Positions 1 through 64,000 of a stretch of DNA of 64,000 bases are shown here, piece by piece (positions within the stretch are counted from its first letter, which is position 1; the number at the start of each line of letters is the position of its first letter). The stretch covers positions 5,643,378 through 5,707,377 of the forward strand of contig NC_087381.1 in assembly GCF_963675165.1 (NCBI RefSeq), given 5' to 3'. Position numbers and translations under genes: made by a program. The stretch is from Halichondria panicea (Eukaryota > Porifera > Demospongiae > Suberitida > Halichondriidae). The notes under the pieces were generated by a model, which saw nothing but the letters and a program-made list of their open reading frames with translations, was not told where the DNA came from and made no database searches.

Positions 1-345
1 TTTGTTTACATACTGTATACACCAGTGTGGTTATCTGAACAATATACATTGCAGTCTTTATCAATGACTGTACAATAATTAAGACAATAAATACCCGTAC
101 ATTATTATTACAATGACTGGACAATAATTTTCCAGCCCATTGAATGAATGCATAATTATGTAGACACTCTGAGCAAATCCTTAAATGGATTGCAGTAGAG
201 TCAGTAGATATGTACTGATGTGTATACCTGATTTTATATACAGGAACTCCCCAAGGCAAATCACCCCACTATAACAATCAAACTGTTAAACCATAAAACC
301 AGAAATATTTCAAGAAAGTGTTATCTGCCCTCACTAACTCAATAT
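1..345 (+). promoter_or_regulatory. 5' flank of TRIM-A1
   Basis: This block matches 23465-23809 almost base for base, and its 3' part is conserved upstream of all five TRIM genes. A pyrimidine-rich stretch ending in CAG at 241-243 looks like a splice acceptor and may end an intron in the 5' UTR, leaving about 100 bases of leader before the ATG. No TATA box or start site can be assigned from sequence alone. Confidence 0.35.
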
Positions 346-2561
346 ATGGCCTCTAATACCAACTCCTCTGCAACCTGTGGCATATGCTCAGAGCTGTACC
401 AAGATCCACGCATGCTCAATTGCCTACACTCATTCTGCAAAAAATGCTTGGAAAAGAGACTCGACGAAGGACCTTCCAAATCGAGCCTAGCCTGCCCCAC
501 GTGCAATGAATCCTCCTCTCTGTCTAGTCGTGGTATAGAGTCACTATCAAAAGATCATAGGAAGACTTACGAAGCAGAGGTTGCTGAATTTGAAGGCTTG
601 ATCAAAGGTGACAAATCTGTTTTTTGCGATCACTGTGTGAAGGGGCAAGCTGCCTTCTTTTGTTGTAGCTGCTGCGAGTTTCTCTGTGAGAAATGTGCCG
701 ACCATCATCGCTCATGGAGGAAGACTAAAAACCACGAGTTAGTTAGCTGTACTAAAGAAGGTGGAAAGGAAAATATATTCAAGAGCGTAGCTCACAAGCC
801 TCTTACCTGCTCAGTACACTCGAAAGAATCTCTCGACTATTACTGCAACACATGCAACGACCTGCTCTGCATTCGCTGTGTGGTTGGAAAGCACAAAGAA
901 CATGCTTACGAAGAAATGGATTCTGTTCGAGAGAAGGAGAAATCCGAGCTTAGTTCTTACCTTGGGAAAACCGAGGCTGCAAAGGACAAGTTGAAGAATT
1001 CCATTTCACAAGTGGAAAAGGTCATGCAAGGTGTTCAAGCTAAACACAAGGAAGTCGATCATAAAATCAATGACATTTTCAACCACCTTCAGCGTAAACT
1101 AAAAGCTCGAAAAGATGCACTCTTGGCCAAAAGCGCTGATGTGGCACTCGGCAAAGAGACAGCGCTTACTCTCCAGGGTGAAGAGCTCAAGAAAATGGAA
1201 GATTCTCTTTCCGAAATTTGTTCAAAGTTAGAGTCAGTCACGCAAGAGTACACAGCCGTAGAAATGCTAGCTGCCAAGCAACCGATAACAATTCGAGCTC
1301 AACAACTTCTCGATACATTTGATAAATGCTCTCTTGATCCTTGCAAGTTAGATATAATGCCAGTATCTCTCCTTAGCACTCAACTTGAAAATGAAATTGA
1401 TACTTTTGGAGCTGTGTGTGGTGGTTGCATGCCAGGACAAAGTACAATTGATTTAGTGAAGCCAACTGCTGCTGTAGGGAAGGAGAGGAAGTTGCTTCTC
1501 ACTGCAAAAAATGGAAATGGAAAACCTTTTCCTCATGGCGGTGAATCGGTGAAAGTTTCTCTAGCACTGATGGGTTCGAATGAAGCAGGGATCTCCGGTG
1601 TTGTAGTCGACAAGAAGGATGGTACTTATGGTATTAGCTTCACACCAAACGCAGCTGGTGAACACAAGCTATCCATCACCATTAGCAACGAGCAAATTGA
1701 GGAGAGTCCATTTGCACTTTACGTTCGACAGCCGAGAAATTACGCTTCATTGTCTGCTAGTTCTCGTACATTTTCAGTTTCTAGTAACCCTGGTGATGTT
1801 GCCGTCGATGATGACAACAATGTGTACATTGCTGTAACTGGATATCACTGCATCTCAGTGTTTGATCAAAATGGTTCCAACGTTCGAACCATAGGAACAG
1901 CCGGAGGTAACAGATCTGCAGACGGTCAGTTCTACACCCCATTTGGAATTGCCTTGAAAGGAAACATCATGTATGTAGCTGACACATTTAACCCACGAAT
2001 ACAAAAACTTACTTTGGACGGCAAGTTCATTTCCAAGTTTGGTTCAAGTGGTTCTGGGAATGGACAGTTGAGCAACCCTCGAGGAATCGCTATTGGCAAG
2101 AATGGAAGAGTGTTTGTATCAGAATGGAGTAATCGGCGAGTTCCGTGTTCCAATCTGATGGTGAATTCTCTCACCACATTCAAGGCAACGCTGCTAATAA
2201 TAGCAATCTCGTTAACCCATGGGGATTAGCATTTGACAATGGCGGGAATCTACATGTTGCTGATTATAGCTCCCACTTGATCAAAGTGTTCACTCCAGAA
2301 GGCAATTTTGTTTCCCAGTACGGCAGTGGAATTATCCAATCTCCAGCAGGGATCGCTATTGACGATGAAGGTTTTACTTTTATCGGTCAGCACTACAACA
2401 CAAACGCTAAATATAACTACAGTCGATTGATTATTCTTAATGCCCAGCACCAGCAAGTTCATGTTATACCTAACTTTAAGCACGTCTCCGGACTTTGTAC
2501 TGACAAAGATGGTGATGTTTTTGTGTGCGATTACAACAACAGACGTGTTATGAAGTACTAA
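346..2561 (+). pseudogene. TRIM-NHL protein, copy A1, frameshifted
   Basis: Single-exon gene nearly identical to the intact copy at 23810. Domains in order: C3HC4 RING (C11, C14, C26, H28, C31, C34, C50, C53), two B-boxes (about 94-130 and 155-186), coiled coil (about 193-320), filamin/ABP280 repeat (about 366-465) and an NHL beta-propeller (from about 470). This is the layout of the TRIM2/TRIM3/TRIM71 class of cytoplasmic E3 ubiquitin ligases. One T is missing from a TTT run at about 2141 (compare 25605-25607), so the frame breaks inside the third NHL repeat; the open frame runs on to 2229 with unrelated residues, while the true remainder continues in another frame to the TAA at 2561. A shortened protein that keeps RING to filamin is possible. 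A consensus error in a T run cannot be excluded. Confidence 0.85.
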
Positions 2562-3988
2562 CAATATTTACTATTATAATTTATTCTAGAATACTGTTAT
2601 TATTGTGCGTATATATAATTATACGTATGTATAATTATAAAATTTCATGGTGCACATTGTTCAATTATCCCCATAATTAAATTAAATGGACAGTGCATAA
2701 TTATTGTCTGCAAAATTAGTTTCAGTATAGTTTTCCTACATTCTGAGGATTGAGCTTCAATGGATTTACAACCGAGAGCAACACAATGAATCCATAATTA
2801 TACTGACAGCAGTTAAGGTTAAGGTCATTACGATAAAACGTTATCGCATCTGTTTTACCGCTGTGGAGATGCAGCTTAATGCACAGAGTGAATGTTCTAT
2901 AATTATATGAGCATCTTCTTGTTCAGTTATAGATTCAACAAACAAGAAGTATTTCACTTGTAGTGGCAAATGTTCATAAGGCATAGGGCAGAGCAGTTAA
3001 CGCGAAAATTAAAAACTGCATGAGCGTTATTATATAATGGGTATACAACAACAATTTAGGAGAGTATTAGATTAGTTGTGTTCATGGGTTTTATATATTT
3101 ACGTAGACAGCTGCCCTTCACGACAAGAATTAACACTATAATTATAGTAATAATGTCTGCATAATTATAAGCACTATAAAACGATCTGAACAAAACAAGT
3201 GACTTTATAATCTAGTTTTCTATACTGTAGCTCTATGCATTCAGACAGTATAATAGCTATAATTATATGCACCATATAAAAACTTGCCACTCATAACAAC
3301 AGCCTATATATACGTGCTTCTATATAATATATATATAGTCATACCGCTATTTAGACTAAGGATATAGTGGCACTAGACAATAAAACAGTTAGTATCTATG
3401 CTAGAACCTGGGCATCACAAGGCTTTCCTGTGAGTGTGAAAGTTCTTTTACCTAATTATGGGTTATACTTTTTTGCCACTTTTCCTCATTTTCAAGCAAT
3501 CCACGACTTTGGTGAGCCCGTTTCCAATGCAGTCTCGTCGACTTTAATGGATTCATTTTGCATGGTACTACGATCATGTTTGCTGAATTTAGAGTCTCTT
3601 GGCTTGAGATGAACAATAGTCGTTGGATTCTTGCTCTGCATATAATAATAATTATAGATATTGTCACGACTCTGAGACCATACTATATAAACAGACAGTC
3701 TAACTTGAATTACAATGGAAGGGGCACATACTAGTGTAAACCCTCGGCGTTAATTTGTGATTTAGTGTAGTCTACAGCCTCACGTCAAAGCCACGTGTAC
3801 ATCTAGGCCAATGTGCAGGTTCAAGCTTCTTAGCTTCTTAGCTTTTGCTCCCTTTTATTCGACAATGAAGCTTTAAAATCAAAACTACTACGTTTTGAGG
3901 TAATTATGTATAGGTGCTTGTCGTAGTACATTGTAGGGGCCTTCACACATGCATGCATGCACTGTCTATATAATTATAATTGAAGATA
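2562..3988. other. intergenic, between convergent 3' ends
   Basis: AT-rich spacer between the stop codons of TRIM-A1 (+) and receptor copy 1 (-). It is nearly the same at 26030-27484 and 51192-52697, with small indels (a 22-base stretch near 3084 is missing relative to A2). It holds many TATAATTATA-type palindromes, AT microsatellite near 3320-3340 and an ATGC run near 3950. The short open frames here start at GTG or drift between copies and are not supported as genes. Confidence 0.5.
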
Positions 3989-6900
3989 CTACAATCTGCA
4001 TACCAGATTGTTTTTTCCTGAGGTAGAAGTAGATGCACCACTGTCAGTCTTGCTTCGGCACCGCTTTAGAAAATTTGTAACCTAAAAATTTAGAAGATAC
4101 ATAAAAATTAATGCTAAAATAACGATATACAACACACCTTTTCACTCCGGAGCACATGGAAGAAAAATACGAACAGGCCTTGCAGTGAGTTAAAGATAGT
4201 GAACAACCATGCAAACACAATAGTGTTGCTGTTGACTGAGAGTAGACCAAACACCCAAGTCAGCCCGAGTAGTGGAAGAAGAATTATAGTGGCCTTGAAG
4301 AGTTGTCTGCATAATTTACGCACACATGCATTGGGATCAACACACGTTGCATTTACTGAATAGTATAGTGAGCACTCACGAGAATAACTGTAAAGATTCC
4401 TTTTTTCCTCTTTGTTGCATGGTTAATTTTTTTTGTTTATAGACACTGCACAAAGCAGCCAAGAGAAAGAATACGTTTACCTGTACAGGTAATCGTCATA
4501 AAGAAAATGTTAGTCAAGGTAACTGATAGACCGGACCCTATAACAACTGCAAAATGTCCTAATTCAATCCAAATGGTTGCAAGCTAAAGAGATCTCACCA
4601 GAACAACTAGTAGCATCGGTGCAACAAATGCCCATACGGCTCCTTTATCACCGGCACCAACAGCAATCCAACAACTGCATTGTACATAAGGGACAATAAA
4701 ATAATGTTGTCAGTATAATTATACACATTCTAATAAGAATTTGGAGAGGTGAATCGAAAACTTACTACTCTTCTGTGCCATACTGGTCATGAATAAGTCC
4801 AGCAGATATAGCCACCGGTATCACTGGAACACCTGCAAAACAAATCCAATGCATTCGACATAATGCTCACTGAACATGCAGTAGAATGGGCAGTGGAATG
4901 CATGGGTCTAAGGGGCACTCTGCTTCCCTTGATCTCAGAGGTCAAAAGGCAACAAGCACTTTAATGTCTCGGTATTAATAGTGGTCAAGGGCCCATAATT
5001 ATACCTAGTATATACATCGCATAATTATACAAAATAGAATTTACCCCATCCAATAATAAAGAATATCCACCATTTCTTGGATATTTGGCTGAAGACAACC
5101 ACCAACATGAGATAGAGCATGATTCCTTCACAGAGCATCCAAAAGAACACAGCAGTGAACAAGTAGTGAAGGAGAGCAGCCACAAACGCACACGCTATCT
5201 GAAAGTGATGGCAAATTAATGGAGATCATACTATAATTATGTGGCGCACCTATGAATGTGATTATAACCGTAAGTAAAATAATTATTACGATAGATCATA
5301 GTTAATATTGTAAAAACAAAAGTATATGCATACGCGTTGAGTAAAATGCAAAGTCGCGGATCATACTTCATAATTATTCGTTTTTCGAGTGACAAAATAT
5401 TGATTTTTCTATCAAGTAAGCAGTAAATATGACACTGTAATGTCATAACGTGAAATTTTTGAGACGCTTAAATTTCGTGGAATGGCCTCTAAAAGCATTT
5501 CGTCCAATAAATTTCGTGGATTGACTGCTTACCAGAAGCCACACCTTTAATCTTTGCACTTTATAGCAGATAATCGTGAAATTAATTTCATGTGTAGGAT
5601 TGCTAATCCATGAAAACAGCAAAAATTAAACCCCTCGAAAATTGTGTGCTTATATAATTATATACGGTACGTATTTGCGATCTTCTTTTGTGATACCATA
5701 ATGACATACAATACAGTCATAATTATAATGGTCACTGATTCGAGAACAAAACTTCAACTTTGGCATGCCATTGTCTGTGAAAGGTGAAAGGCATAAACTG
5801 CACCAGCTATACGATACTATAAACACTATAAGTACACGACTCAAGTAACACCTTGTTGGCCACAGCAGTCTGTATTCCTGACAAGAACGCCACGTAACCA
5901 AGGAGCAAAGAAATAGACAGGTTGAGATGGATGAAGTTATGAACTCTGGTCAGCAGTTCTTTTCTAAACATCAACAGCATAAAACGTTGTACGTGTATAC
6001 AAAGCTATTTATAGTTTTTCGATGATTACCTCAATGCCAGGAAATAGATGATAGTTAACAGAAGAAAAAAGATGGAGATGGAACAACCGACATAAGTCAA
6101 CAACGATAGAGCAAACCTGATCTCTGGAGTTGTGTCCTACAAAAGGACCAAACGTATTATAATTATTCATCCAAGTAACGTACTGCACGAGGCTCACATT
6201 CAGTGCTCCAGTGACATCCATTAGAACAGCAAATGCTGTGAAATGACTGCTCTCACAGACAATATTATATACTCTCATTTGCTTGTCTTCATCCACACTG
6301 ACTGTAGTCACACCTTCCATGGACCACCTGCTGTTGGCCGCATCACTAACAATAAAGTAATTGTGACATTTTGATTGAACAACGATTAGGCAAAATTAAT
6401 GATAGCTCACCTAGAAACACTCCAAAATACACATGTGGCATTTTCTGCAACTTCACTTTCAGAAAACTGCACGTAATATATATGGATTAGTGACGCTCGT
6501 AAGTTCAACTGTTATAATTATTTATTGCCTTTTGGGTAGTGAAATTGAAGGTTGCCTTTGTCTGAAAGTTATTTAACTTCACATCGGAGAAGACTTGACT
6601 AGAAATAACCTGTGAGACCGGTCTGGTCGTGTTCCTGTGTATAAGCATATACAATGAGACTGAGCAGAACATGACTAAGAGTACTGTACATTTCAAGATT
6701 GGTTTTTGGAAGAAAACCCTCCAAGTTGGAGAATAGAATGTTAACTGCTGAAACATTCCCTTCTGAAAATTGAAACCGATAAGGATAATTTTGTTTACCA
6801 CTGATGTGTATATTATATGAAATACCTCGGGCGCCTCTCTCCGCAAAGAGAGCAGCTGGTATCACAGTTTGAGCTGAGCCTGTTTCTTCACTGACTTTAA

Positions 6901-9900
6901 TAACTTCAGGAAATGTAATGTCTTCCAAATTAGTGGGGTCAACTTTCATTGCAGATAGCACTGCATGCATGCATGGACGGTAAATACAAATAATTATAAA
7001 TACTAGAGCACTAAACTCTCAGTATTAGTCGGGGTATACTTTTAAAGTACATGTATAGATTACATGCAAGTCATAATTAATCAAAATTGTCTGTTCCGAG
7101 CACATCACCCCATATCCGGGGCAAGGCTGGATAACGGCATTTTCACAACCGACTTTTGTCTTTTTAAACCTTCATAATTATGAACACGATGTCATGAGCT
7201 CCAAAGGCACTACTGTGGCATCCAGCAAACAATTCAGGTGCATGAGCAGACTCGAATAAAAACATCACAGACAAGTACGCAGACAAACTACTATAACCTG
7301 GGTACCGCGGCGCGCCATGCATAGAACAAAATAATAATTATTAGCTATAATACGTCTGTTGAAGTACGCATACCGATATTCTGTCTCACAAGTGTGATTT
7401 CAGTCATGTCGCCTGTATCCACAGCTTCACTTCTTAGTGCCAATGACACATACTGACCATATAACTCTGCATTCAACAGCAATTGCTGACTCTCAGCAGA
7501 AGAACCCTGACAAGATTGTATATTATTAACATAATTCAATACCTTTGCCATTATTATACCTCTTGCAATCTTTCCCATCCTTCTGTATTCCTCTCATCAA
7601 GAACATTGCTGAGAATGTTCAGAACTCCCTATATACAAATAAAAGCAATAAAGCAAAAGGGAAATATTTTACTGTCTTACTTCACTAAAATTGAGAGAGG
7701 ACATGGGACCAGCAGACTCTATGTTTTGAATTAGGTAATTCACACTTGACTTGACAATCAAATTAGTAGTGCTGAGGTCTTGAGGGAATATGGTGGAGTC
7801 TCCTGTTGCATTGACATTAGTAGCCTCCGCAAGAGAAGTAAGAAGATCATCAACTTCATTCTGAGAGGCATTTCTAAGAAATATATCATTTGCCTGAACG
7901 GGGAAAACTATAGCTGGTGAAAGATTGTATTACTTCACACGAATACATGCACTGTCATCTAATATTATTACCGTTCATGACAATACGTATTAAACTGCAA
8001 AAGTCTTACCGTGTTATTCAATATACTGATTTCTTCCCTAGCACAGTTATCAGTATTCACTGCTTCCCACATTCCTTTAAGTGTACAGAAACGAGTTGCA
8101 GTACCTGTATAATAATAATATACATGCACATCACATGCACAATCTCAATAATGACATAATTATATACCTGAAGTTGTTCCAGTTCCATTTTGTGGGCATT
8201 GCCGGGAATAGGAAAAGCCAGCCACAGTGACAGGGAAGAAAAGCCACCAGACAGAATCCTGTTCAGCTTCACAAACCATCACGCCTATAATAAAGCAAAA
8301 AAAGTTCGATTAACAAATGAATATAACCACTCGCTTCGCTCAGCCCAAAGAGCTTACAAAAACCACAACTATAATTCTGAATGCAACATTACCTGGACAT
8401 GAAGAACCAACAGTACCCAGGTCAATAGTGGTGTCGTTTCTTGCAGCTACAAATATTGTCACAGGAGCTATTGTTGAAAGTTGCGGATTGCCATTGTCTG
8501 TTGCTATGACCATGAACGAGTGTGAGGATGCATTCTCAAAGTCCAGCCTCTCCTGTGTAAATATTGCACCCGAATTGTCAACTCTAAACACATCAGTTTC
8601 AGCCAGAACGTAAGCAATCAACAAGTCATTGTCTCTGTCTACAGCACCGACACATAGCACAGTAATGTTGAGTGGAGTATTCTCGGGTATAGTCGTGGAA
8701 TAAGCAGCCATGGAAAACATTGGAGCATTGTCATTTTCATTAAGCACGTTCACCGTAATGCTTGCAAAAGCTGGAGGGGTGACTTTATCGGTAGCTCTAA
8801 CTGTCAGTGTGTAAGTCTGAGTGTCCTCAAAGTCTAGATATGAAGTGACTAATAGTTGACCAGTGTTAGGCTCAAGTGAAAACTTATTTTGCTCATTTCC
8901 ACTAGTAATGTCATATGTGAGGTTTTCGGTATCCACATCAGTGGCCATCACGATAATCAACAAATGTCCAAATAAAACGGATTCAGATATCTCAACATAA
9001 TATTCAGAGACTTGAAAGGAAGGACTGATGCAATCAAAGTTCATACTCGTAGTCAGTAGACAAGAAGTGCCATTACAACACGGGTTGTCGGTACAGATAC
9101 CGTCACTATTCACTAGGGGACCACAATCACATTGTTCTCCCTCCTCCTCATCCAGGAGATTGTTGCCACACAGACTGTCTGCTAATAAGCAACCGTCACC
9201 TGTGTGCATGAGTACATGCAAGGGACTAAATTACGGACGCTATATATAAAAGACCGCTAGCAAAATATCCTCCAAATAAGGAAACTAATGCTTCCATGGC
9301 CACTGCCCTCCCCACTCACTTGAGCTCTGCCCACGATCACGAATAACTCCCAACATCTCGGCTCGGCTGCGTGGAGAGAACTGATCGTTGTTGGGCTGAC
9401 TACCATCTAAGGGGAACGCGTCCATTAGGTACACACCGCCAGCCTCAGGGGGATCCACAGGGGGGTCATGCTGTGTGAGGGTGGAGGTAAATATTGGGTT
9501 GGGGTCATGCTGTGTGGGGGGTGGAGGTAATATTGGGTGGGGGGTCATATAATGTGTGGGGGTAGAGGTAATATTGGGTGGGGGTCATGCTGTGTGAGGG
9601 GTATGTGTGCGCATGCATGTATGTGTATTGTAGAGGATGGGTCCATCTCTATAGAATTTTGACTGCTCATGCAGCAAAAATTACACGGTATATAAAATTA
9701 TACGTATGTATATGATTATAGCAGGCCATTGAAAAGCACAGTCATGGTATATAATTATATATACACGCACATGTATGTTATACACTGTACATAATTATAG
9801 TAACGCACTGTTGAGCCGAAGTTGTGTCCTGCCTCGTGTGCAAAGGTGAACGCGGCTATGGCAGAAGGGATGCGAGTGTTGTAGTTTAAGATGCTCACAA

Positions 9901-10066
9901 TCCCCGCATTGAGGGTCCGGTTCACACCTCCAGAGAAGGTCTGGTTCGCATCTCCAGGGAAGGTCTGAATGTTCTCACAGATGCCACCTGAACAATATAT
10001 GTGTATTATATGCATGTGTGGGGGAGGAGGAGAGAGTGTGTGTGTGTGAGAGAAGTGTTCGTGGGG

Positions 10067-10141
<75 letters not shown>

Positions 10142-13100
10142 AGGGTATATATACGTACAATGCGTCATGCAAGTATCCATTTGGGTGGGTGGAATTGTGT
10201 CCACTGTTCACTCAAACAGAATGCTCCCCTAACAATGTATCGGGCGTTTCTAAAACTTGAAGCAGGGGAGTGCTGATGTATATACGTATATGGTTGGCAT
10301 CTGTAGGACAGAAGTTCTAGAATGCTACTACGATTTATAAACTAGCGAAATACAAATTTAGAGATAAAATTAATGCTCAAGAATGATAGTGGGATAAAAG
10401 TTAGGGTCCTTCGTGTGCATTTACTGTAGGAAATGGAGGTCGCAAAGGAGTGTTTATATACATGCAGTTATACAAACGTGGGATCTAATTTACGCAGGAT
10501 AAACTAATGGCAGCATAGCTAGACTCTATAGAGACAAGACGATTACATGTACATGACAGGATAGACTTTCCAAACCAATTATACCCGTTGTGAGAATTAA
10601 AGAAATCGTCTACAATAGCCGTTCATTAGTATTTCGTTAGTATTCATTAGTATTTCGAACACCAGTGTACCACACACCCACCCACACACACCCACACTCC
10701 ACATCTCCACACACACACACACCCACACACACCTGCCGCATTGACTCCAGGTTGTGGTGCCACGTACGCTAATCCTACAACACCATTGTCAAAATCACGA
10801 CTAGTGAACCGATAACTCAGACAGTACTGCGACCAATCAGCTGTCGAGTGCTCGGTGAGAAATTCCAGTACGCTAATAAACTGGTTATCGTAGAAAGTGC
10901 CACTAGCAGGAGGAGAGTTCTCGACCTCCATACCAAGAATACCAAAATGAATGCCGTCAGCCAACCCGTCATCGTCAAAGTCGGTACCCTCAAATATTCT
11001 GCTTCCCTGCAAGTGGAGGAGGGGTTACAGTTAAGTATGGTAATTTATTATCATAATGAAAGCACCACGTCACGGATGCTGATGCCTCGGTGGATGTGTC
11101 AAAGCTACATCTACTATAGCTATTGCTAATATGTGTGATATTGATGAACAATTTTCTGAATGACCCTGTGGGAAAAGAAATTGATTGGGACCACTTTGTT
11201 AAAAATGTGTTAGACGACACAAGTATACAGTGTTTTTTGCATTTAGCCATAATCATATTTTTGCTGCGTGCAGGGAATTAACTCAAAAAGTGGGAAATGA
11301 TTCCAATTGGACCATGCATGATTGCAATCAATGGCTGCTGCACCATGCAGTAGAGCAGAGCCTTCTCTTATTCTCACTCTTGCAGCTACCAATAGCTAGC
11401 ATTCTATATAGCGCAGAGCTAGCTACTAAGGAAGTAGCAACACTCCAGAGACAATTATATAACATAACTCAAGAACGAAGTATATCTAGTATTATTTTGC
11501 AAATCCACGAATTAATCCGGCCAAAAAGTATTACTAAGGATTGAACTGCAGCAAAGGCAGGTCTCTTGGTTGGATGTTTAAGTATGTGTAGATATTATTT
11601 AAGTGTACTGCTATACTACCTAGAGTACAATTATACCCCCCCCCCACACACACACATACACCACACACATCCTCACTCATCACACACCCCTCACCGTCAA
11701 TATAATAGTTGACATCACGCTCAGTGGATTGTCTCCAGCTGCTTCCAAAGCAGTCACAAATTTGTAATCAGCAATCGCATACAGCCAACATCTAACCAGA
11801 GTGGAATCGAACCCTGTTGTCTGGCGTTTTTGAAGTCTTGCTGACTCAGCACTACGGATGACAGAGTCTTGCAATTGTAGAAGCTCCCTACGTAAGGCTT
11901 CATGGGAGGAGCCACAGGTTGCCCTGGAAACAGTGGATAAGTCGAGATCTGAGTGCCGATAAATGACACTGTGGTGACTTGCATCTCGAAGATATCTGCG
12001 AGAAATATGAATGTGTGTTAATTGCATTTACCGTAAAGCAGATAATTATATAAACTTTCGAGGAATGACCGCTAGAAAGTTTTCGGGAATTTAATTTTCA
12101 CGAAATAGTAGCCTTTTTGCAGCATGCATGCATGCATGCGATATTAAATTCGTGAGTATAAATGGTTCGTGGTAAATACTTAATCAGCGAAAATCGTGAA
12201 CATAATTATGCTCTCGAAATAATACCCGCTAGCTAATTTTTATACATGACCTGAAAAGTTCTAATGAAGGCCCTATGTGAAATCAAATTTGCAAGGAATA
12301 ACATAGTGATGATTATCCCTAAATGTATTCATTTACAACTGCCAAGTAGGAAAGGCAATGCATGAATAATGGTAGTACTAATTTTATTCATTGCCTTTCC
12401 TGCTAGTTGCAGTTACAACAGCTTTAGCACGAGTATCTGTGACGTAGGTCTGGAGGAATGCCTTTTGTGTGCAGTCTATTGGAGATGCGCATATGAACTC
12501 TTGTTTTACGCATACAATGTACGTTCAACTTTCTGCTATTTACAACTACACAAAACATATTATACATAGAGGGCAAGCCTCTAGTGTAATGAACAATTAG
12601 AGCTTTCAACACAATGTCATGATTGCATAAGCTAACGTAGTGCCCCACCCTCTTCCTTACCTGCGCGAGGGTTCAATATGGTACATCTCCTCATCGGCAA
12701 TAATCGTTCCGTCAAACACCTCATGAGCCAGGTTGCCATGCACACGAACAGAAGGGTCATCTGCATTGACATGTATAATAAATACAGCTTATATTTATGT
12801 ACATAGCGGAAAATGTTTGCAGGTGTAAATTTTTGCGTTGAATGTTCTGCTGTTGTTCCTCAAAAAAAGCAAAGATTTGCACCGTATATATAATATAGTA
12901 TGTATTTGTTTTGGTACAATAACCTAATTCTGCCCAGACATGCAGATTACCAAATTACAGCACATTAATTCCGAATATCAGGTTTGCAATTGCAATCACA
13001 TGCAAAGAGTTGCCCGCATACTTTGCAATGCAAAGTTAGAAACGCAATCAAGCTTGTGCAGTGTTATTCGCATTCGAATAACACTGCATTCACCCGATAT

Positions 13101-15254
13101 AACTTTAAGCAACACTGTCAGACTCGCTACGACTTTATAATAACTGTAACCCAAATGATTTCACCACTTTTCCACGAGAAAAATATTAACACTCTGGACA
13201 AAGTGGCTTAATTAATCTTCAAAGATGCACTGTTCAGCAGCCATACTTATAATTATGAACTTTGGGCATCGTTTTTAGCATGCAATAATCATGGTCAATC
13301 ATAATTATTATTGGAGTGAACAATTGTATACTGAGTGTGTACAATTGAGTAGCTAAATAGTCCACTGAGGCATCAGTAGGTGCTTTCATTTGTTTAAGCT
13401 ATTCAGATCGATAGCTGATCCCCTGAACATTAACCCTTATACTCTATATACACTGACTTTGATCAACACCACTGTACAGATGGATTTTGGCCAATTGACT
13501 GCTTGATTTCTGTCCGTCAATGGTTAGGGTGAAGTTCTTGTGAAAGAAACGGGTCTCAGGTTTCAACAGCAGGTTGAAGTCCCTAAAGAGAATCGTAACA
13601 TTCGGTAACTATGTGTTAAGTGCTGACATAAATATATTATAGCCTTGTCTTCAATAATAGTAGAGGTTATTTGTAATGTTATTGCTAATCATACTGCCAT
13701 TACTGGCGTATTATTGCTTTATATCAACAAGTTCCTTAGCTTATAATATAAACAGATATATCCATGCATGTATTTTGTATTGTGAATGGAGCATTTTATT
13801 GTAAATTGGAAGCAATAATTATTGTACACACAATTTCTGCTCACTTTCCAAAGGCAGTGAACTGTAGTTCTAGAGACTTATCCCCCACCATACTGCGTCT
13901 CACTCTGTGATGGTTCCATAGCAACGACTCGCTATCGTAGGTGAGAGGCTCGTAGTGACGAATAAAATTGCTCAGGGCTATATGTGTATGGGAGGCGTGT
14001 GTGTGTGGTGTGTGGTGTGTGGGGGCATTGTGATATAGTAACTATGCTTACTGTAAATTATAGAATGCGAAGTATAATAATTATGATTATAGTTGATGAA
14101 ACAATTTCCAATCATTCCCAGGATGAACAAGGCTTCGGCCTCGCAGTTGAGTCCCTTGTCCATGCATTCATGGCAGGGGCGGGCTCTATTTTCCCCCAGG
14201 CAGCAGATCATGTAATATCAAGTAATGATTATTCTTAGCTAGCAATAAGTGTTTTAATGTGTGCACGAGGAGGATGCAGTACTGAATGCTCGAGCGTATA
14301 TAGCGAGTGCATTACTCAACCGAGAGAGCATTATTGCATCATCCGTAAAACACGTTGGCTAACTAAGTGTGTTATAATTATTATTATTATTGAGGTACTA
14401 GCACTGTGTATCAATGTGCTTCCATGCATGCCTGCAGTTGGTCTTCAGCTGCTGCATATGGCCAGCTAGAGAAACTCACCGAACTCTGTCAGGCATCAAA
14501 TTGTGCCAAATAAAAGTGCACGAAAAAAATCTAAACTATAATTGCACACAAAATCGATTTGCGTATTGATAACACTCCAGCCTGCTTGGACACAGCGGCT
14601 TTGTAGCCATCTTTAGATGGCCATGGAAATACTACCGAGCGAAAACTCAAGCTGAGTTCAATCTAGATATATAGAGTGCAAGCAGTACAGGGCCAGGGTG
14701 CCATGGGGCAATTCCCATAAACAAAAAACCTTGCAAAGCGATATCCTTTGACCATTGTAAAGTGCTGAATCAGCAATGAGCCCCACCCACCCTAGCTGCT
14801 AGGAGTGGGTAGGGCTCATTGCTGATTCAGCACTTTATAAACTGCTTTGCAGGTAAACTGGTTCCCTGATTGCCTGATCCTTGTGGAATTGCTCCACGTA
14901 CCCTGTATACTGCACTCTATCTTGTGTCAGCTAGCTCTAGCTGTGCATATATATTATGTAGATCTAGTTTGGCAAATTTAAAACGGAAAACCATACCGGC
15001 ATACGTTTTGCACTATTTCGCAGTTTTTTCATGGCCATCTGTTAGTGTGTGTAATTGTTGGTGCATTACACGCACTTTTACTTGATGCCTAACAGAGTTC
15101 GGTGACCTACTTCACTATATATAGGTGAGAGTGTATACCAATGTCAACCATTGTTCTATATCTCTGACACAGACACAGTACATTGTGAAGTCTCACCTTC
15201 TCCTCGGACGATCCCCAGGAGAAGAGCGACGCATAACAGGCTGTATAACTTCAT
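3989..15254 (-). CDS. ADAM10-like metalloprotease / cadherin / adhesion GPCR, copy 1
   Basis: Exons, reading down the minus strand: 15254-15197, 13977-13845, 13582-13458, 12760-12661, 11995-11695, 11006-10733, 9987-9809, 9470-9320, 9199-8393, 8284-8168, 8104-8010, 7893-7681, 7628-7560, 7506-7374, 6960-6826, 6762-6690, 6634-6529, 6466-6411, 6327-6198, 6136-6030, 5963-5852, 5198-5045, 4832-4766, 4674-4599, one or two short exons in 4380-4524, 4306-4138, 4063-3989. Phases agree at every junction except around the short ones. Product about 1,370 aa: signal peptide ([18 protein letters not shown]), ADAM10-type prodomain (NFIRHYEPL), likely Cys switch (C166), KR processing site (195-196), Zn protease ([12 protein letters not shown] at 381-392, YLMD Met-turn), truncated disintegrin, two cadherin repeats, HormR, GAIN, GPS (HFT), 7TM, 24-residue tail ending VCRL. 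Expected at the plasma membrane. The 6529/6466 intron appears GC-AG. Confidence 0.85.
4138..6136 (-). CDS. seven-helix exons of receptor copy 1
   Basis: TM1 on 6136-6030 ([16 protein letters not shown]), TM2 on 5963-5852 ([18 protein letters not shown]), TM3-TM4 on 5198-5045 ([20 protein letters not shown]), the second extracellular loop and TM5 on 4832-4766 and 4674-4599 ([15 protein letters not shown]), TM6-TM7 on 4306-4138 ([29 protein letters not shown]). These match class B2 adhesion GPCR signatures. The end of TM5 (LTNIFFMTI) and loop 3 lie in 4380-4524, where I could not settle the splicing. Confidence 0.85.
5441..5669. mobile_element. degenerate MITE of the CCGTATAGC family between TM2 and TM3 exons
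   Basis: The interior aligns with the intact element at 61167-61400 (shared GGCCTCTAAAAGC, GACTGCTTACC and AAGCCAC.CCTTTAAT blocks). The ends are decayed but still finish in ATACGGTA. It is present at the same place at about 28955-29182 and 54155-54383, so it was inserted before the duplications. Confidence 0.65.
6198..6466 (-). CDS. GPS exons of receptor copy 1
   Basis: Exons 6466-6411 and 6327-6198 encode the GPCR proteolysis site: [16 protein letters not shown], then [14 protein letters not shown]. The cleavage triad reads H-F-T (family consensus HL/T), so self-cleavage looks possible. Of the usual four cysteines only the first and third are present: the second (after W..G) is V and the fourth (two before H) is S. 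The missing two form one disulfide in known GPS structures. Confidence 0.8.
8010..8284 (-). CDS. HormR exons of receptor copy 1
   Basis: Two exons (8284-8168 and 8104-8010) give a cysteine-tryptophan pattern: [19 protein letters not shown], then [12 protein letters not shown] and a final C. This is the hormone-receptor motif that precedes the GAIN domain in many adhesion GPCRs and confirms that the cadherin part leads into a receptor rather than a classical cadherin. Confidence 0.8.
8393..9199 (-). CDS. fusion exon: disintegrin stub plus two cadherin repeats
   Basis: One uninterrupted 807-base exon, flanked by phase-1 splice sites. It first encodes a disintegrin start of the ADAM10 kind ([17 protein letters not shown], then NPCCNGTSC), then passes directly into cadherin repeat 1 (DVD, YLDFE, NENDNAP) and repeat 2 (DRDND, RLDFE, ATDNG), ending SSCPG. 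The C-terminal half of the disintegrin and the ADAM cysteine-rich domain are absent. Equivalent exons: 31889-32695 and 57108-57914, each also 807 bases. Confidence 0.9.
9462..9602. repeat. minisatellite spanning the exon-8 splice acceptor
   Basis: About 3.5 units of roughly 41 bases, each containing GGGGTCATGCTGTGTG and GGAGGTAATATTGGGT. On the minus strand, the CACACAG acceptor and the first codons of exon 8 (HDPP) lie in the first unit, so copies of the acceptor region are repeated upstream. Receptor copies 2 and 3 have only about two units. Confidence 0.8.
10068..10139. repeat. GT microsatellite
   Basis: About 70 bases of nearly pure GT in the intron upstream of the catalytic exon. The other two copies have much shorter GT tracts at the same place (near 33400 and 58620), so it expanded after duplication. 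The long poly-Thr/His and poly-Val/Cys open frames over it are artefacts. Confidence 0.9.
12029..12234. mobile_element. degenerate MITE of the CCGTATAGC family, copy 1
   Basis: The ends (TACCGTAAAGCAG at about 12029; CTCGAAATAATACCCGCTAGC ending near 12230) resemble the inverted ends of intact elements at 47275 and 61167. It is also present at about 35891-36095 and 61088-61526, so it predates the duplication. It lies in the intron between the 12661 and 11995 exons. Confidence 0.55.
14116..14215 (-). other. Cys-rich open stretch inside intron 1
   Basis: The minus strand reads a cysteine-rich peptide with spacing CC-x7-C-x2-C-x6-C. It is present in all three receptor copies at matching places (near 38115-38220 and 63550-63650) with a few substitutions (N to D, A to S, E to A). 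No donor site with a matching phase was found and the exon 1-exon 2 join works without it. It is either intron sequence or an alternative exon; I do not recognise a domain. Confidence 0.2.
14476..15105. repeat. foldback (long inverted repeat) in intron 1, copy 1
   Basis: Two arms of about 300 bases are imperfect reverse complements: TCACCGAACTCTG at 14476 pairs with CAGAGTTCGGTGA ending at 15105, and the match continues through ATGGCCATG motifs and the 'agtgctgaatcagcaatgagcc' region to a centre near 14796, where the arms almost touch. It sits in intron 1. Its centre is deleted in the A2 copy and only one arm remains in unit B2. It is probably a non-autonomous foldback transposon or an old inverted duplication. 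Confidence 0.75.
15197..15254 (-). CDS. exon 1 of receptor copy 1 (signal peptide)
   Basis: ATG at 15254 opens 19 codons with a short basic start and a leucine/valine-rich core ending VRGE, a good secretory signal. One base is left over before GTGAGA. The next exon starts with CC, giving phase-1 joining to [10 protein letters not shown], which is exactly where human ADAM10 begins its prodomain after its signal peptide. The same 58-base exon recurs at 23037-23094, 39320-39775 (split) and 47882-47939. Confidence 0.85.
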
Positions 15255-16182
15255 GTAGATGACTAGACTCTTAGTCTATCCGATCTCTTAGTATAGCTAG
15301 CTAGCTAGCTCTAGATTGACACACCTCTAAAAGTGGAGTCTATAATTATAATTATGACAAAATTAATTTTCAATGCGCATGCTCAGTGCCGTCCATTTAT
15401 ACAGTTTTCAATGCGCATGCTCAGTGCCGTCCATTTATACAGCGACTCAGAGACTCTTGTCTGTCACATCAAAGTCAAAGTAAGCTGTATATTACTTAGT
15501 GCATGTATAGATATGATAGAAGAGTGTATATGCCTGTAGGGCCTAAGCAATCCATAACACAATGTAGACTTGTTATACCTATAGCAGGTACATCTAATTT
15601 TATACCCAATATCGCATGCATGCATGCATGCGCCAAAGTTAAGGCTGCTGGTCCTAAATCTACGAAATCCTTTAGAATATTTTGCTGGTGAAAAATCCGG
15701 TTTGCGAATGAGCAGAAAAATTGACCCTTTCCTTGATCTAACTATTGCGATATGACAAGGATCTTTACCAGTATACATATATGCATGTATACTATAATTA
15801 GGTTTTGTATCAACCCTAGCAAAGTTCGCATAATGTTTGATACTCGCAAAACATTCTAGTAATGCAGTAACGGTCTTTCCGCGCTTTATACCCTCGAAAT
15901 AATACCCGCTATACGATCATTACACACTCTATAAATTAACAACGAATCTGATTCAGTGTACTGGCAATAACTTTCCAGCCCATTTAATTAATTATGTAGA
16001 CACTCTGAGCAAATCCTTAAATGGATTGAATGTGAATGTGTACTGCACTGATGTGTATACCTGTTTTTATACAGGGAACTCCCCCGAAGCAAATCACCCC
16101 ACTATAACAATCAAACTGTTAAACCATAAAACCAGAAACATTCCAAGAAAGTGTTATCTGCCCTCACTAACTCAATATAATT
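15255..16182. promoter_or_regulatory. head-to-head spacer: receptor copy 1 / TRIM-B1
   Basis: About 930 bases separate the two divergent start codons, so this should contain both promoters. It includes an exact 38-base direct duplication (15367-15404 and 15405-15442), GCATGC runs near 15617, a partial CCGTATAGC-family end (CTCGAAATAATACCCGCTATACG near 15893-15915) and, nearest the TRIM gene, the leader block with a CAG acceptor-like site at about 16075. I see no gene. Confidence 0.45.
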
Positions 16183-18381
16183 ATGGCCTCCAATACCAAC
16201 TCCTCTGCAACTTGTGGTATATGCTCAGAGCTGTACCAAGATCCACGCATGCTCAATTGCCTACACTCATTCTGCAAAAAATGCTTGGAAAAGAGACTCG
16301 ACGAAGGACCTTCCAAATCGAGCCTAGCCTGCCCCACGTGCAATGAATCTTCCTCTCTGTCTAGTCGTGGTATAGAGTCATTATCAAAAGATCTTATGAA
16401 GCAGAGGTGGCTGAATTTGAAGGCTTGATCAAAGGTGACAAATCTGTTTCTTGCGATGACTGTGTGAAGCGCGGACCTGCTGCCTTCTTTTGTTGTAGCT
16501 GCTGTGAATTTCTTTGTGAAAATTGTGCCGACCATCATCGCTCCTCAAGAAAGACTAAAACCCACGAGTTAGTTAGTTGCACTAAAGAAGGTGGAAAGGA
16601 AAATATATTCAAGAGCGTAGCTCACAAGCCTCTTACCTGCTCAGTGCACTCGAAGGAATCTCTCGACTATTACTGCAACACATGCAACGACCTGCTCTGT
16701 ATTCGCTGTGTGGTTGGAAAGCATAAGGAACATGCTTACAAAGAAATGGATTCTGTTCGAGAGAAGGAGAAATCCGAGCTTATTTCTTGCCTTGGGAAAA
16801 CCGAGGCTGCAAAGGACAAGTTGAAGAACTCCATTTCACGAGTAGAAAAAGTTATGCAAGGTGTTCAAGCAAATCACAAGGAAGTCGATCACAAAATCAA
16901 TGACATTTTCAACCACCTTCAGCATAAACTAAAAGCTCGAAAAGATGCACTCTTGGCCAAAAGCGCTGATGTGGCACTCGGCAAGGAGACAGCGCTTACT
17001 CTGCAGGGCGAAGAACTCAAGAAAATGGAAAACTCACTTTCTGAAATTTGCTCAAAGTTAGAGTCGGTCACGCAAGAGTACACGGCCGTAGAAATACTTT
17101 CTGCCAAACAACCAATAACGATTAGAGCTCAACAACTTCTCGATACATTTGATAAATGCTCTCTTGATCCTTGCAAGCTAGATACAATGCCAGTATCTCT
17201 CTCTAGCACTCAACTTGAAAACGAAATCGATGCTTTTGGAGGAGTGAGTGGTGGCTGCATGCCAAGACGAAGTACAATTGATCTAGGGAAGCCAACTGCT
17301 GCTGTAGGGAGGGAGAGAAAGTTACTTTTCACTGCAAGAGATGATAATGGAAAACCTTATATTCTTGTGGGTGAGCCGGTGAAAGTTTCTCTAGCCCTGA
17401 TGGGTTCAAATGAAGCAGGGATCTCCGGTGTTGTAGTTGACAAGAAGGATGGTACTTATGGTATTAGCTTCACACCAAACGCAGCTGGTGAACACAAGCT
17501 ATCCATCACCATTAGCAACGAGCAAATTGAGGAGAGTCCGTTTGCGTTTTACGTTCGACAGCCAAGAAATTACGCTTCATTGTCCGCATGTTCTCATGCG
17601 TTTTCAATTTCTAGTAACCCTGGTGATGTTGCCGTCGATGATGACAACAATATGTACATTGCTGTATATGGATATCATTGTATCTCAGTGTTTGATCAAA
17701 ATGGTTCCAACATTCGAACCATAGGAACAGCCGGAAGCACCGGATCTGCAGACAGTCAGTTCTACCACCCATACGGAATTGCCTTGAAAGGAAACATCAT
17801 GTATGTAGCTGACACATCTAACCATCGAATACAAAAACTTACTTTGGACGGCAAGTTCATTTCCAAGTTTGGTTCAAATGGTTCTGGGAATGGACAGTTG
17901 AGCAACCCTCGAGGAATTGCTATTGACAAGAATGGAAGAGTGTTTGTATCAGAACAGAATAATCGGCGGGTTTCCGTGTTCCAATCTGATGGTGAATTCT
18001 CTCACCACATTCAAGGCAATGCTGCTGACAATAGCACTCTCGTTAACCCATGGGGACTAGCATTTGATAATGAGGGGAATCTACATGTTGCTGACTATAG
18101 CTCCCACTTGATCAAAGTGTTCACTCCAGAAGGCAATTTTGTCTCCCAGTATGGCAGTGGGATTATCCAATATCCAGCAGGAATCGCTATTGACGATGAA
18201 GGTTTTACATTTATCGGTGAACATAACAGCACGAGCAGTCGATTGATTATTCTCAATGCCCAGCACCAGCAAGTCCATAATAATTATACAGAACTTTAAT
18301 TTTGTCTTTGGAGTTTGTAACGACAAAGATGGTAATGTTTTTGTGTGCGATCACAGCAACAAACGTGTCATGAAGTACTAG
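16183..18381 (+). pseudogene. TRIM-NHL protein, copy B1, broken
   Basis: Same RING, two B-boxes, coiled coil, filamin repeat and six NHL repeats as copy B2. Compared with B2, ten bases are missing just after the RING at about 16393, which puts the RING (16183-16428) and the rest (16407-18299) in different frames. Near 18281 four bases are inserted in a TATA context, so the last NHL repeat also leaves frame and the old stop is at 18379-18381. The middle is otherwise open and closely conserved, so inactivation looks recent. An internally started RING-less protein is conceivable but unsupported. Confidence 0.85.
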
Positions 18382-18840
18382 CAAACAGCATAATTGTGTT
18401 TGGTATACTATAATTATAGCCTTTATTAGAACAGATTAATTATACCATTATATTGCACGTGTAAACAAAATTTGTATAAGATGCTGATTATTACCATAAC
18501 GGTATAGCAGGTAATTTTCGGGGGTAAAAATATCATAGGTAATATTTTCGTGGTTGGAAATTGCACTGCAGGTAAGGTAAGCAAGGTTGCTTCATTTGTG
18601 GGTAAAATATTCGTGGTCAGACATTAATTAGTGGTCATGCATGCAGACTTTCAAATGAAAACAATGAAAATTACCCGCTAATGCAGTATACGTATAATTA
18701 TTATATCAAAGGTTATTCGAAGGGCTACAAAAACAGTTGAAATCGGACGTTTGCAACATACACGCTAGATGGACAATTACAGCATAGATACTATAAATTA
18801 CAGTATAACTCCGAAAACATTAATATTGCCTACAGTAGAC
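18382..18840. other. intergenic after TRIM-B1
   Basis: Short AT-rich 3' flank followed by a MITE at about 18495-18690 and a stretch shared with 45480-45640 in unit B2. I see no gene. Confidence 0.4.
18495..18690. mobile_element. MITE of the GGTATAGC..GGTAATTTTCG family, unit B1
   Basis: The left end GGTATAGCAGGTAATTTTCG is mirrored by GAAAATTACCCGCTAATGC at the right end; the interior holds repeated TATTTTCGTGG / ATATTCGTGG blocks. The same element sits at 45258-45455 in unit B2, so it predates the B duplication. Related to 47275-47483. Confidence 0.6.
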
Positions 18841-18849
18841 TCCAGTCAC

Positions 18850-19005
18850 GTACCCTTGAGACCATGCAGGTTATAGTAGTCACCAAGCAGCGGTCCCACG
18901 AAATCAATCCATTCAACTTGGCCTAAATATTGCTTATAACCAAGCAAAGAGATCGTCAACATACAAATACAGCTAGCTGCCTTATCAAAAATGAACATAA
19001 TCCAT
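18850..19005 (-). pseudogene. unidentified coding-like exon downstream of CTDSPL2
   Basis: The minus strand reads open as a hydrophobic stretch (IMFIFDKAASCICMLTISLL) followed by LGQVEWIDFVGPLLGDY, with a GTACGTGA donor at the end. In unit B2 (46300-46450) the second part recurs with amino-acid changes (I to F) but the joining region has five extra bases that break the frame. I do not recognise the family; it may be a relic of a neighbouring gene. Confidence 0.3.
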
Positions 19006-19309
19006 GCACTTTACTTTTCATAATAATTATAATAACCATTTCCATTGTTCAATGATGCACTATACCTGTGATACACATCAACAAAGTAAAGAGAGTAACA
19101 TAAAATATTTAGTGAGAGAAGTAGGAAAACAAAACCAAAATAACTCCAGTGCAACAGAAAGAGAAGAGAGCTTGAATGGATTGGGTTCAGTACAAAACAT
19201 ACTCATTGCAACACATACATAAGAATAACACATACCATATAATTATAGGGTGGGTGGGTAATAAAGAGCAATTAGATTGACTAATAACAGGGGCAGAAGG
19301 GGGAGGTTG

Positions 19310-21210
19310 TTAATGTTCTCTTGGTAGCTCAGAGCTATCGTTAGTTTGGCAAGTTTGAGAGTCTTGTGGTAACAGTTCGTGAACGCGATACTTGTCTCGA
19401 ATATAAGGCCGAACATCATCATCCTGTGAATAGTGTGTGTGTTTGAGGGATACGAAATAAGCAAATGCATCTTGTAATGAGCTACGCAGTGGAACACGGG
19501 GCACTGTATAGTCACACCACTCTATACGACTATACAAACTTATAGTGTCTGAAATTACTGTTGGTTTTGCCCCATAAGTCTTTATTCTACTTCAGTATTG
19601 AATGGATATAGCTACTGCACACATGGTTACACACAACCTACAGTGCTGCAAAGCTTGCACCATGCACCCTTGTCTAGGAGTGACTCCAAGAAGGGCACCA
19701 TTTGCATGAGCTCAGAGTCAGTATCCTCCACAAACCAACTAGAGATAGGGACACCATTAGACATCTGTAGTAGAGAAACACACACGGTGCATTACTGAGG
19801 ATTGAACACTATATACACACACGTGGCAGCACTGTTTACACTGTCAATTAAATCACAGATAACTTTACACAAATAATTTCACACCATGTTGTAATAGGAT
19901 GTTTGTAAGCTCAGGGCTCAGAAAATACCACCCTTACAACATTGGACTACTTAGCCTTGAGAACAAAATGCTATACACCAGTAGTACACAACACACAATC
20001 AATACATTACTGCATTACCTGATAACCAAAGGCTTGCGGTGAATTGTCCACTATAATGACTTTGAGAGATCATGTCCGAGAATACCGAGCTCTTTGATAA
20101 ACAGGCCCCCTACACAAACACAGTGTTCACGAAACAATCGGTGTTGTACCAGCTTGCGATGAGGGTCCAGTAGATTCATCAGCTTATCTGCGTACTCTTT
20201 AGTGGAGGCTGTGAAAAGGATGACCTGTGTGGTGGGCGGGGGTTAGTGATCTTTACCTGATACAATACGCATTGTAATCACACATTGCTTGCGTTTCATT
20301 GTACAGTTGTAACTTTGATGATCTCTACCTGTCTTGTACTTCAAGAAAATTATGTGCATTTATAATTCAATATTATTGTATAATTATGTACCCCCCATAA
20401 GTAGTATTACTACCACTACACTTGCACAGCACTAGGAGTCAATTTAATTGCAGGGAGGACAGTTTAATACATCGATTAAAATACAATTAATATCAATGCT
20501 AGCTAGTTCAGGGCCAGTTACCTCAAACTTCTGTGATACTCTCTCAAGGAACTCTCTAGAGAACGGCCTCAGTCTAACGGAGACAGTGTAGTTGGTGCCA
20601 CTGAAGTCAATGTTGAATGTGAAGTCAGGGTTGTCCAAATGTGTGAGACTGCAGTGAACTAACGTCTCATCCTGTGTGTGTGTGTGGGTGAGTGGGTGTG
20701 TGTGTTAAGTGTATAGAAACCATCAAAGAACGAATGTGAAAAATTCGTTAAAACCATCGAACACTTGTACAGTATATATAATTGGAACCTAAGTTCTAAG
20801 TGTACCCTACCATACAAAACCAGTAGAGACTGCAGCAAATCAAATATAACTGGCATAGGGATAACACACACACTCTGAATGCAGTGCTGCATGTGCACAG
20901 AAGTTTTGATGGCTAATTTTCACTCCCAACACAAACACTTGACGCAGTAAACCAGGCCTAGGACGTGGTCATATTTGTCTATTATGTTGTTAGTACCTAA
21001 CTTGACCAGTGTGGGAACAGAGTATACATGATATGATACTTATATATGGGGAAACACACTCTGACTCTGAACAGATAGTTATTGTACATGCCACTCACCA
21101 GGTCCAGTGCTAGTGTGTATTCAAGAGCTCTCCTGGTCTTGTTGGGGAGGGCAGGAGGGCGACTCAGTATCACCTCCGGTAGAGAGGGGAGGTGCTTGAT
21201 GAACGCATAG
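19310..21210 (-). pseudogene. CTDSPL2: CTDSPL2-like phosphatase, 5'-truncated and frameshifted
   Basis: Exons on the minus strand: 21210-21099 (YAFIKHLPSLPE, ALEYTLALDL), 20671-20522 ([27 protein letters not shown]), 20224-20019 ([34 protein letters not shown]), 19764 to about 19670 (NGVPISSWFVEDTDSELMQM) and 19423-19310 (DDDVRPYIRDKYRVHELLPQ). The order and wording follow human CTDSPL2, a HAD-type Ser/Thr phosphatase of the FCP/SCP group; the DLDET nucleophile motif is intact across the first junction. One base is missing near 20060, giving a stop just before the [13 protein letters not shown] block, and no exon for the long N-terminal region is visible upstream. The join from the fourth to the last exon is not in phase by simple reading. 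Probably a decaying partial duplicate. Confidence 0.75.
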
Positions 21211-22240
21211 CTGTACACAAGAGGGAGAGGAAATAGAAATCACATTATAAATCACATTGTACAAGAAGCATGTTTTAATAGAAGACAATTAAATTGCCTA
21301 AGCAAAAAACTGCATCAATTCCTAGTCGGGAAAAGAAAGCCAACACTGATACAGTGCTATACTGTAACAGTGTTGGCTTCTACTGAAACAGAAGTACATG
21401 TACGTATACGGGGACTTTCAGCATCGCTAATTTGTACACATGATTCATTATTCCTAACAATACCCACCACCTTTACAAGACACTATAATACGACATAATG
21501 TATGCCACACAAACATACGTCAGTCATAGTAATGCTCAAACCAAAGGAAAGAGGACGAGATACACGAGTGTCTGATATTGCAGAGTGTGTTTGTCAACAC
21601 AACACATTTGGATTGTCAGCAATAGCTGAGCCAAACAAACTATCAAACGGTAGAAAAACAAACACATTCTCAAAGTCTTCTACTGAGACACGACGACTTT
21701 AGAAATGGCAAAGCAGACGTACAGTGCTTGAAGGCAAGTAGCCAATAAGACATTACACCTCCGATTGGTCTACATGTATACAGTGTACAGTGTACTAGTT
21801 CTACGCTGAAAGTCAATCAGTTACTTAGGTCAATCGTGGTTTGTTGTCAGGCTATTCTCTTTTGCAAGCTAACGCTATTACATGTAGACTGAAAGCAGGT
21901 ACTAGCTAGTGCATGGTAAGTGATGTACCCAGACTTTCATAAAGGGGTGTGGCTATTTTCAATCATCAATGCAATCTCAATTCAATTAACATAGTGGTCA
22001 CAAATTTGCCTCTTTATTATGCCTGAGAGGTGGTTATCAAGGTGGTTAGTACCAACTGATCAGTGAGGGCACACCCCTCCCTCCCAGCACACGTTGTTGG
22101 TAGAGGGCATGTTCACTACCTCCAACAGAAACTTAAATACCCAAACAAAAAGTATTATAATATTATGCTATTTCAAGAGTTCCGTTAACCCATTGATAGC
22201 TGATCCCCTGAACTCTGAACCCTTATGTCTCTACACTTAC
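21211..22240. other. junction between CTDSPL2 and receptor fragments
   Basis: No convincing gene. The match to receptor copy 1 stops at about 22193. A 41-base hairpin lies at 21338-21378. A minus-strand stretch at about 21610-21710 reads EDFENVFVFLPFDSLF but ends in a stop and has no match I recognise. Confidence 0.4.
21338..21378. repeat. perfect-arm hairpin
   Basis: AGCCAACACTG at 21338 pairs with CAGTGTTGGCT ending at 21378; inside it TACAGT pairs with ACTGTA around a GCTAT loop, with one A-A mismatch. The predicted stem is 17 base pairs. Whether it is transcribed cannot be told. Confidence 0.7.
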
Positions 22241-23094
22241 TTTGATCAACGCCACTGTACAGATGGATTTTGGCCAATTGACTGCTTGATTTCTGTCCGT
22301 CAATGGTTAGGGTGAAGTTCTTGTGAAAGAAACGGGTCTCAGGTTTCAACAGCAGGTTGAAGTCCCTGAAGAGAATCGTAACATTCAGTAGGTTAGTATG
22401 AAATGTATGCAAGTGCTGACAAAGACTAACGATACTTGTCTGCAGTATAATTATGGGATAGTCTAGCGCTGTCTGCAATAATAGTATTACTGTGAATGGA
22501 GCTATCAAGTGTTGGATGCATGTTACAGTACACACAATTTCCACTCACCTTCCAAAGGCAGTGAACTGTAGTTCTAGAGACCTCTCCCCCAGCATACTGC
22601 GTCTCACTCTGTGATGGTTCCATAGCAACGACTCGCTGTCGTAGGTGAGAGGCTCGTAGTGACGAATAAAATGGCTCAGGGCTATAATTATGTATGTGTG
22701 TGGTGTGTGTGTGGTGTGTGTGTGGTGTGTGTGTGGTGTGTAGTGTGTGGTGTGTGGTGTGTGGGGGCATTGCGATATTATAGTTGTAAGCTGTTCTGTG
22801 GAATGAGAAGTAAAATTGTGCATTAAAAATCAATCACCTCACCAATCTTATACATGTATCTGAATGTGTATGAGCCAGGGCACTGTGCAGTAGGTGATAT
22901 AAAGCAAACAACCCTCTCTTAAGTACGTATCTAGCTTACTATACTATGGCCAACTACAGGTGATAGTGTATATAATATCAGACTATCATTAAACCTCTCT
23001 GTCATAACACAGACACAGTACACTGTGAAGTCTCACCCTCTCCTTGGACGATCCCCAGGAGAAGAGCGACGCATAACAGGCTGTATAACTTCAT
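22241..23094 (-). pseudogene. first three exons of the ADAM-receptor gene, truncated copy in B1
   Basis: Exons 23094-23037 (signal peptide ending GIVQGE), 22681-22549 ([19 protein letters not shown]) and 22365-22241 ([18 protein letters not shown]) have intact splice sites and phases 1, 2, 1, with no stops. Intron 1 is only 355 bases and lacks the foldback. Nothing matching exon 4 follows; the next coding block is the CTDSPL2 exon at 21210, whose phase does not fit. The fragment could at most make a secreted piece of prodomain. It lies head to head with TRIM-A2. Confidence 0.75.
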
Positions 23095-23809
23095 ATCATG
23101 TAAACCAACATCAGTTTTCTGTGAATGTTCAGGATTTTGAGGTGGGGCCTTTACGGTGACACACCCCTAAAAGTGAAAAGTCGACCCTTTACCAGGTTGT
23201 TTCATTGTGGCGACATTATGCGCGCGCATGCATGCTCAGTATCGCCTTTTCTTCTCATAACTCAAACTCACATCGGTCAAGGCAGAGATAAAGTAAAGAA
23301 ATCTATTACTCTATCTCTGGTCAAGGTCAGGAACTCGTGAAGAATAAGTAAGTATATAGTAAATACCTTATGCCCTAGGCATCGATAAGCAATTCACAAT
23401 GGATATTTACAAATACACACTATTTATTTACAAAGACTAAGACAGTAGACTTACTATACTGTCTTTTGTTTACATACTGTATACACCAGTGTGGTTATCT
23501 GAACAATATACATTGCAGTCTTTATCAATGACTGTACAATAATTAAGACAATAAATACCCGTACATTATTATTACAATGACTGGACAATAATTTTCCAGC
23601 CCATTGAATGAATGCATAATTATGTAGACACTCCGAGCAAATCCTTAAATGGATTGCAGTAGAGTCAGTAGATATGTACTGATGTGTATACCTGATTTTA
23701 TATACAGGAACTCCCCAAGGCAAATCACCCCACTATAACAATCAAACTGTTAAACCATAAAACCAGAAACATTTCAAGAAAGTGTTATCTGCCCTCACTA
23801 ACTCAATAT
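23095..23809. promoter_or_regulatory. head-to-head spacer: B1 receptor fragment / TRIM-A2
   Basis: 715 bases between divergent start codons. From 23465 on it equals the left end of the window. It contains the conserved TRIM leader with a CAG acceptor-like site at about 23705. I see no other feature. Confidence 0.4.
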
Positions 23810-26026
23810 ATGGCCTCTAATACCAACTCCTCTGCAACCTGTGGCATATGCTCAGAGCTGTACCAAGATCCACGCATGCTCAATTGCCTACACTCATTCT
23901 GCAAAAAATGCTTGGAAAAGAGACTCGACGAAGGACCTTCCAAATCGAGCCTAGCCTGCCCCACGTGCAATGAATCCTCCTCTCTGTCTAGTCGTGGTAT
24001 AGAGTCACTATCAAAAGATCATAGGAAGACTTACGAAGCAGAGGTTGCTGAATTTGAAGGCTTGATCAAAGGTGACAAATCTGTTTTTTGCGATCACTGT
24101 GTGAAGGGGCAAGCTGCCTTCTTTTGTTGTAGCTGCTGCGAGTTTCTCTGTGAGAAATGTGCTGACCATCATCGCTCATGGAGGAAGACTAAAAACCACG
24201 AGTTAGTTAGCTGTACTAAAGAAGGTGGAAAGGAAAATATATTCAAGAGCGTAGCTCACAAGCCTCTTACCTGCTCAGTACACTCGAAAGAATCTCTCGA
24301 CTATTACTGCAACACATGCAACGACCTGCTCTGCATTCGCTGTGTGGTTGGAAAGCACAAAGAACATGCTTACGAAGAAATGGATTCTGTTCGAGAGAAG
24401 GAGAAATCCGAGCTTAGTTCTTACCTTGGGAAAACCGAGGCTGCAAAGGACAAGTTGAAGAATTCCATTTCACAAGTGGAAAAGGTCATGCAAGGTGTTC
24501 AAGCTAAACACAAGGAAGTCGATCATAAAATCAATGACATTTTCAACCACCTTCAGCGTAAACTAAAAGCTCGAAAAGATGCACTCTTGGCCAAAAGCGC
24601 TGATGTGGCACTCGGCAAAGAGACAGCGCTTACTCTCCAGGGTGAAGAGCTCAAGAAAATGGAAGATTCTCTTTCCGAAATTTGTTCAAAGTTAGAGTCA
24701 GTCACGCAAGAGTACACAGCCGTAGAAATGCTAGCTGCCAAGCAACCGATAACAATTCGAGCTCAACAACTTCTTGATACATTTGATAAATGCTCTCTTG
24801 ATCCTTGCAAGCTAGATATAATGCCAGTATCTCTCCTTAGCACTCAACTTGAAAATGAAATTGATACTTTTGGAGCTGTGTGTGGTGGTTGCATGCCAGG
24901 ACAAAGTACAATTGATCTAGTGAAGCCAACTGCTGCTGTAGGGAAGGAGAGGAAGTTGCTTCTCACTGCAAAAAATGGAAATGGAAAACCTTTTCCTCAT
25001 GGCGGTGAATCGGTGAAAGTTTCTCTAGCACTGATGGGTTCGAATGAAGCAGGGATCTCCGGTGTTGTAGTCGACAAGAAGGATGGTACTTATGGTATTA
25101 GCTTCACACCAAACGCAGCTGGTGAACACAAGCTATCCATCACCATTAGCAACGAGCAAATTGAGGAGAGTCCATTTGCACTTTACGTTCGACAGCCGAG
25201 AAATTACGCTTCATTGTCTGCTAGTTCTCGTACATTTTCAGTTTCTAGTAACCCTGGTGATGTTGCCGTCGATGATGACAACAATGTGTACATTGCTGTA
25301 ACTGGATATCACTGCATCTCAGTGTTTGATCAAAATGGTTTCAACGTTCGAACCATAGGAACAGCCGGAGGTAACAGATCTGCAGACGGTCAGTTCTACA
25401 CCCCATTTGGAATTGCCTTGAAAGGAAACATCATGTATGTAGCTGACGCATCTAACCATCGAATACAAAAACTTACTTTGGACGGCAAGTTCATTTCCAA
25501 GTTTGGTTCAAGTGGTTCTGGGAATGGACAGTTGAGCAACCCTCGAGGAATCGCTATTGGCAAGAATGGAAGAGTGTTTGTATCAGAATGGAGTAATCGG
25601 CGAGTTTCCGTGTTCCAATCTGATGGTGAATTCTCTCACCACATTCAAGGCAACGCTGCTAATAATAGCAATCTCGTTAACCCATGGGGATTAGCATTTG
25701 ACAATGGCGGGAATCTACATGTTGCTGATTATAGCTCCCACTTGATCAAAGTGTTCACTCCAGAAGGCAATTTTGTTTCCCAGTACGGCAGTGGAATTAT
25801 CCAATCTCCAGCAGGGATCGCTATTGACGATGAAGGTTTTACTTTTATCGGTCAGCACTACAACACAAACGCTAAATATAACTACAGTCGATTGATTATT
25901 CTTAATGCCCAGCACCAGCAAGTTCATGTTATACCTAACTTTAAGCACGTCTCCGGACTTTGTACTGACAAAGATGGTGATGTTTTTGTGTGCGATTACA
26001 ACAACAGACGTGTTATGAAGTACTAA
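23810..26026 (+). CDS. TRIM-NHL E3 ubiquitin ligase, copy A2 (intact)
   Basis: Open for 738 codons in one exon; the ATG follows CTCAATAT, conserved in A1 and A3. RING zinc ligands C11, C14, C26, H28, C31, C34, C50, C53; B-box 1 about 94-130; B-box 2 about 155-186 with CxxH and HxxH pairs; coiled coil about 193-320; filamin repeat about 366-465; six NHL repeats from about 470 to the end (VFVCDYNNRRVMKY). RING and coiled coil suggest a dimeric or oligomeric ubiquitin ligase; in TRIM2/3/71 relatives the NHL propeller binds proteins or RNA. The substrate is unknown. Almost identical to A1 apart from A1's frameshift and a few substitutions. Confidence 0.92.
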   Translation: MASNTNSSATCGICSELYQDPRMLNCLHSFCKKCLEKRLDEGPSKSSLACPTCNESSSLSSRGIESLSKDHRKTYEAEVAEFEGLIKGDKSVFCDHCVKGQAAFFCCSCCEFLCEKCADHHRSWRKTKNHELVSCTKEGGKENIFKSVAHKPLTCSVHSKESLDYYCNTCNDLLCIRCVVGKHKEHAYEEMDSVREKEKSELSSYLGKTEAAKDKLKNSISQVEKVMQGVQAKHKEVDHKINDIFNHLQRKLKARKDALLAKSADVALGKETALTLQGEELKKMEDSLSEICSKLESVTQEYTAVEMLAAKQPITIRAQQLLDTFDKCSLDPCKLDIMPVSLLSTQLENEIDTFGAVCGGCMPGQSTIDLVKPTAAVGKERKLLLTAKNGNGKPFPHGGESVKVSLALMGSNEAGISGVVVDKKDGTYGISFTPNAAGEHKLSITISNEQIEESPFALYVRQPRNYASLSASSRTFSVSSNPGDVAVDDDNNVYIAVTGYHCISVFDQNGFNVRTIGTAGGNRSADGQFYTPFGIALKGNIMYVADASNHRIQKLTLDGKFISKFGSSGSGNGQLSNPRGIAIGKNGRVFVSEWSNRRVSVFQSDGEFSHHIQGNAANNSNLVNPWGLAFDNGGNLHVADYSSHLIKVFTPEGNFVSQYGSGIIQSPAGIAIDDEGFTFIGQHYNTNAKYNYSRLIILNAQHQQVHVIPNFKHVSGLCTDKDGDVFVCDYNNRRVMKY

Positions 26027-26029
26027 CAA

Positions 26030-27484
26030 TATTTACTATTATAATTTATTCTAGAATACTGTTATTATTGTGCGTATATATAATTATACGTATGTATAAT
26101 TATAAAATTTCATGGTGCACATTGTTCAATTATCCCCATAATTAAATTAAATGGACAGTGCATAATTATTGTCTGCAAAATTAGTTTCAGTATAGTTTTC
26201 CTACATTCTGAGGATTGAGCTTCAATGGATTTACAACCGAGAGCAACACAATGAATCCATAATTATACTGACAGCAGTTAAGGTTAAGGTCATTACGATA
26301 AAACGTTATCGCATCTGTTTTACCGCTGTGGAGATGCAGCTTAATGCACAGAGTGAATGTTCTATAATTATATGAGCATCTTCTTGTTCAGTTATAGATT
26401 CAACAAACAAGAAGTATTTCACTTGTAGTGGCAAATGTTCATAAGGCATAGGGCAGAGCAGTTAACGCGAAAATTAAAAACTGCATGAGCGTTATTATAT
26501 AATGGGTATACAACAACAATTTAGGAGAGTATTAGATTAGTTGTGTTGGTATAGGAATGAATTGGTGCATGGGTTTTATATATTTACGTAGACAGCTGCC
26601 CTTCACGACAAGAATTAACACTATAATTATAGTAATAATGTCTGCATAATTATAAGCACTATAAAACGATCTGAACAAAACAAGTGACTTTATAATCTAG
26701 TTTTCTATACTGTAGCTCTATGCATTCAGACAGTATAATAGCTATAATTATATGCACCATATAAAAACTTGCCACTCATAACAACAGCCTATATATACGT
26801 GCTTCTATATAATATATAGTCATACCGCTATTTAGACTAAGTATATTATAGTGGCACTAGACAATAAAACAGTTAGTATATCTATGCTACAACCTGGGCA
26901 TCACAAGGCTTTCCTGTGAGTGTGAAAGTTCTTTTACCTAATTATGGGTTATACTTTTTTGCCACTTTTCCTCATTTTCAAGCAATCCACGACTTTGGTG
27001 AGCCCGTTTCCAATGCAGTCTCGTCGACTTTAATGGATTCATTTTGCATGGTACTACGATCGTGTTTGCTGAATTTAGAGTCTCTTGGCTTGAGATGAAC
27101 AATAGTCGTTGGATTCTTGCTCTGCATATAATAATAATTATAGATATTGTCACGACTCTGAGACCATACTATATAAACAGACAGTCTAACTTGAATTACA
27201 ATGGAAGGGGCACATACTAGTGTAAACCCTCGGCGTTAATTTGGGGTTTAGTGTAGTCTACAGCCTTCCGTCAAAGCCACGTGTACATCTAGGCCAATGT
27301 GCAGGTTCAAGCTTCTTATATCTTCTTAGCTTTTGCTCCCTTTTATTCGACAATGAAGCTTTAAAATCAAAACTACTACCTTAATTGTTGTTTTGAGGTA
27401 ATTATATATAGGTACATGTCGTAGTACATTGTAAGGGCCTTCACACATGCATGCATGCACTGTCTATAATTATAATTGAAGATA
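26030..27484. other. intergenic, between convergent 3' ends (A2)
   Basis: Counterpart of 2562-3988, with the same short palindromes and AT repeats. Nothing supports a gene. Confidence 0.5.
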
Positions 27485-30400
27485 CTATAATCCGCATACC
27501 AGATTGTTTTTTCCTGAGGTAGAAGTAGATGCACCACTGTCAGTCTTGCTTCGGCACCGCTTTAGAAAATTTGTAACCTAAAAATTTAGAAGATACATAA
27601 AATTAATGCTAAAATAACGATATGCAACACACCTTTTCACTCCGGAGCACATGGAAGAAAAATACGAACAGGCCTTGCAGTGAGTTAAAGATAGTGAATA
27701 ACCATGCAAACACAATAGTGTTGCTGTTGACTGAGAGTAGACCAAACACCCAAGTCAACCCGAGTAGTGGAAGAAGAATTATAGTGGCCTTGAAGAGTTG
27801 TCTGCATAATTACGCACACATGCATTGGGATCAACACACGATGCATTTACTGAATAGTATAGTGAGCACTCACGAGAATAACTGTAAAGATTCCTTTTTT
27901 CCTCTTTGTTGCATGGTTAATTTTTTTTGTTTATAGACACTGCACAAAGCAGCCAAGAGGAAGAATATGTTCACCTGTACACAGGTAATCGTCATAAAGA
28001 AAATGTTAGTCAACTTAGAAAAGGTAACTGATGGACCGGACCCTATAACAACTGCAAAATGTCCTAATTCAATCCAAATGGTTGCAAGCTAGAGAGATCT
28101 CACCAGAACAACTAGTAGCATCGGTGCAACAAATGCCCATACGGCTCCTTTATCACCAGCACCAACAGCAATCCAACAACTGCATTGTACATAAGGGACA
28201 ATAAAATAATGTTGTCAGTTGTATTTAATATAATTATACACATTCTAATAAGAATTTGGAGAGGTGAATCGAAAACTTACTACTCTTCTGTGCCATACTG
28301 GTCATGAATAAGTCCAGCAGATATAGCCACCGGTATCACTGGAACACCTGCAAAAACAAATCCAATGCATTCGACATAATACTCACTGAACATGCAGTAA
28401 AATGGGCAGTGGAATGCATGGGTCTAAGGGGCACTCTGCTTAATTCCCTTGATCTCAGAGGTCAAAAGGCAACAAGCACTTTAATGTCATAGTGGTCAAG
28501 GGGCCCATAATTATACCTAGTGTGTACATCGCATAATTATACAAAATAGAATTTACCCCATCCAATAATAAAGAATATCCACCATTTCTTGGATATTTGG
28601 CTGAAGACAACCACCAACATGAGATAGAGCATGATTCCCTCACAGAGCATCCAAAAGAACACAGCAGTGAACAAGTAGTGAAGGAGAGCAGCCACAAACG
28701 CACATGCTATCTGAAAGTGATGGCAAATTAATGGAGATCATACTATAATTATGTGGCGCACCTATGAATGTAATTATAACTGTAAGTAAAATAATTATTA
28801 CGATGGATCATAGTTAATATTGTAAAAACAAAAGTATATGCATACGCGTTGAGTAAAATGCAAAGTCGCGGATCATACTTCAAATAATTATTTGTTTTTC
28901 GAGCGACAAAATATTGATTTTATCAAGTAAGCAGTAAATAATTTATGACACTGTAATGTCATAACGCGAAATTTTGAGACGCTTAAATTTCGTGGAATGG
29001 CCTCTAAAAGCATTTCGTTCAATAAATTTCGTGGATTGACTGCTTACCAGAAGCCACACCTTTAATCTTTGCACTTTATCGCAGATAATCGTGGAATTAA
29101 TTTCATGTAGGATTGCTAATCCATGAAAACAGCGAAAATTAAGCCCCTCGAAAATTGTGTGCTTATATAATTATATACGGTACGTATTTGCGATGTTCTT
29201 TTGTGATACCATAATGACATACAAATAATTATAATGGTTACTTATTCGAGAACAAAACTTCAACTTTGGCATGCCATTGTCTGTGAAAGGTGAAAGGCAT
29301 AAACCGCACCAGCTATACGATACTATAAACACTATAAGTACACGACTCAAGTGACACCTTGTTGGCCACAGCAGTCTGTATTCCTGACAAGAACGCCACG
29401 TAACCAAGGAGCAAAGAAATAGACAGGTTGAGATGGATGAAGTTATGAACTCTGGTCAGCAGTTCTTTTCTAAACAGCAACAGCATAAAAAGTTGTACGT
29501 GTATACAAAGCTATTTATAGTTTTTCAATGATTACCTCAATGCCAGGAAATAGATGATAGTTAACAGAAGAAAAAAGATGGAGATGGAACAACCGACATA
29601 AGTCAACAACGATAGAGCAAACCTGATCTCTGGAGTTGTGTCCTACAAAAGGACCAAACGTATTATAATTATTCATCCAAGTAACGTACTGCACGAGGCT
29701 CACATTCAGTGCTCCAGTGACATCCATTAGAACAGCAAATGCTGTGAAATGACTGCTCTCACAGACAATATTATATACTCTCATTTGCTTGTCTTCATCC
29801 ACACTGACTGTAGTCACACCTTCCATGGACCACCTGCTGTTGGCCGCATCACTAACAATAAAGTAATTGTGACATTTTGATTGAACAACAATTAGGCAAA
29901 ATTAATGATAGCTCACCTAGAAACACTCCAAAATACACATGTGGCATTTTCTGCAACTTCACTTTCAGAAAACTGCACGTATATATGGATTAGTGACGCT
30001 CGTAAGTTCAACTGTTATAATTATTTATTGCCTTTTGGGTAGTGAAATTGAAGGTTGCCTTTGTCTGAAAGTTATTTAACTTCACATCGGAGAAGACTTG
30101 ACTAGAAATAACCTGTGAGACCGGTCTGGTCGTGTTCCTGTGTATAAGCATATACAATGAGATTGAGCAGAACATGACTAAGAGTACTGTACATTTCAAG
30201 ATTGGTTTTTGGAAGAAAACCCTCCAAGTTGGAGAATAGAATGTTGACTGCTGAAACATTCCCTTCTGAAAATTGAAACCGATAAGGATAATTTTGTTTA
30301 CCATGCACTGATGTGTATATTATATGAAATACCTCGGGCGCCTCTCTCCGCAAAGAGAGCAGCTGGTATCACAGTTTGAGCTGAGCCTGTTTCTTCACTG

Positions 30401-33400
30401 ACTTTAATAACTTCAGGAAATGTAATGTCTTCCAAATTAGTGGGGTCAACTTTCATTGCAGATAGCACTGCATGGACGGTAAAATACAATAATTTGAGCA
30501 CTAAACTTACTTTTAAAGTACATGTAGATCACATGCAAGTCAAAATCAGTTTCTACAAAATTGTCTGTTCCGAGCACATCACCCCATATCCGGGGCAAGG
30601 CTGGATAACGGCATTTTTACAACCGACTTTTGTCTTTTTAAACCTTCATAATTATGAACACGATGTCATGAGCTCCAAAGGCACTACTGTGGCATCCAGC
30701 AAACAATTCAGGTGCATGAGCAGACTCGAATAAAAACATCACAGACAAGTACGCAAACAAACTACTATAACTTGGGTACCGCGGCGCGCCATGCATAGAA
30801 CAAAATAATAATTATTAGCTATAATACGTCTGTTGAAGTACGCATACCGATATTCTGTCTCACAAGTGTAATTTCAGTCATGTCGCCTGTATCCACAGCT
30901 TCACTCCTTAGTGCCAATGACACATACTGACCATATAACTCTGCATTCAACAACAATTGCTGACTCTCAGCAGAAGAACCATGAAGATATTTGATTGTCT
31001 ATATACAACGTAATTCAATACCTTTGCCATTATTATACCTCTTGCAATCTTTCCATCCTTCTGTATTCCTCTCATCAAGAACATTGCTAAGAATGTTCAG
31101 AACTCCCTATATACAAATAAAAGCAATAAAGCAAAAGGGAAATATTTTACTGATAATTATAGTCTTACTTCACTAAAATTGAGAGAGGACATGGGACCAG
31201 CAGACTCTATGTTCTGAATTAGGTAATTCACACTTGACTTGACAATCAAATTAGTAGTGCTGAGATCTTGAGGGAATATGGTGGAGTCTCCTGTTGCATT
31301 GACATTAGTAGCCTCCGCAAGAGAAACAAGAAGGTTATCAACTTCATTCTGAGAGGCATTTCTAAGAAATATTTCATTTGCCTGAATGGGGAAAACTATA
31401 GCTGGTGAAAGATTGTCATGAACGGTAATAATATTAATATTAATATCAGTATGTCCTATAGATGACAGTGCATGTATTTGTGTGAAGAAATACGTATTAA
31501 AGCAAAAGTCTTACCGTGTTATTAAGTAAACTGATTTCTTCCCTAGCACAGTTATCAATATTCATTGCTTCCCACATTCCTTTAAGTGTACAGAAACGAG
31601 TCGCAGTACCTGTATGATGATAATACATGCACATCACATGCATAAAATGACATAATTATATACCTGAAGTTGTTCCCGTTCCATTTTGTGGGCATTGCCG
31701 GGAATAGGAAAAGCCAGCCACAGTGACAGGGAAGAAAAGCCACCAGACAGAATCCTGTTCAGCTTCACAAACCATCACACCTATAATAATGCAAAAAAAT
31801 TTTGATTAACAAATGAATATAACCACTCGCTTCGCTCAGCCCAAAGAGCTTACAAAAACCACAACTATAATTCTGAATGCAACATTACCTGGACATGAAG
31901 AACCAACAGTACCCAGGTCAATAGTAGTGTCATTTCTTGCAGCTACAAATATTGTCACAGGAGCTATTGTTGAAAGTTGCAGATTGCCATTGTCTGTTGC
32001 TATGACCATGAACGAGTGTGAGGATGCATTCTCAAAGTCCAGCCTCTCCTGTGTAAATATTGCACCCGAACTGTCAACTCTAAACACATCAGTTTCAGCC
32101 AGAGCGTAAGCAATCAACGAGTCATTGTCTCTGTCTATAGCACCGACACATAGCACAGTAATGTTGAGTGGAGTATTCTCGGGTATAGTTGTGGAATAAG
32201 CAGCCATGGAAAACATTGGAGCATTGTCATTTTCATTAAGCACGTTCACCGTAATGCTTGCAAAAGCTGGAGGGGTGACATTATCGGTAGCTCTAACTGT
32301 CAGTGTGTAAGTCTGAGTGTCCTCAAAGTCTAAATATGATGTGACTAATAGTTGACCAGTGTCAGGCTCAAGTGAAAACTTATTTTGCTCATTTCCACTA
32401 GTAATGTCATATGTGAGGTTTTCGGTATCCACATCAGTGGCCATCACGATAATCAACAAATGTCCAAATAAAACGGATTCAGATATCTCAACATAATATT
32501 CAGAGACTTGAAAGGAAGGACTGATGCAATCAAAGTTCATACTCGTAGTCAGTAGACAAGAAGTGCCATTACAACACGGGTTGTCGGTACAGATACCGTC
32601 ACTATTCACTAGGGGACCACAATCACATTGTTCCCCCTCCGCCTCATCCAGGAGATTGTTACCACACAAACTGTCTGCTAATAAGCAACCGTCACCTGTG
32701 TACATGCATGGGACTAAATTACGGACCCTATATAAAAGACCGCTAGAAAAATACCCTCCAAATAAGCAAATCTAATGCTTCCATGGCCACTGCCCTCCCC
32801 ACTCACTTAAGCTCTGCCCACGATCACGAATAGCTCCCAACATCTCGGCTCGGCTGCGTGGAGAGAACTGATCGTTGTTGGGCTGACTACCATCTAAGGG
32901 GAATGCGTCCATTAGGTACACACCGCCAGCCTCAGGGGGGTCCACAGGGGGGTCATGCTGTGTGAGGGTGGAGGTAAATATTGGGTGGGGGTCATGCTGT
33001 GCGTGCAAGTATGTATGTGCATTGGATGAGGATGGGTCCATCTCTAGAATTTTGACGGCTCATGCAGCAAAAATTACACGGTACAAAGCACATGCCTGAT
33101 GGTAGTACACGCACACGCACATGTACAGTACAGATATATGTTATACACTGTACATAATTATAGTAACGCACTGTTGAGCCGAAGTTGTGTCCTGCCTCGT
33201 GTGCGAAGGTGAACGCGGCTATGGCAGAAGGGATGCGAGTGTTGTAGTTTAAAATGCTCACAATCCCCGTATTGAGGGTCCGGTTCACACCTCCAGAGAA
33301 AGTCTGGTTCGCATCTCCAGGGAAGGTCTGAATGTTCTCACAGATGCCACCTGAAGAATAAAAAAAATTATGTATGCACGTGTGGGGGTGGAGGAGAGAG

Positions 33401-34429
33401 TGTGTGTGTGTGTGTGTGTGAGTGTTTGAGGGTATACGTACAATGTGTCATGCAAGTATTCATAATTGAGGTGGGTGGAATTGTGTCCACTGTTCACTCA
33501 AACAGAATGATCCCCTAACAACGTATCGGGCATTTCTAGAACTTGAAGCAGGGGAGTGCTGATGTATATGGTTGGCATCTGTAGAACAGAAGTTCTAGAA
33601 TGCTACTACGATTCATAAACTAGCGAAATACAAATTAGAGATAAAATTAATGCTCAAGAATGATAGTGGGATAAAAGTTAGGGTCCTTCGTGCGCATTTA
33701 CTGTAGGAAATGGAGGTCGCAAAGGAGTGTTTATATACATGCAGTGATACAAACGTGGGATCTATTTACGCAGGATGAACTAATGGCAGCATTTAGCTAG
33801 ACTCTATAGAGACAAGACGATTACATGTACATGACAGGATAGACTTTCCAAACCAATTACCTGTTATAAGAATTAAAGAAAAATTGTCTACAATAGCCGT
33901 TCATTAGTATTTCGTTAGTATTCGTTAGTATTTCGAACACCAGTGTACCACACACCCACCCACACACACCCACACTCCCCACACACACACATACACCCAC
34001 ACATACCTGCTGCATTGACTCCAGATTGTGGTGCCACGTATGCTAATCCTACAACACCATTATCAAAATCACGACTAGTGAACCGATAACTCAGACAGTA
34101 CTGCGACCAATCAGCTGTCGAGTGCTCGTTGAGAAATTCCAGTACACTAATAAACTGGTTATCGTAGAAAGTGCCACTAGCAGGAGGAGTGTTCTCGACC
34201 TCCATACCAAGAATACCAAAATGAATGCCGTCAGCCAACCCGTCATCGTCAAAGTCGGTACGCTCAAATATTCTGCTTCCCTGCAAGTGGAGGAGGGGTT
34301 ACAGTTAAGTATGGTAATTTATTACATTATAATGAAAGCACCACGTCACGGATGCTGACGCCTCCCTCGGTGGATGTGTCAAAGCTACATCTATACTATA
34401 GCTATTGCTAATACACATGCACATGTGTG

Positions 34430-35095
34430 ATATTGATGAACAATTTTCTGAATGACCCTGTGGGAAAAGATTGATTGGGACCACTTTGTTAATGAAAGCA
34501 CCGCGGGTGCTGATGCCTCGGTGGAGGTGCCAAAGCTACATAACATAAAACTACTAATAGCTAGCTTTTATACACACATTGATTATAATTATCATGATGA
34601 ATTTTGCTGCATGCAATCAACCGAATAGTGGGTAATGATCGACCATGATTGTTGTTAAAAACGATCGATGCCAAAAGTTCAAGTCTAAAATTAATGGCTG
34701 CAAAGTCAGCAGAGCCTTGCAGCTCTCTGCTCACTCTTGCAGCTACCAATAGCTAGCGTTCTAGTGCAGAGCTAACTACTAAGTAGAGTAGTAACACTCC
34801 GTGAACAAGTTTTGCTACGGACTCTTCTGAAAAGGCTGCAATAGCATTCCAAGTAAGCAAAACTAGGCATAACTCGAGAACGAAGCATTATTTTGCAAAT
34901 CCACGAATTAAAATCCAAGTAAACATGACTAGAAGCCTATAGAAACTCTTACTTGCACTTGATTCATCCTTGAGCAGCTGTATCGGTCCACACACACAGA
35001 CACACAGATACACAGACACACACACAGACACACAAACACACTACCGTATACCTCGCTTGCGCATGCGCACCGAGGCATAAAAATATGTTAGACGA
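34430..35095. repeat. intron block partly duplicated in tandem (copies 2 and 3 only)
   Basis: Between the 35558 and 34280 exons, copy 2 has about 600 bases that copy 1 lacks. They partly repeat their neighbours: AATGAAAGCACC..GATGCCTCGGTGGA occurs twice (34330 and 34493), and AGCTACCAATAGCTAGC..AGAGCTA..CTACTAAG occurs at about 34740 and 35248. A CA-rich microsatellite lies at 34990-35040. Copy 3 shares the block at about 59640-60265. Confidence 0.65.
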
Positions 35096-38000
35096 CACAA
35101 GTATACAGTGTTTTTGCATTCAGCCATAATCACATTTTTGCTGCGTGCAGGGAATTAAGGGAAATGATTCCAATTGGACCATGCATGATTGCAATCAATG
35201 GCTGCTGCACCATGGCCGTAGAGCCTTCTCTTATTCTCACTCTTGCAGCTACCAATAGCTAGTATTCTATATAGCGCAGAGCTAGCTACTAAGGAAGTAG
35301 CAACACTCCAGAGACAATTATTCAAGAACGAAGTATATCTAGACAGTAAGTATTATTTTGCAAATCCACGAATTAATCTGGCCAAAAAGTATTACTAAGG
35401 ATTGAACTGCAGCAAAGGCAGGTCTCTTGGTTGGATGTTTAAGTATGTGTAGATATTATTTAAGTGTACTGCTATACTACCTAGAGTACAGTTATACCCC
35501 CCCCCCCCACACACACACATACACCACACACATCCTCACTCATCACACACCCCTCACCGTCAATATAATAGTTGACATCACGCTCAGTGGATTGTCTCCA
35601 GCTGCTTCCAAAGCAGTCACAAATTTGTAATCAGCAATCGCATACAGCCAACATCTAACCAGAGTGGAATCGAACCCTGTTGTCTGGCGTTTTTGAAGTC
35701 TTGCTGACTCAGCACTACGGATGACAGAGTCTTGCAATTGTAGAAGTTCCCTGCGTAAGGCTTCATGGGAGGAGCCACAGGTTGCCCTGGAAACAGTGGA
35801 TAAGTCGAGATCTGAGTGCCGATAAATGACACTGTGGTGACTTGCATCTCGAAGATATCTGCGAGAAATATGAATGTGTGTTAATTACATTTACCGTAAA
35901 GCAGATAATTATATAAACTTTCGAGGAATGACCGCTAGAAAGTTTTCGGGAATTTAATTTTCACGAAATAGTAGCCTTTTTGCAGCATGCATGCATGCGA
36001 TATTAAATTCGTGAGTATAAATGGTTCGTGGTAAATGCTTAATCAGCGAAAATCGCGAACATAATTATGCCCTCGAAATAATACCCGCTAGCTAATTTTT
36101 ATACATGACCTGAAAAGTTCTAATGAAGGCCCTATGTGAAATCAAATTTGCAAGGAATAACAGTCAATTTGCAAGGAATAACATGGTGATGATTATCACT
36201 AAATGTATTCATTTACAACTGCCAAGTAGGAAAGGCAATGCATGAATAACGTAGTACTAATTTTATTCATTGCCTTTCCTGCTAGTTGCGGTTACAACAG
36301 CTTTAGCACTAATATCTGTGACGTATAGGTCTGGAGGAATGCCTTTTGTGTGCAGTCTATTGGAGTTGCGCGTATGAACTCTTGTTTTTACGCATACAAT
36401 GTACGTTCAAATTTCTGCTATTTACAACTACACAAAACATAATTATACATAAAGGGCAAGCCTCTAGTGTAATGAACAATTAGAGCTTTTAACACAATGT
36501 CATGATTGCATAAGCTAACGTAGTGCCCTACCCTCTTCCTTACCTGCGCGAGGGTTCAATATGGTACATCTCCTCATCGGCAATAATCGTTCCGTCAAAC
36601 ACCTCATGAGCCAGGTTGCCATGGACACGAACAGAAGGGTCATCTGCATTGACATGTATTCAATCATAATTATAAGTACAGCTTATATTTATGTACATAA
36701 CGGAAAATGTTTGCTGGAGCAAATTTTCGCGTTGAATGTTCTGCCCTGCCCTCGAAAAAAGCAAAGATTTGCACCGTATATATAATATAGTACGTATTTG
36801 TTTTGGTACAATAACCTAATTCTGCCCAGACATGCAGATTACCAAATTACAGCACATTCCGAATATCAGGTTTCGAATGCGAGGTTTTTTCCATTGCAAG
36901 TTTTTACAATCACACGAGTGCCTGCCCGCATGCTTTGCAATGCAATTGGCAATAGTTAGAAACGCAATCAAGCTTGTGCAGTACGTGTCATTCCCATTCA
37001 AATAACCTCACATTCACCCGATAAAATTATCTTCTTTAAGTAACACTGTCAGACTCGCTACGACTTTACAACCCAAATGATTTCACCACTTTGCCACGAC
37101 ATTAACACTCTGGACAAAGTGGCTGAATTAATCTTCAAAGCTGCACTGTTCAGCAGCCATACTTATATGAACTTTGGGCATCGTTTTTAGCATGCAATGA
37201 TCACGGTCGATCATTTCTCACGATTTTGCAGCAATAATTATTAGTATGGTATTATGTGAAAATGTATACTGAGTGTTAGTAGCTATAGTCCACTGAGGCA
37301 TCAGCAGGTGCTTTCATTTGTTTAAGCTATTCAGATGTGATAGCTGACCCCCTAAACATTAACCCTTATATTATGTCTCTATATATCATATACACTTACT
37401 TTGGTCAATGCCGCTGTACAAATGGATTTTGGCCAATTGACTGCTTGATTTCTGTCCGTCAATGGCTAGGGTGAAGTTTTTGTGGAAGAAATGGGTCTCA
37501 GGTTTCAACAGCAGTTTGAAGTCCCTAAAGAGAATCGTAACAATTGTTAACTATATATGTGTTAAGTGCTGCCGTATAGCCATATATAGTAGAGGTTGTT
37601 AATTTGTATGTTATTGCTAATCATACTGCCATATGCACTGACGTATTATTGCTTTATATCTTTGATTTCAACAAGTTCCTTAGCTTAGAAATAATTTTTA
37701 TATACAGATATATACACATGAACATAAGTCTTTGATATGGCAATTTGAATGAATCAACCAACAGAGGACAACCTCCAAAAAGAGGCAAAAGCTCTGCTCC
37801 CAAAATGTCTTTTTTCAGAGGTTTAATTGTACATCCATGCATGTAGTTTGTATTGTGAATGGATTATTTAATTGTAAATTGGATGCAATAATTATTGTAC
37901 ACACAATTTCCGCTCACCTTCCAAAGGCAGTGAACTGTAGTTCTAGAGACTTCTCCCCCACCATACTGCGTCTCATTTTGTGATGGTTCCATAGCAACGA

Positions 38001-38484
38001 CTCGCTATCGTAAGTGAGAGGCTCGTAGTGACGAATAAAATTGCTCAGGGCTATAATTATGTGTGTGTGTGTGTGGTGTGTGGGGGCATTGCGATATAGT
38101 AATTATGCTTATAGAATTTCCAATCATCCCCAGGATAAACAAGGCTTCGGCCTCGCAGTCGAGTCCCTTGTCCATGCATTCATGGCAGGGGCGGGATCTA
38201 TTTGCCCCCAGGCAGCAGATCATGTAATATCAAGTAATTATATCACACTTAGCTAGCAATAAGTGTTTTAATGTGGGTGATGCAGTATACTGAATGCTCG
38301 AGCGTATATATAGCGAGTGCATTACTCATCAACCGAGAGAGCATTATTGCATCATCCGTAAAACACGTTGGCTAGCTGAGTGTGTTATAATTATTATTAT
38401 GAGCTATTACAGCACTGTGCATCAACGTGTTGCCATGCATGCAGTCGGTCTTTAGCTGCTGCATGTGGCTATAGCTAGAGAAAC

Positions 38485-38986
38485 TCACCGAACTCTGTCA
38501 GGCATCAAATTGTGCCAAGTAAAAGTGCACGAAAAAAACTAAACTATAATTGCACACAAAATCGATTTGCGTATTGATAACACTCCAGCCTGCTTGTTAG
38601 CCATCTTTAGAATGCTTTAAATGGCCATGGAAATACTATAACCCAGTGAAAACTCAAGCTGAGTTCTATATAGTGCAAGCATGCAGTACAGGGTGCCATG
38701 GGGCAATCAGTCTTATAAACAAAAAACCTTGCAAAGTAGAGTTAGACTGCTTTGCAGGTAACTGGTTCCCTGATTGCCTGATCCTTGTGGAATTGCTCTA
38801 GTACCCTGTACTGCACTCTATCTTGTGTCAGTTAGCTCTAGCTGTGCATATGTAGTTTGGCAAAAATGGAAAAGAATACGTTTTGCACTAGATCTATTCC
38901 GTAGTTTTTTCATGGCCATCTGTAATTAGTTTGATTTGTTGGTGCATTATACGCACTTTTACTTGATGCCTAACGGAGTTCGGTGA
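38485..38986. repeat. foldback in intron 1, copy 2, centre deleted
   Basis: Same inverted repeat as 14476-15105, with both termini kept, but about 100 bases around the centre are missing: the left arm passes from CTTGCAAAG straight into ACTGCTTTGCAGG near 38740. Loss of the tip is what slipped replication or hairpin opening would give. Confidence 0.7.
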
Positions 38987-38996
38987 CCTACTTCAC

Positions 38997-39229
38997 CAGG
39001 GTGTCATACAGGGGGGAAAGGGGGGATACTCCCCCATATCTCCAATTCCCCCCCCCTTTTTTGCATTCAGGTACTAGTTGTATGACTGAGTGTCCATAGC
39101 TGGCAATTTTACATACTATAACAGCTAGCTAGCTAGGCTAGGGTATATTGACATAACAATTGACCTTTTTTTTAGCAAATGGTTCTCTTATTTCCCCCCC
39201 TCTACTTCAAAATCCTGTATCACACCCTT
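38997..39229. mobile_element. 233-bp inverted-repeat element in intron 1, copy 2
   Basis: The ends CAGGGTGTCATACAGG and CCTGTATCACACCCT are inverted repeats with one mismatch. Flanking TTCAC (38992-38996 and 39230-39234) is a likely target duplication; copy 1 has the uninterrupted CTTCACTATATA. The interior has G and C runs and no coding capacity. Superfamily not assigned. Confidence 0.7.
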
Positions 39230-39360
39230 TTCACTATATATAGGTGAGAGTGCATGCATACCAATGTCAACCATTGTTTTATATCTCTGACACAGACACA
39301 GTACACTGTGAAGTCTCACCCTCTCCTTGGACGATCCCCAGGAGAAGAGCGACGCATAAC

Positions 39361-39753
39361 CAGGGGCGTAGGGAGGGGGAGGGCTTTGGGGGCTGGAGCC
39401 CCCCCTTTCTCTGCAAAAACTACACTAAGAGCCCCACCTTCTCTGATGAGTCTTCAGCCTGGGAATTACTGGTATAGATTAGTGGCAGACAAACAGCATG
39501 TCCAAGAGCTAGCTATACTATACTAGTAACTTTGATTCTTTAGTGCAACTAAGCTAGCTAGCTACGGCTAGCTAGCTAGCTTTAGCAGTATTATTAATTG
39601 AAGCAAGGTGTGGCTATTTCTTGCACATGCGCAATGAGTCATTAATTAGGGGGTGTGGCTCCTGGTCACCGGAATTTTCGGCGCTCCGCGCCAAGTAGTT
39701 TCTGGCGCGAACAGCTCAGCCCCCCCTTCCTCAAATTCCTGCCTACGCCCCTG
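39361..39753. mobile_element. 393-bp DNA transposon inserted in exon 1, copy 2
   Basis: Starts CAGGGGCGTAGGGAGG and ends CCTGCCTACGCCCCTG, inverted repeats of about 16 bases. The flanks are the 5-base duplication ATAAC (39356-39360, 39754-39758). Removing the element plus one ATAAC restores the 58-base signal-peptide exon seen in three other places. It has no transposase, so it is non-autonomous. CAGGGGCG ends are common among hAT-like elements, but those duplicate 8 bases, so I leave the superfamily open. Confidence 0.88.
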
Positions 39754-40015
39754 ATAACAGGCTGTATAACTTCATGTAGATGACTATGGACTCTTAGTCT
39801 ATCCCAATCTTAGTATAGCTAGCTAGCTATCTCTAATCTTTAGATTGACACACCTCTAAAAGTGGAGTCTATAATTATAATAGACCAGTTGCATGTAAGA
39901 GCTAAAGAATTTAATCAGCTTTTAATTGCTGTGATTCTTGAGGTGCACTGCATGTGTGCATGCTATTCAAATAGAAACAATTTCTGCTGAATCTGCAGTT
40001 CTCCACGTGTCAAGT

Positions 40016-40080
40016 TAGTCTCGCGAGCAGACGTGGGAGGGAGGGAACGTTCCTCCCTCCCATGTCTGCTCGCGAGACTA
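40016..40080. repeat. 65-base near-perfect hairpin
   Basis: TAGTCTCGCGAGCAGAC at the left pairs with GTCTGCTCGCGAGACTA at the right, continuing through GTGGGAGGGAGGGAAC against GTTCCTCCCTCCCAT with one mismatch and one extra base; there is essentially no loop. Probably a palindromic MITE or a transposon end-to-end fusion. Confidence 0.75.
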
Positions 40081-40749
40081 GTCAAGAGAGTGTTCAGTTC
40101 TAGAGATAGAGACAAAAGAGGCAACTATCTCCTTTCACAGACTTTCTAGAGACTCAAGCAAGAGAGCTGTTAGAGCTTCTCCAGCTGAAGAAGAAAAGTG
40201 TCTGTAGAATACTAGCTTGTGAACCTGGCTTGAAAAAATCTTCCTGGAGCTATAGCTGGAGTAGCTCTATATATAGCCATTCAGCTCTCTTGCTTGGGTC
40301 TCTAGGAAGTCTGTGAAAGGAGATATAGGTGTCTCGCACCTAGATAGGACTACCTTTTGTGTAACCCTTTCCATGCATGTACATATATACATGCATGGAT
40401 AAAATTATTTCAATTCAAAAAAAAAAAAAGTTTCTTATCTTAGTGTTTCCCTTGGAACATGTATTTATGTCTGTCATATTGCCTTTTTGTTCTATATCTC
40501 TAGAACTGTACACTCTTTGACTTGCAACAAAGACCATTGCACATAGAGAAATGCAGATTCAGCAGAAATTGTTTACACTGGGATACCAGACAGTACAGAG
40601 GGAGGACACGATTAACCTTATAGCTCTAATTAGCTAATTATCGCAACCTTTAGCAAACCATACAAATAGGGGTGCTAGAAGCTGAGACTGTTAGTGTCAT
40701 TGATGTTCTTCATGTTGGAGACACTCTGAACTAAACAATTCCATGCTGC

Positions 40750-40930
40750 AGCTTTATCACAGAGACAGGAGTGCCTGGGTGCTTCTCACAGGGATCTTGG
40801 AGACAGGAGTGCCTGGGGTGCTCCTCATAGGGATCCTGTCTCCAGGATCAAGAGTGCTTCTCACAGAGACAAGATCAGAGTGCCTGGGATGCTTCTCACA
40901 GGGATCTTAGAGATAGGAATACTTAAAGTG
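40750..40930. repeat. degenerate tandem repeat
   Basis: Four or so units of about 45-55 bases built on GGAGTGCCTGGG..TGCTTCTCACAGGGATCTTGGAGACA, diverging toward the right end. No open frame runs through it. Confidence 0.6.
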
Positions 40931-41363
40931 CTTCTTATGGGGTCCTATTACCTTTAGGTCCTGACAACTTGGCCATAGGGGTACCTCCAGTATAGTAGGA
41001 GAAAAGGCTTACTTTGCTCTAGTCGGCCTCGGTCTCAGGCCAATTTTTTTAATAGAGCGAAGTTGAAAAATACGACCTAGCGTTCAATTGGAGACGGATC
41101 GGCCTGGGGTCAAGGCTAACTTTGCTCTGTCCAATAATAATAATAATTATTATATCATTGAACACACCAGGAATAGGTGTACGTATTATATTACATGTAT
41201 ATAGTAATAGTATAGAACTATAGTGCAAGAGTTAATCACAGCAGATAGAGTTAATTATCATTGAGGTATCTTCACGCGAGTTGAAAGAAATGCGGCCAAG
41301 CCTGACATCCCGAACAAAGTCCGCACAAACCATGTCGTCACAACTTAATAAAATTCCTTTTGA

Positions 41364-41726
41364 TCAGGCTGTTAGCCCCGACTGCTGTGAATGCATGGCT
41401 ATAGACGCCCATGAGAAAACTGATCTAGTGAGGGTGGATTTAGATGCTAAAGCACGTGAAATGAAGTTCGAAAAAATATCTGATATTCTATTAAACAAAC
41501 TCTGAACTCCAGCAACACAGTGGAGAATTCTTGTGTGACATTGACGAGGCAATCTCCAAATTTTCCTCAAAATATTGTTAAAAGCGGTTTCAAGAGCACG
41601 AATTTTCTTATTGTCAATTCTCCACAAAACACAACCATAAAGGCAGTGGGTCACAATTAGCTTAGTTTTCACTCTCATATCACACCTACTAAATGTATGG
41701 AGCAGGTAGTTAGCTTTCCTGCACAT
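41364..41726 (-). mobile_element. non-LTR retrotransposon fragment (end of reverse transcriptase ORF)
   Basis: The minus strand encodes about 120 residues with KTKLIVTHCLYGCVLW, LETAFNNILRKIWRLP and CHTRILHCVAGVQSLF. This spacing (tyrosine-glycine..leucine-tryptophan, arginine..leucine-proline, histidine, glycine) is typical of the region after the reverse transcriptase core in jockey/CR1-like LINEs. The catalytic core is not present, so this is a truncated relic. I do not assign the clade. Confidence 0.6.
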
Positions 41727-42281
41727 ATATAGCGGAAGTTACTTGTGCAATATCAACTTCATCATCCAACTTGCGATGAAGGGTGTGGCCAAGGTGGGTC
41801 ACTATGTCTGTAATACTCCGTTAGGTAGTGTCATCGGACGATTGCTGAAACAAATAAGCACGATGGCATTCAGCCGTGACGTCACAAGGTACCAGCTCAG
41901 CACATTCCACAAAATTCATTTTCATTATGCACATGCTCAGTACCGTACGATTATACAGCGACTCAGAGACTCTTGTCCGTCACATCAAAGTCAAAGTAAG
42001 CTGTATATTACTTTGTGCATGTATAGATATGATAGAAGAGTGTATATATATGCCTGTACGCCCTAAGCAACCCATAACACAAAGTAGACTTGTTATATCT
42101 AGCAGGTAGATCTAATTTTATACCCAATATCGCATGCATACATGCGCCAAAATTAAGGCTGCTGGTCCTAAATCCACGAAATCCTTCAGAACATTTTGCT
42201 GGTGAAAAACCCGGTTTGCGAATGAGCAGAAAAATTGACCCTTTCCTTGATCTAACTATTGCGTTTTGACAAGGATCTTTA

Positions 42282-42546
42282 GGCCACTCCAAGTGACACT
42301 CTGGTTTCTGGTCCTGAAGTTTTTCTAATTGCATGCGGGCGGGCGGCTTTTCTCATTATGTCATTATCAATTTCACCTTATGAATCTCATTATTTTGCAA
42401 ATGAATATCATTATCACACTATTTTGTGCCACATGGACCATTCTGCGCATGTGTAGTAGATAGAAATCCAATAATGAGATAGAAATCCAAGAATAAAATC
42501 TGATGCGGGCGGTGGACCAGAAACCAGAGTATCACTTGGAGTGGTC
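42282..42546. mobile_element. 265-bp PIF/Harbinger-like MITE
   Basis: The 33-base ends (GGCCACTCCAAGTGA.. and ..TCACTTGGAGTGGTC) are inverted repeats with two mismatches, flanked by TTA on both sides (42279-42281, 42547-42549). Unit A1 has the empty site ATCTTTACCAG near 15765. A 3-base TTA duplication is the hallmark of PIF/Harbinger. The interior has two GCGGGCGG motifs near the ends and no coding capacity. Confidence 0.8.
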
Positions 42547-42942
42547 TTACCAGTATACGTACATGTATATATATACTATAATTATAATGTTTGATACTCG
42601 CAAAACATTCTAGTAACCCGGTAACGGTCTTTCCGCGCTTTATACCCTCGAAATATACCCGCTATACGATCATTACACACTCTATAAAGTATTACAAAGA
42701 ATCAGTGTACAATAACTTTCCAGCCCATTGAATGAACTATAATAATTATGTATACGTATACACTCTGAGCAAATCCTTAAAAGGTATTCTGAGTGAATGT
42801 GTATACTGCACTGATGTGTATACCTGATTTTATATACAGGGAACTCCCCTGAAGCAAATCACCCCACTATAACAATCAAACTGTTAAACCATAAAACCAG
42901 AAACATTCCAAGAAAGTGTTATCTGCCCTCACTAACTCAACT

Positions 42943-45147
42943 ATGGCCTCCAATACCAACTCCTCTGCAACCTGTGGCATATGCTTAGAGCTGTACCAAG
43001 ATCCACGCATGCTCAATTGCCTACACTCATTCTGCAAAAAATGCTTGGAAAAGAGACTCGACGACGGACCTTCTAAATCGAGCCTAGCCTGCCCCACGTG
43101 CAATGAATCCTCCTCTCTGTCTAGTTGTGGTATAGAGTCACTATCAAAAGATCATAGGAAGACTTATGAAGCAGAGGTGGCTGAATTTGAAGGCTTGATC
43201 AAAGGTGAAAAATCTGTTTCTTGCGATCACTGTGTGAAGAGAGAGAGAGCTGCTTTGTTTTGTTGTAGCTGCTGCGAGTTTCTCTGTGAGAAATGTGCTG
43301 ACCATCATCGCTCATGGAGGAAGACTCAAAACCACGAGTTAGTTAGTTGCACTAAACAAGGTGGAAAGAAAAATATATTGAAGAGTGTAGCTCACAAGCC
43401 TCTTACCTGCTCAGTGCACTCGAAGGAATCTCTCGACTATTACTGCAACACATGCAACGACCTGCTCTGCATTCGCTGTGTAGTTGGAAAGCACAAAGAA
43501 CATGCTTACGAAGAAATGGATTCTGCTCGAGAGAAGGAGATATCTGAGCTTATTTCTTACCTTGGGAAAGCAGAGGCTGCAAAGGGCAAGTTGAAGAATT
43601 CCATTTCACAAGTGGAAAAAGTTATGCAAGGTGTTCAAGCAAAACATAAGGAAGTCGATCAGAAAATCAATGAAATGTTTAACCACCTTCAGTGTAAACT
43701 AAAAGCTCGAAAAAATGCACTCTTGGCCAAAAGTGCTGATGTGGCACTTGGCAAAGAGACAGCGCTTACTCTCCAGGGTGAAGAGCTCAAGAAAATGGAA
43801 CATTCTCTTTCTGAAATTTGTTCAAAGCTAGAGTCAGTCACGCAAGAGTACACAGCCGTAGAAATGCTCTCTGCCAAACACCCGATAACGATTCGAGCTC
43901 AACAACTTCTCGATACATTTGATATATCCTCTCTTGATCCTTGCAAGCTAGATATAATGCCAGTATCTCTCCTTAGCACTCAACTTGAAAACGAAATCGA
44001 TGCTTTTGGAGCAGTGTGTGGTGGTTGCATGCCAGGACGAAGTACAATTGATCTAGTGAAGCCAACTGCTGCTGTAGGGAAGGAGAGGAAGTTACTTCTC
44101 ACTGCAAGAGATGGAAATGGAAAACTTTTTCCTCATGGGGGTGAACTGGTGAAAGTTTCGCTGGCCCTGATGGGTTCAAATGAAGCAGGGATCTCTGGTG
44201 TTGTAGTCGACAAGAAGGATGGTACTTATGGTATTAGCTTCACACCAAACACAGCTGGTGAACACAAGCTATCCATCACCATTAGCAACGAGCAAATTGA
44301 GGAGAGTCCATTTGCACTCTATGTTCGACAGCCGAGAAATTACACATCGTTGTCTGCGTGTTCTCGTACATTTTCAGTTTCTAGTTCCTCTGGTGATGTT
44401 GCCGTTGACGATGACAACAATGTGTACATTGCTGTAAATGGACATCACTGCATCTCAGTGTTTGATCAAAATGGTTCCAACATTCGAACCATAGGAACAG
44501 CCAGAAGCATCGGATCTGCAGACAGTCAGTTCAACAACCCACTTGGAATTGCCTTAAAAGGAGACATCATGTATGTAGCTGACACAAATAACAATCGAAT
44601 AAAAAAACTTACTTTGGACGGCAAGTTCATTTCCAAGTTTGGTTCAAGTGGTTCTGGGAATGAACAGTTGAGCGACCCTCGAGGAATCGCTATTGACAAG
44701 AATGGAAGAGTGTTTGTATCAGAGAGCATTAATCAGCGGGTTTCTGTGTTCCAATCTGATGGTGAATTCTCTCACCACATTCAAGGCAATGCTGCTGACA
44801 ATAGCACTCTCGCTTACCCATGGGGATTAGCATTTGATAATGAGGAGAATCTACATGTTGCTGACTATACCTCCCACTTGATCAAAGTGTTCACTCCAGA
44901 AGGCAAATTTGTCTCCCAGTACGGCAGTGGGATTATCCAATCTCCAGCAGGAATCGCTATTAACGATGAAGGTTTTACATTTATCGGTGAACATAAGAGC
45001 ACGAGAAGTCGATTGATTATTCTGAATTCCCAGCACCAGCAAGTCCATACTATACAGAACTTTAATTATGTCCTTGGAGTTTGTAACGACAAAGATGGTA
45101 ATGTTTTTGTGTGCGATCACAGCAACAAACGTGTCATGAAGTACTAG
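42943..45147 (+). CDS. TRIM-NHL E3 ubiquitin ligase, copy B2 (intact)
   Basis: Open for 734 codons from the ATG at 42943, the same start (MASNTNSS) as the other copies; the frame is open further upstream but has no ATG there. RING, two B-boxes, coiled coil, filamin repeat and six NHL repeats as in A2. B-box 1 has one extra residue (KRERAAL instead of KGQAAF), shared in part with B1 (KRGPAAF). The NHL loops differ from A-type copies (RSIGSADSQFNNPLG; SESINQRVSV; STLAYPWG), and the fifth repeat lacks the YNTNAKYNY stretch of A copies. Ends HSNKRVMKY. Best candidate for the functional B-type gene. Confidence 0.92.
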   Translation: MASNTNSSATCGICLELYQDPRMLNCLHSFCKKCLEKRLDDGPSKSSLACPTCNESSSLSSCGIESLSKDHRKTYEAEVAEFEGLIKGEKSVSCDHCVKRERAALFCCSCCEFLCEKCADHHRSWRKTQNHELVSCTKQGGKKNILKSVAHKPLTCSVHSKESLDYYCNTCNDLLCIRCVVGKHKEHAYEEMDSAREKEISELISYLGKAEAAKGKLKNSISQVEKVMQGVQAKHKEVDQKINEMFNHLQCKLKARKNALLAKSADVALGKETALTLQGEELKKMEHSLSEICSKLESVTQEYTAVEMLSAKHPITIRAQQLLDTFDISSLDPCKLDIMPVSLLSTQLENEIDAFGAVCGGCMPGRSTIDLVKPTAAVGKERKLLLTARDGNGKLFPHGGELVKVSLALMGSNEAGISGVVVDKKDGTYGISFTPNTAGEHKLSITISNEQIEESPFALYVRQPRNYTSLSACSRTFSVSSSSGDVAVDDDNNVYIAVNGHHCISVFDQNGSNIRTIGTARSIGSADSQFNNPLGIALKGDIMYVADTNNNRIKKLTLDGKFISKFGSSGSGNEQLSDPRGIAIDKNGRVFVSESINQRVSVFQSDGEFSHHIQGNAADNSTLAYPWGLAFDNEENLHVADYTSHLIKVFTPEGKFVSQYGSGIIQSPAGIAINDEGFTFIGEHKSTRSRLIILNSQHQQVHTIQNFNYVLGVCNDKDGNVFVCDHSNKRVMKY

Positions 45148-46340
45148 CAAACAGCATAATTGTGTTTGGTATACTATATATAGCCTTTATTACAACAGAT
45201 TAATTATACCATTATTGCGCGTGTATACAAAATTAATATGATGTATAAGATGCTGTATACCGTAACGGTATAGCGGGTAATTTTCGGGGGTAAAAATATC
45301 AAGGTAATATTTTCGTGGTTGGAAATTGCACTGCAAGTAAAGGTAAGCAAGGTTGCTTCATTTCTGGGTAAAATATTCGTGGTCAGACATTAATTAGTGG
45401 TCATGCATGCAGACTTTCAAATGAAAACAATGAAAATTACCCGCTAATGCAGTATAATTATGTATAATTATATATCAAAGGTTTTTTATTCGAAGGGCTA
45501 CAAAAAAGTTGAAATCGGACGTTTGCAACATACACGCTAGATGGACAATTACAGCATAGATACTATAAATTACAGTATAACTCCGAAAACATTAATATTG
45601 CCTACAGTAGACTCCGGTCACCCTTGAGACCATGCAGGTTGGCCGGAATAGCGGGTGACTGTATTTTGGAAAATAACTGCGGCTTAAAAACGACCTTACC
45701 TCGAATCTAATGACTATAATTTTGCGGTTCTTGTCTCGAGGATAACAATTTTATTTGCTAAACCACACCCAAAACGTCATATCCGACCGTAAATACACGA
45801 ATAAAATTACACTTCAGGGTGAGTTTTGTGCAGTAAACATAATTATAGCTAGCATTCCGTACCAAGCCAATTGTAAATGGCCAGTATATCAAGGTGGCCG
45901 TACTTCAGAGAGCCGGAATAGCGAAGTCTACTGTATACGATTTTTGTCAGAAAGTGTATAATTATATTTGGGTCCAGCACACCATACATTATGGTAGCAC
46001 TTTTAAAAAGCTAATCCGGTGGACGTTTGCAACACAAGGAGGCATGGACAAACAAAAAATTAATAGCTCCGAAAAACAGGCCAGATATAAAAAAAAACAC
46101 CGCCTTTTTTAAATTGACAATCACGGGCCCAAAGTAATTGCATGGTCTAAGCACACACATACCATTAGCATAATAATAATTAATATAGCACTATCAAAGA
46201 GCTACTATACTCACACAGCCCCAAGAAAGTAAATAGTTTAGCATGCGGAAATGAACAATTGAGGCCCGAAACAATTATCATTGATCCAGTAATCCATTAT
46301 AATTACCTAGAAAGGTAGTCACCAAGCAGCGGTCCCACAA
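45148..46340. other. intergenic after TRIM-B2
   Basis: Matches 18382-18860 at first (including the MITE at 45258-45455), then has about 650 bases not found in B1. These include a short repeat of GCCGGAATAGCG (45640 and 45912). No gene supported. Confidence 0.4.
45258..45455. mobile_element. MITE of the GGTATAGC..GGTAATTTTCG family, unit B2
   Basis: Orthologous insertion to 18495-18690. Left end CCGTAACGGTATAGCGGGTAATTTTCG, right end GAAAATTACCCGCTAATGC. One difference between the two copies is an AATT gained at the right flank (GCAGTATAATTATG against GCAGTATACG). Confidence 0.6.
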
Positions 46341-46619
46341 AATCAAACCATTCAACTTGGCCTAAATACTCCATTGCTTATAACCAAGCAAAGAGATCGT
46401 CAACATACAAATACAGCTAGCTGCCTTATCAAAAATGAACATAATCACATGCACTTTACTTCCATAATAACTATAATTATAATTTCCATTGTTCAATGAT
46501 GCACTATACCTGTGATGCACATCAACAAATGAGTGTAACATAGTGAGAGACTGAGTAGGAAAACAAAACCAAAATAACTCCCGTGCATGCAATAGGAAGA
46601 GAAGGTAGCTCATGCATGC

Positions 46620-46725
46620 AGAGCTATCGTTAGTTTGACAAGTTTGAGAGTCTTGTGGTAACCGTTCGTGAACGTGATACTTGTCTCAAATATATGGCCG
46701 AACATCATCCTGTAAATAGTGCGTG
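46620..46725 (-). pseudogene. CTDSPL2: last exon of CTDSPL2-like gene, with stop
   Basis: The minus strand reads DDVRPYI, then a TGA where B1 has CGA (R), then DKYHVHERLPQDSQTCQTNDSS in the same frame. A CAG acceptor precedes it. None of the catalytic exons found at 20019-21210 are present here, so this is a remnant. The flanking unidentified exon (46300-46450) is also broken. Confidence 0.65.
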
Positions 46726-46739
46726 TGTGTGTGAAGTAA

Positions 46740-47270
46740 GTAAATGAACCCTACACAGTGGGACACACGAATAAGGGACACTGCATAATTATACCATTTT
46801 ATGCATGAAACACAGTTCTTCCAACTACAAACCGTCTGAGCACTAGCTCTTGATTTAGTTTTGTTGCACACATGCACTGGAATTTCAGTGCCTCAATTAA
46901 TTCTAGTCAGGTGATATTATAGGAGGTAATAAAGAACTGCACGTTGCTCAACGCATTTGGATAATCATTAACGCATGCATTACGCATGGTAAACACTTCA
47001 TATACGTAGACGCTGCTACGAAGCATAAGCAAGCCAAGCAGGGGCACAGAGTTATAGCACCACAGGCAAAACACATAATAGATTGAAGCACGTTCTTCAG
47101 AGAGAGAGATGCCTGCGCTTGACGCTTTGTACAATTAACAAATACGCGGGGGGCGTAAGGCCAGGAATTGATTAGGGTCTGGCACATTCCATTGTGAAAA
47201 TTAATGACCTCAAGACAAGAGTGCTCAGATCCTTTCTTAGGAGGGGGCTGATCCATGAGACTATAATTAT
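46740..47270. other. no gene recognised
   Basis: Spacer between the CTDSPL2 remnant and the MITE at 47275. Short minus-strand open frames here contain no motif I recognise and have no counterpart in unit B1. Confidence 0.4.
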
Positions 47271-47274
47271 AATA

Positions 47275-47483
47275 CCGTATAGCAGGTAATTTTCGTGGGG
47301 CAAAATATTCGTGGCTTTCGTGGTTCGAGGTCTGACCACGAACATTTTACCCACGAATAAAGCGACCTTGCCTACTAAATTACCTGCCGTGCAAGCAGCA
47401 ACCACGAAAATGTTACCCACGAAATGTCTCAATATTGCTGAACCGCAAATATTTTGTCCCCCCGAAAATGACCTGCTATACGG
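47275..47483. mobile_element. 209-bp mariner-like MITE
   Basis: Inverted ends CCGTATAGCAGGTAATTTTCG and CGAAAATGACCTGCTATACGG, flanked by TA on both sides (47273-47274, 47484-47485). The interior contains shorter inverted CCACGAA / TTCGTGG blocks, so the whole element folds. TA duplication and size fit a Tc1/mariner-type non-autonomous element. Confidence 0.75.
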
Positions 47484-47485
47484 TA

Positions 47486-47776
47486 CCTACTGCTAGGAGT
47501 GGGTGGGGCTCATTGCTGACTGACCGCTTTGCAGGTACTGGTTCCCTGATTTCCTGATCATTGTGGAATTGCCCCACTCTGTACTGCATGCACTCTATCT
47601 ATCATTGTGTCAGTTAGCTCTAGCTGTGTACATGTACTTTGGCAAAAACGGAAATCCATACGTTTTGCACTGCTATTCGGCAATTTCTTTCATGCATGGC
47701 CATCCTCTGCATTGCATGTGTAATTAGGTTGGTGCATTACACGCACTTTTACTTGATGCCTAACGGAGTTCGGTGA
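47486..47776. repeat. single arm of the intron-1 foldback
   Basis: Matches the right arm of 14476-15105, from CTACTGCTAGGAGTGGGT to the terminal GAGTTCGGTGA; the other arm is absent. It abuts the MITE at 47275-47483, whose insertion or an associated deletion may have removed the partner arm. Confidence 0.7.
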
Positions 47777-47881
47777 CCTACTTCACTATATATAGGTGAG
47801 CGTGTATACCAATGTCAACAATAAATTGTTCTATATATATCTCTGGCACAGACACAGTACACTGTCACTGTGAAGTCTCAC

Positions 47882-47939
47882 CCTCTCCTTGGACGATCCC
47901 CAGGAGAAGAGCGACACATAACAGGCTGTATAACTTCAT
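47882..47939 (-). pseudogene. lone exon 1 of the ADAM-receptor gene, unit B2
   Basis: A 58-base signal-peptide exon with ATG and GTGAGA donor intact. No prodomain exon follows before the CTDSPL2 remnant. Lies 1,044 bases head to head from TRIM-A3, so a transcript driven from the divergent promoter could still start here. Confidence 0.65.
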
Positions 47940-48983
47940 GTAGATGACTAGACTCTAGCTATCCAATCTTAGTACTACTAGTAGAGCTAGTACATTGTAG
48001 TAGAAATTATGAGTACGTGACACACCCTATAGTCAAATAATAATTATGTGCATGCTCAGTACTGTTCATCATTCTCAGTGAACTCTTGTCCATGTCACAT
48101 CAAAGTCAAAGTAAGCTGTATTATAGTGTATGCATGGATAGAAGAGTGTATGCCTCTACGCCCTAAGCAATCCATATAACACAATTAGGTAGACTTGTTA
48201 TACCATCTTCTAGCACGTAGATCTATGTAATTTATTTCAGGGTAAAAATTAGTTGTTCGCCTAACTGTCATAAAAGCGAAAACTCAGCCTGGGATCGAGG
48301 CTAGGTAAAAATAGCCTCGATTCAAGGCCGATTATAATTGGCCTTGAATTGAGGCTAGGTAAACGTGTATTGCGGCAATTAATTTTATAACTACAAATAT
48401 TACATACATAATGCGCCAAAGGACTGCTGGTCCTAATCCGCGAATCCTTTGTACCGTATTACTAGAATATTTTGCTGGTGAAAAACCTTTTGTGAATGAG
48501 CCAAATCAGCAGAAAAATTGACCCTTTGCTTGATTTAGCTATTGCCTTTTGGCAAGGATCGTGTGTATTTACAAGTATACATGTACTGTAATTTAGGTTT
48601 TGTGATAATTATTGTTGCGAATTGATCAACCCGCACATGTTCGATACCCGCAAAACATTCTAGTAATGCGGTAACAGTCTTTCCGCGCTTTATACCCTCA
48701 AAATATATACACCTGCTATACGGTCATTAAACTCTAATTATTACAATGAATGTACAATAACTTTCCAGCCCATTGAATGAATGCATGACTATCTGTAGAC
48801 ACTATAGGTCTGAGCATATCGGATTGAATGTATTCCGAGTAACACTGATGTGTATACCTGATTTTTATACAGGGAACTCCCCAAGGCAAATCACCCCACA
48901 TAATAATCAGTAACCAAACTGTAATAAACCATAAAACCAGAAACATTCCAAGAAAGTGTTATCTGCCCTCACTAACTCAATAT
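47940..48983. promoter_or_regulatory. head-to-head spacer: B2 exon-1 relic / TRIM-A3
   Basis: Contains a 44-base palindrome (48313-48356), a partial CCGTATAGC-family end near 48700-48720 and the conserved TRIM leader with its CAG acceptor-like site near 48870. No other gene. Confidence 0.4.
48313..48356. repeat. palindrome AGCCTCGATTCAAGGCC..
   Basis: AGCCTCGATTCAAGGCC pairs with GGCCTTGAATTGAGGCT around GATTATAATT, with one mismatch. A degenerate relative of the motif (GGCCTGGGGTCAAGG) is near 41100. Confidence 0.65.
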
Positions 48984-51191
48984 ATGGCCTCCAATACCAA
49001 CTCCTCTGCAACCTGTGGTATATGCTCAGAGCTGTACCAAGATCCACGCATGCTCAATTGCCTACACTCATTCTGCAAAAAATGCTTGAAAAAGAGACTC
49101 GACAAAGGACCTTCCAAATCGAGCCTAGCCTGCCCCACGTGCAATGAATCCTCCTCTCTGTCTAGTCGTGGTATAGAGTCATTATCAAAAGATCATAGGA
49201 AGACTTACGAAGCAGAGGTGGCTGAATTTGAAGGCTTGATCAAAGGTGAAAAATCTGTTTCTTGCGATCATTGTGTGAAGAGGCAAGCTGCCTTCTTTTG
49301 CTGTAGCTGCTGCGAGTTTCTCTGTGAAAAATGTGCCGACCATCATCGCTCATGGAGGAAAACTCAAAACCACGAGTTGGTTAGCACTAAAGAAGGTGGA
49401 AAGGAAAATATATTCAAGAGCGTAGCTCATAAGCCTCTCACCTGCTCAGTGCACTCAAAGGAATCTCTCGACTATTACTGCAACACATGCAACGACCTGC
49501 TCTGCATTCGCTGTGTAGTTGGAAAGCACAAAGAACATGCTTACGAAGAAATGGATTCTGTTCGAGAGAAGGAGAAATCCGAGCTTATTTCTTACCTTGG
49601 GAAAACTGAGGCTGCAAAGGACAAGTTGAAGAATTCCATTTCACGAGTAGAAAAAGTTATGCAAGGTGTTCAAGCAAATCACAAGGAAGTCGATCAGAAA
49701 ATCAATGACATTTTCAACCACCTTCAGCGTAAACTAAAAGCTCGAAAAGATGCACTCTTGGCCAAAAGCGCTGATGTGGCACTCGGCAAAGAGACAGCGC
49801 TTACTCTCCAGAGTGAAGAGCTCAAGAAAATGGAAGATTCTTTTTCTGAAATTTGTTCAAAGTTAGAGTCAGTCACGCAAGAGTACACAGCCGTAGAAAT
49901 GCTATCTGCCAAACAACCTATAACAATTCGAGCTCAACAACTTCTCGGCAAGTTTGATAAAATATGCTCTCTTGATCCTTGCAAGCTAGATATAATGCCA
50001 GTATCTCTCCTTAGCACTCAACTTGAAAATGAAATTGATACTTTTGGAGCCGTGTGTGGTGGTTGCATACCAGGACAAAGTACAATTGATCTAGTGAAGC
50101 CAACTGCTGTTGTAGGGAAGGAGAGAAAGTTACTTCTCACTGCAAGAGATGATAATGGAAAACCTTATACTCGTGGGCGTGAGCCAGTGAAAGTTTCTCT
50201 AGCCCTGATGGGTTCAAATGAAGCAGGGATCTCCGGTGTTGTAGTTGACAAGAAGGATGGTACTTATGGTATTAGCTTCACACCAAATGCAGCTGGTGAA
50301 CACAAGCTATCCATCACCATTAGCAACGAGCAAATTGAGGAGAGTCCGTTTGCACTCTATGTTCGACAGCCGAGAAATTACACATCGTTGTATGCGTGTT
50401 CTCGTACATTTTCAGTTTCTCATTACCCGGGTGGTGTTGCCGTTGACGATGACAACAATGTGTACATTGCTGTAAATGGACATCACTGCATCTCTGTGTT
50501 TGATCAAAATGGTTCCAACATTCGAACCATAGGCAGATTCGGATCTGCGGACGGTCAGTTCAGTGGCCCATTTGGAATTGCCTTAAAAGGAGACATCATA
50601 TATGTAGCTGACACATCTAACGATCGAATACAAAAGCTTACTTTGGACGGCAAGTTCATTTCCAAGTTCGGTTCAAGTGGTTCTGGGAATGGACAGTTGA
50701 GCACTCCTCGGGGAATTACTATTGACAAGAATGGAAGAGTGTTTGTATCAGAGTTCAGTAATCGGCGGGTTTCCGTGTTCCAATCTGATGGTGAATTCTC
50801 TCACCACATTCAAGGCAATTACGCTGCTGATGATAGTGCTTTCTGTAACCCATGGGGATTAGCATTTGATGATGACGGGAATCTACATGTTGTTAATTAT
50901 GGCTCCAACTTGATCAAAATGTTCACTCCAGAAGGCAATTTTGTCTCCCAGTACAGCGGTGTTATCCAACATCCATCAGCGATCGCTATTGACGATGAAG
51001 GCTTTACATTTATTGGTCAATACTACAACAGAAACACTAAATATAACCACAGTCAATTGATTATTCTCAATGCCCAGCACCAGCAAGTTCATATTATACA
51101 GAAATTTAAGTACGTCCCCGGACTTTGTATCGACAAGGATGGCAATGTTTTTGTGTGCGATTACAACAACAGACGTGTTATGAAGTACTAA
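48984..51191 (+). CDS. TRIM-NHL E3 ubiquitin ligase, copy A3 (intact)
   Basis: Open for 735 codons in one exon with all RING and B-box ligands present. Differences from A2: KKRLDKG for EKRLDEG after the RING cysteines; one residue fewer after B-box 1 (LVSTKEGG, losing a Cys); LGKFDKICSL in the coiled-coil exit. The NHL part is the most divergent: IGRFGSADGQFSGPFG, VADTSNDRIQKL, SEFSNRRVSV, NYAADDSAFCNPWG, VVNYGSNLIKMF. The fifth repeat has the longer A-type loop (YYNRNTKYNHSQ). Predicted cytoplasmic E3 ligase; substrate unknown. Confidence 0.92.
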   Translation: MASNTNSSATCGICSELYQDPRMLNCLHSFCKKCLKKRLDKGPSKSSLACPTCNESSSLSSRGIESLSKDHRKTYEAEVAEFEGLIKGEKSVSCDHCVKRQAAFFCCSCCEFLCEKCADHHRSWRKTQNHELVSTKEGGKENIFKSVAHKPLTCSVHSKESLDYYCNTCNDLLCIRCVVGKHKEHAYEEMDSVREKEKSELISYLGKTEAAKDKLKNSISRVEKVMQGVQANHKEVDQKINDIFNHLQRKLKARKDALLAKSADVALGKETALTLQSEELKKMEDSFSEICSKLESVTQEYTAVEMLSAKQPITIRAQQLLGKFDKICSLDPCKLDIMPVSLLSTQLENEIDTFGAVCGGCIPGQSTIDLVKPTAVVGKERKLLLTARDDNGKPYTRGREPVKVSLALMGSNEAGISGVVVDKKDGTYGISFTPNAAGEHKLSITISNEQIEESPFALYVRQPRNYTSLYACSRTFSVSHYPGGVAVDDDNNVYIAVNGHHCISVFDQNGSNIRTIGRFGSADGQFSGPFGIALKGDIIYVADTSNDRIQKLTLDGKFISKFGSSGSGNGQLSTPRGITIDKNGRVFVSEFSNRRVSVFQSDGEFSHHIQGNYAADDSAFCNPWGLAFDDDGNLHVVNYGSNLIKMFTPEGNFVSQYSGVIQHPSAIAIDDEGFTFIGQYYNRNTKYNHSQLIILNAQHQQVHIIQKFKYVPGLCIDKDGNVFVCDYNNRRVMKY

Positions 51192-52697
51192 CAATATTTA
51201 ATAATTATAGCCTATTCTAGAATACTGTTATTATTGTGCGTATATATAATTATACGTATAATTATAATTTCATGCACATTATTATTATACGTAATTTTGC
51301 ATGCATTGTTTAATTATCCCCATAATTAAAGTGCATAATTATTGTCTGCAAAATTAGTTTCAGTATATTAGTTTTCCTACATTCTGAGGATCGAGCTTCA
51401 ATGGATTTGCAACAGAGCAACACAATGAATTCTCTCTCCATAATTATATTGACAGCATGCAGTTAACGGTTAAGGTCATTACAATAAAACGTAATTATAT
51501 ATATCGCATCTGTTTTGCATTAAGCTGTGGAGACACAGCTTAATGCACGGAGTGAATGTTCTATGAGCATCTTGTTCAGTTATAGATTCAACAAACAAAA
51601 AGTATTTTACTATATAATTGTAGTGGCAATTGTTCATAAGGCATAGGCATAGGGCAGAGCAGTTATAACGCGAAAATTATAAACTGAGCGTTATTATATA
51701 ATGGGTACAACAACACCTTGGAGAGAGTATTAGATTAGTTGTGTTGGTATAGGAATGAATTGGTGCATGGGTCTTATATATATACGTATATAGACAGCTG
51801 CCCTTCACGACAAGAATTAACACTATAATTATAGTAATAATGTCTGCATAATTATAAGCACTATAAAACGATCTGAACAAAACAAGTGACTTCATAATCT
51901 AGTTTTCTATACTGTAGCTCTATGCATTCAGACAGTATAATAGCTATAATTATATGCACCATATAAAAACTTGCCACTCATAACAACAGCCTATATATAC
52001 GTGCTTCTATATAATATATATAGTCATACCGCTATTTAGACTAAGTATATTATAGTGGCACTAGACAATAAAACAGTTAGTATATCTATGCTACAACCTG
52101 TGCGTCAAGGCTTTCCTGTGAGTGTGAAAGTTTTTTTACCAAATTATAGGTTATACTTTTTGCCACTTTTCCTCATTTTCAAGTAATCCAGCAATATACG
52201 ACTTTGGTGAGCCCGTTTCCAATGCAGTCTCGTCGACTTTAATGGATTCATTTTGCATGGTACTACGATCGTGTTTGCTGAATTTAGAGTCTCTTGGCTT
52301 GAGATGAACAATAGTCGTTGGACTCTTGCTCTGCATATAATAATAATTATAGATATTGTCACGACTCTGAGACCAATACATATATATATAAACAGACAGT
52401 CTAACTTGAATTACAATGGAAGGGGCACATACTAGTGTAAACCCTCGGCGTTAATTTGGGGTTTAGTGTAGTCTACAGCCTCACGTCAAAGCCACGTGTA
52501 CATCTAGGCCAATGTGCAGGTTCAAGCTTCTTAGCTTCTTAGCTTTTGCTCCCTTATATTCGACAATGAAGCTTTAAAATCAAAACTACTACCTTAATTG
52601 TTGTTTTGAGGTAATTATATATAGGTACATGTCGTAGTACATTGTAGGGGCCTTCACACATGCATGCATGCACTGTCTATAATTATAATTGAAGATA
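51192..52697. other. intergenic, between convergent 3' ends (A3)
   Basis: Third version of the 2562-3988 spacer, more divergent than the A2 one, with many indels around TATAATTATA motifs (for example 51491-51508 and 51611-51625). No gene supported. Confidence 0.5.
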
Positions 52698-55600
52698 CTA
52701 CAATCTGCATACCAGATTGTTTTTTCCTGAGGTAGAAGTAGATGCACCACTGTCAGTCTTGCTTCGGCACCGCTTTAGAAAATTTGTAACCTAAAAATTT
52801 AGAAGATACATAAAAATTAATGCTAAAATAACGATATACAACACACCTTTTCACTCCGGAGCACATGGAAGAAAAATACGAACAGGCCTTGCAGTGAGTT
52901 AAAGATAGTGAACAACCATGCAAACACAATAGTGTTGCTGTTGACTGAGAGTAGACCAAACACCCAAGTCAGCCCGAGTAGTGGAAGAAGAATTATAGTG
53001 GCCTTGAAGAGTTGTCTGCATAATTTACGCACACATGCATTGGGATCAACACACGTTGCATTTACTGAATAGTATAGTGAGCACTCACGAGAATAACTGT
53101 AAAGATTCCTTTTTTCCTCTTTGTTGCATGGTTAATTTTTTTTGTTTATAGACACTGCACAAAGCAGCCAAGAGAAAGAATACGTTTACCTGTACAGGTA
53201 ATCGTCATAAAGAAAATGTTAGTCAAGGTAACTGATGGACCGGACCCTATAACAACTGCAAAATGTCCTAATTCAATCCAAATGGTTGCAAGCTAAAGAG
53301 ATCTCACCAGAACAACTAGTAGCATCGGTGCAACAAATGCCCATACGGCTCCTTTATCACCGGCACCAACAGCAATCCAACAACTGCATTGTACATAAGG
53401 GACAATAAAATAATGTTGTCAGTTGTATTTAATATAATTATACACATTCTAATAAGAATTTGGAGAGGTGAATCGAAAACTTACTACTCTTCTGTGCCAT
53501 ACTGGTCATGAATAAGTCCAGCAGATATAGCCACCGGTATCACTGGAACACCTGCAAAACAAATCCAATGCATTCGACATAATGCTCACTGAACATGCAG
53601 TAGAATGGGCAGTGGAATGTATGGGTCTAAGGGGCACTCTGCTTCCCTTGATCTCAGAGGTCAAAAGGCAACAAGCACTTTAATGTCTCGGTATTAATAG
53701 TGGTCAAGGGCCCATAATTATACCTAGTATATACATCGCATAATTATACAAAATAGAATTTACCCCATCCAATAATAAAGAATATCCACCATTTCTTGGA
53801 TATTTGGCTGAAGACAACCACCAACATGAGATAGAGCATGATTCCTTCACAGAGCATCCAAAAGAACACAGCAGTGAACAAGTAGTGAAGGAGAGCAGCC
53901 ACAAACGCACACGCTATCTGAAAGTGATGGCAAATTAATGGAGATCATACTATAATTATGTGGCGCACCTATGAATGTAATTATAACCGTAAGTAAAATA
54001 ATTATTACGATAGATCATAGTTAATATTGTAAAAACAAAAGTATCTGCATACGCGTTGAGTAAAATGCAAAGTCGCGGATCATACTTTAATTAGTCGTTT
54101 TTCGAGCGACAAAATATTGATTTTATCAAGTAAGCAGTAAATATGACACTGTAATGTCATAACGTGAAATTTTTGAGACGCTTAAATTTCGTGGAATGGC
54201 CTCTAAAAGCATTTCGTCCAATAAATTTCGTGGATTGACTGCTTACCAGAAGCCACACCTTTAATCTTTGCACTTTATAGCAGATAATCGTGGAATTAAT
54301 TTCATGTGTAGGATTGCTAATCCATGAAAACAGCGAAAATTAAACCCCTCGAAAATTGTGTGCTTATATAATTATATACGGTACGTATTTGCGATCTTCT
54401 TCTGTGATACCATAATGACATACAATACAGTCATAATTATAATGGTCACTGATTCGAGAACAAAACTTCAACTTTGGCATGCCATTGTCTGTGAAAGGTG
54501 AAAGGCATAAACCGCACCAGCTATATATACGATACTATAAACACTATAAGTACACGACTCAAGTGACACCTTATTGACCACAGCAGTCTGTATTCCTGAC
54601 AAGAACGCCACGTAACCAAGGAGCAAAGAAATAGACAGGTTGAGATGGATGAAGTTATGAACTCTGGTCAGCAGTTCTTTTCTAAACAGCAACAGCATAA
54701 AAAGTTGTACGTGTATACAAAGCTATTTATAGTTTTTCGATGATTACCTCAATGCCAGGAAATAGATGATAGTTAACAGAAGAAAAAAGATGGAGATGGA
54801 ACAACCGACATAAGTCAACAACGATAGAGCAAACCTGATCTCTGGAGTTGTGTCCTACAAAAGGACCAAACGTATTATAATTATTAATCCAAGTAACGTA
54901 CTGCACGAGGCTCACATTCAGTGCTCCAGTGACATCCATTAGAACAGCAAATGCTGTGAAATGACTGCTCTCACAGACAATATTATATACTCTCATTTGC
55001 TTGTCTTCATCCACACTGACTGTAGTCACACCTTCCATGGACCACCTGCTGTTGGCCGCATCACTAACAATAAAGTAATTGTGACATTTTGATTGAACAA
55101 CGATTAGGCAAAATGATAGCTCACCTAGAAACACTCCAAAATACACATGTGGCATTTTCTGCAACTTCACTTTCAGAAAACTGCACGTAATATATATGGA
55201 TTAGTGACGCTCGTAAGTTCAACTGTTATAATTATTTATTGCCTTTTGGGTAGTGAAATTGAAGGTTGCCTTTGTCTGAAAGTTATTTAACTTCACATCG
55301 GAGAAGACTTGACTAGAAATAACCTGTGAGACCGGTCTGGTCGTGTTCCTGTGTATAAGCATATACAATGAGACTGAGCAGAACATGACTAAGAGTACTG
55401 TACATTTCAAGATTGGTTTTTGGAAGAAAACCCTCCAAGTTGGAGAATAGAATGTTGACTGCTGAAACATTCCCTTCTGAAAATTGAAACCGATAAGGAT
55501 AATTTTGTTTACCACTGAAGTGTATTATATGAAATACCTCGGGCGCCTCTCTCCGCAAAGAGAGCAGCTGGTATCACAGTTTGAGCTGAGCCTGTTTCTT

Positions 55601-58600
55601 CACTGACTTTAATAACTTCAGGAAATGTAATGTCTTCCAAATTAGTGGGGTCAACTTTCATTGCAGATAGCACTGCATGGACGGTAAAATACAATAATTA
55701 TAAATACTAGAGCACTAAACTTACTTTTAAAGTACATGTATAGATCACATGCAAGTCAAAATCAGTTTCTACAAAATTGTCTGTTCCAAGCACATCACCC
55801 TATATCCCGGGCAAGGCTGGATAACGGCATTTTTACAACCGACTTTTGTCTTTTTAAACCTTCATAATTATGAACACGATGTCATGAGCTCCAAAGGCAC
55901 TACTGTGGCATCCAGCAAACAATTCAGGTGCATGAGCAGACTCGAATAAAAACATCACAGACAAGTACGCAGACAAACTACTATAACTTGGGTACCGCGG
56001 CGCGCCATGCATAGAACAAAATAATAATTATTAGCTATAATACGTCTGTTGAAGTACGCATACCGATATTCTGTCTCACAAGTGTGATTTCAGTCATGTC
56101 ACCTGTATCCACAGCTTCACTCCTTAGTGCCAATGACACATACTGACCATATAACTCTGCATTCAGCAACAATTGCTGACTCTCAGCAGAATAACCATGA
56201 AGATATTTGATTGTCTATATACAACGTAATTCAATACCTTTGCCATTATTATACCTCTTGCAATCTTTCCCATCCTTCTGTATTCCTCTCATCAAGAACA
56301 TTGCTGAGAATGTTCAGAACTCCCTATATACAAATAAAAGCAATAAAGCAAAAGGGAAATATTTTACTGATAATTATAGTCTTACTTCACTAAAATTGAG
56401 AGAGGACATGGGACCAGCAGACTCTATGTTCTGAATTAGGTAATTCACACTTGACTTGACAATCAAATTAGTAGTGCTGAGGTCTTGAGGGAATATGGTG
56501 GAGTCTCCTGTTGCATTGACATTAGTAGCCTCCGCAAGAGAAACAAGAAGGTTATCAACTTCATTCTGAGAGGCATTTCTAAGAAATAGTTCATTTGCCT
56601 GAATGGGGAAAACTATAGCTGGTGAAAGACTGTCATGAACGGTAATAATATTAATATTAATATCAGTATGTCCTATAGATGACAGTGCATGTATTTGTGT
56701 GAAGAAATACGTATTAAAGCAAAAGTCTTACCGTGTTATTAAGTAAACTGATTTCTTCCCTAGCACAGTTATCAATATTCACTGCTTCCCACATTCCTTT
56801 AAGTGTACAGAAACGAGTCGCAGTACCTGTATGACAATAATACATGCACATCACATGCATAAAATGACATAATTATATACCTGAAGTTGTTCCCGTTCCA
56901 TTTTGTGGGCATTGCCGGGAATAGGAAAAGCCAGCCACAGTGACAGGGAAGAAAAGCCACCAGACAGAATCCTGTTCAGCTTCACAAACCATCACACCTA
57001 TAATAATGCAAAAAAATTTTGATTAACAAATGAATATAACCACTCGCTTCGCTCAGCCCAAAGAGCTTACAAAAACCACAACTATAATATTCTGAATGCA
57101 ACATTACCTGGACATGAAGAACCAACAGCACCCAGGTCAATAGTAGTGTCATTTCTTGCAGCTACAAATATTGTCACAGGAGCTATTGTTGAAAGTTGCA
57201 GATTGCCATTGTCTGTTGCTATGACCATGAACGAGTGTGAGGATGCATTCTCAAAGTCCAGCCTCTCCTGTGTAAATATTGCACCCGAACTGTCAACTCT
57301 AAACACATCAGATTCAGCCAGAGCGTAAGCAATCAACGAGTCATTGTCTCTGTCTATAGCACCGACACATAGCACAGTAATGTTGAGTGGAGTATTCTCG
57401 GGTATAGTCGTGGAATAAGCAGCCATGGAAAACATTGGAGCATTGTCATTTTCATTAAGCACGTTCACCGTAATGCTTGCAAAAGCTGGAGGGGTGACAT
57501 TATCGGTAGCTCTAACTGTCAGTGTGTAAGTCTGAGTGTCCTCAAAGTCTAAATATGATGTGACTAATAGTTGACCAGTGTCAGGCTCAAGTGAAAACTT
57601 ATTTTGCTCATTTCCACTAGTAATGTCATATGTGAGGTTTTCGGTATCCACATCAGTGGCCATCACGATAATCAACAAATGTCCAAATAAAACGGATTCA
57701 GATATCTCAACATAATATTCAGAGACTTGAAAGGAAGGACTGATGCAATCAAAGTTCATACTCGTAGTCAGTAGACAAGAAGTGCCATTACAACACGGGT
57801 TGTCGGTACAGATACCGTCACTATTCACTAGGGGACCACAATCACATTGTTCCCCCTCCGCCTCATCCAGGAGATTGTTACCACACAGACTGTCTGCTAA
57901 TAAGCAACCGTCACCTGTGTACATGCATGGGACTAAATTACGGACCCTATATAAAAGACCGCTAGAAAAATACCCTCCAAATAAGCAAATCTAATGCTTC
58001 CATGGCCACTGCCCTCCCCACTCACTTAAGCTCTGCCCACGATCACGAATAGCTCCCAACATCTCGGCTCGGCTGCGTGGAGAGAACTGATCGTTGTTGG
58101 GCTGACTACCATCTAAGGGGAATGCGTCCATTAGATACACACCGCCAGCCTCAGGGGGGTCCATAGGGGGGTCATGCTGTGTGAGGGTGGAGGTAAATAT
58201 TGGGTGGGGGTCATGCTGTGCATGCAAGTATGTATGTGCATTGGATGAGGATGGGTCCATCTCTAGAATTTTGACGGCTCATGCAGCAAAAATTACACGG
58301 TACAAAGCACATGCCTGATGGTAGTACACGCACATGCACATGTACAGTATAGATGTATGTTATACACTGTACATAATTATATAACGCACTGTTGAGCCGA
58401 AGTTGTGTCCTGCCTCGTGTGCGAAGGTGAACGCGGCTATGGCAGAAGGGATGCGAGTGTTGTAGTTTAAGATGCTCACAATCCCCGTATTGAGGGTCCG
58501 GTTCACACCTCCAGAGAAAGTCTGGTTCGCATCTCCAGGGAAGGTCTGAATGTTCTCACAGATGCCACCTGAAGAATAAAAAAAATTATGTATGCACGTG

Positions 58601-61600
58601 TGGGGGTGGAGGAGAGAGTGTGTGTGTGTGTGTGTGAGTGTTTGAGGGTATACATACAATGTGTCATGCAAGTATTCATAATTGAGGTGGGTGGAATTGT
58701 GTCCACTGTTCACTCAAACAGAATGATCCCCTAACAACGTATCGGGCGTTTCTAGAACTTGAAGCAGGGGAGTGCTGATGTATATGGTTGGCATCTGTAG
58801 AACAGAAGTTCTAGAATGCTACTACGATTCATAAACTAGCGAAATACAAATTTAGAGATAAAATTAATGCTCAAGAATGATAGTGGGATAAAAGTTAGGG
58901 TCCTTCGTGCGCATTTACTGTAGGAAATGGAGGTCACAAAGGAGTGTTTATATACATGCAGTGATACAAACGTGGGATCTATTTACGCAGGATGAACTAA
59001 TGGCAGCATTTAGCTAGACTCTATAGAGACAAGACGATTACATGTACATGACAGGATAGACTTTCCAAACCAATTACCTGTTGTAAGAATTAAAGAAAAA
59101 TTGTCTACAATAGCCGTTCATTAGTATTTCGTTAGTATTCGTTAGTATTTCGAACACCAGTGTACCACACACCCACCCACACACACCCACACTCCCCACA
59201 CACACACATACACCCACACATACCTGCTGCATTGACTCCAGGTTGTGGTGCCACGTATGCTAATCCTACAACACCATTATCAAAATCACGACTAGTGAAC
59301 CGATAACTCAGACAGTACTGCGACCAATCAGCTGTCGAGTGCTCGTTGAGAAATTCCAGTACACTAATAAACTGGTTATCGTAGAAAGTGCCACTAGCAG
59401 GAGGAGTGTTCTCGACCTCCATACCAAGAATACCAAAATGAATGCCGTCAGCCAACCCGTCATCGTCAAAGTCGGTACGCTCAAGTATTCTGCTTCCCTG
59501 CAAGTGGAGGAGGGGTTACAGTTAAGTATGGTAATTTATTACATTATAATGAAAGCACCACGTCACGGATGCTGATGCCTCGGTGGATGTGTCAAAGCTA
59601 CGTCTATACTATAGCTATTGCTAATACACATGCACATGTGTGATATTGATGAACAATTTTCTGAATGACCCTGTGGGAAAAGATTGATTGGGACCACTTT
59701 GTTAATGAAGGCACCGCGGGTGCTGATGCCTCGGTGGAGGTGCCAAAGCTACATAACATAAAACTACTAATAGCTAGCTTTTATACACACATTGATTATA
59801 ATTATCATGATGAATTTTGCTGCATGCAATCAACCGAATAGTGGGTAATGATCGACCATGATTGTTGTTAAAAACGATCGATGCCAAAAGTTCAAGTCTA
59901 AAATTAATGGCTGCAAAGTCAGCAGAGCCTTGCAGCTCTCTGCTCACTCTTGCAGCTACCAATAGCTAGCGTTCTAGTGCAGAGCTAACTACTAAGTAGA
60001 GTAGTAACACTCGTGAACAAGTTTTGCTACGGACTCTTCTGAAAAGGCTGCAATAGCATTCCAAGTAAGCATAACTCGAGAATGAAGCATTATTTTGCAA
60101 ATCCACGAATTAAAATCCAAGTAAACATGACTAGAAGCCTATAGAAACTCTTACTTGCACTTGATTCATCCTTGAGCAGCTGTATCGGTCCACACACACA
60201 GACACACAGACACACAAACACACTACCGTATACCTCGCTTGCGCATGCGCACCGAGGCATAAAAATATGTTAGACGACACAAGTATACAGTGTTTTTTGC
60301 ATTCAGCCATAATCACATTTTTGCTGCGTGCAGGGAATTAAGGGAAATGATTCCAATTGGACCATGCATGATTGCAATCAATGGCTGCTGCACCATGGCC
60401 GTAGAGCCTTCTCTTATTCTCACTCTTGCAGCTACCAATAGCTAGTATTCTATATAGCGCAGAGCTAGCTACTAAGGAAGTAGCAATACTCCAGAGACAA
60501 TTATATAACATAACTCAAGAACGAAGTATATCTAGACAGTAAGTATTATTTTGCAAATCCACGAATTAATCCGGCCAAAAAGTATTACTAAGGATTGAAC
60601 TGCAGCAAATGGCAGGTCTCTTGGTTGGATGTTTAAGTAATATGTATGTAGATATTATTTAAGTGTACTACTATACTACCTAGAGTACAATTATACCCCC
60701 CCCCACACACACACACACACCACACATATCCTCACTCATCACACACCCCTCACCGTCAATATAATAGTTGACATCACGCTCAGTGGATTGTCTCCAGCTG
60801 CTTCCAAAGCAGTCACAAATTTGTAATCAGCAATCGCATACAGCCAACATCTAACCAGAGTGGAATCGAACCCTGTTGTCTGGCGTTTTTGAAGTCTTGC
60901 TGACTCAGCACTACGGATGACAGAGTCTTGCAATTGTAGAAGTTCCCTGCGTAAGGCTTCATGGGAGGAGCCACAGGTTGCCCTGGAAACAGTGGATAAG
61001 TCGAGATCTGAGTGCTGATAAATGACACTGTGGTGACTTGCATCTCGAAGATATCTGCGAGAAATATGAATGTGTGATAATTGCATTTACCGTAAAGCAG
61101 ATAATTATATAAACTTTCGAGGAATGACTGCTAGAAAGTTTTCGGGAATTAAATTTTCACGAAATACCGTATAGCGCGAAATTTTCGAGGCACTTATATT
61201 TCGTGGATTGGCCTCTAAAAGCCATTTCGTTGCACAATGTTCGCGGAATGACTGCTTACCGGAAGCCACGCCTTTAAATATTTGCATGATAGCAGGTAAT
61301 TCTTATTAACGAACACTTTTCGTGGACTTAATTTTTGTGTAGAATTCCAACCTACGAAATCCGCGAAAATTAAGCCCCTCGAAAATTTCGCGCTATACGG
61401 TAGTAGTTTTTTTGCAGCATGCATGCATGCATGCATGCGATATTAAATTCGTGAGTATAAATGGTTCGTGGTAAATGCTTAATCAGCGAAACATAATTAT
61501 GCCTCGAAATAATACCCGCTAGCTAATTTTTATATATGACCTGAAAAGTTCTAATGAAGGCCCTATGTGAAATCAAATTTGCAAGGAATAACATGGTGAT

Positions 61601-64000
61601 GATTATCACTAAATGTATTCATTTACAACTGCCAAGTAGGAAAGGCAATGCATGAATAACGTAGTACTAATTTTATTCATTGCCTTTCCTGCTAGTTGCG
61701 GTTACAACAGCTTTAGCACTAGTATCTGTGACGTAGGTCTGGAGGAATGCCTTTTGTGTGCAGTCTATTGGAGTTGCGCGTATGAACTCTTGTTTTTACG
61801 CATACAATGTACGTTCAAATTTCTGCTATTTACAACTACAAAAAACATAATTATACATAAAGGGCAAGCCTCTAGTGTAATGAACAATTAGAGCTTTCAA
61901 CACAATGTCATGATTGCATAAGCTAACGTAGTGCCCTACCCTCTTCCTTACCTGCGCGAGGGTTCAATATGGTACATCTCCTCGTCGGCAATAATCGTTC
62001 CGTCAAACACCTCATGAGCCAGGTTGCCATGGACACGAACAGAAGGGTCATCTGCATTGACATGTATTCAATCATAATTATAAGTATAGCGGAAAATGTT
62101 TGCTGGAGCAAATTTTTGCGTTGAATGTTCTGCCCTGCCCTCGAAAAAAGCAAAGATTTGCACCGTATATATAATATAGTACGTATTTGTTTTGGTACAA
62201 TAACCTAATTCTGCCCAGACATGCAGATTACCAAATTACAGCACATTCCGAATATCAGGTTTCGAATGCGAGGTTTTTTCCATTGCAAGTTTTTACAATC
62301 ACACGAGTGCCTGCCCGCATGCTTTGCAATGCAATTGGCAATAGTTAGAAACGCAATCAAGCTTGTGCAGTACGTGTCATTCCCATTCAAATAACCTCAC
62401 ATTCACCCGATAAAATTATCTTCTTTAAGTAACACTGTCAGACTCGCTACGACTTTACAACCCAAATGATTTCACCACTTTGCCACGACATTAACACTCT
62501 GGACAAAGTGGCTGAATTAATCTTCAAAGCTGCACTGTTCAGCAGCCATACTTATATGAACTTTGGGCATCGTTTTTAGCATGCAATGATCACGATCGAT
62601 CATTTCTCACGATTTTGCAGCAATAATTATTAGTATGGTATTATGTGAAAATGTATACTGAGTGTTAGTAGCTATAGTCCACTGAGGCATCAGCAGGTGC
62701 TTTCATTTGTTTAAGCTATTCAGATGTGATAGCTGACCCCCTAAACATTAACCCTTATATTATGTCTCTATATATCATACACTTACTGTGATCAATGCCG
62801 CTGTACAAATGGATTTTGGCCAATTGACTGCTTGATTTCTGTCCGTCAATGGCTAGGGTGAAGTTCTTGTGGAAGAAATGGGTCTCAGGTTTCAACAGCA
62901 GTTTGAAGTCCCTAAAGAGAATCGTAACAATTATTGTTAACAGCAGTTTGAAGTCCCTAAAGAGAATCGTAACAATTGTTAACTATATATGTGTTAAGTG
63001 CTGCCGTATAGCCATATATAGTAGAGGTTGTTAATTTGTATGTTATTGCTAATCATACTGCCATATGCACTGACGTATTATTGCTTTATATCTTTGATTT
63101 CAACAAGTTCCTTAGCTTAGAAATAATTTTTATATACAGATATATACACATGAACATAAGTCTTTGATATGGCAATTTGAATGAATCAACCAACAGAAGA
63201 TAACCTCCAAAAAGAGGCAAAAGCTCTGCTCCCAAAATGTCTTTTTTCAGAGGTTTAACTGTACATCCATGCATGTAGTTTGTATTGTGAATGGATTTAA
63301 TTGTAAATTGGATGCAATAATTATTGTACACACAATTTCCGCTCACCTTCCAAAGGCAGTGAACTGTGGTTCTAGAGACTTCTCCCCCACCATACTGCGT
63401 CTCATTTTGTGATGGTTCCATAGCAACGACTCGCTATCGTAAGTGAGAGGCTCGTAGTGACGAATAAAATTGCTCAGGGCTATAATTATGTGTGTGTGTG
63501 TGTGTGGTGTGTGGGGGCATTGCGATATAGTAATTATGCTTATAGAATTTCCAATCATCCCCAGGATAAACAAGGCTTCGGCCTCGCAGTCGAGTCCCTT
63601 GTCCATGCATTCATGGCAGGGGCGGGATCTATTTGCCCCCAGGCAGCAGATCATGTAATATCAAGTAATTATATCACACTTAGCTAGCAATAAGTGTTTT
63701 AATGTGGGTGATGCAGTATACTGAATGCTCGAGCATATATATAGCGAGTGCATTACTCATCAACCGAGAGAGCATTATTGCATCATCCGTAAAACACGTT
63801 GGCTAGCTGAGTGTGTTATAATTATTATTATGAGCTATTACAGCACTGTGCATCAACGTGTTGCCATGCATGCAGTCGGTCTTTAGCTGCTGCATGTGGC
63901 TATAGCTAGAGAAACTCACCGAACTCTGTCAGGCATCAAATTGTGCCAAGTAAAAGTGCACGAAAAAAACTAAACTATAATTGCACACAAAATCGATTTG
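52698..64000 (-). CDS. ADAM10-like / cadherin / adhesion GPCR, copy 3 (5' end beyond window)
   Basis: Exons: (exon 1 outside), 63479-63347, 62911-62787, 62051-61952, 61054-60754, 59497-59224, 58568-58390, 58176-58026, 57914-57108, 56997-56881, 56826-56732, 56598-56386, 56323-56255, 56214-56064, 55672-55538, 55476-55404, 55348-55243, 55180-55125, 55045-54916, 54854-54748, 54681-54570, 53917-53764, 53551-53485, 53383-53308, short exon(s) in 53089-53230, 53015-52847, 52772-52698. All phases agree and no stop or frameshift was found, so this looks the best-preserved copy. It has the [12 protein letters not shown] zinc site, fusion exon, HFT cleavage site and seven helices. The 56214 exon carries the 18-base extension seen in copy 2. 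The donor-side codon of exon 3 reads GIDH instead of GVDQ. The 3' half resembles copy 1, the 5' half copy 2. Confidence 0.85.
61088..61526. mobile_element. older MITE interrupted by a younger one
   Basis: The outer element corresponds to 12029-12234 and 35891-36095. It is split by the 234-bp element at 61167-61400, with 5' part TACCGTAAAGCAG.. and 3' part ..CTCGAAATAATACCCGCTAGC. Both belong to the same broad CCGTATAGC family. Confidence 0.65.
61167..61400. mobile_element. 234-bp mariner-like MITE with perfect ends
   Basis: The first 24 bases (CCGTATAGCGCGAAATTTTC then GAGG) are an exact inverted repeat of the last 24. It is flanked by TA at 61165-61166 and 61401-61402. Copies 1 and 2 of the same intron have the empty site CGAAATAGTAG (12111 and 35965), so the insertion is precise, younger than the duplication and duplicated only TA. 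Confidence 0.9.
62896..62979. repeat. tandem duplication across the exon-3 acceptor, copy 3
   Basis: CAGCAGTTTGAAGTCCCTAAAGAGAATCGTAACAATT occurs twice, about 46 bases apart, where copies 1 and 2 have it once. It repeats the exon-3 start and its CTTTAG acceptor on the minus strand. Use of the exon-proximal acceptor gives the normal protein. Confidence 0.8.
63916..64000. repeat. start of intron-1 foldback, copy 3 (cut by window end)
   Basis: Matches 14476 onward, beginning TCACCGAACTCTG. The second arm and exon 1 would lie to the right of the window. Confidence 0.6.

Follow-up and report, generated by a model that had tools for sequence, protein, structure and literature searches.

In sponges as in other animals, one may ask whether a protease and the receptor that it could act upon can be parts of the same polypeptide. 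As a rule, sheddases and adhesion G protein-coupled receptors (aGPCRs) are distinct molecules that come together at the membrane. A 64,000-nucleotide stretch of contig C5 of the demosponge Halichondria panicea (here the window; genome size 131 Mb) was predicted from its letters alone to join them, with an ADAM10-type protease, cadherin repeats, and an aGPCR in one chain. The locus therefore raises the question of whether one gene encodes this chain or two genes have been read as one and, if the gene is single, how it arose and how its product could work.

Structure of the fused gene

In the copy of the gene designated A, reading by eye, assembly by script, and comparison with an NCBI model gave a single chain of 1426 residues from 28 minus-strand exons (Table 1). 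The chain comprises a signal peptide, which was called by eye, an ADAM10-type prodomain, a zinc protease, a disintegrin stub, two cadherin repeats, HormR, GAIN/GPS, a seven-transmembrane (7TM) domain, and a tail. The original prediction had placed all parts from the signal peptide to the 7TM domain on one strand and in one frame, and both the phase-consistent exons and the Pfam matches of the assembled chain bear this out. All 27 acceptors in the model are AG, and 26 of the 27 donors are GT. The exception is the donor of exon 17, which is GC in copies A, B, C, and E; it was accepted because copy D has GT at this place and NCBI uses the same join, and GT alternatives were out of frame by eye. 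Exons 15 and 16 of copy A are separated by 63 bases (6825-6763) that are open, but a read-through was rejected because NCBI splices these bases out and because the corresponding intron of copy C has 61 bases, so that reading through would break the frame of C. A first assembly, for which three frames were read by eye and then scripted, had 27 exons and 1383 residues. The gene had been predicted to end at 3989, which did not hold: exon 27 joins at 4004 to exon 28, as it does in the NCBI model P0001 and its relatives, and exon 28 was added because P0001 splices the last exon on to a further tail exon.

Table 1. Fused genes in the window and the parts of copy A (positions count from the first letter of the window).
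Feature	Position	Strand	Basis or remark
Copy A, whole gene, 28 exons, 1426-residue open chain	3492..15254	minus	Assembly, Pfam, NCBI P0001
Exon 1, start codon and signal peptide-like stretch	15197..15254	minus	Same start in copies C, D, E; close likeness in P0009
Exons 2-5, ADAM10-type prodomain and protease start	11695..13977	minus	Pep_M12B_propep, alignment
Exons 2, 3, 4, 5	13977-13845, 13582-13458, 12760-12661, 11995-11695	minus	
Exons 6-8, zinc protease	9320..11006	minus	Reprolysin_2, conserved ADAM10/17 columns
Exons 6, 7, 8	11006-10733, 9987-9809, 9470-9320	minus	
Exon 9, disintegrin stub and two cadherin repeats, unbroken	8393..9199	minus	ADAM/cadherin junction ~9029
Exons 10-11, HormR, entry via phase-1 intron	8010..8284	minus	HRM below Pfam cut-off
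Exons 12-19, GAIN, GPS, tethered-agonist-like TAFAVLMDV	6198..7893	minus	Pfam, ADGRL3 alignment
Exons 20-27, 7TM domain and start of cytoplasmic tail	4004..6136	minus	7tm_2, best PDB match ADGRL3
Exon 28, cytoplasmic tail	3492..3635	minus	P0001, search of the copies
Copy B, exons 1-27	27485..39369	minus	No ATG at start place, 1-base deletion in exon 13, otherwise same exon set
Copy C, exons 2-27 in window	52698..63479	minus	Open; exon 1 outside window at C5:5708184-5708127

The same fusion is found in P0001, a predicted NCBI model from H. panicea named 'adhesion G protein-coupled receptor L3-like isoform X2', whose 90% cluster contains 20 sequences. By its letters P0001 corresponds to copy B, and it begins downstream of that copy's damaged exon 1. 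In the 1383-residue version of copy A, Pep_M12B_propep (1.5e-6), Reprolysin_2 (5.9e-20), Cadherin (2.6e-29, two stretches), GAIN (8.5e-18), GPS (6.1e-7), and 7tm_2 (3.3e-58) score above the Pfam cut-offs, so that two features of an aGPCR, a secretin-type 7TM domain and a GAIN domain with GPS, are present. HRM falls below its cut-off (0.00038; 21.2 bits against 26.2). No complete disintegrin domain was found by Pfam, the Disintegrin match being below cut-off (0.0029; 18.8 bits against 35.1) and covering profile positions 1-31 of 75 only. The best PDB match of the aGPCR part is ADGRL3 (3.9e-68), and directly C-terminal of the predicted GPS cut the sequence TAFAVLMDV resembles a tethered agonist.

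The ADAM part, with ADAM17 (2e-33) and ADAM10 (7.9e-32) as its best PDB matches, retains its catalytic residues. The zinc motif HExxHxxGxxHD, which the original prediction had read as a complete HExxHxxGSxHD, is indeed intact in copy A at residues 381-392, where it straddles exons 7 and 8, and it is present in all five fused copies. Copy A also has a Met-turn (Met406), a cysteine-switch cysteine (Cys166), and a dibasic KR site (196). When P0001 was aligned with eight ADAM10/17-type proteins, the zinc histidines, catalytic glutamate, Met-turn, and cysteine-switch cysteine were kept, the last being invariant in nine of nine aligned proteins, and copy A carries the same catalytic and cysteine-switch residues as P0001. 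A protease-domain cysteine pair, with one cysteine after HD and the other in FSxCS, is absent in the alignment from both P0001 and P0009, an ADAM10-like protein encoded elsewhere on C5. P0009 has a Pfam match to the ADAM cysteine-rich domain, which has none in the fusion. In intron 7 (window 9460-9620, minus strand), a short repeat contains CACACAG|CATGACCC at least twice more; these are additional copies of the exon 8 acceptor and first codons, which encode the HD of the zinc motif, and alternative acceptors are possible.

The question of one gene or two turns on exon 9. This exon has 807 bases and no in-frame stop, holds the disintegrin stub and both cadherin repeats, and is open in every copy except D, where it is broken. 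In the ADAM-only paralogues, the corresponding exon stops at a splice donor just past the matching Cys codon, the point at which the fusion ceases to resemble ADAM; its likeness to cadherin begins within a few bases. The cadherin part is modelled by AlphaFold mostly with pLDDT >90, and the calcium-site motifs ENDNAP, DxD, and LDFE can be read in it by eye. The nearest cadherin in the genome, 54% identical to the cadherin part, is a 6027-residue open frame on C16; the region C16:466-494 kb contains intron-less open frames of 6027 and 6172 residues with cadherin-like repeats. Residues 489-761 of P0009, which make up its cysteine-rich and membrane parts, were searched for in the window and in copies D and E and gave no match below E 1, which argues against a separate ADAM gene with an end concealed in the locus. 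That two genes were read as one was rejected as the main explanation, since the junction falls within exon 9 and NCBI makes the same join. On the basis of the 28-exon open model, exon 9, and the NCBI join, a single gene appears to encode an ADAM10-type protease, cadherins, and an aGPCR, as had been predicted.

Copy number and selection on the protease part

Five fused copies lie on C5 from ~5.647 to 5.787 Mb, with A, C, and E open and B and D damaged. The architecture had been predicted to occur three times. The window does contain three fused genes (A, B, and C), of which B is damaged, and two more lie elsewhere on the contig. In copy D, exon 9 has lost two bases and contains a stop, and exon 26 has lost 56 bases; copy C reads exon 14 from an in-frame acceptor that is shifted 18 bases upstream. 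All five copies have exon 28, which is shifted in D and has a variant start in C. In their longest matching stretches the copies are 93-96% alike and so do not count as independent support for the architecture; the single exon 9, the NCBI model, and the selection pattern are better evidence than copy number. Five plus-strand TRIM-like open frames (window 232-2561, 16171-18299, 23696-26026, 42895-45147, and 48849-51191), with RING, B-box, filamin, and NHL parts by eye and some of them in two frames, are interleaved with the fused genes in the duplicated stretch.

Between copies A and C, exons 1-9 diverge by 2.6% and introns 1-8 by 9.8%; these exons show no indels in 2128 aligned bases, and these introns have 1932 gap columns. 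Their exons 15-27 are 99.8% identical and the introns of that region 98.6% identical, with two base differences in the 262 codons of the 7TM part, suggesting from the pattern of identity that exons 15-27 were recently homogenised, as after gene conversion. Synonymous and non-synonymous changes between A and C were counted by the Nei-Gojobori method with Fisher p values. The ADAM part has 20 synonymous changes in 321 sites and 20 non-synonymous changes in 1113 (dN/dS 0.28, p 1.3e-4), its catalytic part 9 in 169 and 8 in 563 (0.26, p 0.007), and the rest of the chain 16 in 585 and 19 in 1959 (0.35, p 0.004). For the cadherin part alone, the counts of 4 in 142 and 8 in 467 give a ratio of 0.60 that is not significant (p 0.49), which counts against the explanation that we favour below. 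Between A and E there are eight changes of each kind in all (ratio 0.30), too few for the parts to be tested one by one.

Changes in the ADAM part were also polarised with two ADAM-only genes; of the 43 variable sites, 13 were ambiguous or fell on single branches. The A-E lineage has eight synonymous and four non-synonymous changes. The C lineage has 7 and 11, a sign of weaker constraint that likewise weighs against the favoured explanation. Since exons 1-9 are without an indel between A and C and dN/dS is 0.28, the protease part is apparently under purifying selection in the fused genes, with a clear signal in A-E and a weak one in C. Gene conversion or exchange with the ADAM-only genes could mimic or blur such constraint.

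Origin and occurrence of the fusion

The gene for P0009 (C5:6193-6203 kb) lies ~0.54 Mb from copy A, and its ADAM part is 84% identical to that of P0001 (385 of 456 residues). A second ADAM-only gene, at C5:5612-5623 kb on the same strand, is ~24 kb from copy A. By tblastn, the exon borders of the ADAM-only genes match those of the fused gene up to the disintegrin exon. The active site of P0009 reads HQxxH, with glutamine in place of the catalytic glutamate, and the nearer ADAM-only gene retains HExxH; P0009 (L042, L043) is a naturally occurring E-to-Q variant alongside relatives whose motif is intact.

The receptor part belongs to a larger family. The H. panicea aGPCRs P0002-P0008 and P0010 are 78-84% identical to it over HormR-GAIN-7TM, with P0010 and P0008 covering less, and these sister receptors have Reeler, IgGFc-binding, Sushi, and Calx-beta ectodomains. 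Counted by eye from the matches listed, the genome has at least 27 loci of this family, of which 22 lie apart from the five C5 copies. Four of these 22 (L046, L047, L048, and L049) were read for damage, and in each the HormR exon is preceded by a decayed relic of the cadherin exon found in the fusion; the relics carry stops or frameshifts and have 67-77% DNA identity, the one at L047 being partial. In a DNA search counted by eye, pieces of the cadherin exon were found near 16 of the 22 loci elsewhere, a count that includes pieces 2-5 kb off near C1:17.517 Mb and is accompanied by two further short pieces on the opposite strand. Relic-bearing loci occur on C1, C4, and C10.

The simplest reading of these sequences is that the ancestral receptor was cadherin-HormR-GAIN-7TM, and that the other copies would have lost the cadherin exon and gained other ectodomains. 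Given the cadherin-exon relics near 16 of the 22 loci, the ADAM part was probably the addition: an ADAM10-like gene probably joined, on C5, the still open cadherin exon of a former cadherin-receptor. Synonymous distances in the ADAM part, 0.065 from A to C and 0.17-0.20 to the ADAM-only genes, bound the age of the fusion and make it young. An ancient receptor is not favoured, because an ADAM-only protein from the same contig shares 84% identity with the ADAM part and because, among the 27 matches to the ADAM region (4622 scored), 7tm_2 is found in the H. panicea protein itself only. By its sequence, the fused gene is a young and so far single-species chimera.

The search behind this statement covered 5.8 billion proteins and needs shared five-residue words and similar length, so that distant cases may escape it. 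The original prediction had proposed looking in sponge and other early-animal proteomes for Reprolysin, Cadherin, and 7tm_2 together, and among the matches listed the H. panicea protein is the only one with both ADAM and 7tm_2: no other such protein was found among at least 45 matches to the whole chain (8000 scored) or among those to the ADAM region. Exon 9 as the query gave six matches among 476 candidates, all cadherins and without a disintegrin domain by Pfam, spliced homologues being outside the reach of this search. In the literature, as covered by title and abstract, no ADAM-cadherin-aGPCR fusion was described, which agrees with the original claim that no such protein is known. The words 'peptidase' and 'reprolysin' do not occur in the part examined of an Amphimedon GPCR survey (PMC4302439), nor 'sheddase', 'metalloprotease', or 'ADAM10' in the part examined of a 2026 aGPCR review (PMC13197933). 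A transcriptome study of H. panicea, in the portion consulted, reports 333 GPCR genes, 57 of them with a GPS, and the legend of its Figure 1 lists cadherin, IgGFc-binding, Calx-beta, Sushi, and 'peptidase28' as receptor domains (PMC8242945). The consulted text of that study is without 'reprolysin', 'metalloprote', or 'adam', and its figure or supplements could show a related receptor (PMC8242945).

Possible mechanism and likeness to known systems

We put at about even the chance that the gene is a young H. panicea chimera, made when an ADAM10-like gene was joined in frame within an exon to the cadherin exon of a receptor, amplified in tandem, and now providing a receptor head that reports encounters in trans. 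By sequence, its predicted product is one chain of the secretory pathway with intact zinc-protease residues, cadherin repeats, GAIN/GPS, and 7TM. The prodomain would be removed after KR196, and the GPS would cut at HF|T, leaving a protease-tipped N-terminal fragment non-covalently bound to the 7TM part. In ADAM10, the cysteine-rich domain helps to cover the active site. The protease of the fusion, which is without that domain, would perhaps be more open. ADAM10 itself has a closed, autoinhibited structure according to the part of the report consulted (PMC13045381). In the fusion, the protease may cut or grip proteins of neighbouring cells, of the matrix, or of microbes, with the cadherin repeats as a rigid spacer or an adhesion arm, and a pull on the N-terminal fragment, or its loss, could bare the tethered agonist and start a signal. 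Force on the N-terminal fragment of CD97 can expose its tethered ligand, as stated in the portion of that report consulted (PMC10761324). The protease would be carried at the outer end of a long ectodomain, well away from the GAIN domain of the same chain; a cut of its own stalk in cis is less likely because of this geometry, and action in trans seems likelier than self-shedding.

Some features count against the encounter-reporting chimera. The predicted prodomain cut, ARLQKR|Q, is dibasic and not an RxxR furin site. The GPS of copy A reads CVFW...HF|T and is without cysteines 2 and 4 of the motif in ADGRL3, and the fusion has HFT where ADGRL3 has HLT; because two of four cysteines are absent and the site is HFT, autoproteolysis is uncertain. 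P0002, P0003, P0005, and P0006, the four sister receptors that were read, have the same atypical GPS. For the disintegrin stub (residues 1-53), AlphaFold gives pLDDT <50 from a shallow alignment of 17 sequences.

A more specific reading, that a working ADAM10-type protease at the receptor tip couples proteolytic encounters to G-protein signalling through removal of the N-terminal fragment, would make the protein a one-molecule cutting sensor born in one sponge lineage, and we propose it tentatively. It is doubtful that the ADAM fold is a ligand-binding head and nothing else, with aGPCR ectodomains exchangeable and catalysis irrelevant: the Sushi, IgGFc-binding, Calx-beta, or Reeler ectodomains of the sister receptors would fit such a role, and HQ for HE in P0009 implies that loss of catalysis is tolerated in this ADAM group, but HExxHxxGxxHD is kept in five fused copies and the catalytic part is under purifying selection (dN/dS 0.26, p 0.007). 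The intact active site, and the presence on one chain of a protease and a domain of a substrate class, cadherin, would also suit an enzyme that cuts its own or an adjacent ectodomain, in the cadherin repeats or the GAIN region, and so frees the tethered agonist. We find such shedding, which the original prediction had put forward, unlikely, since two cadherin repeats and HormR between protease and GAIN would make a cut in cis awkward, and loss of the distal ectodomain need not take away the half of GAIN that covers the agonist.

An artefact of annotation, in which ADAM-like and cadherin-GPCR genes were merged, or a recent chimera without function, is very unlikely. The fusion is known here from genomic sequence and predicted models, in one species, and two of five copies are damaged; however, the junction falls within an 807-base exon open in A, B, C, and E, the NCBI pipeline made the identical join, a search of the locus for an ADAM cysteine-rich or transmembrane exon found none, and the dN/dS values and indel-free exons 1-9 form a pattern of selection. 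Least probable of all, in our judgement, is that dissociation at the GPS releases a soluble ADAM-cadherin enzyme as the main output in place of a G-protein signal. The GPS is located between protease and membrane, and the ADAM membrane anchor and cysteine-rich domain are gone, as a releasable enzyme would have it, but the 7TM part is also kept (two base differences in 262 codons), though that stretch was probably homogenised.

As a natural fusion, the gene makes the coupling of a protease to a tethered agonist testable in one molecule, with five copies, the HQ paralogue, and the relic exons as natural controls. The locus is in a young state in which fossil exons can still be read, pointing to sponge receptors built by swapping heads on a conserved GAIN-7TM cassette; the cadherin relics before HormR are fossil evidence of a cadherin ectodomain that Sushi, IgGFc-binding, and other heads replaced.

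Among known systems, ADAM10 and ADAM17 share with the fusion a prodomain with cysteine switch, the zinc motif, the Met-turn, and the start of the disintegrin domain. In place of their complete disintegrin domain, cysteine-rich domain, single-pass anchor, and tail, the fusion has cadherins and a GPCR, and it also differs from P0009 and the other ADAM-only gene, which continue into the cysteine-rich part. Cadherin repeats before HormR-GAIN-7TM are common to the fusion, where HormR is below cut-off, and CELSR/Flamingo (ADGRC). The cadherin array of CELSR/Flamingo has about nine repeats, in contrast to two in the fusion, and the absence from the fusion of EGF and laminin-G domains (no Pfam match at E<=0.1) led us to reject membership of CELSR. 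With the latrophilin-like ADGRL receptors, the fusion shares GAIN, GPS, a tethered-agonist-like stretch, and a secretin-type 7TM domain, and it differs from them in the ADAM10-type protease of its ectodomain and in a GPS with HFT and without Cys 2 and 4. The same HormR-GAIN-7TM cassette, with different ectodomains, is found in P0002-P0008 and P0010 of H. panicea. The fusion, with an architecture so far undescribed in the literature searched, is thus not a new kind of system but a variant of the adhesion GPCR.
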